Assembly (NCBI GenBank): GCA_902621725.1
Contig: CACNND010000007.1
Coordinates: 1-64,000, forward strand
Origin: an uncultured Alphaproteobacteria bacterium
Lineage (GTDB): Bacteria; Pseudomonadota; Alphaproteobacteria; HIMB59; GCA-002718135
Reading direction: 5' to 3'
DNA length: 64,000 nucleotides
Notes under the pieces: generated by a model
What the model saw: only the letters and a program-made list of their open reading frames with translations
What the model was told of the DNA's origin: nothing
The model's database searches: none
Part shown: piece by piece, positions 1 through 64,000 of the stretch
Layout of the letters: every line of letters begins with the position of its first letter
How positions within the stretch are numbered: the first letter of the stretch is position 1
Translations under genes and position numbers: made by a program

Positions 1-1433
1 ATCATTTTATGTTTTTTAGATATTAAAATATCTAAAAAATTTATAGTTGTTGAATTTCTTATATCTGATGTTTCAGGCTCACCTTTAAATGCAAATCCAA
101 TAATAAAGATTTTTAATAATTTTATATTTTTTTTCTTATTTCCATATAACTTAAATATTCTTTTATAAATCTGCATTGGAACATCTTCATTAAATTTTCT
201 AGCATTTAGAATTATACTTTTTGTTATATTATTTTTAATAAAATTATTATGCAAAATATAAGGATCTTTACTTAAGCAAGGACCGCCAACACCGGGTGAT
301 GGATATGCAATATCATTTCTATCATATCCTAAATTAACCTTTGAAATAATGTCATGTGCGTTAAGATTTAATTTTTCACAAAAAAGAGCAATCTGATTTG
401 CATATGCAAATTTCACATCTCTGTATGAATTATCAATTAATTTACATAATTCAGCTGCTTCAAGTGATCCAACATCTATAACAGTTTTTGAATATGTGTT
501 AAAAAAATTTATAGATATGTCTGTACTTTCTTTATCAAATCCTCCAATAATCTGAGGTAATTCAGATAACTCCTCTAAAGCTTTTCCTTCAATTGTTCGT
601 TCTGGACAGAATGAAATTTTAAAATCTTTACCAACTTCTAAGTTAGAATATTTCTGTAAAAGAGGAATAACTTTATTTCTTGTAAAACCAGTAGGAACTG
701 TAGATCTTAAAATTACAAGATCACCCTTTTTAATTTTAACTGCTATATTCGAAATAGCTTTTAACAAAATATTAGTTTGAGGTTTTTTAGTTTTTGTATC
801 TACTGGAGTTCCGACACATATTATATAAATATCAGCAATAAATTTATCTATATTAGATGTTACTCTGAAATTTTTATTTACATTTTTACTTAAATATTCA
901 TTTATATATCTTTCAAAAAAAGGAGATTGTTTATTTTTTATTTGAGTAATAGTATTAACATTATTATCATATCCAATAACATCTAAGTCATTTTCAGCCA
1001 AAATTAATGAGAGAGTCAAGCCTACATAGCCTAAACCAATTATTGATATTTTTTTATTTTTAATACTAATTTTAAAATCTTTTTTATCAAAAATAATATC
1101 AATTAATTCATGTTTTGAATTTAAAATTGGTATTAGTGAAATTTTTGAATTAATTGAGTTTAAGATTTTTGATTTAGGGTCAGTATCCAAAAAATATTTA
1201 GATGCTCGATTGTGAACATTTTCTATTTTATCACTTAGTGAAAAACCATTAATTAAAGCTCGTCTTATATCTCCATCAGTTACAACTTTTAAAAATTTTT
1301 TATTTTTTAAAACAACACATGCCTTATTTTGATTAAAATTAATAATTTTCAATGTGGTTAATAGAGAACTGTTATGTGGTACAATATTTTTATTTAATTG
1401 TATCTTATTTTTTTTTTTATTAAATTTTTTCAT
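1..1433 (-). CDS. CBS-pair / nucleotide-sugar dehydrogenase fusion (3' end cut by window edge)
   Basis: Open reading frame read directly from the reverse strand; ATG at 1433, no stop before the window edge, so the C-terminus is missing. Residues about 10-120 look like a CBS pair, with the TDGDIRRAL signature and a closing ELIDIIFD stretch, of the kind found in front of sugar-nucleotidyltransferases of the PtmE/LegF type. Residues from about 128 on are a UDP-glucose/UDP-ManNAc dehydrogenase-family protein: Rossmann GLGYVG at 133-138, CVGTPVD, the STVPTG segment, and GVGGPCLSKDP with the expected catalytic Cys at about 386. The likely reaction is two-step NAD-dependent oxidation of a UDP-hexose(amine) to the uronate in the cytoplasm. 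It overlaps the preceding formyltransferase stop by 14 nt, so it is probably translationally coupled. The fusion arrangement is unusual; the frame was checked codon by codon across the junction. Confidence 0.85.
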   Translation of the reverse strand, partial: MKKFNKKKNKIQLNKNIVPHNSSLLTTLKIINFNQNKACVVLKNKKFLKVVTDGDIRRALINGFSLSDKIENVHNRASKYFLDTDPKSKILNSINSKISLIPILNSKHELIDIIFDKKDFKISIKNKKISIIGLGYVGLTLSLILAENDLDVIGYDNNVNTITQIKNKQSPFFERYINEYLSKNVNKNFRVTSNIDKFIADIYIICVGTPVDTKTKKPQTNILLKAISNIAVKIKKGDLVILRSTVPTGFTRNKVIPLLQKYSNLEVGKDFKISFCPERTIEGKALEELSELPQIIGGFDKESTDISINFFNTYSKTVIDVGSLEAAELCKLIDNSYRDVKFAYANQIALFCEKLNLNAHDIISKVNLGYDRNDIAYPSPGVGGPCLSKDPYILHNNFIKNNITKSIILNARKFNEDVPMQIYKRIFKLYGNKKKNIKLLKIFIIGFAFKGEPETSDIRNSTTINFLDILISKKHKM

Positions 1434-2247
1434 ATTTCTCAAATATTATAAATCCATCCTTGCATTTAAATATTTTATTTTTCTCATAAATATTTGAAGG
1501 AATATTTTTTTTATATTTAACTTTATACAATTTAAAAGAATTATTATCAATAATTGCTTTAGCCGGTATTTGTGATCTTGAATAAAATGCTCTTACAAAT
1601 CTTTCGATATATTTGCCTTTCCAACTTTTAGATATCAAACCATTATTAGGTATTTTATTTTCATAAAAGTTAGATTTATTCTCATTTTGATATTTAAGTT
1701 TAAAGCTAGAATTTATTATTTTATTTAGGTTTTTAATAATTAAAATAGGAAGTCTTTGTAAAAGTTTTTTGTACAATGAAATACCTGTATCAATATTATC
1801 AATTTTAACTCTTACTTTAGATATAATTGGTCCCTGATCATACTTTATAGTTATTAAGTGTAATGTATAGTATGCAAACTTTTTATTATCTAGTATTGGC
1901 CAAGTAGTTGGTAAATTACCTCTATAAAAAGGTAAGTCAGCAGGATGAAAATTGTATAATTTATTTTGAAAAAATTTGATGAATTTCGAAGAAATTTTAT
2001 ATGGATATGAGAATGATAAAGCAAAGTCTGTTTTTATAATTAATATTTTGTTCTCTTTATCCATTCTTGATATACTTTTATTGTCAAAGTAATTTATTTT
2101 GTTTTTTTTACACAAATTTTGTATTTCTAAATTGCCTTGAGTTGTAATTATATTTAAAATATTTAATCTTACTTTTAATATTTCAATTGCAATTAAGAGT
2201 GGTTTATTAGCACCAAATAAAGTTACGCTAACATTATGTTTCTTCAT
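1420..2247 (-). CDS. Formyltransferase-family protein (probable sugar N-formyltransferase)
   Basis: 275 residues from ATG 2247; a TTG 12 nt upstream is a weaker start. The formyl-transferase core is visible as NFHPADLPFYRG (Asn about 99, His about 101) followed by YDQGPII with Asp about 137, the N-H-D triad of the methionyl-tRNA formyltransferase superfamily using 10-formyl-tetrahydrofolate. The C-terminal part does not look like a tRNA-binding domain. It overlaps the upstream perosamine-synthase-like aminotransferase by 14 nt. That pairing suggests formylation of the 4-amino group of a nucleotide-activated deoxysugar, as WbkC/VioF-type enzymes do. The substrate is inferred from context only. 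Confidence 0.75.
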   Translation of the reverse strand: MKKHNVSVTLFGANKPLLIAIEILKVRLNILNIITTQGNLEIQNLCKKNKINYFDNKSISRMDKENKILIIKTDFALSFSYPYKISSKFIKFFQNKLYNFHPADLPFYRGNLPTTWPILDNKKFAYYTLHLITIKYDQGPIISKVRVKIDNIDTGISLYKKLLQRLPILIIKNLNKIINSSFKLKYQNENKSNFYENKIPNNGLISKSWKGKYIERFVRAFYSRSQIPAKAIIDNNSFKLYKVKYKKNIPSNIYEKNKIFKCKDGFIIFEKYEKI

Positions 2248-3355
2248 TAGTTTTAACAAAATTTATAATTTCTTTTGCAACTCTTTTTTGATCAACATCG
2301 GACATTAAAACTGAAACCGGTATGTCTATGAAGGTATTATAATTATATATTGAGTTTTTTAAATCAACATCATTAAATTTATATTTATTATAATAATATG
2401 GCTGTGTAGAAATTGGTGGGAATGATAATCTTGTGTCTATAGATTGATCTCTTAAATGTTCAATTAATCTATTTCTTAACTTTTGTTCTACAGAAATTGA
2501 ATACATATACCATGTTGGCTTTGTACTGTATTCGGGAACAAATGGAGTTATGATATTATTATAATCTTTGAAAAGATTATTATAAAATTTGGCAATTTTT
2601 TGTTTTTGATTAAGTATATTTTCAATTTTTTTCAACTGCTCAATTCCTATTGCTGCGGTAATATCGGTCATTCTAAAATTATTTCCTAACATGGTATGAT
2701 TATACCTTCCCTCTTGTCCTTGATTTCTTATAATCCGTAATTTCTTTGCTAAATTATCATCATTAGTTGTTATTAATCCTCCTTCACCTGTTGTGAGATT
2801 TTTATTAGCAAAAAAACTAAATGAATGTGCCAATGCTTGTGACCCAACCTTATTATTTTTATAACTTGCTCCAAAAGACTCTGCGCTATCAGATACAAAA
2901 TGAATGTTCTTACTGTTACAAAGTTCTAAAATACTATCATAATCTACAGGTTGACCTTTTAAATCAACTGTCATAACTACTTTAGTCTTATTTGTTATTT
3001 TTTTTTTTATAAAATCAGCATCAATATTAAATGTTTTTCTATCATTATCTGCTAAAATAAGTTTAGCTGATCTATACTCTACCACATTTGCAGTCGATAT
3101 ATATGTTAGATTAGGAATTATAACTTCATCATCAGAATTAATTTCTAATGCAGTCATTAATGCGCTTAATGTAGATGTGCCATTATTCATTGCTATAGAA
3201 TTTTTAACTCCTAAATATTCTGAACAGAGTTTCTCAAATTCTTCAACTTTTTTTCCCATGCTTATCCAGCCTGATTTTATTAAATCATAGACTGCTTTTG
3301 CTTCTTCATTTCCTATCAAAGGCTGAGCTATAGGTATATTCTTTTTGTTTTTCAT
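2234..3355 (-). CDS. DegT/DnrJ/EryC1/StrS sugar aminotransferase, perosamine-synthase-like
   Basis: 373 residues, usual length for the family. PLP-binding features are visible: NNGTSTL near residue 58, the SDSAESFGA aspartate segment near 156, and the Schiff-base lysine in SFFANKNLTTGEGG at Lys185. The last motif resembles GDP-4-keto-6-deoxymannose 4-aminotransferases (Per/RfbE) more than PseC or ArnB, but substrate assignment from one motif is tentative. The reaction would be glutamate-dependent amination of a 4-keto sugar nucleotide in the cytoplasm. The ATG overlaps the stop of the upstream TIM-barrel gene by 4 nt, and a formyltransferase follows directly, suggesting an N-formylated 4-amino sugar as the end product. 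Confidence 0.85.
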   Translation of the reverse strand: MKNKKNIPIAQPLIGNEEAKAVYDLIKSGWISMGKKVEEFEKLCSEYLGVKNSIAMNNGTSTLSALMTALEINSDDEVIIPNLTYISTANVVEYRSAKLILADNDRKTFNIDADFIKKKITNKTKVVMTVDLKGQPVDYDSILELCNSKNIHFVSDSAESFGASYKNNKVGSQALAHSFSFFANKNLTTGEGGLITTNDDNLAKKLRIIRNQGQEGRYNHTMLGNNFRMTDITAAIGIEQLKKIENILNQKQKIAKFYNNLFKDYNNIITPFVPEYSTKPTWYMYSISVEQKLRNRLIEHLRDQSIDTRLSFPPISTQPYYYNKYKFNDVDLKNSIYNYNTFIDIPVSVLMSDVDQKRVAKEIINFVKTNEET

Positions 3356-4227
3356 ATATTATCTAATAAATTTATACATTTTTTGATGCTAGTGACACTT
3401 TCATTTCTCACTTCCAGACAAATTTTTCTTTCAGAATGATCTTGAGTTGTGGCTCCTTTAACTCTTTTAAGGGCTTTAATTTGCCAACTATTTTCGTTTA
3501 TTACCGTATGACTATCATTTATAGCATTATTTTCAGAAACATGAATTTCATAAATTCTGTCACTGAACATGTTTAAAATTTTATCAAATTCTTTATTTTT
3601 GTCTAGTTTAAAAAAATTACAAGAAATTTGTAAATGCCCTAAGTCAAGAAGGAGGCCAACATCATCAGGTAATTCTTTCATTAAATCATTAATTTGATCA
3701 AAAGTACAAAAAAGAGATCTTACTTCATTATTAAAAGGAAATAAGTTTTCAATAAGTATTTTAACATTTTTTTTCCTTGAATTTTGAATAATCTTATAAA
3801 TAAAATTTATACTATTCTCCAAAGATTTAATATATCCAATATTTTTGTTTTCAAAAACAAAATTTCCCTTTTTATCAGCATATGAATCTGAAAAATATCC
3901 AGCATGAATTCCGTAGATCTTTGAGTCAATAAAATTAGAAAAATTAATAGCTTTGTTGACTAAATTAATGCTTTTTTTTAAAATATATTTGTTTGATGTC
4001 GAAATATTTAATACAAAATCTTTTTTTGGTGAAGGGAAATAATTATGAAGTAAAAATTCAATTTTTTTTTCTTTATATATTTTAAAAATTTTTTTTAATT
4101 CTTCAATATTTTGGTATTTATGTGGTGCAGAAATTTCAATCTTATTTCCAAAATTTTTTTGACAGTTTGTAATGGCTTCTTTTATTGATGTATTTGGATA
4201 TAAACTAGAAGAAATAAATGTTTTCAC
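3352..4227 (-). CDS. Sugar phosphate isomerase/epimerase-like TIM barrel (AP endonuclease 2 superfamily)
   Basis: 291 residues from a GTG at 4227. Metal-ligand-type motifs typical of xylose isomerase-like barrels are present in order: IYGIHAGYF (about 185 nt into the second third), ILIENLFPF, LLLDLGHL, EIHVSENN and CLEVRN. No signal peptide or membrane segment. It sits between a NeuB-family synthase and an aminotransferase, so an isomerase or epimerase step on a sugar intermediate is the simplest idea. A non-sugar role cannot be excluded. The exact substrate is not recognisable from sequence. Confidence 0.65.
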   Translation of the reverse strand: MKTFISSSLYPNTSIKEAITNCQKNFGNKIEISAPHKYQNIEELKKIFKIYKEKKIEFLLHNYFPSPKKDFVLNISTSNKYILKKSINLVNKAINFSNFIDSKIYGIHAGYFSDSYADKKGNFVFENKNIGYIKSLENSINFIYKIIQNSRKKNVKILIENLFPFNNEVRSLFCTFDQINDLMKELPDDVGLLLDLGHLQISCNFFKLDKNKEFDKILNMFSDRIYEIHVSENNAINDSHTVINENSWQIKALKRVKGATTQDHSERKICLEVRNESVTSIKKCINLLDNI

Positions 4228-4274
4228 TTAGCTATATTCCTTTTTTACTTTTTTGAAATTTTAAACATTCAAGT

Positions 4275-5312
4275 TTAATTTACATCAGTTAGTTTCAGTT
4301 GATCAAATTTTTTCTTTTGTTTATTTAATTTTTTACCAACTAACAATGATAAGTTACTTGAATCTAATCCATTACCTGGGCGCATTAAAGTAAGGTCATT
4401 TTTTTTAATGATTTTATATTTACTTAGATCTTTTGATGCAACTATACTTCTTCTTAGTGCATGACTTGTATTTTCTTCCTCATTTGACATTGATTTCATA
4501 CTACTACCAATTGAGTCAATTGCTTCTCTAATATTACGTATCAGATCTCTAAGTTCATTTGGCTCAATTGATGCTTTTTGATCAATGCCTTCTAAATTTC
4601 TAGAAAGAGTAAAGTGTTTTTCAATCACTTTAGCGCCAAAAACAGTTGCCACTATTGAAGCTGTATTATTCACTGTATGATCTGAAAAACCTACGGGCAA
4701 ATTGAATAATGTCTTATATGTTTTTAAAACATTTAAATTTGCATTGTTTATCTTTGATGGGTAATTAGAAGTACATTGCAGAAGAATTAATTCTGACTTT
4801 GTTTTTTTAAATATATTTACAGCTTCTATAACTTCACTGATATTCCCCATTCCTGTTGATAATAAAATAGGTAATCCTGATTTAGCTGCATAATTTAAAA
4901 AAGGATAATTTGTGAGATTACAAGAACTAATCTTTAACGCTTTTAATTTACACTTAATGAGTGCTTTGAGACTTTCTATTTCAAAAGGTGTTGATAAAAA
5001 ATCTATATCAACTTTAGATGCAAATTTTTTTAAAGAAATAAGCTGATCTGTAGATACCTCACAACTCTTTATTATTTCTCTTTGTGATTTTTTTTGATGA
5101 CTAAGTGATTTTTTTTGATAGTTTGCCTTTATTGAATAAGGAGCAATGTATTTATCTGCAATAAAACTCTGAAATTTTACACAATTTGCTCCATTATCTT
5201 TTGCTGATATAATCATTTCCCGAGCTAGTTCCATATCACCATTATGATTAATTCCAATTTCAGCAATTACATATGGATATTTTCTAGAAGTTATTTTTTT
5301 AATAAAGGACAT
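4275..5312 (-). CDS. N-acetylneuraminate/legionaminate synthase family protein (NeuB-like)
   Basis: 345 residues, normal for the family. The N-terminus has IAEIGINHNGDMELA followed by CVKFQSF, the PEP- and sugar-binding TIM-barrel opening. Later come LSTGMGN, LLQCTSNYP and VGFSDHT, and the C-terminal part carries an SAF/antifreeze-like domain (RRSIVASKDL, about residue 282 on). The enzyme condenses phosphoenolpyruvate with a 6-carbon N-acyl-amino sugar to a nine-carbon nonulosonate. The EIGINHNG opening is closer to NeuB/LegI/SpsE than to PseI. A second, PseI-like synthase lies at 12678-13709, so two different nonulosonates may be made. Confidence 0.88.
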   Translation of the reverse strand: MSFIKKITSRKYPYVIAEIGINHNGDMELAREMIISAKDNGANCVKFQSFIADKYIAPYSIKANYQKKSLSHQKKSQREIIKSCEVSTDQLISLKKFASKVDIDFLSTPFEIESLKALIKCKLKALKISSCNLTNYPFLNYAAKSGLPILLSTGMGNISEVIEAVNIFKKTKSELILLQCTSNYPSKINNANLNVLKTYKTLFNLPVGFSDHTVNNTASIVATVFGAKVIEKHFTLSRNLEGIDQKASIEPNELRDLIRNIREAIDSIGSSMKSMSNEEENTSHALRRSIVASKDLSKYKIIKKNDLTLMRPGNGLDSSNLSLLVGKKLNKQKKKFDQLKLTDVN

Positions 5313-5403
5313 TTTTTGTTTTTATATTAATAAACAAGAAATTAAAGTTTTTTATATTTAAATATTAAATTTATTTTAAATTATATCGTCTAGAGTCAAA
5401 CAT

Positions 5404-6372
5404 TTAATTATAAATTTTGTCAACAAGGTTATGAACAGTCATAGATTTTTTATTATCTTTATTCAAAATACTTACAGTTGTAATCATAAAAAAATTTGCA
5501 AATAAAAAGGATAAAATATTTCCAAAAAATTTAATTTTGAATAATCTATCAATTAAAATACGAAGCTTTAGATTTGAATCTGAATCATATGACAAATCAT
5601 TAAAATCAGCAATAAGTCTAGACTGGGTAATATTTTTAAATTTAAAATTATTAGATTTAAGTTTTTTATAGTGAAAAAAAGGTGTCCTCAAAATCAAAAA
5701 AGAACCATCACATAATTTGTTTACATGTTTGCTTCTTATATTTTTGGGTATTTTATTGAAAAAAAAAATACTAAATCTTTTAAATAAAAAAAACTTAATA
5801 AAATTTGGCAGCCAATGCAAAAACCAAGTTTGTGTATGGCTGTCGTAGGGATTAAATCTATGAGGCACTTCATTGTAAAGCATGCCTCCGCTTTTGAGAC
5901 ATCTACTTTGCTCATTATAATAGGTATCTATAAGATTATTAGGTATATGCTCTAAAACTTGGCAGCTAATAACAACATCAAAATAACTATCTTCAAATGG
6001 TAAGCTCGATCCATTTGTTCTAAAAAAAGGTTTTTCGGGTTTGTTATCAATAATTTTTAAAATTCTATTAATACTATCAACATCATCATTTACATTTACA
6101 CCATATATATTTTTAAAACCTAAAGTATATAAATAAAAAATCATCCTTCCTGAACCACATCCATGATCACAAATTCTTAATTTGTAATTATTATTTGCAT
6201 AGGCAATTAATGTTTTTTGTAGAGTTTTAAAAATTAAAGGTGGATTATTACTAAGATTATTTGATATTTTAACGAATTTATTCCAAGATTCTAAAATATT
6301 TTCATCACTACCTTTTTTTGCACTGTTGACAAGCTCTGTATAAGAATGTTTAAAATTTTTCCAATCATCCAT
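5404..6372 (-). CDS. Class I SAM-dependent methyltransferase
   Basis: 322 residues. Motif I is CDHGCGSGRM (about residues 83-92), followed by an acidic strand end and DVVISCQVLEHIPN, a standard SAM-binding fold for small-molecule methyltransferases. The C-terminal third is hydrophobic and aromatic (around residues 190-215 and 285-305), possibly a membrane-associated patch. The ATG begins only four bases after the encoded CCA of tRNA-fMet, leaving no room for a Shine-Dalgarno sequence outside the tRNA itself. Its target is unknown; the location suggests methylation of a glycan or lipid intermediate. Confidence 0.7.
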   Translation of the reverse strand: MDDWKNFKHSYTELVNSAKKGSDENILESWNKFVKISNNLSNNPPLIFKTLQKTLIAYANNNYKLRICDHGCGSGRMIFYLYTLGFKNIYGVNVNDDVDSINRILKIIDNKPEKPFFRTNGSSLPFEDSYFDVVISCQVLEHIPNNLIDTYYNEQSRCLKSGGMLYNEVPHRFNPYDSHTQTWFLHWLPNFIKFFLFKRFSIFFFNKIPKNIRSKHVNKLCDGSFLILRTPFFHYKKLKSNNFKFKNITQSRLIADFNDLSYDSDSNLKLRILIDRLFKIKFFGNILSFLFANFFMITTVSILNKDNKKSMTVHNLVDKIYN

Positions 6373-6376
6373 AATT

Positions 6377-6453
<77 letters not shown>

Positions 6454-6466
6454 ATATTTGTTACAT

Positions 6467-6495
6467 TTATTAAATAATTGTATATATAATTACAA
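6467..6495 (-). promoter_or_regulatory. Possible sigma-70 promoter of tRNA-fMet
   Basis: On the reverse strand TTGTAA (6490-6495) and TAATAA (6467-6472) are separated by 17 bases, with 13 bases from the -10 box to the mature tRNA 5' end. Spacing fits a transcription start just upstream of the tRNA. In such AT-rich DNA chance matches are common, so this is weak evidence. Confidence 0.3.
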
Positions 6496-6548
6496 CTATA
6501 AATTTAAAATTTATAATTTAATTTATTGCTAAACGTATTTTAGTCAAA

Positions 6549-7565
6549 ATGATTTATAAAAAACTTTCTTTTTTTATATTTTCTTTTTTAATTATTTTAG
6601 CTTGTTTTAATGGCGTCTTAAATCAAAGTTCAATTTTAGGAAAAAATATTGATTTACCAAATATTACTGAGCAAATGGTGAATTATATGAATGAAAGAAA
6701 CATAGATTGGAAAAACATAGAATATTTAGAAAATAGAGACTTTAAACAAAGATTTAAATATAGATGGCCATTTAAAACTTTTGAAAAAAAATTTTATGAC
6801 TTTAGCTATAATATTGATAATCTTACCAATAAACATGCAGCTCTTATCTACTATTCAATTATAATTTTCTTAGGTTTTATTTTTACATTAAAAAGTTCAG
6901 TAATTTTATTAAATATAGAAAGAGAAAATTTTAAATACTTTTTCTTAATTCTTTTTTTATGTTTATATTTATTTATTGAAATAGTTTCTAGTATGTCTGA
7001 AACATTTAGTTATGTAGAATTCTTATGTATCTCAATCTGTATATTTGGTTCTATTAAAAAAAATTTATATATTTTTTATATAGGTCTAGTTTTATCGATA
7101 TTTAATAGAGAGAGTGGCATAGCATATGGTATTTTATATCCTTTAATAAATTACAAATCTTTAAAAACGTATATTACCATTATTATAGTAATTTCAGGTC
7201 CATTTATTTTTGCTTTATTAAATTATGATATAATTGAATTTTTTCCTTATTTTATTTTTTTTGGAGGTTTAGAAGAAAGACCAACCTTCATGAATTTAAA
7301 ATCAATTTTTTTATTAAAAAAAGGAGAGTTAATAAACTCTTTATTAATATATTTAATTTTTTTTGTTCCTTTATTTTATATGAATATTAAAAATTATTTT
7401 AATTTAAATTTGATTTGGCCTTTATCGGTTCTATTTGTTTTGTTTTTTATTATTATAATTGGAAGTTTTTTTGGAAACTTTAGAGTATTATTATTATTTA
7501 TACCTTTATATCTTATTAGCTTTACTTTGTTCTTAAATAATTCAAATTTATTTAATAAAACCTGA
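6549..7565 (+). CDS. Polytopic membrane protein of unknown function
   Basis: 338 residues, not recognised. An N-terminal hydrophobic segment (about 5-25) is followed by a charged aromatic loop of about 70 residues, probably outside the membrane, then seven or eight more hydrophobic segments to the C-terminus. This layout (one helix, large loop, helix bundle) occurs in GT-C glycosyltransferases and polysaccharide polymerases, but I see no diagnostic motif. It lies alone on the plus strand between two minus-strand glycan operons and its last 18 nt overlap the 3' end of the convergent gene. A similar-sized protein is at 14802-15953. Confidence 0.7.
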   Translation: MIYKKLSFFIFSFLIILACFNGVLNQSSILGKNIDLPNITEQMVNYMNERNIDWKNIEYLENRDFKQRFKYRWPFKTFEKKFYDFSYNIDNLTNKHAALIYYSIIIFLGFIFTLKSSVILLNIERENFKYFFLILFLCLYLFIEIVSSMSETFSYVEFLCISICIFGSIKKNLYIFYIGLVLSIFNRESGIAYGILYPLINYKSLKTYITIIIVISGPFIFALLNYDIIEFFPYFIFFGGLEERPTFMNLKSIFLLKKGELINSLLIYLIFFVPLFYMNIKNYFNLNLIWPLSVLFVLFFIIIIGSFFGNFRVLLLFIPLYLISFTLFLNNSNLFNKT

Positions 7566-9341
7566 CAAATCAAATTTTTCTGAAACAAAATCTTTTTTTA
7601 ATCTATCTAAATTTTCTATAAGGTTGATATTATCTTTAATTTTAATTTTATTTAGTTTCGTGAAATTATATAAATTCCTATTAGTTTCATATAAAATTAT
7701 TTTTTTGTTAGATCCCAATAGCCACGTTAGCACACTCTGTGAAGAGTACAAAGCTATCACATCAGCCATATCCAGAATGTATCTTAAATCAAAATCATCA
7801 ATTACTAAAGAATCCAATAATTTTAGATTATTAAATTTTAATTTATCTAAATACCTTGTTGCTGGGTACAATTTGATCAATATTGTGTAATCAGGGTATT
7901 TTGATTTAAGATCTTTGTAAATATCTTCAGTTACCCTTTTCATTAAGTAATCATTTAAAGAATATGGTGTGATCCAATTATTTTTATCAACATCAATTAA
8001 AAATATTAAAGTTTTATTTGTCAGCCCAATTTTGAAATATTTTTTTAGAATTAATTTTTTTAATAAGTTATTATTTTTTCTGAAATAAATAGAGGGAAAG
8101 GAAATTTTAAAAACTTTATGTTTCTTATTTAAATCTAATTTTAAATCTCTTGTTGAATATTTCCAATTATAAAAACCAAAATTAGAAACTATCATACCAT
8201 TAATATTCCCAAGATCTTTACTAATCTCAGATAAACCATGAATTAAACCATGCTCAAAAGAGTAGACACTCACATTTTTTTTCATTAGCATTATACCATA
8301 AAATCTCTCAGATACAGAATCTAAGTAATTAGTTAATAAAATTTTTGACGAAAAATATTCTAATTTTTTGGATATTGACCTAGATATATAATTATAATTA
8401 TGGTCAATTAAATTTAGCGAATGTAATATTTTTTTTGAAAAGATATAAATTAATGAATTGTAATTACTAAAATGAAGGTCTGAAAAATTTTTATTTATAT
8501 AAAGATTTAAATTGGTCATTAGAAATTTAAGATTTGATTCTAAAAAAACATACTGATCATCATCAGAAATTTTAATGTTGTTTAAAAAATTTAAATTATC
8601 AAAATGAATGGAGTATTTATTTTTTATAAGATTAAAAAATGCATTTTCTAATGTTTCACAAGAATTTAAAATTATTATTTTTTTTTTAAAAAGAATATTA
8701 GTTAACTTATTAATTTTAAAATTTCGATAGATTTTGAAAGAAAATAAATTTAAATTATTTGAAGTTATTGACAATAATTTTTCTATAAAGGTAAAACTTT
8801 TCTTTTCGATTTCCTTATCTAATTTATCTTTTATTGAATTTTCATTATTTATTTTAATTTTTTTTATTTTATAATTTTTTTCATAAAGTGCAATATCGTA
8901 ATATAAATTATCAAAACGTCCAAAAGACAAATTAATACCTGTATTAAGATCACTTTTAGATCCCACAACATATAAATCATATTTCTTGTTACAATAGTCA
9001 ATTATTGTTGTTTTATAAACTAAAGGAAATAGTGTCCTGTATATTTGATTTATATAAATAATTTCTAAATTTAATTTATTTATAGATTTAAATTTGAGTT
9101 TAGCCAATGTACCAGCTGTAAATTTGGTAAGATTAATATTTATTTGATCCAATCTTGCAAGTAATTCAGAAGATAAATATTTCTCTGGATTTATAATTTT
9201 AATTCTGCTTTCGAACTCTAATATTTTTTCTATAAGGCCTTCAGACGTTGTGAGAATTATATCTTCATTTATATCTAAATATTTATTTTTTATTAATTCA
9301 TTAAATGAAAAAAAATCATCTATTAAAAAAGCTTTAATCAT
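7548..9341 (-). CDS. Putative surface-carbohydrate transferase (GT-B-like C-terminal half)
   Basis: 597 residues from ATG 9341 (a TTG lies 21 nt upstream). The N-terminal half is lysine/asparagine-rich without a clear motif. The C-terminal half has FEHGLIHGLSE (middle), a return motif ILIKLYPATRYLD, and DMADVIALYSSQSVLTWLL followed by KKIILYE. This pattern resembles GT-B nucleotide-sugar transferases and the LIC12162-type putative surface polysaccharide transferases. No signal peptide or transmembrane helix is obvious. It is the last gene of the operon starting at 13709 and overlaps the aldo/keto reductase by 8 nt. Function as a sugar transferase acting on a nonulosonate is inference. Confidence 0.55.
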   Translation of the reverse strand: MIKAFLIDDFFSFNELIKNKYLDINEDIILTTSEGLIEKILEFESRIKIINPEKYLSSELLARLDQININLTKFTAGTLAKLKFKSINKLNLEIIYINQIYRTLFPLVYKTTIIDYCNKKYDLYVVGSKSDLNTGINLSFGRFDNLYYDIALYEKNYKIKKIKINNENSIKDKLDKEIEKKSFTFIEKLLSITSNNLNLFSFKIYRNFKINKLTNILFKKKIIILNSCETLENAFFNLIKNKYSIHFDNLNFLNNIKISDDDQYVFLESNLKFLMTNLNLYINKNFSDLHFSNYNSLIYIFSKKILHSLNLIDHNYNYISRSISKKLEYFSSKILLTNYLDSVSERFYGIMLMKKNVSVYSFEHGLIHGLSEISKDLGNINGMIVSNFGFYNWKYSTRDLKLDLNKKHKVFKISFPSIYFRKNNNLLKKLILKKYFKIGLTNKTLIFLIDVDKNNWITPYSLNDYLMKRVTEDIYKDLKSKYPDYTILIKLYPATRYLDKLKFNNLKLLDSLVIDDFDLRYILDMADVIALYSSQSVLTWLLGSNKKIILYETNRNLYNFTKLNKIKIKDNINLIENLDRLKKDFVSEKFDLSGFIK

Positions 9342-10197
9342 TATTCCACCTTCTAGGATCAATAATTTTTTTATTTTTGATAATTAAATTTTTTGGAAAT
9401 TCTAAATCTTTATATTTTTTGTAGGATATTATACTTTTTAATTGAGAAACAGAATCTACCCCAACTATTATTTTTTTTATGAATCTTAGAGAATTAATAT
9501 AATTTAAACAGGCATCTAATTTTGAGATGTTATGATTAATTATCCATTTATTCCATCTATTAAATATCAATGGGTTATCATTCAAAAAATTTTTAGGGTA
9601 TTTATTGGTTAATAAAATACCTTGTAAGAATATAGATCTTGCTTCGATAGATATATTTCTTAAATCAATTTCTTTCTTAATTGCCTCATCTTCAAAATCT
9701 CTATTAAATATATTTATAGGAACTTGCAAAACATCTGGATTAAAATCAATTAGCCTCAAAAAATCTTTTTTTGTATAAATACTAAAACCATATTTTTTAA
9801 TTAATTTATTTTTTTTTAATTTATTTAAAAATAAAAATATGTTTTTTTTTAATGGAGAGTCTAAGACACTAACATTATGTATAAAAAGAGTATCAATACT
9901 GTTTACATTGATATCAACTAAAGTTTTTTCAATAAACTTATTTAGATATTTATCTATGTTTAAACTATTATTATCGATTAAGTGTAGTTTTGTTGATATT
10001 TTAAAATTTCGAACACCGATATTGCCTAATACTTTGTGAGCATCCCCATATGATTCTGCAGTGTCAATATATTTAATTTTATTTAATCTAGCAAAATCAA
10101 GAATTTTTTTTATGTTTTTTTGATAGATCTTTGAATTATTTTTAATTCCATATTTCATACCAAAATTTGCTGTTCCAACTGATAATTTATTAATCAT
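9334..10197 (-). CDS. Aldo/keto reductase family protein
   Basis: 287 residues. The AKR fold is marked by LSVGTANFGMKYG at the N-terminus, IDTAESYG (catalytic Asp and Tyr, about residues 44-51), the Lys in FKISTKL and the His in TLFIHNV. NADPH-dependent reduction of a carbonyl is the family reaction. The C-terminal cofactor loop is short but present. The ATG overlaps the upstream acetyltransferase stop by 4 nt. Such reductases are frequent passengers in nonulosonate clusters; the substrate is unknown. Confidence 0.82.
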   Translation of the reverse strand: MINKLSVGTANFGMKYGIKNNSKIYQKNIKKILDFARLNKIKYIDTAESYGDAHKVLGNIGVRNFKISTKLHLIDNNSLNIDKYLNKFIEKTLVDINVNSIDTLFIHNVSVLDSPLKKNIFLFLNKLKKNKLIKKYGFSIYTKKDFLRLIDFNPDVLQVPINIFNRDFEDEAIKKEIDLRNISIEARSIFLQGILLTNKYPKNFLNDNPLIFNRWNKWIINHNISKLDACLNYINSLRFIKKIIVGVDSVSQLKSIISYKKYKDLEFPKNLIIKNKKIIDPRRWNND

Positions 10198-10685
10198 ATA
10201 TATTTTGACATTTGATATGATTTATAAAATGTCTTAATAATTTTAAATCCATTCTTTTTATAGACATGAATTGCATGAAAATTATTTTTTTCAACACCTA
10301 AATTAATTTTTCTTACACCATAATTACATTTTAATAATAATTCTAATTTTGATAATATTTCAGAGAATACACCTTTACCTCTCCATTTTTTTTCTCCAAT
10401 TAGAACTCCAAGTGTAGAAATTTTATTTATATTTATAGGTTCAAATTTGATATTACCTATGTGAGTCTCACTATTTTTATCTTTGAAATGAATTGATAAA
10501 AACAAAATATTTTTAGTTATTAATTTTCTTTTAATATATTTTCTAACTGTTGATTGAGTATTGTTAAAATTATTTTTATTATATAAATTAGTTTCAAGGC
10601 CCTCTTCTAACCATTCAAGATAGTTTTTATTAACTAGATTTGGATTAATTATTTTTAAGATAAATCTTTTTGTATAAATTTTCAT
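10194..10685 (-). CDS. GNAT-family N-acetyltransferase (RimJ/RimL-like)
   Basis: 163 residues. The GNAT acetyl-CoA site is visible as GEKKWRGKGVFSEIL (about residues 104-118, Q/R-x-x-G-x-G/A type), followed by INLGVEKNNFHAIHVYKKNGF, the classical C-terminal beta4-alpha4 region. Between the CMP-transferase and aldo/keto reductase genes, it may acetylate an amino group on a sugar precursor, as PseH does in pseudaminic acid synthesis. Abuts the cytidylyltransferase gene with no gap. Confidence 0.8.
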   Translation of the reverse strand: MKIYTKRFILKIINPNLVNKNYLEWLEEGLETNLYNKNNFNNTQSTVRKYIKRKLITKNILFLSIHFKDKNSETHIGNIKFEPININKISTLGVLIGEKKWRGKGVFSEILSKLELLLKCNYGVRKINLGVEKNNFHAIHVYKKNGFKIIKTFYKSYQMSKYI

Positions 10686-11369
10686 TTACTTAAATTTAAA
10701 AAATTTTTTAGCTAATTCCCAATCTTCTTTATTATCTATATCAACTGATTTATGTTGAGGTAATATAAATGGCATATGATTTGTTAACTTTGATATATTG
10801 CTTAAAGGAACTTTTTTTAAGTTAATTCCATAAAAACTAGCTGTCTCAAAATAATGCTCATCGAAAGAAAAACTGGGCTTTAAAAGTTTGTTTTTATTTA
10901 CCGGAATTAGTTTATTATTTTTTATTTTATAAGCCCATTCAATTGGGGCTGGGAATTTTGATACTGACATAATTGATTTAACATTTTTCCTACTAAATAA
11001 TAGAGAGGCTTTTCTTAGATCGGAAAACGAAATCAAAACTGAAGTGGGAAATATTATCCAAACTTCATCGAAGTAAACATTTATTTTTCCATATTCTTTT
11101 AAAACAAAGTTAATGACATCATTAATTACTGAATGATCTGTTGATATAGCTGATGGTCTCATAAAATCGACTTTTATGTTATTTTTTTTTAATAAATTTT
11201 TAATTTTATCTGAATCAGTAGAAATATGAATTTTTTTAAATATACCAGATTTTAAGACTTGCTTGTAAACCTTAAATATAATTGGCTCATCATAGAATTT
11301 TTTTATATTTTTATTTTTTATTCTTTTTGATCCACCTCTAGCTGGTATTATAGCTAATCTTTTATTCAT
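10686..11369 (-). CDS. Acylneuraminate cytidylyltransferase family protein (PseF/NeuA-like)
   Basis: 227 residues, right size for the catalytic domain alone. N-terminal LAIIPARGGSKRIKNKNI is the CTP-binding signature, followed by HISTDSDKI and a hydrophobic core; DEHYFETASFYG near the C-terminal third matches PseF-like enzymes. It would couple CTP to a nonulosonic acid, giving the CMP-sugar used by glycosyltransferases. Only one such gene is in the window although there are two NeuB-family synthases. Confidence 0.87.
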   Translation of the reverse strand: MNKRLAIIPARGGSKRIKNKNIKKFYDEPIIFKVYKQVLKSGIFKKIHISTDSDKIKNLLKKNNIKVDFMRPSAISTDHSVINDVINFVLKEYGKINVYFDEVWIIFPTSVLISFSDLRKASLLFSRKNVKSIMSVSKFPAPIEWAYKIKNNKLIPVNKNKLLKPSFSFDEHYFETASFYGINLKKVPLSNISKLTNHMPFILPQHKSVDIDNKEDWELAKKFFKFK

Positions 11370-11370
11370 T

Positions 11371-12672
11371 TTAGTTCAGTCTTTTAAAACTACTTGAACT
11401 TATTTCAGTATCGATCAAATCTTTAGGATTAATATTTGCCTTAATAGAATTACTTATTTTTTTAAATATGTAATCTATATTTTTTAAATATTTTAAAACA
11501 AATTCTTTTTTATGTTCGGTAGAAATAAATATAAAATTTGTTGCTAGGTATTTCTTTTTTAACATTTCTTGAGTTAGAAATGTCTTATAAATAAGATGGT
11601 TTTCTAAAAATATGAATGAAGGTATAGCATCTAAACCTTGAATTTTTATTTTTATACTATTTTTCTTTGCTATTTCTGCCCATTTTTTTTTAATAAATCT
11701 TCCCATTTTAGAAATTTTTTCCCATGATTTATTCTTCTTCATTTCCGTTAATGTCTGTAAAGCGGCTGTATACCCAACTCTTTCTGTCCAAAAGGTGCTA
11801 CTTATAAAAGATTGTTCAGATTTTATCATGATATTTTTTTTTCCTACTATTGTGTTTATTGCATATCCATTACCTAACGCTTTGCCAAACATAGCTAAAT
11901 CTGGAATAACATTATATTTAAGATGTAAGCCGCCAAAATATTCTCTAAAACCTGATGTACATTCATCAAATATTAAAATTATATTATTTTTGTTACATAA
12001 ATTTCTAACCTCTCTTAAAAATTTTACATTTATTGACACACTTCTAGCTACTTCCATTATGACAATTCCAATATTTCTATATTTGATAAGTTTTTTAAAA
12101 GAATTTAAATCATTGTAATTAAATGGATGAACACTATCTTTTAAATAATTTGGAATTCCTTTATAACCTATTCCTTTTAGTAAATGTTCAGAAAGATTAT
12201 CATTTTTACCTATGTTAGCAGCCATATACCAGTCATGCCACCCATGATAACCACATATTGCTATATTTTTTTTGTTAACAGAACATCTTGCAATTCTAAT
12301 AGCTATAGCATTAGCCTCAGCTCCTGTTCTCGCATACTTAACCATTCCGGCCCATTTATGAATTTTTAACATTTCCTTTGCTAGTTTTGATTCTTCAGGG
12401 CAATTAAAAGTGGCCATATTACTATTTCTAATATTCGCAATAACAGCATTATCAATATTTTTGTTACAATAACCTAAAGTATTTGTTCCAACAGAAAAAA
12501 TAAAATCTGTGTATTTTACATTATCTAAATCCCAAACAAATATTTTATTAGCTTTTGAAAAATAAGTTGGCCATTTATTTGGCAAATATAAATCAGGATG
12601 TTTAGATAATAAAAGATTTCCATTTGGAATTATTTTTTTTGAAGTTTCCCATAATTTTTTTCCCTTATTCAT
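11371..12672 (-). CDS. Class III PLP-dependent aminotransferase, glutamate-1-semialdehyde aminomutase-like
   Basis: 433 residues. Fold type I class III features: ARTGAEANAIAIRIAR (about 115-129), the GYHGWHDWY segment (141-149), DECTSGFR (236-243) and the Schiff-base lysine in MFGKALGNGYA at Lys264. It resembles HemL, but its position between a PseI-like synthase and a CMP-transferase gene argues for amination or isomerisation of a sugar-derived aldehyde rather than haem synthesis. Similar class III enzymes are known in nonulosonate clusters, with uncertain roles. Two bases separate it from the next gene. Confidence 0.8.
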   Translation of the reverse strand: MNKGKKLWETSKKIIPNGNLLLSKHPDLYLPNKWPTYFSKANKIFVWDLDNVKYTDFIFSVGTNTLGYCNKNIDNAVIANIRNSNMATFNCPEESKLAKEMLKIHKWAGMVKYARTGAEANAIAIRIARCSVNKKNIAICGYHGWHDWYMAANIGKNDNLSEHLLKGIGYKGIPNYLKDSVHPFNYNDLNSFKKLIKYRNIGIVIMEVARSVSINVKFLREVRNLCNKNNIILIFDECTSGFREYFGGLHLKYNVIPDLAMFGKALGNGYAINTIVGKKNIMIKSEQSFISSTFWTERVGYTAALQTLTEMKKNKSWEKISKMGRFIKKKWAEIAKKNSIKIKIQGLDAIPSFIFLENHLIYKTFLTQEMLKKKYLATNFIFISTEHKKEFVLKYLKNIDYIFKKISNSIKANINPKDLIDTEISSSSFKRLN

Positions 12673-12677
12673 AAATT

Positions 12678-13709
12678 TTACTTAACATGCTTTTTTTTAA
12701 TAGGTGTATTTTTCTTAAAATTTTTTAATACCTTTTTTCCTAACATATAATTAAAATGTTTGGGTAGTTCACCTAAGTTTGGCCTTATAATTTTAATATT
12801 TTTTTTATTAATTTTATCACCTTTTTTAATATCTTTAATTACATATATTGATCTTCTATATTTTAAAGATTCGATTTCATTATTTGTATATCCATATTTT
12901 ATTCCACCCATAGATTGAGCTACTCTTTTTGATTCTTTTATTAGATTTTTAAATTCTTGATAATCAAGTGAAAATTTAGAATCAACAGCATTACTATTTT
13001 TATCAGGAGTTATATGTTTTTCTATTATTGTTGCTCCAAGTGCAATGGCAGCCAGTGATACTCCAATTCCAGGTGTATGGTCGGATAAACCAACAGGACA
13101 ATTAAATTCTTTAATCATATCCGGAATCGTTAAAAGATTAGCATCTTTTGGATCAGCGGGATAAGAACTTGTACATTTTAATATAGAGTAATCTTTGCAG
13201 CCATGTTTAGATAGTGTATTTATAGCATCATATATTTCTGATTTAGATGCCATACCTGTTGATAAAATAACTGGTTTTTTTGTAGACCCTATTTTTTCAA
13301 TTAAAGGTATATGTGTTATTTCAAAAGAAGCTACTTTGTATGCTGGGCAATTACAATTCTCTAGAAAATCAACTGCAGTTTCATCAAATGGAGAACTAAA
13401 GCAGTTAATTTTTATTTTTTTAGCATATTTGAAAATCTTATTATGCCATTCCCAAGGAGTATAAGCTTTTGAATATAAATCATATAAATTTTGCCCTCCC
13501 CAATATTTGTGATTCTGGTTAATTTTAAATTCTTTTCTTTTAGAATTAACTGTTAAAGTATCTGGTTTATATGTTTGTAACTTTACATAAGACAAACCAA
13601 TTTTTTTAGAATTATCTAAAATTGAAAGTGCTGTTTTCAGGGATTGATTATGATTTCCAGAAATCTCAGCAATAATTATAGGATTAAGTTTTGATTTTTT
13701 TAAAAACAT
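12678..13709 (-). CDS. pseI: Pseudaminic acid synthase-like NeuB-family enzyme
   Basis: 343 residues. IIAEISGNHNQSLKTAL (about 11-27) and YVKLQTYKPDTLT match the PseI subgroup rather than sialic acid synthase. LSTGMAS, LKCTSSYPADP and VGLSDHTPG follow, then an SAF domain (YRRSIYVIKDIKKGD) at the C-terminus. It condenses phosphoenolpyruvate with a 2,4-diacetamido-trideoxyhexose to pseudaminic acid if the assignment is right. First gene of the minus-strand operon 13709 to 7548. The upstream pathway genes (PseB, PseC, PseG) are not in this window. Confidence 0.82.
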   Translation of the reverse strand: MFLKKSKLNPIIIAEISGNHNQSLKTALSILDNSKKIGLSYVKLQTYKPDTLTVNSKRKEFKINQNHKYWGGQNLYDLYSKAYTPWEWHNKIFKYAKKIKINCFSSPFDETAVDFLENCNCPAYKVASFEITHIPLIEKIGSTKKPVILSTGMASKSEIYDAINTLSKHGCKDYSILKCTSSYPADPKDANLLTIPDMIKEFNCPVGLSDHTPGIGVSLAAIALGATIIEKHITPDKNSNAVDSKFSLDYQEFKNLIKESKRVAQSMGGIKYGYTNNEIESLKYRRSIYVIKDIKKGDKINKKNIKIIRPNLGELPKHFNYMLGKKVLKNFKKNTPIKKKHVK

Positions 13710-13765
13710 TTGTTTATTAAATAATATTCCCTACCACATTTTCAAATATGTTGTAATATTATAAA

Positions 13766-14640
13766 GTGCAAAAGATAAAAAATAAATTATTTAAAAATAA
13801 AGATGGTGTTTATGTGGTGAAAAAGATGCCAACTTTAGATCAAATTAATAAATTATATGTTAGAGAATATTATCAAAAAAGACCCTCTAAATCATATAAA
13901 CTTAAATACAGCAAAAGTGATTTAAAATTTAATGAGTTAGACTATGCATTATCAGAGTCATTTATAAAAAATAAAAAGAAGATATTGGATGTTGGATGTG
14001 GTGAAGGGTATTTATTAAATTTTTTTTTAAAAAAAAATGTTATGGAGTAGATATAACAGATTATGGAATAAAAAATCATAATGCACATATTTTAAATAAG
14101 ATAATATTTCAAAAAAAAGATATCAATAATAACAATTTTTTTGAAAATGAAAAATTTGACGTTATTTTTTTAATTAATGTTGCAGAACATGTTGTTGATT
14201 ATAATAAATTATTCAAAAATATTAATAACAAATTAAATAAAAATGGAATATTCATAATAAAAGTTCCCAATGAATTTGATCTTGTTCATACTTGGTATAT
14301 TCGACAAAATAAAATACCAAAAGAAGAATTAGAAATTTTTAATCCATTACATCACTTAAATTATTTTTCAAAAAGCTCTTTAATTAATTCTGTAACAAAT
14401 AATATGAATGTTAAAACAATTAAAACATATGGCGATTTTCCAATTGAAATATTTATGCTTAATAAGGAGACAAATTTTTATAAGAAAAAAAATTTTGGAA
14501 AAACTGCACACAACATAAGGGTTGAGCTTAGTAATCTATTGTACAAAAAGAAAAAAATAAGTGATCTTTTAAATTTTTATGAAGCAAGTCTTAATGTGGG
14601 TATTGGAAGGTCAATTACTGGTGTTTTTAAAAAGGAATAA
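13766..14640 (+). CDS. SAM-dependent methyltransferase interrupted by a homopolymer frameshift
   Basis: GTG start at 13766. The first frame encodes about 90 residues with motif I KILDVGCGEGYLL, then runs through T9A9 (about 14020-14037) and stops at 14050. One frame over, translation continues without a stop from the end of that tract to TAA at 14640, with YGVDITDYG, VIFLINVAEHVVDY and a GIFIIKVPNE strand, exactly what should follow motif I. Restoring the frame needs a -1 slip or one extra base, giving 291 residues. Either slippage (ribosome or polymerase), a fresh pseudogene, or a sequence error explains it. The stop lies one base from the 3' end of the opposite-strand tRNA-Met. Confidence 0.72.
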
Positions 14641-14641
14641 T

Positions 14642-14718
14642 TGGTAGCGGAGGAGGGATTTGAACCCCCGACATCACGAATATGAGCCGTGCGCTCTGAC
14701 CAACTGAGCTACTCCGCC
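14642..14718 (-). tRNA. tRNA-Met (elongator, anticodon CAT)
   Basis: 77-nt cloverleaf on the reverse strand with encoded CCA and a fully paired GGCGGAG/CTCCGCT-type acceptor stem, unlike the initiator. The anticodon loop is CTCATAT on a CACGG/TCGTG stem; the T arm GGGGGTTCAAATCCC is typical of alphaproteobacterial elongator tRNA-Met. A tRNA-Ile with lysidine-modified CAT is the alternative but fits the acceptor stem less well. Confidence 0.93.
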
Positions 14719-14801
14719 ATTGTGATAATTAATAATATATTATACATCTATTATATATATTTTAAAAATATTAATTCAAAATTGATTAAAATAAAAATAA
14801 A

Positions 14802-15953
14802 ATGATAAATTTCAATTTTTTACAAAAAAACTTAACACTATACTCTTTAATTATTTTTATCTTTATTTGCATTGGGTGGACAATACATAATCTACAAAAT
14901 ATAAATTTAAATGAAAGTAGTGTAATAAATAATGAACATTATATCTACCCAATAATTAGTTATTATGCTCATGTTATATTAGAAAAATATATTGGTAAAA
15001 TTGGAGTTATAATATTTGGTAGTCTAATATTTCCGTTCCTAACTTTTTTGCTACTAATACAGATTTTTAATAGATTAATCGATAAAATTTGGTCTGTTTC
15101 ATTAGCTTTGCTTTCCGTTGCAGTATATGGTGATTATCCATTTAGAGAATTTCTAATAAAATTAATAAATTTTGAATTTATAAATAATTTTGATGGAGTG
15201 CGTACTCCACTGTTATTTAATTTTCCAATTCCCTCTTTTTCAACTTTTATTTTTCTAATTTGTTTTTATTTTGCTACTGAAGCAAAATATATAAATTTTT
15301 TTAAAATTTCACTGATAACTATTTGTGCCACAATTTTAATTTATGTTAATGCAATTGATGCAATTTTTTTTATTTGTTTTTGGATTGTTTTTATATTTAT
15401 TAAATTATTTAGACAGAAATATAATTTATTGAAAATATTAAATATTTACTTTGTTCAATTTACAATAATATCCTTTGGTTTAGTTTTTCTTTTATATAAT
15501 AATGATTTTTCATTTAAGGGTTTCGAAGAGTATAGAATTTCATTTTATTATTTATTTTTTTATTTAGTCATTCCAATAATTTTGATAATATTATTATCAA
15601 TTATTCAAAGAATAGATTTTTATGAAATTCTATTTAAGTTTTCATTTATTTATATTTTTATGGGTGTGGAAATATTATTAATTTTAATTGAATATTTCAA
15701 TTTAGTTTCCATAAATTTAGATATTATGTCTTCGAGGATAAGTCAGTTTTTTCTGCATTCTTTATACTATGTTCCTGTAATATATTATTCAAGAAATTCA
15801 ACTGTCGGAAAAAAATTTGGATTAGAAAGTCATAATATCTCAAAAATACTTGCAAAAATATTTTATTATTTTTTTACAAAATATAATTATTTTTATTTAG
15901 TAATTATAAATTTTTTTATTTTAATTTATTTAATACCTTGGAATAATTACTAA
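14802..15953 (+). CDS. Polytopic membrane protein of unknown function
   Basis: 383 residues, not recognised. Around ten hydrophobic segments: one near residues 12-30, a short polar loop with EHYIYPIISYY, then alternating helices to the C-terminus, which ends in a hydrophobic segment. The general plan is that of a GT-C or polymerase-type integral protein of the glycan machinery. It precedes a zinc dehydrogenase gene by one base, so it heads the plus-strand operon 14802-20170. Very AT-rich, phenylalanine/isoleucine-loaded like the protein at 6549. Confidence 0.7.
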   Translation: MINFNFLQKNLTLYSLIIFIFICIGWTIHNLQNINLNESSVINNEHYIYPIISYYAHVILEKYIGKIGVIIFGSLIFPFLTFLLLIQIFNRLIDKIWSVSLALLSVAVYGDYPFREFLIKLINFEFINNFDGVRTPLLFNFPIPSFSTFIFLICFYFATEAKYINFFKISLITICATILIYVNAIDAIFFICFWIVFIFIKLFRQKYNLLKILNIYFVQFTIISFGLVFLLYNNDFSFKGFEEYRISFYYLFFYLVIPIILIILLSIIQRIDFYEILFKFSFIYIFMGVEILLILIEYFNLVSINLDIMSSRISQFFLHSLYYVPVIYYSRNSTVGKKFGLESHNISKILAKIFYYFFTKYNYFYLVIINFFILIYLIPWNNY

Positions 15954-15954
15954 T

Positions 15955-17022
15955 ATGCAAAAAAAAATCTTTAGAAAAGCTCTTATTTGGAATGGGAAAA
16001 AAAATGTAAAAGTTGTAGATAAACTATTTCCAAAAATATCTGAAAACGAAGCTATATTGAAAGTAGAAACATGTTGTTTGTGTGGATCAGATTTAAGGAC
16101 ATACATGCATGGAAACAAAAGAGTTTCCAAAGGCTCAATTCTTGGTCATGAAATTTCAGGTAAAATAATTAAAGTTGGTAAAAAAGTTAAAAAGTTTTCA
16201 AAAGGAGATAATATTTCAATAGGTGCAGATATTCCATGTGGTAAATGTAAATTTTGTCTAAATGGACAAGTAAATAAATGTGAAATAAATTTAGCAATTG
16301 GTTATCAATTAGAGGGTGGTTTTACAAACTATATGAAACTAAATAATTTAGTTTTAAAAAATGGACCAATTGCTAAAACAGGAAAATTTAATGATTTTGA
16401 TAAAATAGCATTAGCAGAACCATTAGCATGTTGCATAAATGGATTTGAAAAATGCAATATAACTAATATAAATACTGTGACAATTTTTGGAGCTGGTGCG
16501 ATTGGTCAACTTTTAGGAAAATTATCTTTTTATTTTGGAGCTAAAAAAATAATATTAATTGATAAAAATCAAAAAAGATTAAACATTGCAAAAAAGATTA
16601 AAAGTGCAAATTTTTTTGTTAATTCTAATATAGATATTAAAAGAAAAATAATGAAAATTACAAAACAAGAAGGTTCTGATTTAATTTTTACTGCTTGTTC
16701 TGACATAAAAACTCATAAAAAAGCTTTCGAAATTATCTCAAAAGGTGGAACTATAAATTTTTTTGGAGGATTGCCAATAAATGCGGATCCAATTAAAATA
16801 TACTCAAATAATATTCATTATAATGAACTGCATATAACTGGATCTCATGGATCTACGCCAGCACAGCATTTAAAAGCACTTAAATTGATTATAAACAAAA
16901 AAATAAATTTAAATGGAATTATAACTCATAAATTTGATTTGAATGACTCAGTTAAAGCATTTAAGGTGGCTCTAAAAGGTGAAGCTCTTAAGATAGCAAT
17001 AAAACCAAATGAAATAATATAA
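15955..17022 (+). CDS. Zinc-binding alcohol dehydrogenase (MDR family)
   Basis: 355 residues. The GroES-like N-terminal half has the catalytic zinc ligands in CCLCGSD and GHEISG and the structural zinc loop CGKCKFCLNGQVNKC (about residues 97-111). The Rossmann half has VTIFGAGAIGQLLGKL (about 173-188). Closest in layout to sorbitol, threonine or L-idonate dehydrogenases. Interconversion of a keto sugar or sugar phosphate with its polyol is a plausible role. One base after the membrane protein gene and directly abutting the Rpe-like gene, so the three are co-transcribed. Confidence 0.85.
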   Translation: MQKKIFRKALIWNGKKNVKVVDKLFPKISENEAILKVETCCLCGSDLRTYMHGNKRVSKGSILGHEISGKIIKVGKKVKKFSKGDNISIGADIPCGKCKFCLNGQVNKCEINLAIGYQLEGGFTNYMKLNNLVLKNGPIAKTGKFNDFDKIALAEPLACCINGFEKCNITNINTVTIFGAGAIGQLLGKLSFYFGAKKIILIDKNQKRLNIAKKIKSANFFVNSNIDIKRKIMKITKQEGSDLIFTACSDIKTHKKAFEIISKGGTINFFGGLPINADPIKIYSNNIHYNELHITGSHGSTPAQHLKALKLIINKKINLNGIITHKFDLNDSVKAFKVALKGEALKIAIKPNEII

Positions 17023-17706
17023 ATGTATAAAAATATTTACTTATCAGCATCTATTATGTGTGTAAATTGGCTAGATACTGCCACTGATTTTAAAAATTTA
17101 AGTAAAATTAATGAACTTGATTATTATCATTATGATGTAGTTGATGGTATTTTTGCTCCAGACTTTACAATGGGATCATCAATAATTAACAATATTAATA
17201 ATAATATTTCTATACCCTCTGATTATCACTTAATGGTTGATGAACCAAAAAGAATCTTTGAAATGTTTAATATTAAAAAATCAGATATGCTAACTATTCA
17301 CCAAGAGTCGTCACGTAATTTACATAGAGACTTAGTAAGCATAAGAAAACTTGGGGCAAAAGTTGGTGTTGCATTATCCCCAAGCACCACTCTAGATGTT
17401 TTGGAATATATTATTGAAGATATAGATCTAGTAATTTTAATGACTGTAAACCCAGGGTTTAAGGGTCAGAAGTTTATTCCTCAAGTACTTAATAAAATAA
17501 ATAAATTAAATATAATGAAAAAAAATAATAATTTGACATTTAAAATCTCTGTAGATGGTAATGTTAACGAAAGTACTATACCTGAAATAGTATCAGCAGG
17601 CGCAGATGTTCTTGTGCTGGGATCAAGTGGGTTATTTATTGAAGATAAATCAATGATTGAATCTATAGAAAAAATAAAATTTGCAATTGATAAAGGTTTA
17701 AAATAA
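17023..17706 (+). CDS. Ribulose-phosphate 3-epimerase-like protein (specialised paralogue)
   Basis: 227 residues, TIM barrel. SASIMC at the N-terminus, YHYDVVDG, YHLMVDEP, MTVNPGFKGQKF and SVDGN retain the metal-binding His/Asp set and the phosphate loop of the Rpe family. The sequence differs from the canonical Rpe at 50936-51583 in this window (for example SIMCVNW in place of SILSVD), so it is more likely an epimerase for another ketose phosphate, such as the allulose-6-phosphate type. Neighbour genes support a role in making an unusual glycan building block. Confidence 0.82.
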   Translation: MYKNIYLSASIMCVNWLDTATDFKNLSKINELDYYHYDVVDGIFAPDFTMGSSIINNINNNISIPSDYHLMVDEPKRIFEMFNIKKSDMLTIHQESSRNLHRDLVSIRKLGAKVGVALSPSTTLDVLEYIIEDIDLVILMTVNPGFKGQKFIPQVLNKINKLNIMKKNNNLTFKISVDGNVNESTIPEIVSAGADVLVLGSSGLFIEDKSMIESIEKIKFAIDKGLK

Positions 17707-17710
17707 TTCG

Positions 17711-18613
17711 ATGAAATATAATTTGGGTATTAATACAGGTTTTGCTGTAAACAGATACCAAGAACCTGAAGAATGGTGTGAAATTGTTAAAAACATCGGC
17801 TTAAATAACGTGCAATTAACAGCAGATTTAATAAATGTTTCTTTACCTCAAAAAATAATTATTAAAAAAGCAAAAGAAATAAATAAATATAAGAGAAAAA
17901 ATAGAATTGAAATTACATCTCTATTTACAGGCGCATTTACTAGAGTTAATCATTTAGCTAACCCAGATAAAGATATAAGAAAATATTGGATTGATTGGTT
18001 TAAAAATTTCATTGATTTATCATTATTTTTAGAATGTAAAATTATTGGAAGTCATTTTGGCATACTAACAATTAAAGAATATCACAATAAGAAAATAAGA
18101 GAAAAAAGATTTTCAGATAATTTATCAGGTTGGGAAGAGATTGCAAATTATGCTTTAAAAAAGGGAGTGGAGCAAATTTTATGGGAGCCTATGTCTATCG
18201 GTAGAGAATATGGACATACAATTAGAAATACTAGACTCATTGATAAAAAAATAAATAGCATTTCAGCAGTACCATTTAATTTATGCTTAGATGTTGATCA
18301 TGGTGACATTAGTTCAAGAAATCCTAAGGATACAAATCCCTATGAATGGATTAAGGAATTTAAAAATAAAGTAAGAGTTTTGCATGTTAAACAAAGTCTT
18401 AAAGATAAATCTGGCCACTTTCCATTTACAAAAAAATTTAATAAAATTGGCAAAATTGTTCCTGATAAAATTATTAAAACATTAAAAAAAAATAACATAA
18501 AAAATTGTGATATAATTTTAGAATTAAGTTTTAGAGAAAGAGAACCTGCCGATTCTACAGTAGAAAAAGTTTTGAGAGAATCAGTGGATTATTGGATAAA
18601 GAGCCTAGGCTAG
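17711..18613 (+). CDS. Sugar isomerase/epimerase-like TIM barrel
   Basis: 300 residues of the xylose isomerase-like superfamily: IGSHFGILT, ILWEPMSIGREYGH, LCLDVDHGD, VLHVKQS and ILELSFREREP give the metal ligands Glu, Asp, His, Glu in order. The ERE ending and SIGREYGHT resemble tetrulose/erythrulose-phosphate isomerases, though I cannot settle the substrate. Sits four bases after the Rpe-like gene and six before the tandem nucleotidyltransferase, suggesting consecutive steps. The window has a second, dissimilar barrel of this superfamily at 3352-4227. Confidence 0.72.
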   Translation: MKYNLGINTGFAVNRYQEPEEWCEIVKNIGLNNVQLTADLINVSLPQKIIIKKAKEINKYKRKNRIEITSLFTGAFTRVNHLANPDKDIRKYWIDWFKNFIDLSLFLECKIIGSHFGILTIKEYHNKKIREKRFSDNLSGWEEIANYALKKGVEQILWEPMSIGREYGHTIRNTRLIDKKINSISAVPFNLCLDVDHGDISSRNPKDTNPYEWIKEFKNKVRVLHVKQSLKDKSGHFPFTKKFNKIGKIVPDKIIKTLKKNNIKNCDIILELSFREREPADSTVEKVLRESVDYWIKSLG

Positions 18614-18619
18614 TATAAA

Positions 18620-20170
18620 GTGCAAATAATAATTACACTTGCAGGTCACTCTAGGAGATTTAGGAAAGAAGGATATAAAATTCCTAAATTTTTAATTAAA
18701 ATTAATAAAAAAACAGTTCTTGAATACGTAATTGATATGTTCGATATTAATGATAATTTTTTTTTTATACTAAATAAATTACAAATTAGAGATAATCCAA
18801 ATTTAAAAAAATGGATAAAAAAATTAAGCCCAAAAAATGAAATAATAGAAATTGAGCCTCATGAAAAAGGACCAATATATAGTATTGATCAAATTAAAAA
18901 AATTAATCAAAATGAACCAATTATAGTTTCTTATTGTGATTTTTTTGTAGATTGGGATTACAATAAATTTAAAAGAGAGGTTTTTTCTTACAAGTGCGCA
19001 ATACCAGCTTTTAAAGGATTCCATCCTGCCTCTTTTGGAAAAACTTTCTATGCTTATATGAAAGTTGATAAAAATAATCATCTAATCAAATTGAAGGAAA
19101 AAGAAAGTTTTACTAATAATAGAGTTAATGAATTCGCATCAGCAGGGATATATTATTTTGAAAATTGGTCATTTTTAAAAAAATATTTGCATAAATTTAA
19201 ATTGCAAAAAAATGTATATAAAGAGGCATATGTTAGTCTTTTAAGTAATTTAATTGTTGCAGATAAAGAAATAGTTAAAATAACTGAAATTGAAAAATTT
19301 ATATGTTTGGGGACCCCTTATGATCTACAACATTACAGTTTTTGGTCAGAGTATTTTTTAAATAATTTTAAATCAAAATTAGATAATAAAAACATTATCA
19401 AAAATACAATTAATTTGATACCTTTTGCTGGAAAAGGGTCAAGGTTTAAAAAAGATTATTATAGGACAATTAAACCATTGATTACAGTTGCCTCTAATCC
19501 AATGATTATCAGAGCTTCCAAATCACTTCCAAATGCCGAAAAATGGATTTACATTGGAATGAAAGAACATTTTGAAAAATATAAAATTGAAAAACTAATT
19601 AAAAATCAAGTTTCAAAAAACTCTCAATTTATAAAATTAAATAAAATAACCAAAGGTCCATTAATTACTTGTGAAAAAGGCGCTAAAGAAATTGACTTAA
19701 ATAAAAGTGTCTTAATTTCGTCTTGTGACTATGAAGTTGTCTATAATAAAAAAAAGTGGGAAAAATTGTTAAAAGACAAAGAAATAGATGTGGTTATTTG
19801 GTGTGTAAAATCTCAAGTATATCTATTAAAAAATCCAAATGCATTTGCTTATTGTAAAATTAATAATAATACTGGCTTTGTATCTAAAATAAGTGAAAAA
19901 AAAACTATAAGTAAAAATCCTCAAAATGATTTTTTAGCAGTTGGCATATTTTGGTTTAGATATTCAAATGATTTTTTATATATAATTGAGAAAGCTAAAG
20001 AAAAAAAATTAACCATAAACAATGAGTATTACATAGCAAATAGTATAAACCTTCTATTAAAGAAAAATAAAAAAGTAGCTGTTTTTGAGGCAGATCAATG
20101 GATCTCTTTTGGAGATCCATTTGAGTTAAAAATATATGAATATTGGCAAGACCATTTCAGTAAATTTTAA
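18620..20170 (+). CDS. Tandem-duplicated sugar nucleotidyltransferase (two NTP-transferase domains)
   Basis: 516 residues from a GTG start. Two units of about 255 residues share the same plan. Domain 1 opens with TLAGHSRRFRKEGYKIPKFLI and closes with CLGTPYDLQHYSFWSEYF; domain 2 opens with PFAGKGSRF...IKPLI near residue 275 and closes with SFGDPFELKIYEYWQDHF. Each has a CDF/CDY metal-type motif in mid-domain. Such domains join an NTP to a sugar or polyol phosphate. In domain 2 the spacing and the PK lysine context are altered (TIKPLI), so one half may be regulatory or use another substrate. The product is not inferable from sequence. Confidence 0.78.
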   Translation: MQIIITLAGHSRRFRKEGYKIPKFLIKINKKTVLEYVIDMFDINDNFFFILNKLQIRDNPNLKKWIKKLSPKNEIIEIEPHEKGPIYSIDQIKKINQNEPIIVSYCDFFVDWDYNKFKREVFSYKCAIPAFKGFHPASFGKTFYAYMKVDKNNHLIKLKEKESFTNNRVNEFASAGIYYFENWSFLKKYLHKFKLQKNVYKEAYVSLLSNLIVADKEIVKITEIEKFICLGTPYDLQHYSFWSEYFLNNFKSKLDNKNIIKNTINLIPFAGKGSRFKKDYYRTIKPLITVASNPMIIRASKSLPNAEKWIYIGMKEHFEKYKIEKLIKNQVSKNSQFIKLNKITKGPLITCEKGAKEIDLNKSVLISSCDYEVVYNKKKWEKLLKDKEIDVVIWCVKSQVYLLKNPNAFAYCKINNNTGFVSKISEKKTISKNPQNDFLAVGIFWFRYSNDFLYIIEKAKEKKLTINNEYYIANSINLLLKKNKKVAVFEADQWISFGDPFELKIYEYWQDHFSKF

Positions 20171-20450
20171 TATATTTCTTTATCAGTTTTATAAAACACA
20201 ATATTAAATATTAGGCATCTGATATTATTGTTATTTTTTAAATTTAGTTTTGCATTTTCTTAAAATATTTGATTAAAAATGGATTAATAAATAACTTATT
20301 TATTCAAATTATATATTAATCAGTCTATTTGCATACAAATTATCTCAGTAGAATTTTTCATTATAAATAAAGCATATTTGCAAATTGTTAGCATTATTAT
20401 AATTGCTTTTATTAATTTATATTTAGTTAAAAATTTGATATTTATAAATA
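20171..20450. other. 280-bp intergenic gap
   Basis: Very AT-rich sequence between two plus-strand genes. I see no tRNA, strong hairpin plus U-tract, repeat or convincing short ORF. A promoter for the gene at 20451 is probably in its right half but no box pair stands out against the AT background. Confidence 0.5.
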
Positions 20451-21515
20451 ATGAAATCAGTAATTTTAAAAGCAAATAAAAAAATTAATTTAGAAGAAAG
20501 TAAAATATCTAATCTTAAAGATGATCAATGTTTGGTTAAAATTAGTTATGCAGGTGTTTGTTCTTCAGACATATATAGAGGTTTTGAAGGGTGGGCTTAT
20601 AAATACCCATTAGTAATGGGTCATGAGATTTCTGGCAAAGTAGTAAAAACAAAAAATATAAATAATAATATTAAAATTGGTGATAGGGTTTCCATTTTTC
20701 CATTGTTGCCATGTTTTAAATGTAAGCAATGCATGGAAAATAATTTTATGCGATGTGTAAAATATGGATATTACGGTTCAAGAAATGATGGTGGTTTTGC
20801 TGAATATATAGTTGTTAACTCTTGGAATTTATTAAAAATTCCAAATAATATAGATTTATTAAATGCAAGCTTGATTGAGCCATTAGCTGTCGTAATTCAT
20901 GCTTATAAAAAAATAAATATAGAGAGAAATAAAAAAATTTTATTATTGGGTAGTGGCTTTTTAAGTCTTATATTTCAAAAGATAATTAGATTTTATTTTC
21001 CAAATTTACAAATTTATGTAATTGATAGAAATGACTACAAATTAAAATTAGCTAAAAAATATACATCTAAAATTAAAACTTTAAATATTAGTAAAAAATT
21101 AAGATTGGATAATTTTATTAAAAATAATGAAAATAATTTTGATATTATAATAGAAACTACAGGTGATCCAAAATTTTATAAAGAGGCGATAAATTTGAGT
21201 TCTCCAAATGGTGAAATTCTTTTACTATCGAACATAATAAGTGATTTAAAATTATCAAAAAAAAATGTTAGTAATATTTTGAGAAAAGAATTAAAAATAA
21301 GAGGTACTTGGAACTCTTATTTCAAAAAATCATCAAAAATTGATGATTGGAAAGAAAGTATAAGTTTAATTAAAAAAGGTGTAAGGCCATCTGAACTTAT
21401 AACAAAAATAATTAAATTAAATGATATTCCTATATATCTAAAAAAAATGCATGAGCACAAAACTAAAAGAAAAAATTTAAATTATGTTAAGTTTGTATTT
21501 ATAAATAATGATTGA
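20451..21515 (+). CDS. Zinc-binding alcohol dehydrogenase (MDR family), second copy
   Basis: 354 residues. Catalytic zinc region CSSDIYRG and GHEISGKV, structural zinc loop CFKCKQCMENNFMRC (about residues 86-100), then DGGFAEY and a Rossmann segment (ILLLGSGFLSLIF) that is a little degenerate in the glycine motif. Unlike the copy at 15955 in most positions, so probably a different substrate. It starts a new transcription unit after a 280-bp gap and overlaps the glycosyltransferase gene by 8 nt. Confidence 0.82.
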   Translation: MKSVILKANKKINLEESKISNLKDDQCLVKISYAGVCSSDIYRGFEGWAYKYPLVMGHEISGKVVKTKNINNNIKIGDRVSIFPLLPCFKCKQCMENNFMRCVKYGYYGSRNDGGFAEYIVVNSWNLLKIPNNIDLLNASLIEPLAVVIHAYKKINIERNKKILLLGSGFLSLIFQKIIRFYFPNLQIYVIDRNDYKLKLAKKYTSKIKTLNISKKLRLDNFIKNNENNFDIIIETTGDPKFYKEAINLSSPNGEILLLSNIISDLKLSKKNVSNILRKELKIRGTWNSYFKKSSKIDDWKESISLIKKGVRPSELITKIIKLNDIPIYLKKMHEHKTKRKNLNYVKFVFINND

Positions 21516-22215
21516 GTTATCTGTTGTTATACCATGTTTTAATGAAAGTAAAAATTTACCTACTATATATGAGAACATAAAAAAAAAACTTATTAAAAAA
21601 AATATAGAAGTAATAATTGTTGATAATGGTTCCACAGATGATTCTAGTATTTTTCTAAATAATATTAAAGACACTAATATTAAAGTATTAAAAATAAAAA
21701 AAAATTTAGGTTATGGCTACGGAATTATTCAAGGTTTGATTTCATCAAAAGGGAAAATTCTTTGCTGGACACACGGAGATCTTCAATGTGATTTTAATGA
21801 TATAATTAAATCATTTCAATTATATAAAAAAACAAATAACAGATATTTAATAATTAAAGGAAAACGACAAAATAGAAGTTTTTCTGACGAAATAATGACC
21901 AAAGGTATGCAGCTCATTTCATCCTTTATTTTAAATGTAAAGTTAAATGATATTAATGCTCAACCAAAGATGTTTGGAAGAAATGTATTAAATTTATTAC
22001 TAAAAAATAATCCTCCAAATGATTTTTCATTAGATCTTTTTCTACTTTTTATTGGTAGAAAAAATCATATAAGCATTGTAGATTTGCCAGTATATTTTAA
22101 TGAGAGAAGATATGGTGAAGCAAAAGGTGGCGGAGGTAATATAATTATTAGAATAAAAATTATATTTAGAACTCTTAGCTATATTTATAAAATAAAAAAT
22201 AATTTTAAAAAATGA
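21508..22215 (+). CDS. Family 2 glycosyltransferase
   Basis: 235 residues, catalytic domain only. GT-A signature: LSVVIPCFNESKNLP, IEVIIVDNGSTDDS (first Asp region), GYGYGIIQGL and a WTHGDLQCD segment in place of the DxD region. This resembles dolichol-phosphate-mannose-synthase-like and undecaprenyl-sugar-forming GT2 enzymes, but no C-terminal membrane helices are present. Transfers a nucleotide-activated sugar on the cytoplasmic side. Overlaps both neighbours by a few bases. Confidence 0.85.
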   Translation: MIELSVVIPCFNESKNLPTIYENIKKKLIKKNIEVIIVDNGSTDDSSIFLNNIKDTNIKVLKIKKNLGYGYGIIQGLISSKGKILCWTHGDLQCDFNDIIKSFQLYKKTNNRYLIIKGKRQNRSFSDEIMTKGMQLISSFILNVKLNDINAQPKMFGRNVLNLLLKNNPPNDFSLDLFLLFIGRKNHISIVDLPVYFNERRYGEAKGGGGNIIIRIKIIFRTLSYIYKIKNNFKK

Positions 22216-22853
22216 TAATTGTTAATCATAGAATTAATACAATAGAAAAATTAAAAGTTTGTAAAAAAAACATAGGTTGTGAAATTGATATTAGGAACCA
22301 TGGTAAAAATTTAATTTTAAATCATGATGCTTTTGATGAAAATGGTGATAAATTTCAAAAATGGTTAGATTTTTATCAACATAAATTTTTAATTATTAAT
22401 GTAAAGGAAGAAGGTTTAGAAAGTAAGATTTTTGATATTTTAAGAAAAAAAAATATTACCAAATATTTTATTTTAGATGAAACTATGCCATTCATATTAA
22501 AGTATGCAAATATGGGACATTCAGATTTTGCTTTAAGAATTTCAGAAATAGAAAATTATAAAACTGCAATTAAAATTAAAAATTTTTTGAAAAATAAAAA
22601 AAAAATAAAATGGATATGGTTAGATACTTTCAGTACTAAACCAATATCTAAAAAAATATTTAATATATTAAAGAAAAACAAATACAAAATTTGTTTAGTG
22701 TCTCCAGAACTTCATTTTTTGAATGATAGAAAAAAATGGACTAGATTAATTGATAATTTCCAAAAAAAATTAGTAAAAGATAAATTAAAACCTGATATGG
22801 TATGTACAAAAGATCCAAATAAGTGGTTAGATTTTAAAAAAATTAAATATTAA
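22212..22853 (+). CDS. Glycerophosphodiester phosphodiesterase-like TIM barrel
   Basis: 213 residues. NHR at the N-terminus, CEIDIR (about 25-30) and LNHDAF (about 37-42) match the HR, ExD and HD active-site positions of GDPD/PLC-like phosphodiesterases. The C-terminal DMVCTKDPNKWLDF also fits the family end. Shorter than the usual 240-300. No signal peptide, so it would act in the cytoplasm. Being last in a glycan operon, it could process a phosphodiester-linked or lipid-linked intermediate rather than phospholipid breakdown products. Its 3' end overlaps sufA's by 11 nt. Confidence 0.7.
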   Translation: MIIVNHRINTIEKLKVCKKNIGCEIDIRNHGKNLILNHDAFDENGDKFQKWLDFYQHKFLIINVKEEGLESKIFDILRKKNITKYFILDETMPFILKYANMGHSDFALRISEIENYKTAIKIKNFLKNKKKIKWIWLDTFSTKPISKKIFNILKKNKYKICLVSPELHFLNDRKKWTRLIDNFQKKLVKDKLKPDMVCTKDPNKWLDFKKIKY

Positions 22854-23178
22854 ATGACTCTCCACACCCACATGTGCTCTTTTCATTTGGATTATCAAAT
22901 ATAAATCTCGAAGAAAGTTTATCAGTTCTGTAATCCATAGTTGAGCCTAATAAAAACATAGTCGCTTTGGGATCAATAAATAACTGAATTCCGTCTTGAT
23001 TAATAACCTCATAATTAATTAAATCTGATGATTTAGCTAAATCTAACTTATAAGAATAACCACTACAACCTGATTTTTCTATTCCCACTAAAACAGAATC
23101 AACTCCTACTGGAGCAGAGGACAAAATTTTTTTTATTTGTACAGTTGCGTTTTCAGTTATAGAAAGTAACTTATTCAT
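22843..23178 (-). CDS. sufA: A-type iron-sulfur cluster carrier (SufA/ErpA/IscA family)
   Basis: 111 residues. The conserved cysteines are in GCSGYSYKL (about residue 38) and the C-terminal CGCGESF. Carries and delivers Fe-S clusters to apoproteins. Last gene of the suf operon, about 20 bases after sufT. The exact subfamily (SufA, IscA or ErpA) cannot be separated by eye, but operon position favours SufA. Confidence 0.9.
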   Translation of the reverse strand: MNKLLSITENATVQIKKILSSAPVGVDSVLVGIEKSGCSGYSYKLDLAKSSDLINYEVINQDGIQLFIDPKATMFLLGSTMDYRTDKLSSRFIFDNPNEKSTCGCGESFNI

Positions 23179-23197
23179 AACATCGTTATAGATTAGT

Positions 23198-23584
23198 TTA
23201 AAAAATATCTAAAGCAAGTTTTGCTTCCTCAGACATTAAATCTTTACTCCATTTAGGATCCCAAACCAATGATACTTCTATTGAATTTAAATTTTCTAAA
23301 ATTTCAATAGATTTACCAACACTTTCGGGCATAGTTCCTGCAACAGGACAGTTTGGGTTTGTTAGGGTCATTTTAATTTTAATGTCGTTATTATCATTAA
23401 TCTTAATTTCATATATTAAACCTAAATCATATAAATTAACTGGTATTTCAGGGTCAACAACAGTCCTAATACACTCTATAACCTGTTCTTCATGAATTTT
23501 AGTGGTTATGTTTGAATTGTTGAATTTTTTTATATAACTGGTGTTTTTATCAGGTAAAAAATCTTCTAATTGTTTTTCTCTCAT
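23198..23584 (-). CDS. sufT: Fe-S assembly factor SufT (MIP18/DUF59 family)
   Basis: 128 residues. DUF59 core: TVVDPEIPVNLYDLGLIYEI, then LTNPNCPVAGTMPESV with the conserved cysteine. A short lysine-rich N-terminal extension of about 25 residues precedes the domain. SufT-type proteins help mature Fe-S enzymes. Located directly after sufS with three bases between the genes, the usual place in alphaproteobacterial suf operons. Confidence 0.92.
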   Translation of the reverse strand: MREKQLEDFLPDKNTSYIKKFNNSNITTKIHEEQVIECIRTVVDPEIPVNLYDLGLIYEIKINDNNDIKIKMTLTNPNCPVAGTMPESVGKSIEILENLNSIEVSLVWDPKWSKDLMSEEAKLALDIF

Positions 23585-23587
23585 TAG

Positions 23588-24784
23588 TTATAGTAGAATT
23601 TTTGTTATTTGATGAATGCTGTCTACTAAATAATCAACATCATCTTTTGTATTATATATTCCGAATGAAATTCTAGAAGTTCCAATAATATTAAAATGTT
23701 TCATAAGCGGTTGACAACAATGATGACCTGTTCTTATTGCTATGTTTTTTTTATCTAACATAGCACCTAAATCAGAATTATGAATACCTTCAATATTAAA
23801 AGAAATGATAGCGCCTTTGTTTTTATTTGAACCATATATTTTTATATTATTGAATTTTGAAAGTTTTTCATAAGCGTAATCATGAAGTTTCATTTCATGA
23901 TCATAAATAACACTTGGATCAACCTCATTCATAAAATTTAATGATGATGAAAATCCAATAACTGGAGCAATAGGAGGAGTACCTGCCTCAAATTTTTCGT
24001 AACCATTTGCATATGTACTTTTATCAATATCTACATCATGAATCATTTGCCCTCCTCCTTGGTAAGGACTAAATTCATCTATCCACTTATCTTTCATATA
24101 CAGTACACCAAGACCTGAAGGGCCATACATTTTATGTGCAGAAAAAACGTAAAAATCAGGATCTAAATCTTTTAGATCAACTTTTTTGTGAGGTGCAAAT
24201 TGGCAGCCATCCAATAGTAGAGGTATATTATCTTTTTTTGCAATTTCTTTTACTTTATCAAAATTCGTTATTGATCCTGTAACATTTGACATGTGGGTTA
24301 ATGTAATTAATTTTGTTTTTGAATTAATTTTATTATTTAATTCATCATAATTAACTTCACTATTTTCGTTTAGTCCCAAAGGAATAATTTTTATCTTTTT
24401 TTCAATTAAATGCCAAGGTATTAAATTAGCATGGTGTTCAAGATAACTTAAGATTATTTCGTCACCATCTTCTAAAAATCTTTTAGAAATACAAGATGCG
24501 ATTAAATTTATACCCTCAGTTGCACTTTTTACAAAAATAATATTGTTTTCAGATGTATTTATATAATTTGCAATTTTTTTCCGTGAATCTTCAAATTTTT
24601 TTGTTAACTTTGAGCTTAATTCATAATTACCTCTGTGAATATTTGCATATTCATTTGTGTAACAATTATTGGTGGCCTCAATCATTTCATCAACTTTTAA
24701 TGCTGAAGCTGCGGTATCTAAAAAAACTAGATTAGGATTTTTTTTGAATACGGGAAATCTTGATTTTAAATCGAAAATATTCAT
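23588..24784 (-). CDS. sufS: Cysteine desulfurase SufS
   Basis: 398 residues, normal length. PLP lysine in VFSAHKMYGPSG (about residue 221) and catalytic cysteine in RTGHHCCQPLM (about 358), a group II desulfurase arrangement. Releases sulfur from cysteine as persulfide for the SufBCD scaffold. No sufE is visible in the operon, so the sulfur acceptor must be encoded elsewhere or replaced. The ATG overlaps the sufD stop (ATGA). Confidence 0.95.
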   Translation of the reverse strand: MNIFDLKSRFPVFKKNPNLVFLDTAASALKVDEMIEATNNCYTNEYANIHRGNYELSSKLTKKFEDSRKKIANYINTSENNIIFVKSATEGINLIASCISKRFLEDGDEIILSYLEHHANLIPWHLIEKKIKIIPLGLNENSEVNYDELNNKINSKTKLITLTHMSNVTGSITNFDKVKEIAKKDNIPLLLDGCQFAPHKKVDLKDLDPDFYVFSAHKMYGPSGLGVLYMKDKWIDEFSPYQGGGQMIHDVDIDKSTYANGYEKFEAGTPPIAPVIGFSSSLNFMNEVDPSVIYDHEMKLHDYAYEKLSKFNNIKIYGSNKNKGAIISFNIEGIHNSDLGAMLDKKNIAIRTGHHCCQPLMKHFNIIGTSRISFGIYNTKDDVDYLVDSIHQITKILL

Positions 24785-26007
24785 TTCACTTTACTTAAGT
24801 ATCTTACTAGTTTCTTTTGTATTATTTCAGACATTTGTTCATTATCAATACTACTTAATTCTTCATTAATAAATGATGATATCAATATTTTAGTTGCTGC
24901 AATTTTACTCATACCTCTAGAACGAAGATAAAAAATAGCATTTTCATCTATTGGCCCAATTGTAGAACCATGACTACATTTTACATCGTCAGCGTAGATT
25001 TTTAATTCTGGTTTAGAAAAATATGATGCATTGTCAGATAAAAGTATACCTTTACTTAGCTGATATCCCTCTGTTTTTTGCGCCACTTGATCAACATGAG
25101 TGTTACTAAAGTATGTTGCTTTAGCACGGTCGTTCAAAATACCTTTATAAACTTGATTACTTTTACAATCCTCAGCTAAATGTTTAACAAATGTTTTATT
25201 ATTTGATGTGTTATTATCTTTAAGAAAAAATATTCCTTGTAAATCAGCCTCTGAATTGGTTTCTATCAGCTCAGAATAATGAAAATTTCTTACGTAACCT
25301 TCTGAAAAATTATATACTTTTTGAGTATAAGTAGAATCTTTTTTACAAGAAGAATGACTTGTTATTATTAAATTATGATTGGAAGAATTGTCTTGTATTA
25401 GAAAGTGGTTTAACTGAGAATTTTTTTCTAATTTAATTACATTCAATATATTTGATGTAGAATTATTTTTATTTTCATACTCTTCAATGAGACTAAGAGA
25501 TGATCCCTCTTGGCAAATAATATTATTTTTTTGAAAAATTGTTAAATCGTCATCTGTTACAATGTTGGATATTTTAATTCTTATATTGTTATTTCTTTTT
25601 ATAACAATCTTAAAACCACTATTTAAAAATAATGAATTTAGATTTACAAAATGATCATTTTTTTCAATTGTATTATTTTCAGAAAAATCATTATAATCTT
25701 CATCTAAAATTTTAGTAATTTCAATTTTATCATCTTTAAAAGTCGAACACTTACCATTTACAGAAACTATTGAATAGTTATTTTCCTGATTATTATTTAT
25801 TACTGATGTTTCTTCAGGGATAAGATATTTGTACTTAAAATCAATGAAGTTTTTAAGATTTATATTTTTTAGACTTTCATTATTTTTTCTATCAAAACTA
25901 TCATTTTCAAAAATATTTATTAATTTTTCTCTATGGCTTTCAATATCTTTGTTTTCTGAAAAAAAAATATTTTTTCTATTTTTTTGATAATTGTCTTGGA
26001 TATTCAT
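24781..26007 (-). CDS. sufD: Fe-S scaffold protein SufD
   Basis: 408 residues. The C-terminal beta-helix region has DDVKCSHGSTIGPIDENAIFYLRSRGM and the following alanine-rich helix, diagnostic for SufB/SufD. The N-terminal 150 residues are divergent and asparagine-rich, common for SufD. Pairs with SufB and the SufC ATPase as SufBC2D for de novo cluster assembly. Start codon overlaps the sufC stop by one base. Confidence 0.93.
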   Translation of the reverse strand: MNIQDNYQKNRKNIFFSENKDIESHREKLINIFENDSFDRKNNESLKNINLKNFIDFKYKYLIPEETSVINNNQENNYSIVSVNGKCSTFKDDKIEITKILDEDYNDFSENNTIEKNDHFVNLNSLFLNSGFKIVIKRNNNIRIKISNIVTDDDLTIFQKNNIICQEGSSLSLIEEYENKNNSTSNILNVIKLEKNSQLNHFLIQDNSSNHNLIITSHSSCKKDSTYTQKVYNFSEGYVRNFHYSELIETNSEADLQGIFFLKDNNTSNNKTFVKHLAEDCKSNQVYKGILNDRAKATYFSNTHVDQVAQKTEGYQLSKGILLSDNASYFSKPELKIYADDVKCSHGSTIGPIDENAIFYLRSRGMSKIAATKILISSFINEELSSIDNEQMSEIIQKKLVRYLSKVK

Positions 26008-26747
26008 TACTGAAATTTTTGAAATCCATCTTTTTCAATCTCAGCAGCAATTTCGGAACCTCCTGATTTGACAATAGAACCATTTATCATGACATGTACG
26101 TAATCTGGCTTAATATAATCCAAAAGTTTTTGATAATGAGTAATTATTAAAAAAGAATTATCTTTAGTTTTAAGTTTATTAACCCCATCGGTAACGATTT
26201 TAAGAGCATCAATATCAAGTCCTGAGTCAGTTTCATCTAGAATAGCTAAATCTGGATTAAGAATACTCATTTGTAAAATTTCGTAACGTTTTTTTTCTCC
26301 ACCAGAAAATCCTGTATTAACTGATCTTTTAAGCATATCAACATTTATACCTAAGTCACTAGCTTTAGATTTTAAAAGCTTAGCAAATGATAAATTATCA
26401 ATTTCTTCTTCATTCATACGTTTTCTTTTTGAATTAATTGCAGAATGTAAAAACGGGGTGATATTTACTCCTGGTATTTCAACCGGATACTGAAAAGCCA
26501 GAAACATTCCTTCTTGTGCTCTTTCTTCAATATTTAAATCAAATAGATCGTTATCTTTGAAATTAATTTTGCCATTTAAGATTTCGTAATCCTCTTTACC
26601 TGCTAGAACGTTTGCTAAGGTGCTTTTACCTGAACCATTTGGACCCATTATTGCGTGAACTTCACCTTTATTAATATTCAAATTAAGAGATTTAAGAATA
26701 TTTTTATTTTCAATCTTTACAGATAGATCTTTGATTTCTAAAAACAT
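26007..26747 (-). CDS. sufC: Fe-S assembly ATPase SufC
   Basis: 246 residues from ATG 26747, one base after the sufB stop. An in-frame upstream start at 26846 would lie entirely inside sufB and add 33 unrelated residues, so it is rejected. Walker A GPNGSGKST, signature LSGGE-like FSGGEKKR, Walker B LAILDETDSGLD and the H-loop THYQ are all intact. ATPase of the SufBCD complex. Confidence 0.96.
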   Translation of the reverse strand: MFLEIKDLSVKIENKNILKSLNLNINKGEVHAIMGPNGSGKSTLANVLAGKEDYEILNGKINFKDNDLFDLNIEERAQEGMFLAFQYPVEIPGVNITPFLHSAINSKRKRMNEEEIDNLSFAKLLKSKASDLGINVDMLKRSVNTGFSGGEKKRYEILQMSILNPDLAILDETDSGLDIDALKIVTDGVNKLKTKDNSFLIITHYQKLLDYIKPDYVHVMINGSIVKSGGSEIAAEIEKDGFQKFQ

Positions 26748-26748
26748 A

Positions 26749-28200
26749 TTACCCAACACTTCCCTCAAGAGAAATAGATACAAGTTTTTGTGCCTCAACA
26801 GCAAATTCCATTGGAAGTTCTTGTAAAACTTGCTTGCAGAAACCATTAACTATTAATGAAACTGCTTCTTCGTGACTTAAACCTCTTTGTCTACAGTAAT
26901 AAAGCTGATCTTCATTTATTTTAGATGTTGAAGCTTCGTGCTCAATAACTGCTGTATTATTTTTTGAGTCGATATAAGGAACTGTATGAGCTCCACATTG
27001 ATTTCCTACTAACAAAGAATCACATTGAGTATAATTTCTTGCCTTATCTGCTTTTCTTAAAAAAGAAACCTCACCTCTGTAAGTATTTTGAGATTTACCA
27101 AGAGAAATACCTTTTGATATTATTTTACTTTTGGTATTTTTACCAATGTGAGTCATCTTTGTTCCCGTATCAGCTTGTTGAAAATTATTTGTTATTGCTA
27201 CAGAGTAAAATTCACCAATTGAATTATCTCCCTTTAAAATACAACTAGGATATTTCCATGTTATAGCAGAGCCAGTTTCTACTTGAGTCCATGAAATCTT
27301 ACTATTTTTACCTGCACAAAGACCTCTTTTAGTAACAAAATTGTATATTCCACCTTTACCCTCTTCATCTCCTGGATACCAATTTTGAACCGTTGAATAT
27401 TTAATTTCAGCATCTTCTAAAGCAATTAGTTCTACATTAGCTGCGTGTAATTGATTATCATCTCTTTTGGGAGCCGTACAACCTTCAAGATAGCTAACAT
27501 AACTACCCTTATCGGCAATAATCAAAGTTCTCTCAAATTGGCCAGTATTTTCTGCGTTAATTCTAAAATAAGTAGATAGCTCCATAGGACAATGTACGCC
27601 CTCTGGAATGTATACAAAAGATCCATCAGTAAAAACAGCTGAATTTAATGCTGAAAAAGAATGATCTCCAGGTGGTATAACGGAACCTAAATATTTTTTT
27701 ATTAAATCGGGATGTTTTTGAATAGCTTCACCAATTGAACAGAAAATTATACCAAGCTTTTCTAATTCACCTTTGTAAGTTGTAGCAACTGAAACACTAT
27801 CAAATACAACATCTACAGCAACACCAGCTAAGACTTTTTGCTCCTCTAGAGGAATACCTAATTTATTATATGTTTCTATGAGTTTAGGGTCTACTTCGCT
27901 AAGATCTTTAGGCTTCTTCTCAAAACCTTTTGGTGCTGAATAATAATAAATATCTTGATAATCAATTTCAGGAAAACTTAGATTCGCCCATTTAGGCTCT
28001 TTCATTTTTTTCCATTTTGAAAATGCTTTTAATCTCCAGTCCAGCATCCATCCTGGCTCATTCTTTTTTTGTGAAATGAATTTAATTGTATCTTCGTTTA
28101 AACCTTTTTTTGGCTTTTCAGCATCAATTTCAGTTACAAAGCCATACTTGTATTTATTTTTACTATATGAATCTAATGTATTAAGAGTTTCCGAATTCAC
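26749..28200 (-). CDS. sufB: Fe-S scaffold protein SufB
   Basis: 483 residues from a GTG start, usual length. Conserved stretches: [43 protein letters not shown], and near the end [21 protein letters not shown], which carries the functional cysteine and glutamate region. First gene of the suf run; no iscR/rrf2 regulator precedes it here. The 79-bp gap upstream to mnmA has no clear Fe-responsive site. Confidence 0.97.
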
Positions 28201-28279
28201 TATACATCATCTAATTCATTAATTTAAAAAATCTAGTTAATTCAACAAAAATTTAGGAAATTTAGAACCGGTTTTAAAT

Positions 28280-29374
28280 TTAAGAAGTAATCCAACCGCC
28301 TCCAAGTAATTGGTCATTTTTGTAAAAAACACAAGCTTGTCCAGGAGAGGTTTTATCCAATTCAGTTTTAAATGTAAAAGTTCCATGATCGCTATTTATA
28401 TCAAGAATACCCGGTAAATCCTCCTGAGTTGATCTTATTTTTGCTGAACAATCGAGTCTTTTAGGTTGGATATTGCCACCCAACCAATTAATATTTTTAA
28501 AATTAATTATATTTTTTCTCAATTTTTCTTTTGTACCTAGAGTAATTGAGTTCTGATCTTTATTTATATCTATTACATATAATGCTTCTTTAGAACCACT
28601 AATGCCAATACCCTTTCTTTGACCAATAGTGAAATTACTAATACCATCATGGGTTCCCAGAATGTTTTTATCAATATCGTAAATTATTCCCTTTTTATTT
28701 ACTGTAGGATTTAAATTTTTGACAAGATCTCTATAAGAATTTGATGTTACGAAACATATATCTTGGCTATCAGGTTTATCACTTACAGCAAGTTCATATT
28801 TTTGAGCTAGTTTTCTAATTTCTGATTTAGTGTAATCACCTAAGGGAAACCTGACATAATTTAATTGCTCTTGTAGAGTTGCAAAAAGGAAAAAACTTTG
28901 ATCTTTTGAAAAATCTTTTGCTTTATGTAAACTTGCATTTTCTAGAGAACCTCTTCTTATAGCATAATGGCCTGTGGCTAATGCATCAGCTCCAATTTTT
29001 TTTGCTTCGTTAAGTAAATCTGAAAATTTTACAGTTTGATTACATTTTACACATGGTAAGGGTGTTTCTCCAATTGAGTATGAATCAACAAAATTATTAA
29101 TAACACCATTAAAAAATTTTTCTTGATAATCTAATACTAAGTGTTCGAAACTATATTTTTGAGCTACAGATTTAGCATCTTCAATATCTTTGCCGGCGCA
29201 ACATGATTTACTTTTAGGTACATCAAAATTATTATAAAGCCTTAATGTTACACCAATCACATCATAGCCCTGTTTTTTTAACATAACTGCCGCTACAGAG
29301 CTGTCTACACCGCCAGACATGGCTACAACCACTTTTGTATCCTTTTCTAGCTTATCAAATCCTAAAGAATTCAT
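28280..29374 (-). CDS. mnmA: tRNA-specific 2-thiouridylase MnmA
   Basis: 364 residues from ATG 29374 (a TTG nine bases upstream is less likely). PP-loop VVAMSGGVDSSVAAVMLKK, catalytic cysteine in PLPCVKCNQ, second cysteine in DSQDICFV, and C-terminal TSPGQACVFY. Makes s2U34 in tRNAs for Lys, Glu and Gln using persulfide sulfur. Its place just upstream of the suf operon is a sensible sulfur-trafficking neighbourhood. Confidence 0.96.
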   Translation of the reverse strand: MNSLGFDKLEKDTKVVVAMSGGVDSSVAAVMLKKQGYDVIGVTLRLYNNFDVPKSKSCCAGKDIEDAKSVAQKYSFEHLVLDYQEKFFNGVINNFVDSYSIGETPLPCVKCNQTVKFSDLLNEAKKIGADALATGHYAIRRGSLENASLHKAKDFSKDQSFFLFATLQEQLNYVRFPLGDYTKSEIRKLAQKYELAVSDKPDSQDICFVTSNSYRDLVKNLNPTVNKKGIIYDIDKNILGTHDGISNFTIGQRKGIGISGSKEALYVIDINKDQNSITLGTKEKLRKNIINFKNINWLGGNIQPKRLDCSAKIRSTQEDLPGILDINSDHGTFTFKTELDKTSPGQACVFYKNDQLLGGGWITS

Positions 29375-29430
29375 ATATTTCAAATATCTATATTTACAAA
29401 ATCATATAAGTTCAATATTAGCTTTATCAA

Positions 29431-30075
29431 ATGGTAGATTTATTAATTCCTGGGCCCGAAGGAAAAATAGAGGCTAAATATTCTCATAATAAAAATGAAA
29501 ACTCTCCTATAGTAATCATTTTACACCCAGACCCTTCTAAAGGAGGGACAATGCATACCAAGGTAGTATTTAAATTATACAAAACTTTCATAAATTCTGG
29601 TTTTTCAACAATTAGATTCAACTTTAGAGGTGTAGGTAAAAGTGAAGGAGAGTTTGATGATGGTGAAGGAGAATTGAGTGACGCTGCTTGTATTTTAGAT
29701 TGGTTACAACAATACAATACAAATTCTAAAATTTGTTGGGTTGCAGGGTTTTCATTTGGAGCGTGGATTGCAATGCAATTATTAATGAGAAGACCAGAAA
29801 TTAATGGTTTTGTAAGTATATCACCTCCAGCAAATTTAAGAGATTTTAGTTTTCTTGCTCCTTGCCCATCCTCTGGGTTAATTATTCATGGTGATAAAGA
29901 TAATATTGCCTCTTATGATTCTACAAAAATTTTAGTTGAAAAATTACAAAAACAAAAAAAAGTTGATATAAAATTTAATCCTATAAAAGGTGCAGATCAT
30001 TTCTATGAAAATTATTCAGAAGAATTAGAGCTATCTATCCAAAATTATATTAACGATACAATTTCATCTAATTAA
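29431..30075 (+). CDS. Alpha/beta hydrolase (COG2945 type)
   Basis: 214 residues. Nucleophile elbow AGFSFGAW (Ser about 110), acid in IHGDKDNIA and histidine in GADHFYEN, a complete catalytic triad. The ILHPDPSKGGTMHTKVV and FRGVGKSEGEFDDG stretches are typical of the small cytoplasmic dienelactone-hydrolase-like family widespread in Proteobacteria. Substrate unknown. Divergent from mnmA and three bases upstream of tyrS. Confidence 0.85.
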   Translation: MVDLLIPGPEGKIEAKYSHNKNENSPIVIILHPDPSKGGTMHTKVVFKLYKTFINSGFSTIRFNFRGVGKSEGEFDDGEGELSDAACILDWLQQYNTNSKICWVAGFSFGAWIAMQLLMRRPEINGFVSISPPANLRDFSFLAPCPSSGLIIHGDKDNIASYDSTKILVEKLQKQKKVDIKFNPIKGADHFYENYSEELELSIQNYINDTISSN

Positions 30076-30078
30076 AAT

Positions 30079-31320
30079 ATGAATTTTAAATCTGCATTTC
30101 TTCATGAAATATATTCCAGAGGATTTATTTATCAATCCACTGACCTGAATGATCTTGATAATATAATGAATAAAAAAAAGGTCTCGGGCTACATTGGATT
30201 TGATATTACAAGTGATAGCCTTCATATCGGCAGTTTGGTTCAACTTATGTTATTACATTGGCTAGATTTTTATGGTCATAATGCCATTGCTTTGGTTGGA
30301 GGTGGAACAACTTTAATTGGAGATCCTTCAGGAAAAGACTCGACTAGAAAAATTTTAAGTAAAGAGGATATTGATAAAAATATTGAAAATGTAAAAAGAA
30401 TTTTTGACAGATTTATTAATATAAAAAAAAATAGTTTTGTAATAAATAATTATGAATGGCTTTCTAATATTAATTATATAGAATTTCTTAGAGACATAGG
30501 CAGTAGAATAACTTTGAACAAGATGCTTACATTTGAAGCAGTAAAAAGTAGAATTGAAAGAGAACAAGCATTGACTTTTTTAGAATTTAATTATGTTTTA
30601 CTTCAAGCTTATGATTTTTATTATTTAAATAAAAATCATGACTGTATTTTACAGATGGGTGGATCTGATCAATGGGGTAATATAGTCAGTGGGATAGATT
30701 TGATTAGAAAAATAAATAATCAACAAGCATTTGGTATTACTTCTCCATTAATAACAAATGCTGATGGAACCAAAATGGGAAAAACCGTTGATGGAGCAAT
30801 ATGGCTAGATACTAAAAAAATTACTAACTACAATTTTTATCAATATTGGAGGAATATTGATGATAATTATGTACCATCATTCTTAAATTTATTTACAACA
30901 CTTCCACTGAATGAAATAGAAAAATTATCTGCATTAAAAGATAAAGAAATTAATGAAGCTAAAAAAATACTTGCTTTCGAGGTTACAAAAATTGTAAGGG
31001 GCAAAGAAAGTGCTGAAGAAGCTCTAGAAATTTCTAGAAACATTTTTGACTCAAAAATTAATGATGATAGACTTAATAATTATTCAGTGGATTCAAATAA
31101 AATTGAGTCAAACAATTTTTCAATAATAGATGCAATTGAAAACCTTAAGTTAGTGAATAGTAGATCTGAAATAAAAAGATTAGTTAAATCAAATGGTATC
31201 AAGGTAAATGACATAATTTACAAAGAAGAAAATTTTTCTTTAAAAAGCTTCTCTAAAAATGATGAAATTAAAATTTCAGTGGGAAAGAAAAAAATTGGTA
31301 TACTTTATATTAGTAAATAA
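30079..31320 (+). CDS. tyrS: Tyrosyl-tRNA synthetase
   Basis: 413 residues, full length. Class I signatures: SDSLHIGSLVQ (HIGH type) and TKMGKTVDG (KMSKS variant KMGKT, usual for bacterial TyrRS). Substrate pocket GGSDQWGN. C-terminal S4 domain (SRSEIKRLVKSNGIKVN). Ends seven bases before the 3' end of the convergent prfB gene with no obvious terminator between. Confidence 0.96.
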   Translation: MNFKSAFLHEIYSRGFIYQSTDLNDLDNIMNKKKVSGYIGFDITSDSLHIGSLVQLMLLHWLDFYGHNAIALVGGGTTLIGDPSGKDSTRKILSKEDIDKNIENVKRIFDRFINIKKNSFVINNYEWLSNINYIEFLRDIGSRITLNKMLTFEAVKSRIEREQALTFLEFNYVLLQAYDFYYLNKNHDCILQMGGSDQWGNIVSGIDLIRKINNQQAFGITSPLITNADGTKMGKTVDGAIWLDTKKITNYNFYQYWRNIDDNYVPSFLNLFTTLPLNEIEKLSALKDKEINEAKKILAFEVTKIVRGKESAEEALEISRNIFDSKINDDRLNNYSVDSNKIESNNFSIIDAIENLKLVNSRSEIKRLVKSNGIKVNDIIYKEENFSLKSFSKNDEIKISVGKKKIGILYISK

Positions 31321-31326
31321 TCTAAT

Positions 31327-32425
31327 TTATGATATCTGTGACATTTCTAAAAACTTATTTATTTTTCCATCTAAAACATCACTAACGTTAGAAGTTTCAT
31401 AACCAGATCGATTATCTTTGACAAGTTTGTAGGGGTGCAGAATATAAGATCTTATTTGATTCCCCCACCCTATTTCCTTTTTATTTTGGTTTGATAAATT
31501 TTCAGCTTCTTTTCTTTTTTGCATCTCTCTTTCAAATAACCTGGATTTTAACATTTTTAAAGCATTGGCTTTATTTTTATGTTGAGATCTATCACTTTGA
31601 CATTGAACAACAATATTTGTTGGTATGTGAGTTATTCTAACTGCGCTATCAGTTTTATTGACATGCTGTCCTCCAGCTCCTGAAGCTCTGTATGTATCTA
31701 TTCTCATTTCATTTTCATTAATTTCTATTTCAATTTTATCATCTATTTCTGGATAAACCCAAATACTGGCAAAACTAGTATGCCTTCTTTTATTACTATC
31801 AAAAGGAGAAATTCTAACCAATCTATGAATGCCACTTTCATTCTTAAGCCAACCATATGCATATTCATATTCAATTTTTAAAGTGCAAGATTTGATACCT
31901 GCTTCCTCTCCTCTAATTTCTTGCAATAGAGAAACTTTACAACTCTGCTGATTTTCAGCCCACCTGATATACATTCTTTGTAGCATTAATGCCCAGTCTT
32001 GACTTTCTGTACCACCGGCACCTGCATGTATTTCTAAAAATGTATTTAAGATATCTTCTTTTTCACTCATTAAATTTAGATATCTAAGATGAATTGAAGT
32101 ATCTAAAACAATTTTAGTTTCTTTAAGAAGTTCAGTTAAGTCATTTCTATCATTTTCTTTGTAAAATAAATTATAAAGCTCTTCTATATTTAAAATAGAA
32201 TCTTTTAGATTATTATAGTCTTCAATTTTTTTTTCAAAAAATTTAATTTCTTGAAAAATTAACTTGCCTTCATTATTTTTCCAAATGTTTGGATCAGCAC
32301 TTTTTTTCTTAAGGTTTATTAAATCAGATTGGATTGTTTTTAAGTCAAACCACCCTCCTTATAAGATCAAAGTTAGACCTTATTTCTCTAATATTTTGTT
32401 CAATCTTTTCTTTTATTTCAATCAT
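31327..32425 (-). CDS. prfB: Peptide chain release factor 2, with programmed +1 frameshift
   Basis: Full gene of 365 residues made of two frames. ATG at 32425 opens 26 codons ending at an in-frame TGA (32345-32347); a +1 shift there enters the long frame to 31327. Domain signs: anticodon-like SPF at about 206-208 (RISPFDSNKRRHTSF) and GGQ at about 251-253 (GAGGQHVNK), exactly E. coli-like spacing. RF2 reads UGA and UAA. The frameshift is the well-known autoregulation of RF2 level: low RF2 lets the ribosome stall at UGA and shift. Nearby mrcA ends 11 bases upstream of this start. Confidence 0.95.
32345..32359 (-). promoter_or_regulatory. prfB programmed +1 frameshift signal, GTT-TGA variant
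   Basis: On the coding strand: a Shine-Dalgarno-like AGGAGG (32354-32359), three bases, slip codon GTT (32348-32350), then TGA followed by C. The spacing matches the classic RF2 element. The slip codon is GTT (Val), not the usual CTT (Leu). Confidence 0.9.
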
Positions 32426-32436
32426 AATAATTATTT

Positions 32437-34785
32437 TTATTTATTTAATAAACCACCAGTACCTGAAATGGAATTATTTTGTATGTTGTTTAGACTATCT
32501 ATAATATTGAAATTATTATTGAAAGGTTCAGTGCCTACTAAATAAGGCTCTAAAATGCTTTCTTTATTGTTTGATGCTAAACCAGTATTTGGATCGATTC
32601 TAACGAAACTTATACCAGATGGAATTTTAAATGGTATTTTATTGGAATTAATACCTAATTTTTTTGCAAAATCTTTAAAAATTGGAACTGCCACTGAAGA
32701 TGCAGTTTGCTTATATCCAAGAGATTTGGGTTTATCATGACCAATATAAATTCCAACAACTAAATTAGGTGTATAAGCAATAAACCAAGCATCTTTATTA
32801 TCATTTGTTGTACCTGTTTTACCTGCAAGAGGTACATTAAGATTATTTAATTTTTTTGCAGTTCCTCTTGTTATCACACCTTCCATCATGGAGGTAATTT
32901 GGTATGCAATTTTTGAATTTATAACAACTTTTTTTTTATCAATTATTTTTGGAACAGATTTATTGTTAAAATTTTCTAAATTACAGTTCTGACATTTTGC
33001 ATTATTTGAAGAATAGATTTTTTTACCATTCTTAGCATAAATACTTTTAATTAATTTTGGTTGAATGTGATAACCTCCATTTGCAATAATGCCATAAGCA
33101 TTAGTTAAATCAATCAAGGATACTGCACCGGAACCTAAAGCCATTGAAAGTTGATTGGTAATACCAGTTCCAATTCCAAAATCTTCAACTAAATTATTTA
33201 TTTTTTTCATTCCAATATTATTAGCTAATCTTACAGTCATTAAATTCCTTGATTTTTCAATACCGGTTCTCATTGTTGTAAGTCCATAAAACTCTTCTGT
33301 ATAATTTGCAGGCTTCCATTTTGGAAGACCTGGACCCTGATCAACAACATATGGCGCATCGAGAATTAGTGTTGAGGGTGTATATCCTTCATTTAATGCA
33401 GCTAAATATACAAAAGGCTTAAAAGCAGAGCCAGGTTGCCTTTTCGCTTGTGTGGCCCTGTTAAATTGACTTAGTTTAAAACTAAAACCTCCAGATAAAG
33501 CAAGCACATGTCCATTATGAGGATTTAACACAATAATAGAGCCATTAACTTTTGGTACTTGTCTTATAATTAAAATATTATTTATTTCTTCAATAAAAAT
33601 TACATCACCAATCTCAAAATTGTGCTTCAACAACCATCTGTTTTCATCAATATCTAAATCTATTTTTCTTTCACTTTTGTTAATATTTTGAATGACGATT
33701 TTTTTATTATGTTTTTTCTTGGTTATTATAACTGGTTTCCAATATTCGTAAGGAGATAAGTCTGTGAATGTTGCATAATTTTTTACAAATTTACTTAATG
33801 AAAGGTTATCTAAAGTTCCATGCCAACCTGTTTTTTTATCATGATTAATTATTCCATTAATTAAACTTTGATTAGCTAAAGTTTGTATATTAGAGTTGAT
33901 AGACGTTTTAATAACTAATCCATTTGAATATAAATCTTCTTTGCCATAATTTTTATAAAGATTTTTTCTTATTTCCTCATAGTAATAATCTGCTGTCTTA
34001 AAATTATATTCTAATCTTTTATAAGTTTTTAAAGCTCTTTTTTTATAATGAAGTTGGGTCTCATTGATATAACCATTATAATACATTCTATCAATTACCC
34101 AATTTCTCCTGTCTATAGCGTTATTATAATTTGTTTTTGGATTATAATTATTTGGTGCTTTTGGAAGTGCAGCTAGGTATGCAATTTCGTGTAACTCTAA
34201 ATCATAAATAGACTTGTTAAAATAATTTAAACTTGCACTTGCAATACCATAAGAGCCATATCCTAAATATATATCGTTTAAATATAGTTCTAAAATTTGA
34301 TCTTTTGTAAGTATATTTTCTATTCTAATAGCTAAAAGAATTTCTTTTATTTTTCTTTCATAAGATACTTCATTGCTTAAAATTAAATTTTTAACAACTT
34401 GCTGAGTTATTGTTGATGCACCTACAACTCTTTTATTTGTACCTTGAGATAAGAAATTGGTTATTATTGCTCTAAAAATAGCAATATAATCTATACCAAA
34501 ATGTTGATAAAAATTCTTATCTTCAGCAGAAATAAAAGCATTTTTGATTTTTTGAGGGATTCTATTAACCGGTATAAAAATTCTTTCCTCATAATAAAAG
34601 CTTTTTAACAATAACCCATCAGAACTATAGACTCTAGATGATAATTTAGGCTGATAATTAATTATTTTTTCATAAGAGGGTAAAAGTGGTGAAAATTTCC
34701 ATAGAGTATAGAAAAAAATACTGCTTAAAGTAATAACTACTAAAGTAAAGAAAACTAAAAGAAATTTAATATATCTAATAATCAT
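32437..34785 (-). CDS. mrcA: Penicillin-binding protein 1A (bifunctional peptidoglycan synthase)
   Basis: 782 residues. N-terminal membrane anchor (about 8-28); glycosyltransferase domain with EDKNFYQHFGID (about 93-104), STITQQVVKN and KIKEILLAIRIE; transpeptidase domain with the SxxK serine in PGSAFKPF, KSRNLMTVRLA, and AGKTGTTNDNKDAWF. Builds and crosslinks peptidoglycan in the periplasm. The mrcA-prfB order, divergent from rne, is the alphaproteobacterial arrangement, but the amiC amidase gene often found between rne and mrcA is absent. Confidence 0.95.
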   Translation of the reverse strand: MIIRYIKFLLVFFTLVVITLSSIFFYTLWKFSPLLPSYEKIINYQPKLSSRVYSSDGLLLKSFYYEERIFIPVNRIPQKIKNAFISAEDKNFYQHFGIDYIAIFRAIITNFLSQGTNKRVVGASTITQQVVKNLILSNEVSYERKIKEILLAIRIENILTKDQILELYLNDIYLGYGSYGIASASLNYFNKSIYDLELHEIAYLAALPKAPNNYNPKTNYNNAIDRRNWVIDRMYYNGYINETQLHYKKRALKTYKRLEYNFKTADYYYEEIRKNLYKNYGKEDLYSNGLVIKTSINSNIQTLANQSLINGIINHDKKTGWHGTLDNLSLSKFVKNYATFTDLSPYEYWKPVIITKKKHNKKIVIQNINKSERKIDLDIDENRWLLKHNFEIGDVIFIEEINNILIIRQVPKVNGSIIVLNPHNGHVLALSGGFSFKLSQFNRATQAKRQPGSAFKPFVYLAALNEGYTPSTLILDAPYVVDQGPGLPKWKPANYTEEFYGLTTMRTGIEKSRNLMTVRLANNIGMKKINNLVEDFGIGTGITNQLSMALGSGAVSLIDLTNAYGIIANGGYHIQPKLIKSIYAKNGKKIYSSNNAKCQNCNLENFNNKSVPKIIDKKKVVINSKIAYQITSMMEGVITRGTAKKLNNLNVPLAGKTGTTNDNKDAWFIAYTPNLVVGIYIGHDKPKSLGYKQTASSVAVPIFKDFAKKLGINSNKIPFKIPSGISFVRIDPNTGLASNNKESILEPYLVGTEPFNNNFNIIDSLNNIQNNSISGTGGLLNK

Positions 34786-34904
34786 TTATAAATATATCAT
34801 AATCTACATTGTGAAATAGGTAAAAATATGACATTAGCAATAATACAATCGTACATATCAAAAATGATTAATTTTACAAAAAATATTTATGGAGTTTCGG
34901 CTAT
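34786..34904. promoter_or_regulatory. Divergent intergenic region mrcA / rne
   Basis: 119 bp between two outward-reading genes; promoters for both must lie here. A GGAG-type ribosome binding site precedes rne by about ten bases (TATGGAGTTTCGG). In other Proteobacteria the rne leader has a feedback hairpin; I cannot identify one here with confidence. Confidence 0.4.
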
Positions 34905-36803
34905 ATGTCAAAGAATATACTTATCGATACAACTAATCAAAATGAAACAAGAATTGCAGTTACGGAAAATGGTAAGCTTGATGATTTTGAAATTGAAACA
35001 AACAAAAATAGCACTTTAAAGGGAGATGTTTATTTAGCTAAAATTACAAGAATTGAACCATCTCTTCAAGCAGCATTTGTTGAATTTGGATCAAATAGAA
35101 ATGGATTTTTACCGCTTTCAGAAATCCATCCTGATTATTTTAAAATTCCAGCTTCAGATGAAAAGCTATTAAATGAGTTGAATGATAAAATTTATAAACA
35201 AAGCTTAAATCAAGATAACGAAATAGTTGATAACGATGATAAAGAATTTCAAAGAAATTTAGAAGATAATGAAGATAAAATAGAAGAAATTAATGATAAG
35301 GAAAAAAATATTAAAAGAATAAAAACAAAAAAATTAAATCCAAAAAAGGAATATTTTAATTTTTTTAAAAAATATAAAATACAAGATGTTATTAAACCTA
35401 GGCAAGTTATTCTAGTTCAAATAAATAAAGAGGAAAGAGGGCTAAAGGGTGCAGCTTTAACAACTTATTTATCTTTTGCGGGAAGGTATTGTGTTTTAAT
35501 GCCAAACAGTATGAATAACGATGGAATTTCAAGAAAAATAGGAGATTTAGAAGAAAGAAATAAATTAAAACAAATTCTTTCATCAGTAGATATTCCAGAT
35601 AAAATGTCAGTGATTGTTAGAACCGCGGGAATAGGTAAAAATAAAAAAGAAATTTCTAAAGATCTTACTTTTTTAGTTTCACAATGGAACAAAATAAGAG
35701 AAACAACACTAAAATCTGAAGCTCCTAAATTAATATATGAAGAAGGGAATGTTCTGAAAAGAACTGTAAGAGATTTGTTGACAGAAGATGTTGAAAAAAT
35801 TCTTGTTGAAGGAAAAGATGGATATGAAAAAGTTAAAAAATTTGCAAAAAATATTGTTCCTACTTATGCAAAAAAAATAAAACAATTTAAATCAGGTGAA
35901 AATTCCTTATTCGCAGAAAATAATATTGAAACCCAAATTAATGAACTTTTTAGTTTAAATGTTAAACTAACATCAGGAGGTTCTATTGTTATTAATACAA
36001 CAGAAGCCTTGGTAGCTATAGATGTAAATTCTGGTAAAAATACTTCTGAAAGAAATATTGAAAGTACTGCCTTAAAAACAAATACAGAAGCAGCAGTTGA
36101 AATTGCAAGGCAATTAAGATTAAGAGATTTAGGGGGCTTAGTAGTTATCGATTTTATAGATATGGATGACTACAGAAATAACTTTAAAGTAGAAAAAACT
36201 ATGAAAACTGCTCTTATAAGAGATAGAGCAAGAGTTCAGATCGGCAGAATAAGTATGTTCGGCCTAATGGAACTTTCTAGGCAGAGATTAAGATCAAGCT
36301 TAATTGATAAATCATTTGAAAAATGTAACTATTGTCAAGGCTCAGGTCTTTTATTAAATTCAAATTCAATAAGTGAGCAAATTATAAAGGTTATAAAAGA
36401 AAAATTATCTAATGATCATAATCAGACAGTAAATGTAAAATGTAACACAGTTTTAGCTCAAAACTTAATTAATATGAAAAAAAATGAAATATTAAGTTTG
36501 GAAAAAATTTACAATTCAAAAATAAACTTCATTTTTGAGAATCAAATTTCATTACATGACCCAATTATTGAAACTGAAAATATAAAAAAAACTGATAACA
36601 AATTAGTTAAAATAGCAAAGAAAACAGAAAAAAAAGAAAAAATTGTAAAGAAAAAAACAATTAAGAAAAAAAAGAGTACATTAAATTCTAAAAATATAAA
36701 TAAAAAGAAAGATGATAACTTGAGTCTAGAAGCTGAAAATATTGATACTAAAAATTCAGAAATTGATAATAATAAGGAAGAAAAAACAGGATGGTGGTCT
36801 TAA
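34905..36803 (+). CDS. rne: Ribonuclease E/G
   Basis: 632 residues. The N-terminal S1 fold (KGDVYLAKITRIEPSLQAAFVEFG...GFLPLSEIH) is split by an acidic/lysine-rich insertion at about 85-150, as in other alphaproteobacterial RNase E. Catalytic metal aspartates in VAIDVNSGKN and VVIDFIDMDD; zinc-link CNYCQGSG. The tail after about residue 510 is short and lysine-rich, so the degradosome scaffold is much reduced. Endonuclease for mRNA decay and rRNA/tRNA processing. It overlaps the next gene by 13 nt. Confidence 0.95.
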   Translation: MSKNILIDTTNQNETRIAVTENGKLDDFEIETNKNSTLKGDVYLAKITRIEPSLQAAFVEFGSNRNGFLPLSEIHPDYFKIPASDEKLLNELNDKIYKQSLNQDNEIVDNDDKEFQRNLEDNEDKIEEINDKEKNIKRIKTKKLNPKKEYFNFFKKYKIQDVIKPRQVILVQINKEERGLKGAALTTYLSFAGRYCVLMPNSMNNDGISRKIGDLEERNKLKQILSSVDIPDKMSVIVRTAGIGKNKKEISKDLTFLVSQWNKIRETTLKSEAPKLIYEEGNVLKRTVRDLLTEDVEKILVEGKDGYEKVKKFAKNIVPTYAKKIKQFKSGENSLFAENNIETQINELFSLNVKLTSGGSIVINTTEALVAIDVNSGKNTSERNIESTALKTNTEAAVEIARQLRLRDLGGLVVIDFIDMDDYRNNFKVEKTMKTALIRDRARVQIGRISMFGLMELSRQRLRSSLIDKSFEKCNYCQGSGLLLNSNSISEQIIKVIKEKLSNDHNQTVNVKCNTVLAQNLINMKKNEILSLEKIYNSKINFIFENQISLHDPIIETENIKKTDNKLVKIAKKTEKKEKIVKKKTIKKKKSTLNSKNINKKKDDNLSLEAENIDTKNSEIDNNKEEKTGWWS

Positions 36804-38077
36804 AAAAAATATTAGTTTTTATTTTATTTTTTTATTTATCATCAAAAAATTCTTTTGCTTCACAAATATTAGATTATGAAACAGAAAAATTAATTTATGA
36901 TATCATTGCAGATATTAAAAAAGTAAACAAAATAAAGAAAAAAATTTTTTTTAGAATTAATGATAATGATGAAATTAATGCTTTTGTTGACGAAACAAAC
37001 ACAGTACATATAAATTCTGGTTTAATACAATATTCAGATGATTATGTTGCTCTTCTGTCTGTTTTGGCACATGAGATTGGGCACATTGATTTAAACCATG
37101 TTTCTGTACGAAAGAAAGTTTTAGAAGATAATAAAAGAAATAACGATCTTACTTTGCTAACCGTTATTGCAGGATCGTTTATGACTCAAAGACCTGAATT
37201 CATACAAGGTAGCATAGTTAGTTCAGCAGCCATATCAAATAGATACATTAATTTTAGTAAAGAACAAGAAATAGAGGCAGATATTTATGCTCTTAAGACG
37301 CTAACACTACTTAATACTAACTCTAATTCTGTCATAAATTTATTAAAAACAATTGAACAAAAGTTATTAGAAAAAGGTTTTTCAAAAGATATGCAAAGAA
37401 TTAGTACTCATCCATATTTTAAAGATAGGGTTCAACTGATAAAATTCTTTGAAAAAAACAAGAATAATAATTTTAACGATGACTATAATCAAAGATTCAA
37501 TTTTATTAAGGCTAAATTTATAGGTTATAGTAATATTAACTATAAACTTAGTGATTTAGAAGAACCTTTTAAGACTTATGCTAAATCTATTAGATACTCC
37601 AAGAACGGTGATTTAAAAATGTCATTAAAAAATTTAAATAACATAATTAAACAAAATTCTAAAAATGGGTTTTTACTTGAAACTAAAGCTGATATTTTAT
37701 TTTCACATGGCTTCACAAAAGAAGCAGTGAAGTTTTATAAAAAAAATTTAAAATATTATCCTTATAATTTTTATGCAAAAATAAGAATTTTTGAAAATAT
37801 AAAGACTGAAAATTTATCTGAATATGAATTAATGACAATTTTTCAGGAAAATAAAGATCTTCTCTTTAGGTATTTTAATAATAAAAATGTTTTATTTAAA
37901 TATCAAAAATTATCTAAACAATTGAAAAAAATAGAATGGATTAACTTTTTAAATTTTTATTTAGAGATTGGAAATATGGAGAGTAGTGATATAAACAAAA
38001 AAATTTTATCTTTTAAAGAGACTAAAGATAAAGATTTACTAAAATTATTGGGTTTATTAGAAAATAAAATCTCATGA
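36791..38077 (+). CDS. M48-family metalloprotease with C-terminal TPR-like region (BepA-like)
   Basis: 428 residues. Signal peptide over about 1-24 (hydrophobic core, cleavage after SFA). Zinc motif HEIGH at 94-98 and third ligand in KEQEIEADIYAL. The C-terminal half (about 240-428) is helical and repetitive, compatible with TPRs. BepA-type proteases work in the periplasm on outer-membrane protein assembly quality control. Start overlaps rne by 13 nt. Confidence 0.88.
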   Translation: MVVLKKILVFILFFYLSSKNSFASQILDYETEKLIYDIIADIKKVNKIKKKIFFRINDNDEINAFVDETNTVHINSGLIQYSDDYVALLSVLAHEIGHIDLNHVSVRKKVLEDNKRNNDLTLLTVIAGSFMTQRPEFIQGSIVSSAAISNRYINFSKEQEIEADIYALKTLTLLNTNSNSVINLLKTIEQKLLEKGFSKDMQRISTHPYFKDRVQLIKFFEKNKNNNFNDDYNQRFNFIKAKFIGYSNINYKLSDLEEPFKTYAKSIRYSKNGDLKMSLKNLNNIIKQNSKNGFLLETKADILFSHGFTKEAVKFYKKNLKYYPYNFYAKIRIFENIKTENLSEYELMTIFQENKDLLFRYFNNKNVLFKYQKLSKQLKKIEWINFLNFYLEIGNMESSDINKKILSFKETKDKDLLKLLGLLENKIS

Positions 38078-39132
38078 AAGGTGCTTTAGTTTATCAAGAT
38101 TATCTGAAACTCATTAAAAAAAATTACATTATTAATGAGACAATTGATCAAAATCAAATACAGCCTGCAAGTTTAGACTTATCACTTAGTGAAGAATGTT
38201 ATGAAATAAAACATAGTTTTTTATCACATAAAACAACAGTTAGAAGAAAACTGAAAGATTTAATTATTAAAAAAATTAATTTAAACAAAGAATTTATTTT
38301 TAAAAAAGATAAAACTTATATTGTTAAACTTAATGAAAGTTTGAATTTAAAAAATAATATTTTTGGTCATTGTAATCCTAAAAGTAGTACTGGTAGGCTA
38401 GATATTTTCTGTAGAACAATCGTTGATTTTGCTGAAGAATATGAAAAAATTCCAAATAATTATCAAGGTGAAATTTTTTTAGAAATAACTTCAAGATCTT
38501 TTGATGTTGCTTTTAAAAAAGGTAATTGCTTAAATCAATTAAGATTAATAATGGGAAATCAATATTATTTATCAGATGAACAATTAAAAAAAATTAAAAC
38601 AAAACTAAAAATTACAAATTTCAAAAAAAATACATTAAAAATTAATAATGGTGTCAAAATATCAGTTGATTTATCAAATTCTAAAACGATTGCATATGTT
38701 GCAAAAAATAATACGCCGGTTTTAAAATTTTCAAAAATAAAATCACATAAGATAAATGACTTTTGGAAAGCAATTAAAAATATTGATAACAGCTTACTAA
38801 TAGAAAAAAATAAATTTTATATACTAAAGTCGAAAGAAAAAGTTATTATACCAGATAACTTAGCTGGTGAAATGATACCATATGATACTGGTATTGGAGA
38901 TTTTAGAGCACATTACGCAGGTTTTTTTGATCCAGGTTTTGGAATGCCAAATGGAACATATGCAGTTTTAGAAGTGAAAACAAATGAAATACCATTTTTA
39001 TTAGAAGATGGTCAAACAATAGCAAGAATTAAATATGAAAAGTTGAACAAAAATAGTAATATTGTATACGGGAAGGACATTAAGTCGAATTATCAAAATC
39101 AAGGATTGAAATTAAGCAAACATTTTAAATAA
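38074..39132 (+). CDS. dcd: 2'-deoxycytidine 5'-triphosphate deaminase, double-domain type
   Basis: 352 residues, about twice the E. coli Dcd. The first half has PASLDLSLS, CNPKSSTGRLDIFCRTIVDFAEEYEKI and GEIFLEITSRSFDV; the second half repeats the dUTPase-like fold with AGEMIPYDTGIGDFRAHYAGFFDPGFG. This bi-domain form is typical of Alphaproteobacteria. Makes dUTP from dCTP as the route to dTMP. Overlaps the upstream protease stop by 4 nt. Confidence 0.88.
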   Translation: MKGALVYQDYLKLIKKNYIINETIDQNQIQPASLDLSLSEECYEIKHSFLSHKTTVRRKLKDLIIKKINLNKEFIFKKDKTYIVKLNESLNLKNNIFGHCNPKSSTGRLDIFCRTIVDFAEEYEKIPNNYQGEIFLEITSRSFDVAFKKGNCLNQLRLIMGNQYYLSDEQLKKIKTKLKITNFKKNTLKINNGVKISVDLSNSKTIAYVAKNNTPVLKFSKIKSHKINDFWKAIKNIDNSLLIEKNKFYILKSKEKVIIPDNLAGEMIPYDTGIGDFRAHYAGFFDPGFGMPNGTYAVLEVKTNEIPFLLEDGQTIARIKYEKLNKNSNIVYGKDIKSNYQNQGLKLSKHFK

Positions 39133-39133
39133 G

Positions 39134-39571
39134 ATGAAAAAAATAATTATTATAAACGGTCCTAATCTTAATTTATTAGGTAATAGAGAAGATAATATTT
39201 ATGGCAAAGATTCTTTGGATAAAATTAAATCTGATTGCGAAAAAAAATGCTTAGAAAAAAAATTGGAAATTGTTTTTTTTCAATCAAATAATGAAGGTGA
39301 AATAATTGATAAAATCCACGAGGTAAATGATAAATATGATGGTTTGATTATTAATCCAGCTGCATTTACACACTCATCTATCGCTATTCTAGATTCATTA
39401 AGAGCAATTAGTAAACCTAAAATTGAAATTCATCTTTCCAATATTTATGCTAGAGAAGAATATAGAAAGAAAAGTATTACTTCTGAGGGAGTGGATGGTT
39501 TAATTTGTGGATTTGGAGCAAATAGTTATCTTCTAGGAATTGAAGCAATTAGTAAATTAATTTATAAATAA
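39134..39571 (+). CDS. aroQ: 3-dehydroquinate dehydratase, type II
   Basis: 145 residues. NGPNLNLLGNRE, FFQSNNEGEIIDKIHE and INPAAFTHSS (catalytic His region) with EIHLSNIYAREEYRKKS complete the type II active site. Third step of the shikimate pathway. Start of the aroQ-accB-accC-aat block, spaced by one and two bases from its neighbours. Confidence 0.97.
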   Translation: MKKIIIINGPNLNLLGNREDNIYGKDSLDKIKSDCEKKCLEKKLEIVFFQSNNEGEIIDKIHEVNDKYDGLIINPAAFTHSSIAILDSLRAISKPKIEIHLSNIYAREEYRKKSITSEGVDGLICGFGANSYLLGIEAISKLIYK

Positions 39572-39573
39572 GC

Positions 39574-40020
39574 ATGACTAAAATTGATAAAACAGATTTA
39601 GAGAATATTAAATTAATCGTTAAAGAATCAAAAATTAAAAGTGTTGCTAAAATAAAAATAAAGAAAAATGATTATGAAATTGAGATTACCTCAAATGACT
39701 TAACAGGACACAATGTTTCTGTTCAGAAATTTGAAAAAAATACTGAAGTTAAAGAAGTTGAAAATACAAATGAAGCTGTAAATGAAGATAATATCGTTAA
39801 ATCTCCAATGGTAGGAGTTGCTTACCTTTCTGCTGATCCAAATTCGCAACCATATGTTAAAGTTGGTCAACATGTAAAGGCTGGTGATACCTTGTTGTTA
39901 ATTGAAGCAATGAAGACCTTTAATGAAATTAAAGCTCCTAGATCTGGAATTATTAAAAAAATAGTTATTCTAAATAGTCAGCCTGTTGAATATGGTGACT
40001 CTCTTATAATTTTTGAATAA
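39574..40020 (+). CDS. accB: Biotin carboxyl carrier protein of acetyl-CoA carboxylase
   Basis: 148 residues. N-terminal dimerisation/linker region, then a biotinyl domain from about residue 75 (VKSPMVGVAYLSADP) with the biotin-accepting lysine in LIEAMKTFNEI (Lys114). Carries carboxybiotin between AccC and AccDA for fatty-acid synthesis. TAATG junction with accC. Confidence 0.97.
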   Translation: MTKIDKTDLENIKLIVKESKIKSVAKIKIKKNDYEIEITSNDLTGHNVSVQKFEKNTEVKEVENTNEAVNEDNIVKSPMVGVAYLSADPNSQPYVKVGQHVKAGDTLLLIEAMKTFNEIKAPRSGIIKKIVILNSQPVEYGDSLIIFE

Positions 40021-41351
40021 TGTTCAAAAAAATCCTTATTGCCAATAGAGGGGAAATTGCTTTACGTGTACTCAGAGCATGTAGAGAACTTGGAATAAAA
40101 ACAGTAGCAATTCATTCTGATGTTGATGAAAATGCTATGCATGTAAGAATGGCAGATGAAAGTATTTGCGTTGGACCAGCTTCTGCGCAATCAAGTTATT
40201 TAAATATTCCTGCTATTATAACCGCCGCTACTTTAACTGATGTTGATGCCATTCATCCTGGATATGGATTTTTGAGTGAAAATCAGAGATTTGCTGAAAT
40301 TATAGAAGAACACAATATTAAATTTATTGGACCAAAATCAGAGCATATTAAAATGATGGGAAACAAAATCGATGCAAAAAAAATAATGGATGAAACAGGC
40401 GTGCCAACAGTAAAAGGAATTAATGATCTTAGTAATAAGAATAAAATTGAAGATTTTATAAAAAAAGTAAAATATCCAATTATTGTAAAGGCAGCAAGTG
40501 GTGGTGGTGGGAAAGGAATGAGAGTAGTAACAGAAGAAGATGATTTAGATAAAGCGATAACGGAAGCAAAAATTGAAGCAAAAAAATCTTTTAATGATGA
40601 AAATGTCTATTTAGAAAAATTTTTAACATCTCCTAAGCATATTGAAATACAAGTACTTTGTGATTCATTTGGAAATGTTGTAACTCTTGGAGAAAGAGAT
40701 TGCTCCATTCAAAGAAAACATCAAAAACTTATTGAAGAAAGTCCAAGTTCTGTTTTAACAAATGAAAATAGAGAAAAAATTTCTGAACTTTGCAGAAAAT
40801 CTATGAAAGAAATAGGATACGAAGGAGTTGGAACATTAGAATTTTTGTATGAAAATGACGAATTTTATTTTATGGAAATGAACACGCGATTACAAGTTGA
40901 GCACCCAGTAACAGAAATGGTCACTGGAATAGATCTTGTTAAAGAACAAATTCTAGTAGCTAATGGTGAAAAACTTACAATAAAACAGGAAGATGTAAAA
41001 TTAAAAGGAAACTCAATTGAATGTAGAATTAATGCTGAGCATCCAGAAAGTTTTATACCATCACCTGGTAAGATAACACAATACCACCAACCTGGAGGAT
41101 TGGGCATTAGAGTTGACTCAGCTGTGTATGATGGTTACTCAATTCCATCCCATTATGATAGCATGATTGGTAAATTAATTACTTATGGTGCAACGAGATC
41201 AGAAGCTCTAAAAAAAATGAATAGAGCGCTTGAAGAATATGTAATTATGGGAATAAATACAAATATTCAACTTCATCAAAAAATAATTCAAACTGATGAG
41301 TTTAAAAGAGGAAGTTACAACATTAATTTTATGTCAAATTTAATTGAGTAA
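40020..41351 (+). CDS. accC: Biotin carboxylase subunit of acetyl-CoA carboxylase
   Basis: 443 residues, full length. KILIANRGEIALRVLRAC at the start, ATP-grasp loop AASGGGGKGMRVV, ERDCSIQRKHQKLIEESPS, and EMNTRLQVEHPVTEMVTGIDLV. ATP-dependent carboxylation of biotin on AccB. Slightly richer in G+C than the glycan island genes. Confidence 0.98.
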   Translation: MFKKILIANRGEIALRVLRACRELGIKTVAIHSDVDENAMHVRMADESICVGPASAQSSYLNIPAIITAATLTDVDAIHPGYGFLSENQRFAEIIEEHNIKFIGPKSEHIKMMGNKIDAKKIMDETGVPTVKGINDLSNKNKIEDFIKKVKYPIIVKAASGGGGKGMRVVTEEDDLDKAITEAKIEAKKSFNDENVYLEKFLTSPKHIEIQVLCDSFGNVVTLGERDCSIQRKHQKLIEESPSSVLTNENREKISELCRKSMKEIGYEGVGTLEFLYENDEFYFMEMNTRLQVEHPVTEMVTGIDLVKEQILVANGEKLTIKQEDVKLKGNSIECRINAEHPESFIPSPGKITQYHQPGGLGIRVDSAVYDGYSIPSHYDSMIGKLITYGATRSEALKKMNRALEEYVIMGINTNIQLHQKIIQTDEFKRGSYNINFMSNLIE

Positions 41352-41997
41352 AATAATTGAATTAAATAGCTTAATTGAATTTTATAAAAAAGCTTACTTT
41401 CCAATGGCAGATAGTAAGTATTCTGGAAAAATAAAATTTTATAAACCAAAACTTAGGTTCCTTATTCCAATTTCTAATTTTCGCTATCCAAAAAAACTAT
41501 TTAATGAATTTAAAAAAACAAAATATATTTTTAAAATTGATAATAATTTTTCTAAAGTTATAGAATTATGTAAAGAAATTAAAAGAAGGGATAATGATAG
41601 CTGGATCAATGATATTATTTTAGATACATATATTGAATTATTTAAAATAAAAAAATGTCATAGCGTTGAATGTTATGAGGATGGTAAATTGGTTGGTGGA
41701 TTATATGGTCTGCATTTAGGATCATGCTTTTTTGGAGAAAGTATGTTTAGCTTAAAAACAAACACAAGTAAATTTTGTCTACTTTATTTATTAGCAATAT
41801 TAAAAAAAAATAATTTTTCTATCCTAGATTCACAGTTTTTCAATCCTCATTTAGTTCAGTTTGGAGCATATGAAATAGAAACTGAAATTTATGAAAACAA
41901 ACTAAAAGAAAGTTTAGAGATTGAAAGTTTTTTTAAGGAAGTTAATAATTTTCAAGAAGTCTTATCGTTACTACAATCAACTAACCAAAGATCATAA
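41344..41997 (+). CDS. aat: Leucyl/phenylalanyl-tRNA-protein transferase
   Basis: 217 residues from a TTG that overlaps the accC stop by 8 nt. Family motifs: YKKAYFPMADS, HSVECYEDGKLVGGLYGLHLGSCFFGESMFS and ILDSQFFNPHLVQFGAYEI. Adds Leu or Phe to N-termini starting with Lys or Arg, making N-degrons for ClpS/ClpAP. Its 3' end overlaps the convergent DUF2155 gene by 46 nt. Confidence 0.95.
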   Translation: MSKIIELNSLIEFYKKAYFPMADSKYSGKIKFYKPKLRFLIPISNFRYPKKLFNEFKKTKYIFKIDNNFSKVIELCKEIKRRDNDSWINDIILDTYIELFKIKKCHSVECYEDGKLVGGLYGLHLGSCFFGESMFSLKTNTSKFCLLYLLAILKKNNFSILDSQFFNPHLVQFGAYEIETEIYENKLKESLEIESFFKEVNNFQEVLSLLQSTNQRS

Positions 41998-42356
41998 ATA
42001 GGATTTTCTAAAGGAGTAACATCGGGAGAAGATGAAATCATCCAGCCTTTATAAATATTAATATTTTCATTATTGATAGTGTCATAAACATCTATCAAAA
42101 CATAATCTTCAGGAATTTCAGTTGGAGGAGTGCTGCCACAATACAAAACTTCAATATTTAAAGTTTCCCATGATATTTTAGAATTTACCAAAATATCTTT
42201 TGTAAAAACTTTATTAGTAGTTTTATTTAATAAATTAAAAGAAGCATATTTTTTTTCAATAGTCTCAGCAGAAACAGTTAGCGGTAGGAGAAAAAAAAAT
42301 GTTACTCTAATTAGGAGTCCAAGATTTATATTCTTCTTCTTTTTTTTCTGGGTCAT
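41952..42356 (-). CDS. DUF2155-family secreted protein
   Basis: 134 residues from ATG 42356 (an ATG 39 nt upstream would extend it into a lysine-free stretch before the signal). Signal peptide: basic MTQKKKKKN, hydrophobic core, cleavage after TVSA. The C-terminal IYKGWMISSSPDVTPLENPIYDLWLVDC is the DUF2155 signature. Function unknown, but the gene is fixed next to aat in many Alphaproteobacteria. Two cysteines could form a disulfide in the periplasm. Overlaps the NDUFA12 gene by about 50 nt in another frame. Confidence 0.85.
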   Translation of the reverse strand: MTQKKKKKNINLGLLIRVTFFFLLPLTVSAETIEKKYASFNLLNKTTNKVFTKDILVNSKISWETLNIEVLYCGSTPPTEIPEDYVLIDVYDTINNENINIYKGWMISSSPDVTPLENPIYDLWLVDCSNDKTS

Positions 42357-42663
42357 AATTTTTTGAAAGAGGATGAGATGATGGAAAATACGCATTACTA
42401 GTACCAGTCATATTTGGTTTATGGTTTTTTTGCCATTTGTATTTATGTGAATAATCTAGTGGAGGATGATCAATAGATTTGTGAAGCCAGGCATGCCAGT
42501 GTGGTGGAATATTTGATGCCTCTATTTCACCATTAAAAATCACCCATCTTTTAGCTTTTAAATCTTTAAAATCTTTAGAGTTACAGTAATATTTATTTCC
42601 TAAATCATCACTACCAACCAAGCTTCCTTTAAGCCAAGTATAAATTTTTGTTCCTAATGACAT
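42307..42663 (-). CDS. NDUFA12-like subunit of NADH:ubiquinone oxidoreductase
   Basis: 118 residues from ATG 42663 (TTG 36 nt upstream rejected). LVGSDDLGNKYY, KRWVIFNGEIEASNIPPHWHAWLH and the DYSHKYKWQKNHKPNMTGT ending are diagnostic of the supernumerary complex I subunit (B17.2). In bacteria it is essentially alphaproteobacterial, which supports the taxonomic placement. It binds the peripheral arm of complex I at the cytoplasmic side. Confidence 0.93.
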   Translation of the reverse strand: MSLGTKIYTWLKGSLVGSDDLGNKYYCNSKDFKDLKAKRWVIFNGEIEASNIPPHWHAWLHKSIDHPPLDYSHKYKWQKNHKPNMTGTSNAYFPSSHPLSKNYDPEKKEEEYKSWTPN

Positions 42664-42680
42664 TAATATTTCTATAAAGA

Positions 42681-43715
42681 TTAATGGATTACTTTCCAAT
42701 TAATTTTTTTATTAGCATAAAAATTCTTAACATGAATATCTTTATAACTAGATAATTCCGACATAATCCATTCTTTTTTTTCTAATTTAATTTTTTTATC
42801 ATTAATTGGAAAGTTATAATGTTTTGAACCATTAATTGAGCAAAATATCTCTAACTTATCAATTGCATTTTCTTCATCAAAAATTTCTGCATATAATTCT
42901 ATTGAGCAAGGAGATGAAAATATTCCTGGCTTAGATGACATATCTGGTTTTTTTTCTTGAATTGGATGTGGAGCTGAGTCTGTACCTAAAAAAAATTTAG
43001 AATTGTTGTGACATGCAGCTTTTCTTAATTCTATTAAATCAGTTTCATTTTTAACAACTGGCATACAAAAATGGTATGGATTAATAGTGTCATTATGAAA
43101 TACATCTTTTTTTGTTAAAAGCATGTGATGTGGAGTAATAGTTCCTGCAATATTTTGATTTTCTTTCACATAGCTTACTCCATATGAAGTTGATACATGC
43201 TCAAGAGTAATTTTTAACAGGGGAAATTTTTTTCTAATAATACTTAATTCATCATCAATAAAATATTTTTCTCTATCAAAAATATCTATATCTTCAGCTA
43301 CTTTTTCACCGTGTATTAGTAATGGACTTTTTTCTTCTTCTAAAATCTCCAAAAATTTGAAAATTTTTGAAATGTCACTTACTCCATGACTTGAATTTGT
43401 AGTTGCATTTGAGGGATAGAGTTTAGATCCAAAGAAAACTTTATTTTGAATACCTTTTCTAAAATCTTCTAGATCTAAATTTTCATTTAAATAACAAGGT
43501 ATAAGTGGTTCAAAATTATTACTAGATGCTTTATTTAAAAGTTTTTTGTAAGCGGTGGCTTTATTAGTATCTGTTATAGGAATTTCTGTATTTGGCATTG
43601 CCACACATCTATTATTTATTCTTGAGGAGAAATTAGTAACCATTTCTAACATGTCACCTTCTCTAAAATGTACATGCCAATCATCAGGCTGAATTATTTC
43701 AATATTTTTATTCAC
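42681..43715 (-). CDS. pyrC: Dihydroorotase, class II
   Basis: 344 residues from a GTG. Metal site DWHVHFREGDM, carboxylated lysine in GSKLYPSNATTNS, histidines in TLEHVSTS and TITPHHML, and aspartate in LGTDSAPH. Closes carbamoyl-aspartate to dihydroorotate in pyrimidine synthesis. Overlaps the GT9 gene by 8 nt. Confidence 0.96.
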   Translation of the reverse strand: MNKNIEIIQPDDWHVHFREGDMLEMVTNFSSRINNRCVAMPNTEIPITDTNKATAYKKLLNKASSNNFEPLIPCYLNENLDLEDFRKGIQNKVFFGSKLYPSNATTNSSHGVSDISKIFKFLEILEEEKSPLLIHGEKVAEDIDIFDREKYFIDDELSIIRKKFPLLKITLEHVSTSYGVSYVKENQNIAGTITPHHMLLTKKDVFHNDTINPYHFCMPVVKNETDLIELRKAACHNNSKFFLGTDSAPHPIQEKKPDMSSKPGIFSSPCSIELYAEIFDEENAIDKLEIFCSINGSKHYNFPINDKKIKLEKKEWIMSELSSYKDIHVKNFYANKKINWKVIH

Positions 43716-44631
43716 AATAATTATTTTTTTGTAATGTAGAATAAATCTTTTCTACGCTTATAGAGTCCATATAGGACTTTGTTCTATCAATATTTATACT
43801 TTTAAAATAGTCATAGCTTTCATTTGTTCTTATAACTTGTGAATCTTTCATAAATGGACCGTAAATCGTATCATTTGTTGGCCCAAATAATACTATAGAC
43901 TTTAATTTTGTGGCTGAAGCCATATGTGATAATCCTGAATCATTTCCAATAAATAATTTTGATTTCTTCATATAAGCAGCAGTTTGAGTCAATGATGCAC
44001 CAAATAAATTAATTATCTTATTACTAGCAATATTTTTTGTTATTTCATTTAAATAATGTTCTTCTTCTGACTTTGAGCCAACTAAAATAAATTTAATATT
44101 TTTATTTTGAGATAAAATTTTGATTAATAGTGAATTATAATTTTTAATACTCCAAATTTTTGGTTTCCAATTTCCACCTGGAAATATAACAAAATATTTA
44201 AAATCATCGGACAAATGTTTTGTAACTATTTCTTCTTCTTCTGTATTTGTCTCAATAAACAAATCTGAACAATCAAATTTAAAGTAATTAGATAATTGCT
44301 GTACATGGTTTAGATTAGATTTTTTTTTAAAAATAAATTTTTGCTTATGTTTTAAAAAATATGATAACAACGAACTTCTAAAATCAATAATTATATCCCA
44401 CTTCTTTCCATAACAATTAGAAATTATATCTAACCAATGCATATTGTATTTTTTTTTTGAAACAGTGATTATGTTTTCTACAAATTTAAAGTTTTTGAAA
44501 ATTGATTTAGCAGATGGACCAATTACAAATGTAAATTTAGTTTCAGGATATTTATTACTAAAATAATTTATCACTCCAGTTGATAGAATTGTATCTCCAA
44601 TAAGATTTGACGAAATAACAAGAATTTTCAC
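43708..44631 (-). CDS. Family 9 glycosyltransferase (heptosyltransferase-like)
   Basis: 307 residues from a GTG. GT9 features: VISSNLIGDTILSTGVINYF at the N-terminus, FPGGNWKPKIWS mid-protein, NLFGASLTQTAAYMKKSKLFIGNDSGLSHMA and VLFGPTND. This is the ADP-heptose:LPS heptosyltransferase plan. Cytoplasmic face of the inner membrane, lipopolysaccharide core assembly. The exact sugar is unknown; heptose-synthesis genes are not in this window. Confidence 0.9.
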   Translation of the reverse strand: MKILVISSNLIGDTILSTGVINYFSNKYPETKFTFVIGPSAKSIFKNFKFVENIITVSKKKYNMHWLDIISNCYGKKWDIIIDFRSSLLSYFLKHKQKFIFKKKSNLNHVQQLSNYFKFDCSDLFIETNTEEEEIVTKHLSDDFKYFVIFPGGNWKPKIWSIKNYNSLLIKILSQNKNIKFILVGSKSEEEHYLNEITKNIASNKIINLFGASLTQTAAYMKKSKLFIGNDSGLSHMASATKLKSIVLFGPTNDTIYGPFMKDSQVIRTNESYDYFKSINIDRTKSYMDSISVEKIYSTLQKNNYCE

Positions 44632-44676
44632 AGAAATATTACACTTTTAATATATTCAATATATATTTAGATAATT

Positions 44677-45507
44677 ATGAAAAATAAATACTTTTTTCAT
44701 CATCTGAATTCAAGATTTTTTGAGATTTCTGGAAAAGATAGTAAATCATTTATTCAAAATTTAATTACTAATGACATTGAAAAATGTAACGATGGATCAA
44801 TGATTTATTCATGTCTATTAACACCTCAGGGTAAATTTTTAGCAGATTTTTTTATATTCAATATAAATGGAAACTATATTTTTGAAACTAATGATAAATT
44901 TTTTAATAATTTATTATCACGATTAAAGATTTATAAACTTCGCTCTGATATAGAAATTAAAGAAATTAATAATCTTAATTCTTATTCATTATTTAATATA
45001 GATTATAAGGGTGATTATAATGTTTATTTAAATGATCCTAGAAATATAAACTTAGGTAAAAAACTTATCACGAATAAAAAAATTTTAATTGAAAAAGAGA
45101 GATTGAAAGAAATTAATGAAACAGAATATCATGAAATTTTAATTAATTATACAACACCCTATTCACCATTTGATATTTTAGAAAATAAATCTTTATTATT
45201 AGAAAATAATTTTGATAATTTAAATGCTATTGATTGGAATAAAGGATGCTATGTTGGTCAAGAAATTACTGCAAGAATGAAATACCGTGGATTACTTAAG
45301 AAAAAACTTTACGCTTTAAAAATAAAAAGTGGAGATGTGCTAGAGGGAGATGAGTTGATAGTAGATAATAAAAAAATAGGTACAATTGTATCAAAAGCAA
45401 ATTCAAATATTTTTGCAGCATTAAATATTAATTTTGTGAATGAAATAAAAAATAAAAATCAAAATTTAGTAATTAATGATTCATTATCTTTTGATTTTTT
45501 AAACTAA
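44677..45507 (+). CDS. ygfZ: Folate-binding Fe-S maintenance protein YgfZ
   Basis: 276 residues. The family signature NKGCYVGQEITARMKYRG is complete with its cysteine, and the N-terminal QNLITNDIEKC and SCLLTPQGKFLADFFIF match the GcvT-like fold. Tetrahydrofolate-dependent support of certain Fe-S enzymes, such as MiaB. Divergent from the GT9 gene; 3' end overlaps the convergent MFS gene by 9 nt. Confidence 0.94.
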   Translation: MKNKYFFHHLNSRFFEISGKDSKSFIQNLITNDIEKCNDGSMIYSCLLTPQGKFLADFFIFNINGNYIFETNDKFFNNLLSRLKIYKLRSDIEIKEINNLNSYSLFNIDYKGDYNVYLNDPRNINLGKKLITNKKILIEKERLKEINETEYHEILINYTTPYSPFDILENKSLLLENNFDNLNAIDWNKGCYVGQEITARMKYRGLLKKKLYALKIKSGDVLEGDELIVDNKKIGTIVSKANSNIFAALNINFVNEIKNKNQNLVINDSLSFDFLN

Positions 45508-46647
45508 AAATTTTTTTCTATAAAAACTTACTGGGATTATTAAAATCGTAAAAATTATTAGCATTGGAATAAATATATTATTAATTCCATAATTGTTTGC
45601 AATAAATCCTAATGAAGCTGGAGCCCCTATAAATGTTCCGTAAACTGCAATTGAAATTATTGTTATCCCTACTCCACTGTCAATTCCCTCAATTTTTCCA
45701 GCTAAACTATATGCGATAGGAACAATTGAAGATGCTCCGATACCTAATAATGAAAAACCAATAATAGCTGCATAAATACTGCTGAAATTAGATAAAATTA
45801 TTAAACTTATAATCGTCGATAAAAATAAAAAGAAAATCAAAAGAAAAACTCCAATTTTATCTCTTACCCAATCACCACTAAATCTTCCGATAACCATAAA
45901 AATATTAAAACTTAGAGTTGCTAAGCCAATATAGAAACCATCAACTTGAATAAAATCTCTCATATAGAGAGCTCCCCATGCATCAACACTTCCCTCCGTT
46001 AGAGCGTTTGCCATTGCAATTAATGCTAATAAAAAAATAAGTAAGGGCCAAATAAAAAATATATTTTTTTTACTGGAATCTTCTGATTTTGTTTCAACTT
46101 GTGACTCTAAACAGAGGACAAAATACAAACTCAAAGGAAGAAGAATGATGACATACAAAAGTATATTAAAAATAAAAGAATAATTCCACTCTAGTAAAAA
46201 GCTTGTAATTAGAGATCCAAATAAAACTCCAAGACTCCAAAATGCATGAAACCCTGACATCATTGATTTTTTTTCTCTAACTTCTAAATTTGATGCATAA
46301 ACATTGCATGCTATTTCGAATGCACCATAACTCATACCAAAAACAAATGAGAAAACCATAAAAAGCCATAATTCTTGAATGAAAGGTACTGGCAACCACA
46401 AACAACCTTCGGCAATTAAGGTAAATGTTAAAATCGATTTTGTAGAAGTTTTCAGGATAAGAGCATTTGCAAAAATCATTGCAACAATTGAACCAATTGC
46501 AAAGGATAACATAATATATCCAACACCAACATAATCAGTTTGAAGTTGATCCTTTATGGTAGGTATCCTAATAGCCCATAAACCTACATAACAAGCAGTT
46601 ATAAAAAATATAATTTTTATTGCATGAATATCACTAACTTTTTTCAT
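45499..46647 (-). CDS. Major facilitator superfamily transporter (YbjJ-like)
   Basis: 382 residues with about 12 hydrophobic helices. The SGFHAFWSLGVLFGS motif and GMSYGAFEIACNVYAS resemble the YbjJ-type branch of MFS carriers. Substrate unknown; sugar or drug specificity cannot be read from sequence. Ten bases after glycyl-tRNA synthetase in the same direction. Confidence 0.85.
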   Translation of the reverse strand: MKKVSDIHAIKIIFFITACYVGLWAIRIPTIKDQLQTDYVGVGYIMLSFAIGSIVAMIFANALILKTSTKSILTFTLIAEGCLWLPVPFIQELWLFMVFSFVFGMSYGAFEIACNVYASNLEVREKKSMMSGFHAFWSLGVLFGSLITSFLLEWNYSFIFNILLYVIILLPLSLYFVLCLESQVETKSEDSSKKNIFFIWPLLIFLLALIAMANALTEGSVDAWGALYMRDFIQVDGFYIGLATLSFNIFMVIGRFSGDWVRDKIGVFLLIFFLFLSTIISLIILSNFSSIYAAIIGFSLLGIGASSIVPIAYSLAGKIEGIDSGVGITIISIAVYGTFIGAPASLGFIANNYGINNIFIPMLIIFTILIIPVSFYRKKFLV

Positions 46648-46656
46648 ACAATTTTA

Positions 46657-48018
46657 TTAATTAAAATATTTTTTGTAATATTCAGATAAATTTTCGATAG
46701 AAACTCTTTCCTGTTTCATAGTATCTCTATCCCTAACAGTAACACTTTTATCTTCTAGAGTTTCAAAGTCTACAGTTAAACAAATTGGTGTTCCTATTTC
46801 ATCATGTCTTCTATAATTCTTACCAATGTTTCCTGAATTTTCTAAAACAACTCTCCCCAATCCCAATGTCTGTAGATTAGATTTTATTTCTTTAGATAAA
46901 TTAACTAATTCCTCATTATTCTTTTTGAGAGGAATAACTGCAGCTTTAATAGGTGAAAGATGAGGTTTTAGAGATAAAAGAATTCTTTTATTATCTTTAT
47001 CTACATTTTCTTCACGATAAGCTTCATTTAACAAAGCAAGAACTCCTCTATCAACACCAGCTGATGGCTCAATTACGTAAGGAATATACCATTTTTTTTC
47101 TTCTAAATCTTGAACAGCTAATTTCGTAGTTGAAGAGGAGTTTTTCATAACTTCTGATGTAATTTTAAAATCTTTTTGATTTTTAGTATGAGAACCTAAG
47201 TCAAAGTCAGTTCTATTGGCCACCCCTTCTAGTTCCTCTTCGCCGTGAGGAAACACGTAATTGATATCAACAGTTCTTTTTGAGTAGTGTGCTAGTTCAT
47301 CCTTTTCTACTTCAATTTTTTTTAAATTTTCTTTTTTTATTCCTTGATTAACCCACCATTCTATTCTCTTATTTATCCAGTATTCATGCCATTCATCATC
47401 AGTTCCTGGTTTAACAAAAAACTCTAATTCCATTTGTTCAAACTCTCTAACTCTAAAGATAAAATTACGAGGTGTAATTTCATTTCTAAATGCTTTTCCC
47501 ATTTGTGCGATACCAAAAGGAACAGTTCTAGAAGTTGAATCTAATATATTTTTAAAATTAGTAAAAATTTGCTGACACGTTTCTGGTCTTAAATATGCGA
47601 ATGACGAACCATCATCCACTGGCCCAATTGCAGTTTTAAACATTAAATTAAAAGGTCTTGGCTCAGTAAGATCGTCTGATTTACAATTTGGGCATTTGTT
47701 ATTTTCCAATAATTGATCTGCTCTCCACCTTGACTTACATGACCGACAATCAACCAGAGGATCGGTAAAAGTATCTTCATGGCCTGAATGTTTTAAAACT
47801 ACTGGAGAACTTAAAATTGAGGCATCCAAACCTTCGGTATCATCTCGTTCATATACCATTGATTTCCACCAAGCTTGTTTAAGATTATTTTTGAACTCAA
47901 CTCCCATTGGTCCATAATCATATAAACCTTTTATACCACCATAGATGTCATTTGATTGAAATAAAAAACCTCTTCTTTTGCAAAGAGAAACTAACTCTTC
48001 CATTGTTTTTGCAGTCAT
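46657..48018 (-). CDS. glyS: Glycyl-tRNA synthetase, single-chain (alpha2) type
   Basis: 453 residues. Class II motifs: [29 protein letters not shown] at the start, motif 2 [25 protein letters not shown], zinc-type knuckle CRSCKSRW...CPNCKSD (about residues 85-115), and motif 3 [14 protein letters not shown]. This is the eukaryote/Thermus-like one-polypeptide enzyme rather than the glyQ/glyS alpha2beta2 enzyme usual in Proteobacteria. C-terminal anticodon domain present. Confidence 0.95.
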
Positions 48019-48025
48019 ATAACTC

Positions 48026-48187
48026 TTAATCTTTTGGTTTATATTCTTTCGTTCTTGGATCTTTCTCTAAATCGATTACTGAGTCATTATTTACTTTATT
48101 ATTAGTGAATTTGTCTTGTTTTTTTTTCTTAAACCTTAAAAATAATAAAATAGAGGCTAAAATTACAACTAAAACTAGAAATTTCAT
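48026..48187 (-). CDS. 53-residue single-helix membrane protein
   Basis: Read directly from the reverse strand: ATG 48185-48187 overlaps the sppA stop (TAATG), TAA at 48026-48028. Residues 1-18 are a hydrophobic helix, then a run of lysines and a polar tail ending [15 protein letters not shown]. This tail resembles small conserved alphaproteobacterial proteins found near glyS and sppA, with a DP-x-T-x-x-Y motif. It sits exactly between the two genes with eight bases to glyS, so it is very probably real. Function unknown. Confidence 0.75.
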
Positions 48188-49002
48188 TACAAACCAAACC
48201 TAGAAAACATAATTCGTTCTTCAATTTTATTTAAAATTTCATCAGAGTTAAATATTGAAGAAGAAAACCTACGTTGTAAAAATGATTTTTTTTGACTGAT
48301 TATTTTAATTTTAATTTTTTTTCCAAACTTCTCTTCTAAAATTGGTTTTATTGCACCAATACCATCTGCTAAACCTAAATCGATAGCTTTATTACCAACC
48401 CAAAATAAACCAGAAAAGATGTCATCTAATTTATTCTGATCAAGTTTTGAACCTCTTCTATCTTTTACATAATTAATAAAATTATCATGAATTTGTTCTT
48501 GAATATTTTTTAATCTATCAATGTCTTCCTGTTTTTCTTTTTTGAAAGGATCAAGAAAACTTTTACTTTTTCCAGATGTATACACTCTTCTTTCAATGCC
48601 AACTTTTTTTAGAAGATCAACAAAACCAAAACCTGGTGAAATAACGCCAATTGATCCAATAACAGAGTTTTGATCAATATATATTTCATCAGCAGCACAT
48701 GCTAACCAATAACCACCAGAAGCTGCAACATCTTCAACGAATGCTAAAACTTTTTTGTTTTTTTCCTTAGCCAGATCAATGATCCTTTTTGCTATTAAAG
48801 AAGATTGTGTAGGCGAACCTCCAGGTGAATTAATGACCAAACCTACAACAGGAGATTTTTTATCAGCAAATAACTTATCAATTAATTTTTCTAAATTATT
48901 TATTGCTAAACCAGAGCCCGTTAAGCCTGACTGTGATGATATAATGCCAGATAAACGTAAAACCGGTATTGTAGTACTCTTAGAAAATAACCTTTTAAAC
49001 AT
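48187..49002 (-). CDS. sppA: Signal peptide peptidase SppA-type serine protease (S49)
   Basis: 271 residues from ATG 49002; the longer TTG version is less likely. VLRLSGIIS at the start, INSPGGSPTQS, catalytic serine in AASGGYWLACAADEIY, IGSIGVISPGFGF and IDLGLADGIG. One-domain form of about half the E. coli protein, usual outside enterics. No strong N-terminal membrane anchor is visible, so it may be a cytoplasmic or SohB-like variant. Degrades cleaved signal peptides or damaged membrane proteins. Confidence 0.9.
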   Translation of the reverse strand: MFKRLFSKSTTIPVLRLSGIISSQSGLTGSGLAINNLEKLIDKLFADKKSPVVGLVINSPGGSPTQSSLIAKRIIDLAKEKNKKVLAFVEDVAASGGYWLACAADEIYIDQNSVIGSIGVISPGFGFVDLLKKVGIERRVYTSGKSKSFLDPFKKEKQEDIDRLKNIQEQIHDNFINYVKDRRGSKLDQNKLDDIFSGLFWVGNKAIDLGLADGIGAIKPILEEKFGKKIKIKIISQKKSFLQRRFSSSIFNSDEILNKIEERIMFSRFGL

Positions 49003-49131
49003 AATATCTAATAACAAATGTTAATCTTTTCTTAAAGCGTTATGTAGCATTTGTTTGTAATTTTAGTAATTTGAGTTTAAGTGCGTCAATTAAGTTAATG
49101 AATTAACATAATATTCTAATAGTTAGATAAT

Positions 49132-50169
49132 ATGGATAATGTTCTTCCACTTAGAAAAAAAGATTTTTCATTTGAAGAAGAAATCAGAGAATTAACAGAT
49201 TTATGCAAAGAAGATCTAGTATCCGTCAATACCATAATCCTTGATAAATTAGATAGCAATGTACCTTTAGTTCATGAAGTTGGGAAATATCTTATCATGT
49301 CAGGTGGAAAAAGATTACGACCTCTTTTAACTGTTTCAAGTTTTCATATGACAAAAAATGGAACTAGTGAAGTTGAAAATAAAATGAATCATATTGGCCT
49401 ATCTGCAGCAGTAGAATTTATTCACACAGCAACACTATTACATGATGATGTCATAGATGAAAGTAAGCAAAGAAGAGGAAAACCTACAGCAAATGAAAAG
49501 TGGAAAAATAAAACAAGTGTTTTAGTTGGTGATTTTTTATTTAGTAGAGCTTTTCAATTAATGACAAAATATGGCAACACAGAAACACTAAAAATATTAG
49601 CTGATACTAGTGTTGTAATATCTGAAGGAGAAGTTTTAGAACTTGCTAATGATAAAAATTTAGAAATAAATGAAAATATTTATTTTGAAGTTGTAAATGC
49701 AAAGACTGCTTCTTTGTTTAGTGCAGCATGCCAAGTTGGGTCAATTAGTGGTCTTGGAACAGAAGCCGAGGTTAATGCATTAAAATCATTTGGTACAAAC
49801 TTTGGCATGACTTTTCAATTAATTGACGATGCTATTGATTATTCTTCAAACAAAAAAATTTTAGGAAAAAATACTGGAGATGATTTTAAAGAAGGTAAAA
49901 TTACCCTTCCAATAATATTAGCATACGGAAGATCAAATGATAAAGAAAAAAAGTTTTGGGAAAGAACAATATCTGATCTTAAACAAAGTGATGGTGATTT
50001 TGAAATGGCATTAGAAATAATTAATAAATATCAATGTATAGAAGATACTCTTACAAGAGCAAATCACTTTTCAAATGTAGCTGTAGACTCAGTTGATATA
50101 TTTAAAGATAACATTTACAAAGAAAAATTAGTATCTCTTGTTTCAAAAAGTGTTTCTAGAATTTATTAA
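49132..50169 (+). CDS. ispB: Polyprenyl diphosphate synthase (IspB-like)
   Basis: 345 residues. First aspartate-rich motif LLHDDVIDESKQRRG, second QLIDDAIDYSS, plus GGKRLRP near residue 59: a complete trans-prenyl-transferase. Long-chain type, probably octa- to decaprenyl diphosphate for the ubiquinone side chain. Divergent from sppA across a 129-bp gap. Its stop abuts the convergent gene at 50170. Confidence 0.92.
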   Translation: MDNVLPLRKKDFSFEEEIRELTDLCKEDLVSVNTIILDKLDSNVPLVHEVGKYLIMSGGKRLRPLLTVSSFHMTKNGTSEVENKMNHIGLSAAVEFIHTATLLHDDVIDESKQRRGKPTANEKWKNKTSVLVGDFLFSRAFQLMTKYGNTETLKILADTSVVISEGEVLELANDKNLEINENIYFEVVNAKTASLFSAACQVGSISGLGTEAEVNALKSFGTNFGMTFQLIDDAIDYSSNKKILGKNTGDDFKEGKITLPIILAYGRSNDKEKKFWERTISDLKQSDGDFEMALEIINKYQCIEDTLTRANHFSNVAVDSVDIFKDNIYKEKLVSLVSKSVSRIY

Positions 50170-50553
50170 TTAATATTCCTCATAAGATTTTACCTCCACT
50201 AATTCAGAGCCAAAAGTTTTATTAATATCATTTTTTACTTTTGCTCTTTCATCATTCGTAAAATATACACTTCTAGCTAGATCAATAAATGTTTGATCAA
50301 ATAATTTTTTTCTTTCACACTCTCTAATATCGTCTTCAATATTCCAAAGTTTAGAATTAATATTTATCAAATTTTCTAAATAATTGTTTATTTCTTCTTG
50401 TTGAACATAATTCATTAATGTTTTTTGTAGAAAATCTAATTCTTTTTTGACATGATCAAGTTTAGTTTCATCAGTTATATTTTTCTGCTTAATAATTAAT
50501 ATAGAAATTTTATCTACAAGTTCGCCAAGCGATATAGGAGTATTAATAAGCAT
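50170..50553 (-). CDS. Small hypothetical protein (DUF6165-like)
   Basis: 127 residues. LINTPISLGELVDKISILIIKQKNI at the start, then a predicted mostly helical protein with a coiled-coil-like middle (KLDHVKKELDFLQKTLMNYV). This opening resembles DUF6165 proteins from marine Alphaproteobacteria; the assignment is from memory. Its ATG shares one base with the cupin gene stop, so the two are co-expressed. Function unknown. Confidence 0.6.
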   Translation of the reverse strand: MLINTPISLGELVDKISILIIKQKNITDETKLDHVKKELDFLQKTLMNYVQQEEINNYLENLININSKLWNIEDDIRECERKKLFDQTFIDLARSVYFTNDERAKVKNDINKTFGSELVEVKSYEEY

Positions 50554-50897
50554 TAAATTCTTTCATAAATATCTTCGTATCTTTTAATATCATTTTCATC
50601 AAGAGTATCGCCGTACCACATTTCTATAATAACTAAATCATGATCTTTTTTATTAGCCATTCTATGGATTGCCCCTTTTGGAATAAAAATGTTCTCATTT
50701 TCTTTTAAATTTTTTACTTGTTTTTCAATTGTAACTTCAGCTTCTCCTTCTGCCACAATCCAATGCTCAGATCTATGTTGATGACTTTGCAGAGATAAAA
50801 CACCTCCTGGTTTTACAAAAATTTTTTTTACTAGGAATTTTTTACCTGAATGAAGTATATTAAATGATCCCCAAGGTTTTTCTGTGACAGAATTCAT
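50553..50897 (-). CDS. Cupin, mannose-6-phosphate isomerase type II-like domain
   Basis: 114 residues. KPWGSF at the start and the two cupin motifs (LQSHQHRSEHWIVAEGEAEV and IFIPKGAIHRMAN, then EMWYGDTLDENDIKRYEDIY) are those of the C-terminal isomerase part of ManC/AlgA. The pyrophosphorylase half is absent, so it is a stand-alone isomerase or a sensor-like cupin. A role in GDP-mannose supply would fit the perosamine-like genes but is inference. Confidence 0.85.
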   Translation of the reverse strand: MNSVTEKPWGSFNILHSGKKFLVKKIFVKPGGVLSLQSHQHRSEHWIVAEGEAEVTIEKQVKNLKENENIFIPKGAIHRMANKKDHDLVIIEMWYGDTLDENDIKRYEDIYERI

Positions 50898-50935
50898 TAT
50901 GAATGTTTATCTATATATTATATATCTCTTTATAA

Positions 50936-51583
50936 ATGATAAAGATATCACCTTCAATATTATCAGTAGATATTCTTAAGTTAGAAGAAGAGGTTAGATC
51001 TTTAGATATAAATGGTGCTGACTATATTCATATAGATATTATGGACGGTCACTATGTTCCTAATATCACTTTTGGACCAGATATTGTTAAATCAATAAGA
51101 AAGATTACGTCTAAAATCTTAGATGTACACCTTATGATTCAGCCAGTTAAGAAATACATTAAGGAATTTATAGATGCTGGCTCAGATATCATTACGTTTC
51201 ATCCTGAATCTGATGATAATGTAGAAGAAATTATAAAAACAATAAGCGATGCTAATATTAAAGTAGGAATTGCTATTCATCCTAAAGTAAATATTTCAGA
51301 TATTGATCATTTATTTGATCAAGTACAACAAATAATAGTTATGACTGTAACACCTGGTTTTGGAGGTCAAAAGTTTATGCATGATCAAGTACAAAAAATT
51401 AAAGATTTAGATGAAATTAGAAAAAATAATAATTATAATTATGAGATATCAGTGGATGGTGGAGTAAATGATGAAAATGCGAAAATATGTAAAGATAATG
51501 GAGCTAATGTGTTAGCGGTAGGATCTTATTTATTATCTAAAAATAAAGATAATTATAGCAAGATTATAAATTCTTTAAGATAA
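50936..51583 (+). CDS. rpe: Ribulose-phosphate 3-epimerase
   Basis: 215 residues. ISPSILSVDILKLEEEV, IHIDIMDGHYVPNITFGP, HLMIQP, MTVTPGFGGQKFM and SVDGGVND are all canonical. Pentose phosphate pathway epimerase and the housekeeping copy relative to the divergent paralogue at 17023. TAATG junction with the LysR gene. Confidence 0.95.
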   Translation: MIKISPSILSVDILKLEEEVRSLDINGADYIHIDIMDGHYVPNITFGPDIVKSIRKITSKILDVHLMIQPVKKYIKEFIDAGSDIITFHPESDDNVEEIIKTISDANIKVGIAIHPKVNISDIDHLFDQVQQIIVMTVTPGFGGQKFMHDQVQKIKDLDEIRKNNNYNYEISVDGGVNDENAKICKDNGANVLAVGSYLLSKNKDNYSKIINSLR

Positions 51584-52470
51584 TGGATTGGGACAAATTA
51601 AAATCATTTTATGAAATTGCAATCTCGAGAAGCATTTCAAAAGCAAGTGCCAAACTTAATATAAGTCAATCTGCGCTTAGTAGACAAGTTCAAGATCTTG
51701 AATACGATCTTAAAACACCACTATTTATAAGACATCAAAAAGGTGTTCGATTAACAGAACAAGGAGAAAATTTGTTCAATACTGTAAATCAAATTAATTT
51801 TTCAATTTCTGACTTTGAAAAAAAACTACTTGATAAAAAAACAAAGCCTGTCGGTAAGTTAACAGTTAGTACAACAGTAGGTTTTGGATCAACATGGTTA
51901 ACACCAAGAATAAATAAATTTGCTGACCAATATCCTGAAATTGATGTTAGTTTAGTTATGAGTGATGAAGAGGTTGATTTAGCAGCAAGAGTTGCAGATG
52001 TTGCAGTGAGAGTAAAAAAGCCTACACAAGCAAATTTAATATTTAAAAAATTTGTAAATTTTCACAATCATATTTATGGCTCCTCTGATTATCTTCAAAA
52101 AAGTGGTATTCCAAGAAATGTAAATGACCTTGATAAACACGACTTAATTTGTTTTGGAGCTGGCTTACCCTCACCAATTTCAAATATAGATTGGATATTA
52201 AAAATAGGAAAAGATGGTGTTAAAAGAAGACCTAAATTTAGAGTAAATAGTATTTATGCTATGTCTCTAGCTGTAGAAAAGAATAGTGGACTTGCTTCTC
52301 TACCAGACTATATGGTAGCGGATAAACCTCAATTAGTTAGAGTGCTCCCTAATCTAGAAGGACCATCATATCAGACTTATTTTGTTTATTCGGAGTCATT
52401 TAAAAATGATAGAAGACTTGAAGTTTTCAGGGATTTTTTATTTAATGAAGCTAAAGATTGGCATTATTAA
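51583..52470 (+). CDS. LysR-family transcriptional regulator
   Basis: 295 residues. N-terminal winged helix (YEIAISRSISKASAKLNISQSALSRQVQDLE) followed by a type 2 periplasmic-binding-like effector domain from about residue 90. Effector unknown. Its gene is translationally coupled to rpe; whether it controls rpe is not evident, since LysR genes usually control a divergent neighbour. Confidence 0.92.
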   Translation: MDWDKLKSFYEIAISRSISKASAKLNISQSALSRQVQDLEYDLKTPLFIRHQKGVRLTEQGENLFNTVNQINFSISDFEKKLLDKKTKPVGKLTVSTTVGFGSTWLTPRINKFADQYPEIDVSLVMSDEEVDLAARVADVAVRVKKPTQANLIFKKFVNFHNHIYGSSDYLQKSGIPRNVNDLDKHDLICFGAGLPSPISNIDWILKIGKDGVKRRPKFRVNSIYAMSLAVEKNSGLASLPDYMVADKPQLVRVLPNLEGPSYQTYFVYSESFKNDRRLEVFRDFLFNEAKDWHY

Positions 52471-52512
52471 TCTTTGACTTAATTTTTTAATTTTGTATAT
52501 CATATCTTAATT

Positions 52513-52596
52513 ATGGGATATCCAAAAAAACATAGAGGTAGGCGTAAAAGAGGTTCAAAATATAGAAGAAATAAAAAACGCCAAAAAAAGAAATAA
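52513..52596 (+). CDS. 27-residue, extremely basic small protein (candidate ribosomal peptide)
   Basis: Read directly: ATG 52513, TAA at 52594-52596, encoding MGYPKKHRGRRKRGSKYRR followed by NKKRQKKK; over half the residues are Lys or Arg. Size and composition recall ribosomal Thx-like and other tiny basic ribosomal proteins, although the sequence is not an obvious match. It fills most of the gap between a LysR gene and the SbmA-like gene. No strong Shine-Dalgarno is visible. Too short to exclude chance, but the charge pattern and MG start make it a good candidate. Confidence 0.55.
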   Translation: MGYPKKHRGRRKRGSKYRRNKKRQKKK

Positions 52597-52645
52597 TTAA
52601 TAGTTAAATCTTCATTTTTAAACAGATTAAACCTATATAAATTAT

Positions 52646-53647
52646 ATGTTCAAATTCTTTACTGATCCTAAGTGGTACGTGTGGGCGTATGCTGGATCTG
52701 TAGTTATACTCACATCCATATGGGTTCAAGTTCAAATTGATGTTCAGATTAATGAGTGGTTTGGTGAATTTTATGACATGATACAAAAAGCATTAGGAAC
52801 ACCAAATGCTATAACAATGCAAGAATATATGGGAGCACTTTTTAGCTTTGCTAAACTTGCTGCTATTTCTATCACATTAGGTTTAGCAATATCATTCCTT
52901 ACTTCTCATTTTCTTTTTAGATGGAGAACAGCAATGGTTGAGTGGTATCATAGTGTATATGATCAAGCTAGAACCATTGAAGGTGCTAGTCAAAGAGTCC
53001 AAGAAGATACTATTAAATTTAGTAGAATTATGGAAGGTCTTGGAACAAGCTTAATTGAGTCTGTTCTTGTACTTGTAGAATTCTTTCCATTATTAATGAC
53101 TCTTTCAGTTGGTATACCAATCTTGTGGTTTGGTGAATGGCAGTACGGTTTAGTATCTGGAGCTTTTATATGGGCAGTAGGAGGTACAATTTTAATGATT
53201 GTACTAGCATGGTTATTAAGACTAGTTGGCATTGAATACGATCTTCAAAAGAAAGAAGCTGCTTACAGAAAAATCTTAGTTATTGCTGAAGATGATGGAA
53301 GCATAAGACCAAAAACATTAGAAGAACTTTTTCAAGGTGTAAGGGAAATTCATTTTAAGAGTTATCTTTATTATCTTTATTTTAGCATTGGTAGACTTGC
53401 TTATTTACAAGCCAATGTACTTGCCGCTTACATTTTTTTGGCACCTGCTATTGTCGCTGGAGTGATGACACTTGGTGTTATGCAACAAATTATTAGAGCA
53501 TTTGGAAGAGTGGAAGGCTCACTGCAATACTTATTCAGAGCTTGGCCTACAATTATAGAACTAGCAAGTGTCTATAAAAGATTAAGAGAATTTGAGAATA
53601 AAATAGAAAAAAATATTAAGGATGAAAAAACTGGTATAGTTCGCTAG
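52646..53647 (+). CDS. SbmA/BacA-like peptide transporter
   Basis: 333 residues. RWRTAMVEWYHSVYDQARTIEGASQRVQEDTIKFSRIMEGLG and the following hydrophobic helices are characteristic of SbmA/BacA, the homodimeric proton-driven importer of peptides. Six or so membrane segments; it is shorter than the roughly 400-residue E. coli and Sinorhizobium proteins. Inner-membrane uptake of peptides or modified peptide compounds. The next gene overlaps its stop by one base (TAGTG). Confidence 0.85.
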   Translation: MFKFFTDPKWYVWAYAGSVVILTSIWVQVQIDVQINEWFGEFYDMIQKALGTPNAITMQEYMGALFSFAKLAAISITLGLAISFLTSHFLFRWRTAMVEWYHSVYDQARTIEGASQRVQEDTIKFSRIMEGLGTSLIESVLVLVEFFPLLMTLSVGIPILWFGEWQYGLVSGAFIWAVGGTILMIVLAWLLRLVGIEYDLQKKEAAYRKILVIAEDDGSIRPKTLEELFQGVREIHFKSYLYYLYFSIGRLAYLQANVLAAYIFLAPAIVAGVMTLGVMQQIIRAFGRVEGSLQYLFRAWPTIIELASVYKRLREFENKIEKNIKDEKTGIVR

Positions 53648-54006
53648 TGATTTTTTTAGCATTTATAATTATTCCAATAATTGAAATAAGTATCTTTATA
53701 ACAATTGGTTCAAATATTGGTATCTTAAATACTATTGCAATTATATTGACCACAGCATTGGTTGGAATATTTCTAGTTCGAAGACAAGGAATAAAATTAT
53801 TATTTGATGCACAACGAAATTTATCACAAGGTGTAATGCCCACCCAAGAAATAAAGGGAGGTATATTTCTTTTAATATCAGGTTTACTATTAATTACTCC
53901 TGGTTTTTTTACTGATTTTATTGGTTTTTCTGTTTTTTTGAAACCAGTTCAAAATTTAATTGCAACTCAAGCAAAAAAATATTTTAATTCACGTATTCGC
54001 TATTAA
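53647..54006 (+). CDS. fxsA: FxsA-family membrane protein
   Basis: 119 residues from a GTG. FLAFIIIPIIEISIFITIG and the LLLITPGFFTDFIGF segment match the FxsA cytoplasmic-membrane family. Three or four helices. Function in E. coli is linked to phage F exclusion but the general role is unknown. Its last 18 nt overlap the convergent DapA-like gene. Confidence 0.88.
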   Translation: MIFLAFIIIPIIEISIFITIGSNIGILNTIAIILTTALVGIFLVRRQGIKLLFDAQRNLSQGVMPTQEIKGGIFLLISGLLLITPGFFTDFIGFSVFLKPVQNLIATQAKKYFNSRIRY

Positions 54007-54918
54007 AGAATCAATCTTATTGATCAGTTCTTTTAAGATTAAAACCAACTTATTACTTTGGGGATCATCAATTCGTTTTAATGGTGGAATAATGTTATTC
54101 CAATCTGAAATATTATCTGCAATTGAAAAATAAGCTTTCATTAAACTTATTGGTTCAGTTGAAGTCAATATTTCTCTAATTTCAGCTTGTAGATTTTGTA
54201 ATTTTTCAAAGTTGTTAATATTTTTTTCATTTTTAAAATTTTTTAAAATAAAGCAAAGTAATTTACCAGATACATTGGTGCCTGCAGTGATAGCTCCAGC
54301 ACCTCCTCGTCTTGCAACATTTAAAGCAAGAGTATCGTGTCCACAAAAAACTGCAAAATCATTGAAATACTTAATTGTTTTTAACATATTATCATAATCT
54401 CCACTTGAGTCTTTTAACCCGACAACATTATTTGGATATAATTTCAATAAACTTTCAATAACTTTGAAATTAATAGGAACATATGTATTTTGGGGAATAT
54501 GATAAAGTATATACTGAAAGTTATTATCATCTACACTTTCAATAATATTTCTATAATAATTTATCACACCTTCATCTGAAACATTTTTATAGAAAAAAGG
54601 CGGAAGAATTAAAACTGCTCTTACATTCATTTTGGAAGCATGCTGAGTCATTGAAATTGCATCTTTCAACGAACTAGAACCAGTTCCTGGTATGAGAACT
54701 TTTGGATCAATTTTATTTTCTATAAGAAATTCTATATTATTTCTTTTTTCGATTACACTAAATGAGTTTGCTTCACCAGTTGTGCCAAAAACAGCAAGAC
54801 CATCGTGACCCTGTCTCATAAGATATTGACAATGACGTAAATAAAGATCCTGGTTGATAGTAAGATCTTTTTTAACTGGAGTTAAAGATGCGCTGAAGAC
54901 TCCATTTATTTTAAGCAT
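53989..54918 (-). CDS. DapA/NanA-superfamily aldolase (dihydrodipicolinate synthase-like)
   Basis: 309 residues. Class I aldolase barrel: SASLTPVKKDLTINQ, VFGTTGEANSFS, a proton-relay tyrosine in YILYHIPQNT and the Schiff-base lysine in VVGLKDSSGD. The TTGEANS motif with YHIPQNT is nearer to 4-hydroxy-2-oxoglutarate, 2-keto-3-deoxy sugar or N-acetylneuraminate lyases than to strict DapA. Last gene of the minus-strand run from gpsA; overlaps uppP by 8 nt. Substrate unresolved. Confidence 0.8.
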   Translation of the reverse strand: MLKINGVFSASLTPVKKDLTINQDLYLRHCQYLMRQGHDGLAVFGTTGEANSFSVIEKRNNIEFLIENKIDPKVLIPGTGSSSLKDAISMTQHASKMNVRAVLILPPFFYKNVSDEGVINYYRNIIESVDDNNFQYILYHIPQNTYVPINFKVIESLLKLYPNNVVGLKDSSGDYDNMLKTIKYFNDFAVFCGHDTLALNVARRGGAGAITAGTNVSGKLLCFILKNFKNEKNINNFEKLQNLQAEIREILTSTEPISLMKAYFSIADNISDWNNIIPPLKRIDDPQSNKLVLILKELINKIDSLIANT

Positions 54919-55696
54919 AGAAGTATAATAATATAAAACCTAAAATAACTCTATAAATAATAAATAAATTAAAAGTTGATTTTTGAATAATTTGCATCAT
55001 GATATTAATTGATAATAGTGCAGTAATACATGCAATGATTGCTGCAAATAAAGATTGGTATAAATTTATACTTACTTCAGAACTACTTATTAAATCTAAA
55101 CTTGTTAAAACTAAAGATGCTAAAATAATAGGAATCGATAAAAGCATAGAAAATATTGCTGCAGACGATCTATCAAATCCTAAAAAACGCGCTCCAGTAA
55201 TTGTAACACCTGCCCTGCTTGCCCCAGGTATAAAAGCTAAAACTTGAAACATACCAATAATAAATGCCTGAATATAACTCATACTCTCCCATGAAGATAT
55301 TTTCATTTTAAAATGATCTGCTACAAATAGTAGTGCAGCAAATACAACACTTGTCACTGCAACAACTTTGATATCTCGGAAATATAATTGAACAAAATCA
55401 AAAATAAAAAATCCCACTATCACTGCGGGTATTGTTGCAATAATAATTTTAATTAAATTATCATTTTGATTAATCTGAAAAGAAAACAAATTCTTAATTA
55501 ATGTGGTAATTTGTGATCTTAAATAAATTATAACTGCTAGTAATGTTCCAACATGAACGGCAACATCATTAAAGAGACCTTGATCTTGCCAACTAGTTAA
55601 TTCTGATACAAGAACTAAATGCCCAGAAGAACTTATTGGCAGAAATTCAGTAAAGCCTTGGACAATACCAATGATAAAATATTGAAGCTCAAACAT
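54911..55696 (-). CDS. uppP: Undecaprenyl-diphosphatase UppP
   Basis: 261 residues, about eight membrane helices. Signatures VQGFTEFLPISSSGHLVL (about 12-30) and PGASRAGVTI are complete. Regenerates undecaprenyl phosphate for peptidoglycan and surface glycans. One-base junction with sbcB (TAATG-like), so co-transcribed. Confidence 0.95.
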   Translation of the reverse strand: MFELQYFIIGIVQGFTEFLPISSSGHLVLVSELTSWQDQGLFNDVAVHVGTLLAVIIYLRSQITTLIKNLFSFQINQNDNLIKIIIATIPAVIVGFFIFDFVQLYFRDIKVVAVTSVVFAALLFVADHFKMKISSWESMSYIQAFIIGMFQVLAFIPGASRAGVTITGARFLGFDRSSAAIFSMLLSIPIILASLVLTSLDLISSSEVSINLYQSLFAAIIACITALLSINIMMQIIQKSTFNLFIIYRVILGFILLYFYA

Positions 55697-57207
55697 TAAC
55701 CAAAAATTATTTTGCTTAGTTCTTTACCACTTGGAAGAGGTTCAGCATTTTTATTAGAAAAATATTTCTCCATAAAATTTAAATAAACATTGTAATCTTT
55801 TAATATTTGCATTTTTTGAGCTTTATTTTCATCATCACTATCTTCCATTTTAACTAATTCAGTATCAGTTTGAGACATTGCTTCTGGTATCGTTGTAAAA
55901 GGTCTTTCTTGATTAATAACTAACCTTTCGTGTAACTCTCGGTGAACCATTTTAAAATCTTCTTTTGATAGAGTTTTTGGACTTTCATCAAATATAAGTC
56001 TTTTTAAAATAAAGTTTGCTCTTGGCTCTTTAATTGAAAGGGCAATTTTATATTTTTCATTCCAGTCATTCTTTTCATGAAATTTAGCTATTTCTGTTGA
56101 TTGTTTAAAATCAAGAAAGGCATTTGCTGCACTTTCAGGAAATACATTATCTTGTGATTTTTCATCTTCTTTTTCAATACGTCTATCAATCTCCATAAGT
56201 TTAAACTTGTCTGCTAAATCTTTATTTTTGAACACTATTTTAGCTCTTTCATTTAGTACATCTGAACCAATCTCGTCGTATGGCTCGTAATTAGAAGCAA
56301 TCTTACCTGGTAGAATAATAGGATGCTGATTAGTAATAACGTATCTATTTTTCCTTTTGATCAGTTTTTTAAATTCTTCAGAATTAGCTTCTAGTAATGG
56401 TGTCGGATCGTGAGCTAAGTCAATTGTATGAAACCAACCATTATATTGAGATTCGCATACCATCGACAAAGCTTGGAGTTTAATTCTTCCCCCAAAACTT
56501 GTCATAAAACAAAAACCTTTATTTTTATTGATATACTCAATGGCATCTTCTTTACTCATTGTCATTTGAAGCTGATTCCAATTAGTTGTGTCTGCTTCGT
56601 TAATATATTTTGTCAGAGCAATTGATGTCTTAACATCTGAAAATGCATCGTGAGCAAATTCAACAGGCAAGTTGTTCATCTCAGCAATTTTTTCTAATTT
56701 AAAACTAGGATTACCTCTTTCTGTTAAAGGTGTTTTTATACTTGATGGGTTAATGGCATATAAACCTCTCACTAAATTTAATGTATCGCCTCTACTCTTT
56801 CTTGTTACATAAGGATAAAACATATGACTAAACAAATTGTATTCGAGAACTGATTCATCAAACTCTATTATGTTGTGTCCTATAAAAGTAGAACTTGGAT
56901 CATCTTTTTTCCATTCATCAAAAGTTTCATTAATTTTTTTCATTAATTCGTAAGATGATTGAGGAGCATCAAGTGCCTCTCTCATACCTTTAAGTGTTGT
57001 TATTAATGCACCAGGTTGAGAAATCACTGATGTTCGAGGTCTGCAAAACTCATTCATATTTTGATTTGTTTGATTAAACTTGGAGTCAGTAACTATTGCA
57101 GCAATTTGCATTATCTGTTCCCATTTTGGAGTGGTACCAAAAGCAGTTGGATATTCTTTCTTACCTCTTCCTGATGTTTCTAAATCGTAAAATATATATT
57201 TTGTCAC
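55696..57207 (-). CDS. sbcB: Exodeoxyribonuclease I
   Basis: 503 residues from a GTG. DEDDh exonuclease: FYDLETSGRG (D-x-E), FIGHNIIEFDE and FAHDAFSDV, then the ExoI-type extension (WFHTIDLAHDPTPLL). Degrades single-stranded DNA 3' to 5'. Shared mainly with Gammaproteobacteria, so its presence in an alphaproteobacterial-looking genome is notable. Placed in the same run as deoC and ribokinase. Confidence 0.92.
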   Translation of the reverse strand: MTKYIFYDLETSGRGKKEYPTAFGTTPKWEQIMQIAAIVTDSKFNQTNQNMNEFCRPRTSVISQPGALITTLKGMREALDAPQSSYELMKKINETFDEWKKDDPSSTFIGHNIIEFDESVLEYNLFSHMFYPYVTRKSRGDTLNLVRGLYAINPSSIKTPLTERGNPSFKLEKIAEMNNLPVEFAHDAFSDVKTSIALTKYINEADTTNWNQLQMTMSKEDAIEYINKNKGFCFMTSFGGRIKLQALSMVCESQYNGWFHTIDLAHDPTPLLEANSEEFKKLIKRKNRYVITNQHPIILPGKIASNYEPYDEIGSDVLNERAKIVFKNKDLADKFKLMEIDRRIEKEDEKSQDNVFPESAANAFLDFKQSTEIAKFHEKNDWNEKYKIALSIKEPRANFILKRLIFDESPKTLSKEDFKMVHRELHERLVINQERPFTTIPEAMSQTDTELVKMEDSDDENKAQKMQILKDYNVYLNFMEKYFSNKNAEPLPSGKELSKIIFG

Positions 57208-57239
57208 TGATAAATAACCTTATTGGTATTTATAGACTA

Positions 57240-57419
57240 TTAATTATCTCTTTTGGACCAATAAAAATGATAGAAAAGAGTAGCTACGATAGCAACAAAA
57301 AGAGAGATAAAAGCTACGTAAATTATAGTTGCAATTGCCCAGTAAGCTACGGCTATTAAAAGACCAATAGCTGTTATCCCAGCCCAAAAATAGATCAGTC
57401 TCTCTAAAAATAATTGCAT
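57240..57419 (-). CDS. Small membrane protein, 59 residues
   Basis: From ATG 57419; a TTG right after the rbsK stop would add six residues. Two hydrophobic segments (about 8-28 and 30-50) with a basic SKRDN tail, so likely a two-helix inner-membrane peptide. Lies between rbsK and sbcB in the same direction with short gaps. No recognisable family. Confidence 0.6.
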   Translation of the reverse strand: MQLFLERLIYFWAGITAIGLLIAVAYWAIATIIYVAFISLFVAIVATLFYHFYWSKRDN

Positions 57420-57440
57420 ATTGATTCTATTATACAATAA

Positions 57441-58355
57441 TTATAGAAGTTTATCAATTTCCTCTCGAGAAGGCATGGAATTTGCTGTTCCAATTTTTGT
57501 CGTTGATAAACCAGCTGTTGCACTGGCAAATTTAAGAGCATCTTTAATATTTTGACCTTCTGTAAGTGCCGCAGCAAAACCTGCATTAAAAGCATCGCCG
57601 GCACCAGTGGTATCTACTACTGGATTTGAAAGATTAGCTATAGGTAAAGAGAATTTTTCTTCATTATTAGCAAAGAAAGCTCCTTTTTCTCCAAGAGTAA
57701 TAACGACATTTTTAATACCTTTTTCTAATAATTGCATAGCAGCTTTCTCAGCATCATCGTGTGTTTCAATATCGTGATCCACATAAAAACTAGCTTCCGT
57801 TTCATTTGGTGTAAAATAATCAATCATAGAAAATAAAGATTCATCTATTTCAGCAGCTGGAGCAGGATTTAAAATTGTTTTTACATTTAAACTATGTGCT
57901 TTTTTTAATGAATAGGTAACAACATCCTTTGGTACCTCTAGTTGTGTAAGAAATATACTTGAGTTTTTAATTGCCTCTTCTGCTTTATCTATATCTTTAA
58001 TAGTAATTGCACCTGCTGCACCCGGAAAAACATTGATAGCATTGGCTCCAGTTTCTTCATTTACAAGTATGCCTGCAGCACCAGTAGAATGATCTTTTGA
58101 AATATTTACATTACTATAATCAACACCAGAATTTTTGTAAATTTCTGTCGCCATCGAGCCAAATTGATCATCACCAATCTTAGAAATAAAAAAAGTTTTT
58201 GCACCAGCTTTAGCTGCAGCTACAGCTTGGTTTGATCCTTTTCCACCGGGGCCAATAATAAAATTTTTACCAAGAATAGTTTCACCCTCTATTGGAATTT
58301 TTTCTCCAAAAAAAACAAGGTCAGCAACAAAAATACCAAGAATACTAATCGACAT
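57441..58355 (-). CDS. rbsK: Ribokinase (PfkB family)
   Basis: 304 residues. GGKGSNQAVAAAKAGA near the start, LNPAPAAEID, FTPNETEA and the catalytic VDTTGAGDAFNAGF. Phosphorylates ribose or deoxyribose at C5. Two bases after the RbsD/FucU-type gene and followed by the small membrane protein. In context a deoxyribokinase activity is as likely as a ribokinase one. Confidence 0.93.
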   Translation of the reverse strand: MSISILGIFVADLVFFGEKIPIEGETILGKNFIIGPGGKGSNQAVAAAKAGAKTFFISKIGDDQFGSMATEIYKNSGVDYSNVNISKDHSTGAAGILVNEETGANAINVFPGAAGAITIKDIDKAEEAIKNSSIFLTQLEVPKDVVTYSLKKAHSLNVKTILNPAPAAEIDESLFSMIDYFTPNETEASFYVDHDIETHDDAEKAAMQLLEKGIKNVVITLGEKGAFFANNEEKFSLPIANLSNPVVDTTGAGDAFNAGFAAALTEGQNIKDALKFASATAGLSTTKIGTANSMPSREEIDKLL

Positions 58356-58357
58356 AA

Positions 58358-58816
58358 TTATTTATCGATTATCCAAACTGTTCCATCTGGTTTAATAACA
58401 CCTTTTGTTAAAATAAAATTACAGTAAGGTCGTCTTTCACTTGTCGTAATATATGCATAGGTTGATCTTGATTGCTTATAAAATTCTTGTCTTTCGTATG
58501 AACCAATATTCCAATGATCTCCTGATACCTCTTTAATTGCATCAATTACTTCTTTATTAGCATCATTAATTTCATCTGGTTGATTATCAACTTCCATACG
58601 GTGAACAGCTGACTCTACGAAACTATCCAATGGAAAAACAGATAAAACAGCTCTTATTACAGTTGTCATATCAAGGCCGTCTAATCGGTGAACTCTATTG
58701 TGGTTCGAATGAGCAGGATAATTAATATCGGATATAACGAGTCTATCACCATGACCCATTTCACGTAATGTTTTTAATATATCAGGACTTAAAATAGGAT
58801 CGACATTAATTAACAT
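58358..58816 (-). CDS. RbsD/FucU-family sugar mutarotase
   Basis: 152 residues. ILSPDILKTLREMGHGDRLVISDINYPAHS is the conserved N-terminal portion with the active-site His, followed by RLDGLDMTTVIRAVLSVFPLDSF; the C-terminal CNFILTKGV matches FucU. Interconverts anomers of ribose or fucose so that the kinase gets the right form. Next to rbsK, so ribose/deoxyribose is the plausible substrate. Confidence 0.92.
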   Translation of the reverse strand: MLINVDPILSPDILKTLREMGHGDRLVISDINYPAHSNHNRVHRLDGLDMTTVIRAVLSVFPLDSFVESAVHRMEVDNQPDEINDANKEVIDAIKEVSGDHWNIGSYERQEFYKQSRSTYAYITTSERRPYCNFILTKGVIKPDGTVWIIDK

Positions 58817-58828
58817 ATCTTTAGTATA

Positions 58829-61189
58829 TCACTCTCCGTATGGGATCCAAATATTTTTTACTTGTGTACTTTGATATAAAAACTCTTCTAAGAAATGTTC
58901 TTCTTTCGAAGACCAATCAAGATTTTTTGATTGTGGACACCAACTTCTTTTCAAATTTGATGTTGTACTTTGAATAACTTTTAAACGCTCATTATTATTT
59001 TCATTAAAATACCAAATACCATCGATATTTTCATGTTCTGCTAAGATTTTATTCAAACTATTTTGTTTAGTTGTGAGAATGTTAATATAACCTGCTGGAA
59101 CATCAGAAGTTTCAAGTAATTGATACAATTCTGTTGCTAAAAGAGACGTCTTTTGTCCTGGAACAATAATACTAGCATTTCCTGCTGCAAAATTTGATCC
59201 TAATGTAGTTATTAAACTTAATAGTGGATAATCATCATTTAAAATATTTGCAACAACGCCTATCGGTTCTTTAACAGCTAGTGTTAAACCTCTTATAGGA
59301 GGATTATGAATAGATCCTTCAAACTTATCAGCCATAGCACCATAATAAAATAATCTTTCAATAGATTGATCAAATTCTTTTTCGGCATCTTTTTGTGAAA
59401 TACCAATTAGAGATGATAGTAAACTAGAAAAGGTATTTTTTCGGTCTTGTAAATTTTCAGCTAAGTAATAAAGAATTTGAGATCTATTAAAATTAGTTGA
59501 AGATTTGCTAACTGCTTTCGATGCAACCTCGACTGTATCTCTTACATCTTTTCGATTTGCGTTAGGAACATCACAAATAAAATTATTGTGAGCATCATAT
59601 GAAGAAAAGGAATAGCCACTATCAGGTCTTTTTTGTTTACCTCCAATATATAATTTTGGTGTTCTATCTATAGAATTAGATGATCGACCTTTAGATGATT
59701 TTTTTCCTCTTTTTGACTTAGAAAGAGGTAGTTGTAATTTTGAATATGCTCTAATACCTTCTGAACCACCTTCTCTTCCAAAACCACTTTCTTTGTATCC
59801 TCCAAAACCACACGCAGCATCAAATAGGTTTGTAGAATTTAACCAGATCACTCCAGCTTTTACTTTTGGAGCAATATCTAAAGCTAAGTTAATATTTTCA
59901 GACCAAATACTTGCCGCAAGTCCGTATGGAGTATTATTTGCAATGGATACAGCTTCACTCGGTGTTCTAAATGTCATTGTTGTTAAAACTGGTCCAAATA
60001 TTTCTACTTGAGCAATAAAAGATGAAGGTGTTACATTTGTAAATAAAGATGGAGGATAAAATAAACCATTTGTTGGACATGACCATGAAGGTTGCCATAA
60101 TTTATTTCCATCCTTTTGCGCTTTATTTACTAAAGAATTAATTTTTTTAAGTTGGACAGGTGCAACTATAGCGCCAATATCAATAGACTTATCTAATGGA
60201 TCACCAACACGAAGTTTTTCCATTCTTTTCTTAAGTTTTTGGATAAATTTTTTCTCGATACTTTCTTGTACTAAGAGTCTTGACCCTGCACAACATACTT
60301 GGCCTTGGTTAAACCAAATCGCATCAACAACACCTTCTACCGCACTATCTAAATCAGCATCTTCAAAAACAATGAAAGGTGATTTGCCTCCAAGTTCCAT
60401 TGTCATTTTTTTATCTGGATTAGTATTTGTTTGAATTATTTTTTTTCCAACTTCAGTCGATCCAGTAAAGGCAATTTTTTTAATATCTTTATGCGATGTT
60501 ATATGTTCACCAGTAGAACCATCTCCCGTAATAATATTAATTACACCTTGTGGAATTTTAGCTTTCTCACAAAGTTCAGCAAAATAGAGTGCGCTGAGAG
60601 AAGTATATTCTGCTGGTTTTAAGACTACTGTATTTCCAAGAGCGATTGCAGGGGCAATTTTCCAAGCTAACATTAATAAGGGAAAGTTCCATGGTATAAT
60701 TTGCCCTACGACACCAATAGAATTATCAGAATTATTTGTATTCCTAGCAGACCATCCTGCATGATAATAAAAATGTCTTGCAACAAGTGGAATATCTATA
60801 TCTCTTGTTTCTCGTATTGGTTTACCATTATCAATAGTCTCTAAAACGGAAATAAATCTTGAATTTTTTTGTATTAAACGAGCTAGGGCATATAAATATT
60901 TTGAACGATCAAAAGATGATAATTTAGACCATTTAATATGAGCTTTCTTTGCAGCACTTACTGCAGCATTAACATCTTTTTTTGAAGCAACAGACAATGT
61001 TGCAATTTTTTTATTTGTAGAAGGGTTAATTACATTTAATTTTTTTGAGCTAGACGATTTTACAAATTTACCATTAATAAAATGATTATTTGGATTTTTT
61101 AAATTTTTTATCCAACTATTAACTACTTTGCTGTCTTCTGGTGCTGGCCCATAAGATATATTTTGAAAATTTTTTATAACTTTATCCAT
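58829..61189 (-). CDS. Tandem double-domain aldehyde dehydrogenase
   Basis: 786 residues: two aldehyde-dehydrogenase folds in a row. The first is complete, with PWNFPLLMLAWK, Glu in TMELGGKSP (about 268) and catalytic Cys in NQGQVCCAGS (about 302). The second (from about residue 515) keeps GNASIIVPGQKTS but lacks the GGKSP and C motifs, so it is probably structural. This double form is a known alphaproteobacterial type linked to deoC. In context it may oxidise the acetaldehyde produced by DeoC. Confidence 0.88.
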   Translation of the reverse strand: MDKVIKNFQNISYGPAPEDSKVVNSWIKNLKNPNNHFINGKFVKSSSSKKLNVINPSTNKKIATLSVASKKDVNAAVSAAKKAHIKWSKLSSFDRSKYLYALARLIQKNSRFISVLETIDNGKPIRETRDIDIPLVARHFYYHAGWSARNTNNSDNSIGVVGQIIPWNFPLLMLAWKIAPAIALGNTVVLKPAEYTSLSALYFAELCEKAKIPQGVINIITGDGSTGEHITSHKDIKKIAFTGSTEVGKKIIQTNTNPDKKMTMELGGKSPFIVFEDADLDSAVEGVVDAIWFNQGQVCCAGSRLLVQESIEKKFIQKLKKRMEKLRVGDPLDKSIDIGAIVAPVQLKKINSLVNKAQKDGNKLWQPSWSCPTNGLFYPPSLFTNVTPSSFIAQVEIFGPVLTTMTFRTPSEAVSIANNTPYGLAASIWSENINLALDIAPKVKAGVIWLNSTNLFDAACGFGGYKESGFGREGGSEGIRAYSKLQLPLSKSKRGKKSSKGRSSNSIDRTPKLYIGGKQKRPDSGYSFSSYDAHNNFICDVPNANRKDVRDTVEVASKAVSKSSTNFNRSQILYYLAENLQDRKNTFSSLLSSLIGISQKDAEKEFDQSIERLFYYGAMADKFEGSIHNPPIRGLTLAVKEPIGVVANILNDDYPLLSLITTLGSNFAAGNASIIVPGQKTSLLATELYQLLETSDVPAGYINILTTKQNSLNKILAEHENIDGIWYFNENNNERLKVIQSTTSNLKRSWCPQSKNLDWSSKEEHFLEEFLYQSTQVKNIWIPYGE

Positions 61190-61190
61190 A

Positions 61191-62135
61191 TTATCCTATT
61201 GCAAGTTTCTCTTTATTTGCATACCTGCCACTAGTGTAGTGATAGAGTTGTCTTTCTATATCAATTAATAAACTAGAAGCACCAATTCGCAATAATTTAG
61301 GATTAACCCATTCAAATCCTAGCTCTTCAGCAACCAATATTAAAAATTCTAAAACAGATTTTGATGTTGATATTCCACCTGCAGGTTTAAAACCAATCTT
61401 TTTTCCAGTTTTTGTATAAAAATCTCTAATCATTCTTAACATGACAAGACTATTATTTAAGTTAGCATTTATACTTTCTTTTCCTGTTGATGTTTTAATA
61501 AAATCGGCACCAGCCATCATACAAACTAAAGATGCCTTTGCTACATTTCGAAGAGTCTCAAGATCGCCAACACCAAGAATAGCTTTAATTTTTGTTTTAC
61601 CTGCAGTTTCTTTAAAACTACGAACCTCATCATATAATTTTTTCCAATTATTTTGTAGAACGTATCCTCTATTGATAACAATATCGATTTCATCAGCACC
61701 ATCTTTAATAGAGTCAGAAATTTCTTTTTTTCTAGTCGTATAAGATGATAAACCTGCAGGAAAACCTGTAGATACTGCTGCAATTGGGATTTTGTTTTGA
61801 ATTACTTTTGTACAATCTTTTATTAGATGGTGATAAACACACACAGCTCCTACTCTTACTGCATTATTTTCTAGTCCTAAATCCTGAAGAATATAATCAT
61901 CAATGGGATTCAGAGCTTTATTACACAGTCTTTCAACTTTTCCAAAAGTGTCGTCGCCACTTAGTGTAGTAAGATCAATTAAAGTAATAGCTTTTAACAA
62001 CCAAGCAACTTGAAATTCCTTTTTTACAGTTCTTCTTTTAGTTAAGGTAGATGTTCGACGCTCTACAGCACTCAAATTAATTTGTGTATTGTTCACCCAG
62101 CTTGTATCTAAGTTATAAAACGTTTTCTTTGTCAT
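61191..62135 (-). CDS. deoC: Deoxyribose-phosphate aldolase
   Basis: 314 residues, long-type DeoC with an N-terminal extension of about 75 residues. VCVYHHLIKDC, FPAGLSSYTT, ADEIDIVINRGYVL, Schiff-base lysine in GADFIKTSTGKE and GKKIGFKPAGGIS. Splits deoxyribose-5-phosphate to acetaldehyde and glyceraldehyde-3-phosphate. One base before the ALDH gene and four bases after gpsA. Confidence 0.95.
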   Translation of the reverse strand: MTKKTFYNLDTSWVNNTQINLSAVERRTSTLTKRRTVKKEFQVAWLLKAITLIDLTTLSGDDTFGKVERLCNKALNPIDDYILQDLGLENNAVRVGAVCVYHHLIKDCTKVIQNKIPIAAVSTGFPAGLSSYTTRKKEISDSIKDGADEIDIVINRGYVLQNNWKKLYDEVRSFKETAGKTKIKAILGVGDLETLRNVAKASLVCMMAGADFIKTSTGKESINANLNNSLVMLRMIRDFYTKTGKKIGFKPAGGISTSKSVLEFLILVAEELGFEWVNPKLLRIGASSLLIDIERQLYHYTSGRYANKEKLAIG

Positions 62136-62139
62136 CGAA

Positions 62140-63120
62140 TTAAATTTTTTCTTCTGTTATTGGTCTACTCAGTAAATTACTTAGTTCTTCTTTTAAATCA
62201 TGTTGATTATAAAGTATATTGTATACAGATTCCATAATTGGCATATCAATATTTTTTTTTTGTGAAATATTATAGACTGCTTTAACTGTATAATAACCCT
62301 CTGTTACTTCTTGCGATTTTAAAAGATCTATAAAATTATCATATTTTGAAGAAGCTAATTTAATACCAAACTGTGTATTACGAGAATTTTTAGAGCTACA
62401 TGTTAAAATGAGATCACCAAGCCCAGATAAACCAAATAATGTATTTTTATCAGCTTTAAATTTTTTTGCGTACCTGGTCATTTCAGCAAAAGATCTAGAT
62501 ATAAGTGCACTTTTAGCATTTTCGCCTAAATTCAATCCTTCTGCAACACCAGCTGCTATTGCATATATATTCTTTAACGCACCACCTATTTGCGTTCCAA
62601 TTAAATCATTTGAATAATAAATTCTAAACTCTTTATTAGGTATAAGTTTAGAAATATTCTCAAAATCTTTTTTATCTTTTGTTGCAAGCGTTACGGCAGT
62701 TGGTAAACTTTGAGATACTTCATTTGAAAAAGATGGGCCTGATAAAATACTAATTGATTTAAAAGGCATCATCTCATGAAATACATCTGTTAAAAATTTT
62801 GATGACGATATTTCAATACCTTTAGAGCATATAATAATATGATGATTTTTATTATGTAATGATGAATCCTTAATTACCTCCCTGATGTTTTGTGCAGGTA
62901 ATGTTATAAATAAAAATTTAACATTTCTAATTTCTTTCAAAGAAGTAGTAGCAGTGATATTTTCATTAAATGAACTGTATTTTAATTTTGGATTAATTTT
63001 ATGTTCATTTATTGATTTAACAATTTTTTCATCTCGAGCATAAATGATCACTTTATTATTACTTAATACTCGGGCAAGTGCACTCCCCCAAACTCCTCCA
63101 CCAAGAATTCCAATTGTCAT
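62140..63120 (-). CDS. gpsA: Glycerol-3-phosphate dehydrogenase (NAD(P)+)
   Basis: 326 residues from ATG 63120; a TTG start 27 nt upstream is rejected. Rossmann ILGGGVWGSALARVL at residues 4-18, ICSKGIE, ILSGPSFSNEV and the lysine in GGALKNIYAIAAG. Makes sn-glycerol-3-phosphate for phospholipids. It heads the long minus-strand run, directly followed by deoC. Confidence 0.96.
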   Translation of the reverse strand: MTIGILGGGVWGSALARVLSNNKVIIYARDEKIVKSINEHKINPKLKYSSFNENITATTSLKEIRNVKFLFITLPAQNIREVIKDSSLHNKNHHIIICSKGIEISSSKFLTDVFHEMMPFKSISILSGPSFSNEVSQSLPTAVTLATKDKKDFENISKLIPNKEFRIYYSNDLIGTQIGGALKNIYAIAAGVAEGLNLGENAKSALISRSFAEMTRYAKKFKADKNTLFGLSGLGDLILTCSSKNSRNTQFGIKLASSKYDNFIDLLKSQEVTEGYYTVKAVYNISQKKNIDMPIMESVYNILYNQHDLKEELSNLLSRPITEEKI

Positions 63121-63270
63121 ATTTTTGATCTTTATCTGGTGGGGCAAATGAAGTCAATTTTTGGTTTTTGGCTAAATTATTAGGTTTTTTTATGAAAAAA
63201 TTACATGATTGATTTTTGGAACTAGTATATGAGGTAGCCTATATAAAAAGTATACTTTTTTGGAGGAAAT
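63121..63270. promoter_or_regulatory. Divergent control region gpsA / binding-protein gene
   Basis: 150 bp between two outward genes. A loose plus-strand pair TTGGAA and TATATA with an 18-base spacer lies around 63216-63245. ATGAAAAAATTAC occurs both here (63192) and at the true start (63271), a short direct repeat. A strong GGAGG ribosome site at 63262-63266 serves the downstream gene. Confidence 0.4.
63245..63260. repeat. Perfect 16-bp palindrome AAAAAGTATACTTTTT
   Basis: The two 8-bp arms (63245-63252 and 63253-63260) are exact reverse complements, ending one or two bases before the GGAGG ribosome site. It may be an operator or a leader hairpin. A run of A and T reaching 16 bases is not rare in such AT-rich DNA, but the central GTATAC is more specific. 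Confidence 0.5.
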
Positions 63271-64000
63271 ATGAAAAAATTACTTCTAGCTGTTATTGTA
63301 AGCTTGTCGACTGTAACGACTGCTGCATTAGCAGAAATTAAAGTAGGAATTATTCTTGGTTTTACAGGACCAATTGAATCTTTAACTCCTGCTATGAGAG
63401 ATGGTGCTAGAATGGCATTTGATGAGGCATCAAACTCTGGAAATCTTTTAGGTGGTGAATCAATTACTATCTTAGAAGCTGACTCAACTTGTGTAGACTC
63501 TGCTGCTGCAACTGCTGCTGCTGAGGATCTAGTTGCACAAGGTGTAACTGCTATTATGGGCGCTGACTGTTCAGGTGTAACAGGTGCGATTAATGCAAAC
63601 GTTGCAGTACCAAATGGTATCTTAATGGTATCTCCATCTGCAACTTCACCAGGTCTAAGTAAAGTTCCTGATAATGGAACTTTTTGGCGTACTGCTCCAT
63701 CTGATGCAAAAGGTGGTCAGGTATTAGCTAAACTTGCTTTAAGCAGAGGAATTGAAAGTATAGCTGTAACGTATACTAACAATGACTACGGAAAAGGTTT
63801 AGCTGAAGTATTTGAAGCTTCATTTGCTCGTGGTGGCGGAACTATTACAGCATCAGCTGCACACGAAGATGGTAAAGCAGATTATTCATCAGAAGTTGGT
63901 GTTCTTGCATCAGCTGGTGGAGACGCACTACTAGTAATTGGTTATATCGATGATGGTGGAAAAGGAATGATCGAAGCATCTTTAGATTCAGGTGCATTTG
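63271..64000 (+). CDS. Branched-chain amino-acid-type ABC transporter substrate-binding protein (3' end cut)
   Basis: ATG 63271 with a strong GGAGG site; open to the window edge, about 243 residues seen. Signal peptide MKKLLLAVIVSLSTVTTAALA, then IKVGIILGFTGPIESL, the LivJ/LivK-like type 1 fold opening, IMGADCSGVTGA, and YTNNDYGKGLAEVFEA. Binds an amino acid, amide or urea-like solute in the periplasm. Codons are less AT-rich than in neighbours, suggesting high expression. The permease and ATPase genes are presumably to the right. Confidence 0.9.
   Translation, partial: MKKLLLAVIVSLSTVTTAALAEIKVGIILGFTGPIESLTPAMRDGARMAFDEASNSGNLLGGESITILEADSTCVDSAAATAAAEDLVAQGVTAIMGADCSGVTGAINANVAVPNGILMVSPSATSPGLSKVPDNGTFWRTAPSDAKGGQVLAKLALSRGIESIAVTYTNNDYGKGLAEVFEASFARGGGTITASAAHEDGKADYSSEVGVLASAGGDALLVIGYIDDGGKGMIEASLDSGAF

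Follow-up and report, generated by a model that had tools for sequence, protein, structure and literature searches.

The window analysed here (64,000 nt in full) begins where contig C7 begins, in the 82%-complete genome of a marine bacterium. At this edge, the minus strand holds a single reading frame (positions 3-1433, with no stop throughout) that encodes a CBS pair, a linker of about 12 residues and then a nucleotide-sugar dehydrogenase (NSD); we refer to this architecture as CBS-NSD. Because the contig ends at window base 1, the window protein lacks approximately 85 C-terminal residues; complete CBS-NSD homologues are 554-597 residues long. An earlier note on this DNA had reported an uninterrupted frame from CBS into a UDP-sugar dehydrogenase, with GLGYVG at residues 133-138 and the catalytic cysteine at about 386, and all of these lie where it placed them.

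The fusion gene is the last member before the contig edge of a co-directional cluster that runs NeuB, TIM barrel protein, DegT aminotransferase, formyltransferase, CBS-NSD (Table 1), and the final two genes overlap by 14 bases. The aminotransferase is 60% identical to the copy in the cluster of genome G417, and the TIM barrel protein is of a type that is joined to NeuB in two other genomes.

Table 1. Features of the CBS-NSD locus (window positions; residue numbers refer to the fusion protein)
Feature	Positions	Strand	Evidence or remark
CBS-NSD fusion gene	3..1433	-	477 codons present, ATG at 1433, 3' end lost at contig edge
Divergent CBS pair, residues 6-120; CBS1 signature KVVTDGDIRR (T52, D55)	1074..1418	-	profile match
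GLGYVG NAD-binding loop, residues 133-138	1020..1037	-	kept except for conservative changes (fusion alignment)
UDPG_MGDP_dh_N domain, residues 127-305	519..1055	-	PF03721, 2.5e-43
UDPG_MGDP_dh central domain, residues 325-416	186..461	-	PF00984, 2.6e-20
Catalytic cysteine codon, Cys386 in GGPCLSKD	276..278	-	invariant in seven fusions
Sugar formyltransferase, overlaps fusion gene	1420..2259	-	PF00551, 2.4e-11; ArnA/Fmt-like
DegT/PseC/LegC-like sugar aminotransferase, without CBS	2234..3355	-	PF01041, 7.5e-108; PseC model 1.3e-85, below cut-off
Xylose-isomerase-like TIM barrel protein	3352..4227	-	PF01261, 3.3e-16
NeuB nonulosonic acid synthase	4275..5312	-	PF03102, 1.8e-79; TIGR03569 7.9e-108, below cut-off

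Some NeuB clusters have no CBS, among them a second cluster of the window (10686-13709), which consists of a PseF-like CMP-synthase, a glutamate-1-semialdehyde-type aminotransferase and a NeuB sharing just 30% identity with that of the first cluster. Elsewhere in the window, SUF-type iron-sulphur genes adjoin the glycan island (window:23588-28200), as they do at L039:8433-13451 and L042:8854-13466; island contents differ among the three genomes, which suggests that the island beside the SUF genes occupies a fixed, hypervariable insertion place.

The two parts of the fusion protein

Judged by its domains and motifs, the window protein is an intact-looking NAD-dependent UDP-sugar 6-dehydrogenase with an N-terminal PtmE-type CBS pair. 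Residues E278, K331, N335, C386 and D390 are invariant in the alignment of seven fusions. Of the C-terminal UDP-binding domain, the start alone is present (residues 444-475; 18.5 bits against a cut-off of 30), since the contig ends there, and the domain is complete in the homologues. The general model TIGR03026 scores above its cut-off. The nearest solved structures by sequence are two UDP-N-acetylhexosamine 6-dehydrogenases, the UDP-ManNAcA dehydrogenase of P. horikoshii (4r16) and Cap5O of S. aureus (3ojl), which belong to the same three-domain dehydrogenase fold family, although the matches span only the NSD part of the window protein and the specific equivalog models are not attained. The UDP-N-acetyl-D-mannosamine dehydrogenase equivalogs score 213 bits against 750 (NF040825) and 195 against 459 (NF008286); the window protein is incomplete at its C-terminus, yet complete homologues miss the same cut-offs. 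For the models UDPMaNacDH, WecC and TviB the window protein is likewise far under the cut-off. Because no specific model attains its cut-off, we infer the substrate only in general terms, as probably a UDP-N-acetylhexosamine-like sugar.

The CBS pair is divergent. The earlier note had proposed a domain search as its check; for the window protein alone, the Pfam CBS model reaches 14.7 bits where its cut-off is 24 (E 0.039), which is only suggestive by itself and ambiguous as a refutation, whereas custom HMMs and homologues are positive. Two of the fusion homologues, L005 and L007, pass the Pfam cut-off (30.1 and 35.4 bits), and the CBS profile matches solved CBS pairs (e.g., 2yzq, 1.4e-17). From related genomes, we built one HMM of the CBS parts of six CBS-nucleotidyltransferases (PtmE-CBS) and another of those of nine KdsD isomerases (KdsD-CBS). 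For the window N-terminus, PtmE-CBS yields 75.8 bits and KdsD-CBS 20.8. As controls, the PtmE-CBS HMM gives 70.1 bits for the whole window ORF, 4.2 for the best of 100 other window ORFs and at most 10.2 for 2000 shuffled versions of the N-terminus. A tree built from 73 CBS pairs separates those of KdsD and of stand-alone proteins from those on nucleotidyltransferases (NTPase), NSD, DegT, GHMP and NeuB with support 100/99; the window CBS pair lies on the nucleotidyltransferase side, inside which most forks are unresolved. A KdsD-type origin is ruled out by these scores and this tree, and on the same grounds the CBS pair is of the PtmE-type family. Neither a SIS domain nor a KdsD-clade CBS is present in the window protein (Pfam, HMMs and CBS tree), and Pfam finds no NTP_transferase domain (PF00483) in it.

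The earlier note had likened the module to those of PtmE/LegF-type nucleotidyltransferases, and the PtmE half of that assignment agrees with both HMM and tree. Within the PtmE/LegF pair, CBS is known only from the PtmE-type enzyme. The LegF half falls away, as LegF itself is a CMP-synthase and a homologue of NeuA (PMC6137143).

The [S/T]xxD signature of CBS1 (T52 to D55 in the window protein) is kept in 7/7 aligned fusions, and TD or SD is present in 68 of the 77 CBS modules checked. In other CBS proteins, this signature touches the ribose and phosphate of nucleotides. A structure prediction from a three-row alignment has a mean pLDDT of 44.7 and gives the CBS part without confidence.

Known enzymes besides these dehydrogenases resemble the fusion in part. 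The PtmE-type CBS-NTP_transferase (sugar-nucleotide transferase) of legionaminic-type pathways shares the CBS family, its N-terminal position, a similar length and the setting in nonulosonate clusters, but has PF00483 as its catalytic domain instead of a dehydrogenase. The arabinose-5-phosphate isomerases KdsD/KpsF/GutQ (SIS-CBS) also place a CBS pair, with a TDGDLRR motif, on an ulosonic acid pathway enzyme; theirs, however, is C-terminal and falls on the opposite side of the 100/99 split. IMP dehydrogenase, likewise an NAD-dependent dehydrogenase, contains a CBS pair, although there it is inserted in a TIM barrel, a catalytic fold unrelated to NSD.

Distribution, NeuB linkage and origin of the fusion

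Seven further full-length CBS-NSD proteins were found in about 925 alphaproteobacterial and other Pseudomonadota genomes, making eight with the window; the queries were the window protein and, after that, alignments of the fusions. Within the window's order, the fusion occurs in 4/162 genomes (G000, which is that of the window, G050, G077 and G106). The class sample of 385 genomes adds G417, G270 and G412, and the family of G270 adds G908 (among 16 genomes), so that four of the genomes lie outside the order, in three other families of the class. There was no additional case in a phylum sample of 399 genomes, none in 48 genomes of another class and no further one in the families of G417 and G412; the large genome searches scored the best few candidates per genome, and rare cases may escape them. 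Searches of 72,556 plasmids and 50,697 phage records detected no fusion, and one scan of IMG/VR viral contigs by pattern yielded only a CBS-less dehydrogenase. Plasmid matches with about 80% coverage were rejected as fusions, being low-identity extensions of ordinary dehydrogenases. This patchy distribution is as expected for glycan islands. The combination was unfamiliar to the earlier note; its homologues are indeed few, and our literature searches found no description of it within the searchable papers. As far as those papers go, CBS-NSD is a real, rare and new domain combination within known kinds, and not a new kind of system.

NeuB adjoins CBS-NSD in 8/8 genomes, with G908 as the eighth. 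In the other seven loci, NeuB lies within 6 kb (7/7), while only 5 of 33 CBS-less NSD genes from comparable stretches have one within 5 kb (Fisher p 4e-5). The distances were hand-counted from a table and some stretches stop short of 5 kb from the gene; the p value is a guide only, as the genes are related and islands cluster, which overstates independence. Part of the NeuB association is shared ancestry and island co-location. A NeuA-type CMP-sugar synthase is present in 7/8 clusters, the downstream part of the window cluster being cut off; clusters of relatives may additionally hold a nucleotide-sugar SDR.

The clusters fall into two types. Those of type A (window, G417 and G106) contain the TIM barrel protein, and two of the three contain DegT. 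In G106 and G417 an SDR follows the dehydrogenase, and the two SDRs are 54% identical. A related dehydrogenase-SDR pair occurs without CBS or NeuB in, for example, G149, G222, G391 and a Maribacter phage; in the phage (L089:5998-8262), it adjoins a topoisomerase gene. Type B (G077, G050, G270 and G412, plus G908 by gene order) has a longer CBS region and a different NeuB subfamily, which is 47-54% identical to the G077 copy and 25-32% to the window NeuB.

The dehydrogenase tree separates groups A (100/98) and B (100/97), and places inside group A a CBS-less dehydrogenase that is 54% identical (G012), for which loss of CBS is the simplest reading. A clade of the seven fusions plus G012 is compatible with the data (p 0.25 and 0.39), and so is a single CBS clade (p 0.195); the trees therefore admit either a single origin with one later loss or two origins. 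The fusions as a clade without G012 are rejected (p 0.0006). The contig of G012 (C20, L042) has ends that resemble mutually inverted copies (226-5294 and 14233-18935), which look like those of chimeric amplification of single-cell DNA, and gene order in these parts is doubtful.

The same CBS module on other enzymes

Other carriers were found by scanning with the CBS profile alone. PtmE-type CBS pairs precede nucleotidyltransferases in about 30 sampled cases. In addition, there are two CBS-DegT aminotransferases (L186:11127-12554 in G125 and L187:5113-6561 in G032; Pfam CBS 33 and 37 bits, DegT >400 bits), two CBS-GHMP-type sugar kinases adjoining NeuB (L188:7569-8942 in G119 and L189:8589-9935 in G134), and a triple fusion CBS-NeuB-TIM barrel of 753 aa (L185:6366-8627 in G066). 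Every one of the CBS-kinase, CBS-DegT, CBS-NeuB and CBS-NSD genes lies in a NeuB cluster. One PtmE-type CBS gene per NeuB cluster is usual in our small sample of context stretches, though this is not a rule. G077, G417 and G270 hold CBS-NSD plus a separate CBS-nucleotidyltransferase; in the 82%-complete window genome, the CBS profile scan found no CBS-nucleotidyltransferase.

Beside the CBS-kinase of L188 lies a NeuB-SAF-TIM barrel fusion (5705-7624), and the NeuB/TIM barrel fusions therefore tie the TIM barrel protein of the window to the NeuB step. A supposed SIS-CBS-NTPase in G485 was dropped: its long frame runs over a NeuD-like gene read in a different frame, and the protein actually encoded is probably an ordinary CBS-nucleotidyltransferase.

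Possible function of the CBS pair

We consider it likely, with a probability of roughly 0.6, that the CBS pair on this dehydrogenase is a transferable allosteric sensor, which would place one enzyme of a nonulosonic acid cluster under nucleotide or end-product control. The CBS pair would sense a pathway signal, either a nucleotide or an activated sugar, and binding of the ligand would alter dehydrogenase activity and so tie flux to the signal. Candidate ligands are adenine nucleotides, or CMP, CTP and CMP-sugars. Adenine nucleotides are the classical CBS ligands, and the cytidine compounds are candidates because the nonulosonate cluster is the common factor of the CBS carriers. CBS-NSD may be under the nucleotide control that the earlier note suggested, through an adenosine or other nucleotide ligand. 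Two points count against a sensor: CBS2 of the window protein is without a clear [S/T]xxD signature, and G012 shows that the enzyme can exist without CBS. A wider proposal, which we hold only tentatively, is that the PtmE-type CBS acts as a transferable sensor of nonulosonate clusters in general, present as one copy per bearing cluster on the enzyme that governs entry, be it a nucleotidyltransferase, a dehydrogenase, an aminotransferase, a kinase or NeuB, and reading a signal shared by all, for example the CMP-activated end product.

The same observations might be read in other ways. The earlier note had raised the possibility that the module is the leftover of a lost nucleotidyltransferase; in this case, island recombination would have fused the 5' part of a CBS-nucleotidyltransferase gene onto a dehydrogenase gene, leaving a functionless vestige. 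The descent from the nucleotidyltransferase type is borne out by HMM and tree, and a vestige would also fit the absence of a detected CBS-nucleotidyltransferase from the window genome, the existence of the close CBS-less relative and the greater divergence of the CBS pair than of the dehydrogenase part (21-34% identity to the window, against 35-47% for the whole fusion proteins, in those measured). Loss of function, however, is disfavoured by the eight divergent fusions, which retain both CBS and the link to NeuB. The pair is full, with the CBS1 signature kept in all aligned fusions; three genomes hold the fusion alongside a separate CBS-nucleotidyltransferase; and in NeuB clusters three more enzyme types carry the module. 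Retention in divergent fusions whose islands are streamlined or exchanged horizontally, together with the other carriers, therefore fits a used, transferable part better than debris, and we regard a vestige as unlikely.

Similarly improbable, in our view, is that the CBS pair serves assembly, either dimerising the dehydrogenase or holding it with cluster enzymes such as NeuB or DegT. CBS pairs commonly dimerise, and a module found on different enzymes of the same cluster kind would suit docking; yet docking by itself needs no nucleotide signature, and TD or SD is widely kept, while the usual single CBS gene per cluster means that no cognate CBS partner is encoded there. An assembly error or frameshift as the source of the continuous frame was rejected as having next to no probability: the gene does lie at the contig end of an incomplete genome, but the same architecture is complete on other contigs of seven other genomes.

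Few studies address how bacteria control the synthesis of sialic-acid-like sugars, and to our knowledge the role of the CBS pair in PtmE-type enzymes is not established. At least five unrelated catalytic domains carry related modules in clusters of this kind, which provides a comparative handle. If the signal is common to them, the module alone should suffice to read it, and the effect of the signal should be measurable on enzymes with good assays, such as a UDP-sugar dehydrogenase with NADH as the readout.

CBS pairs of the KdsD side also occur alone. Stand-alone proteins of about 145 aa (L034:1520-1942, L191, L192, L193, L194 and L195) are encoded directly 3' of a KdsA-like synthase gene and near KdsB-like genes, and their CBS groups with KdsD, which suggests a detached control subunit of a Kdo-like pathway. 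G106 has an extra stand-alone CBS of this side, in a Kdo-like block that neighbours its CBS-NSD cluster.
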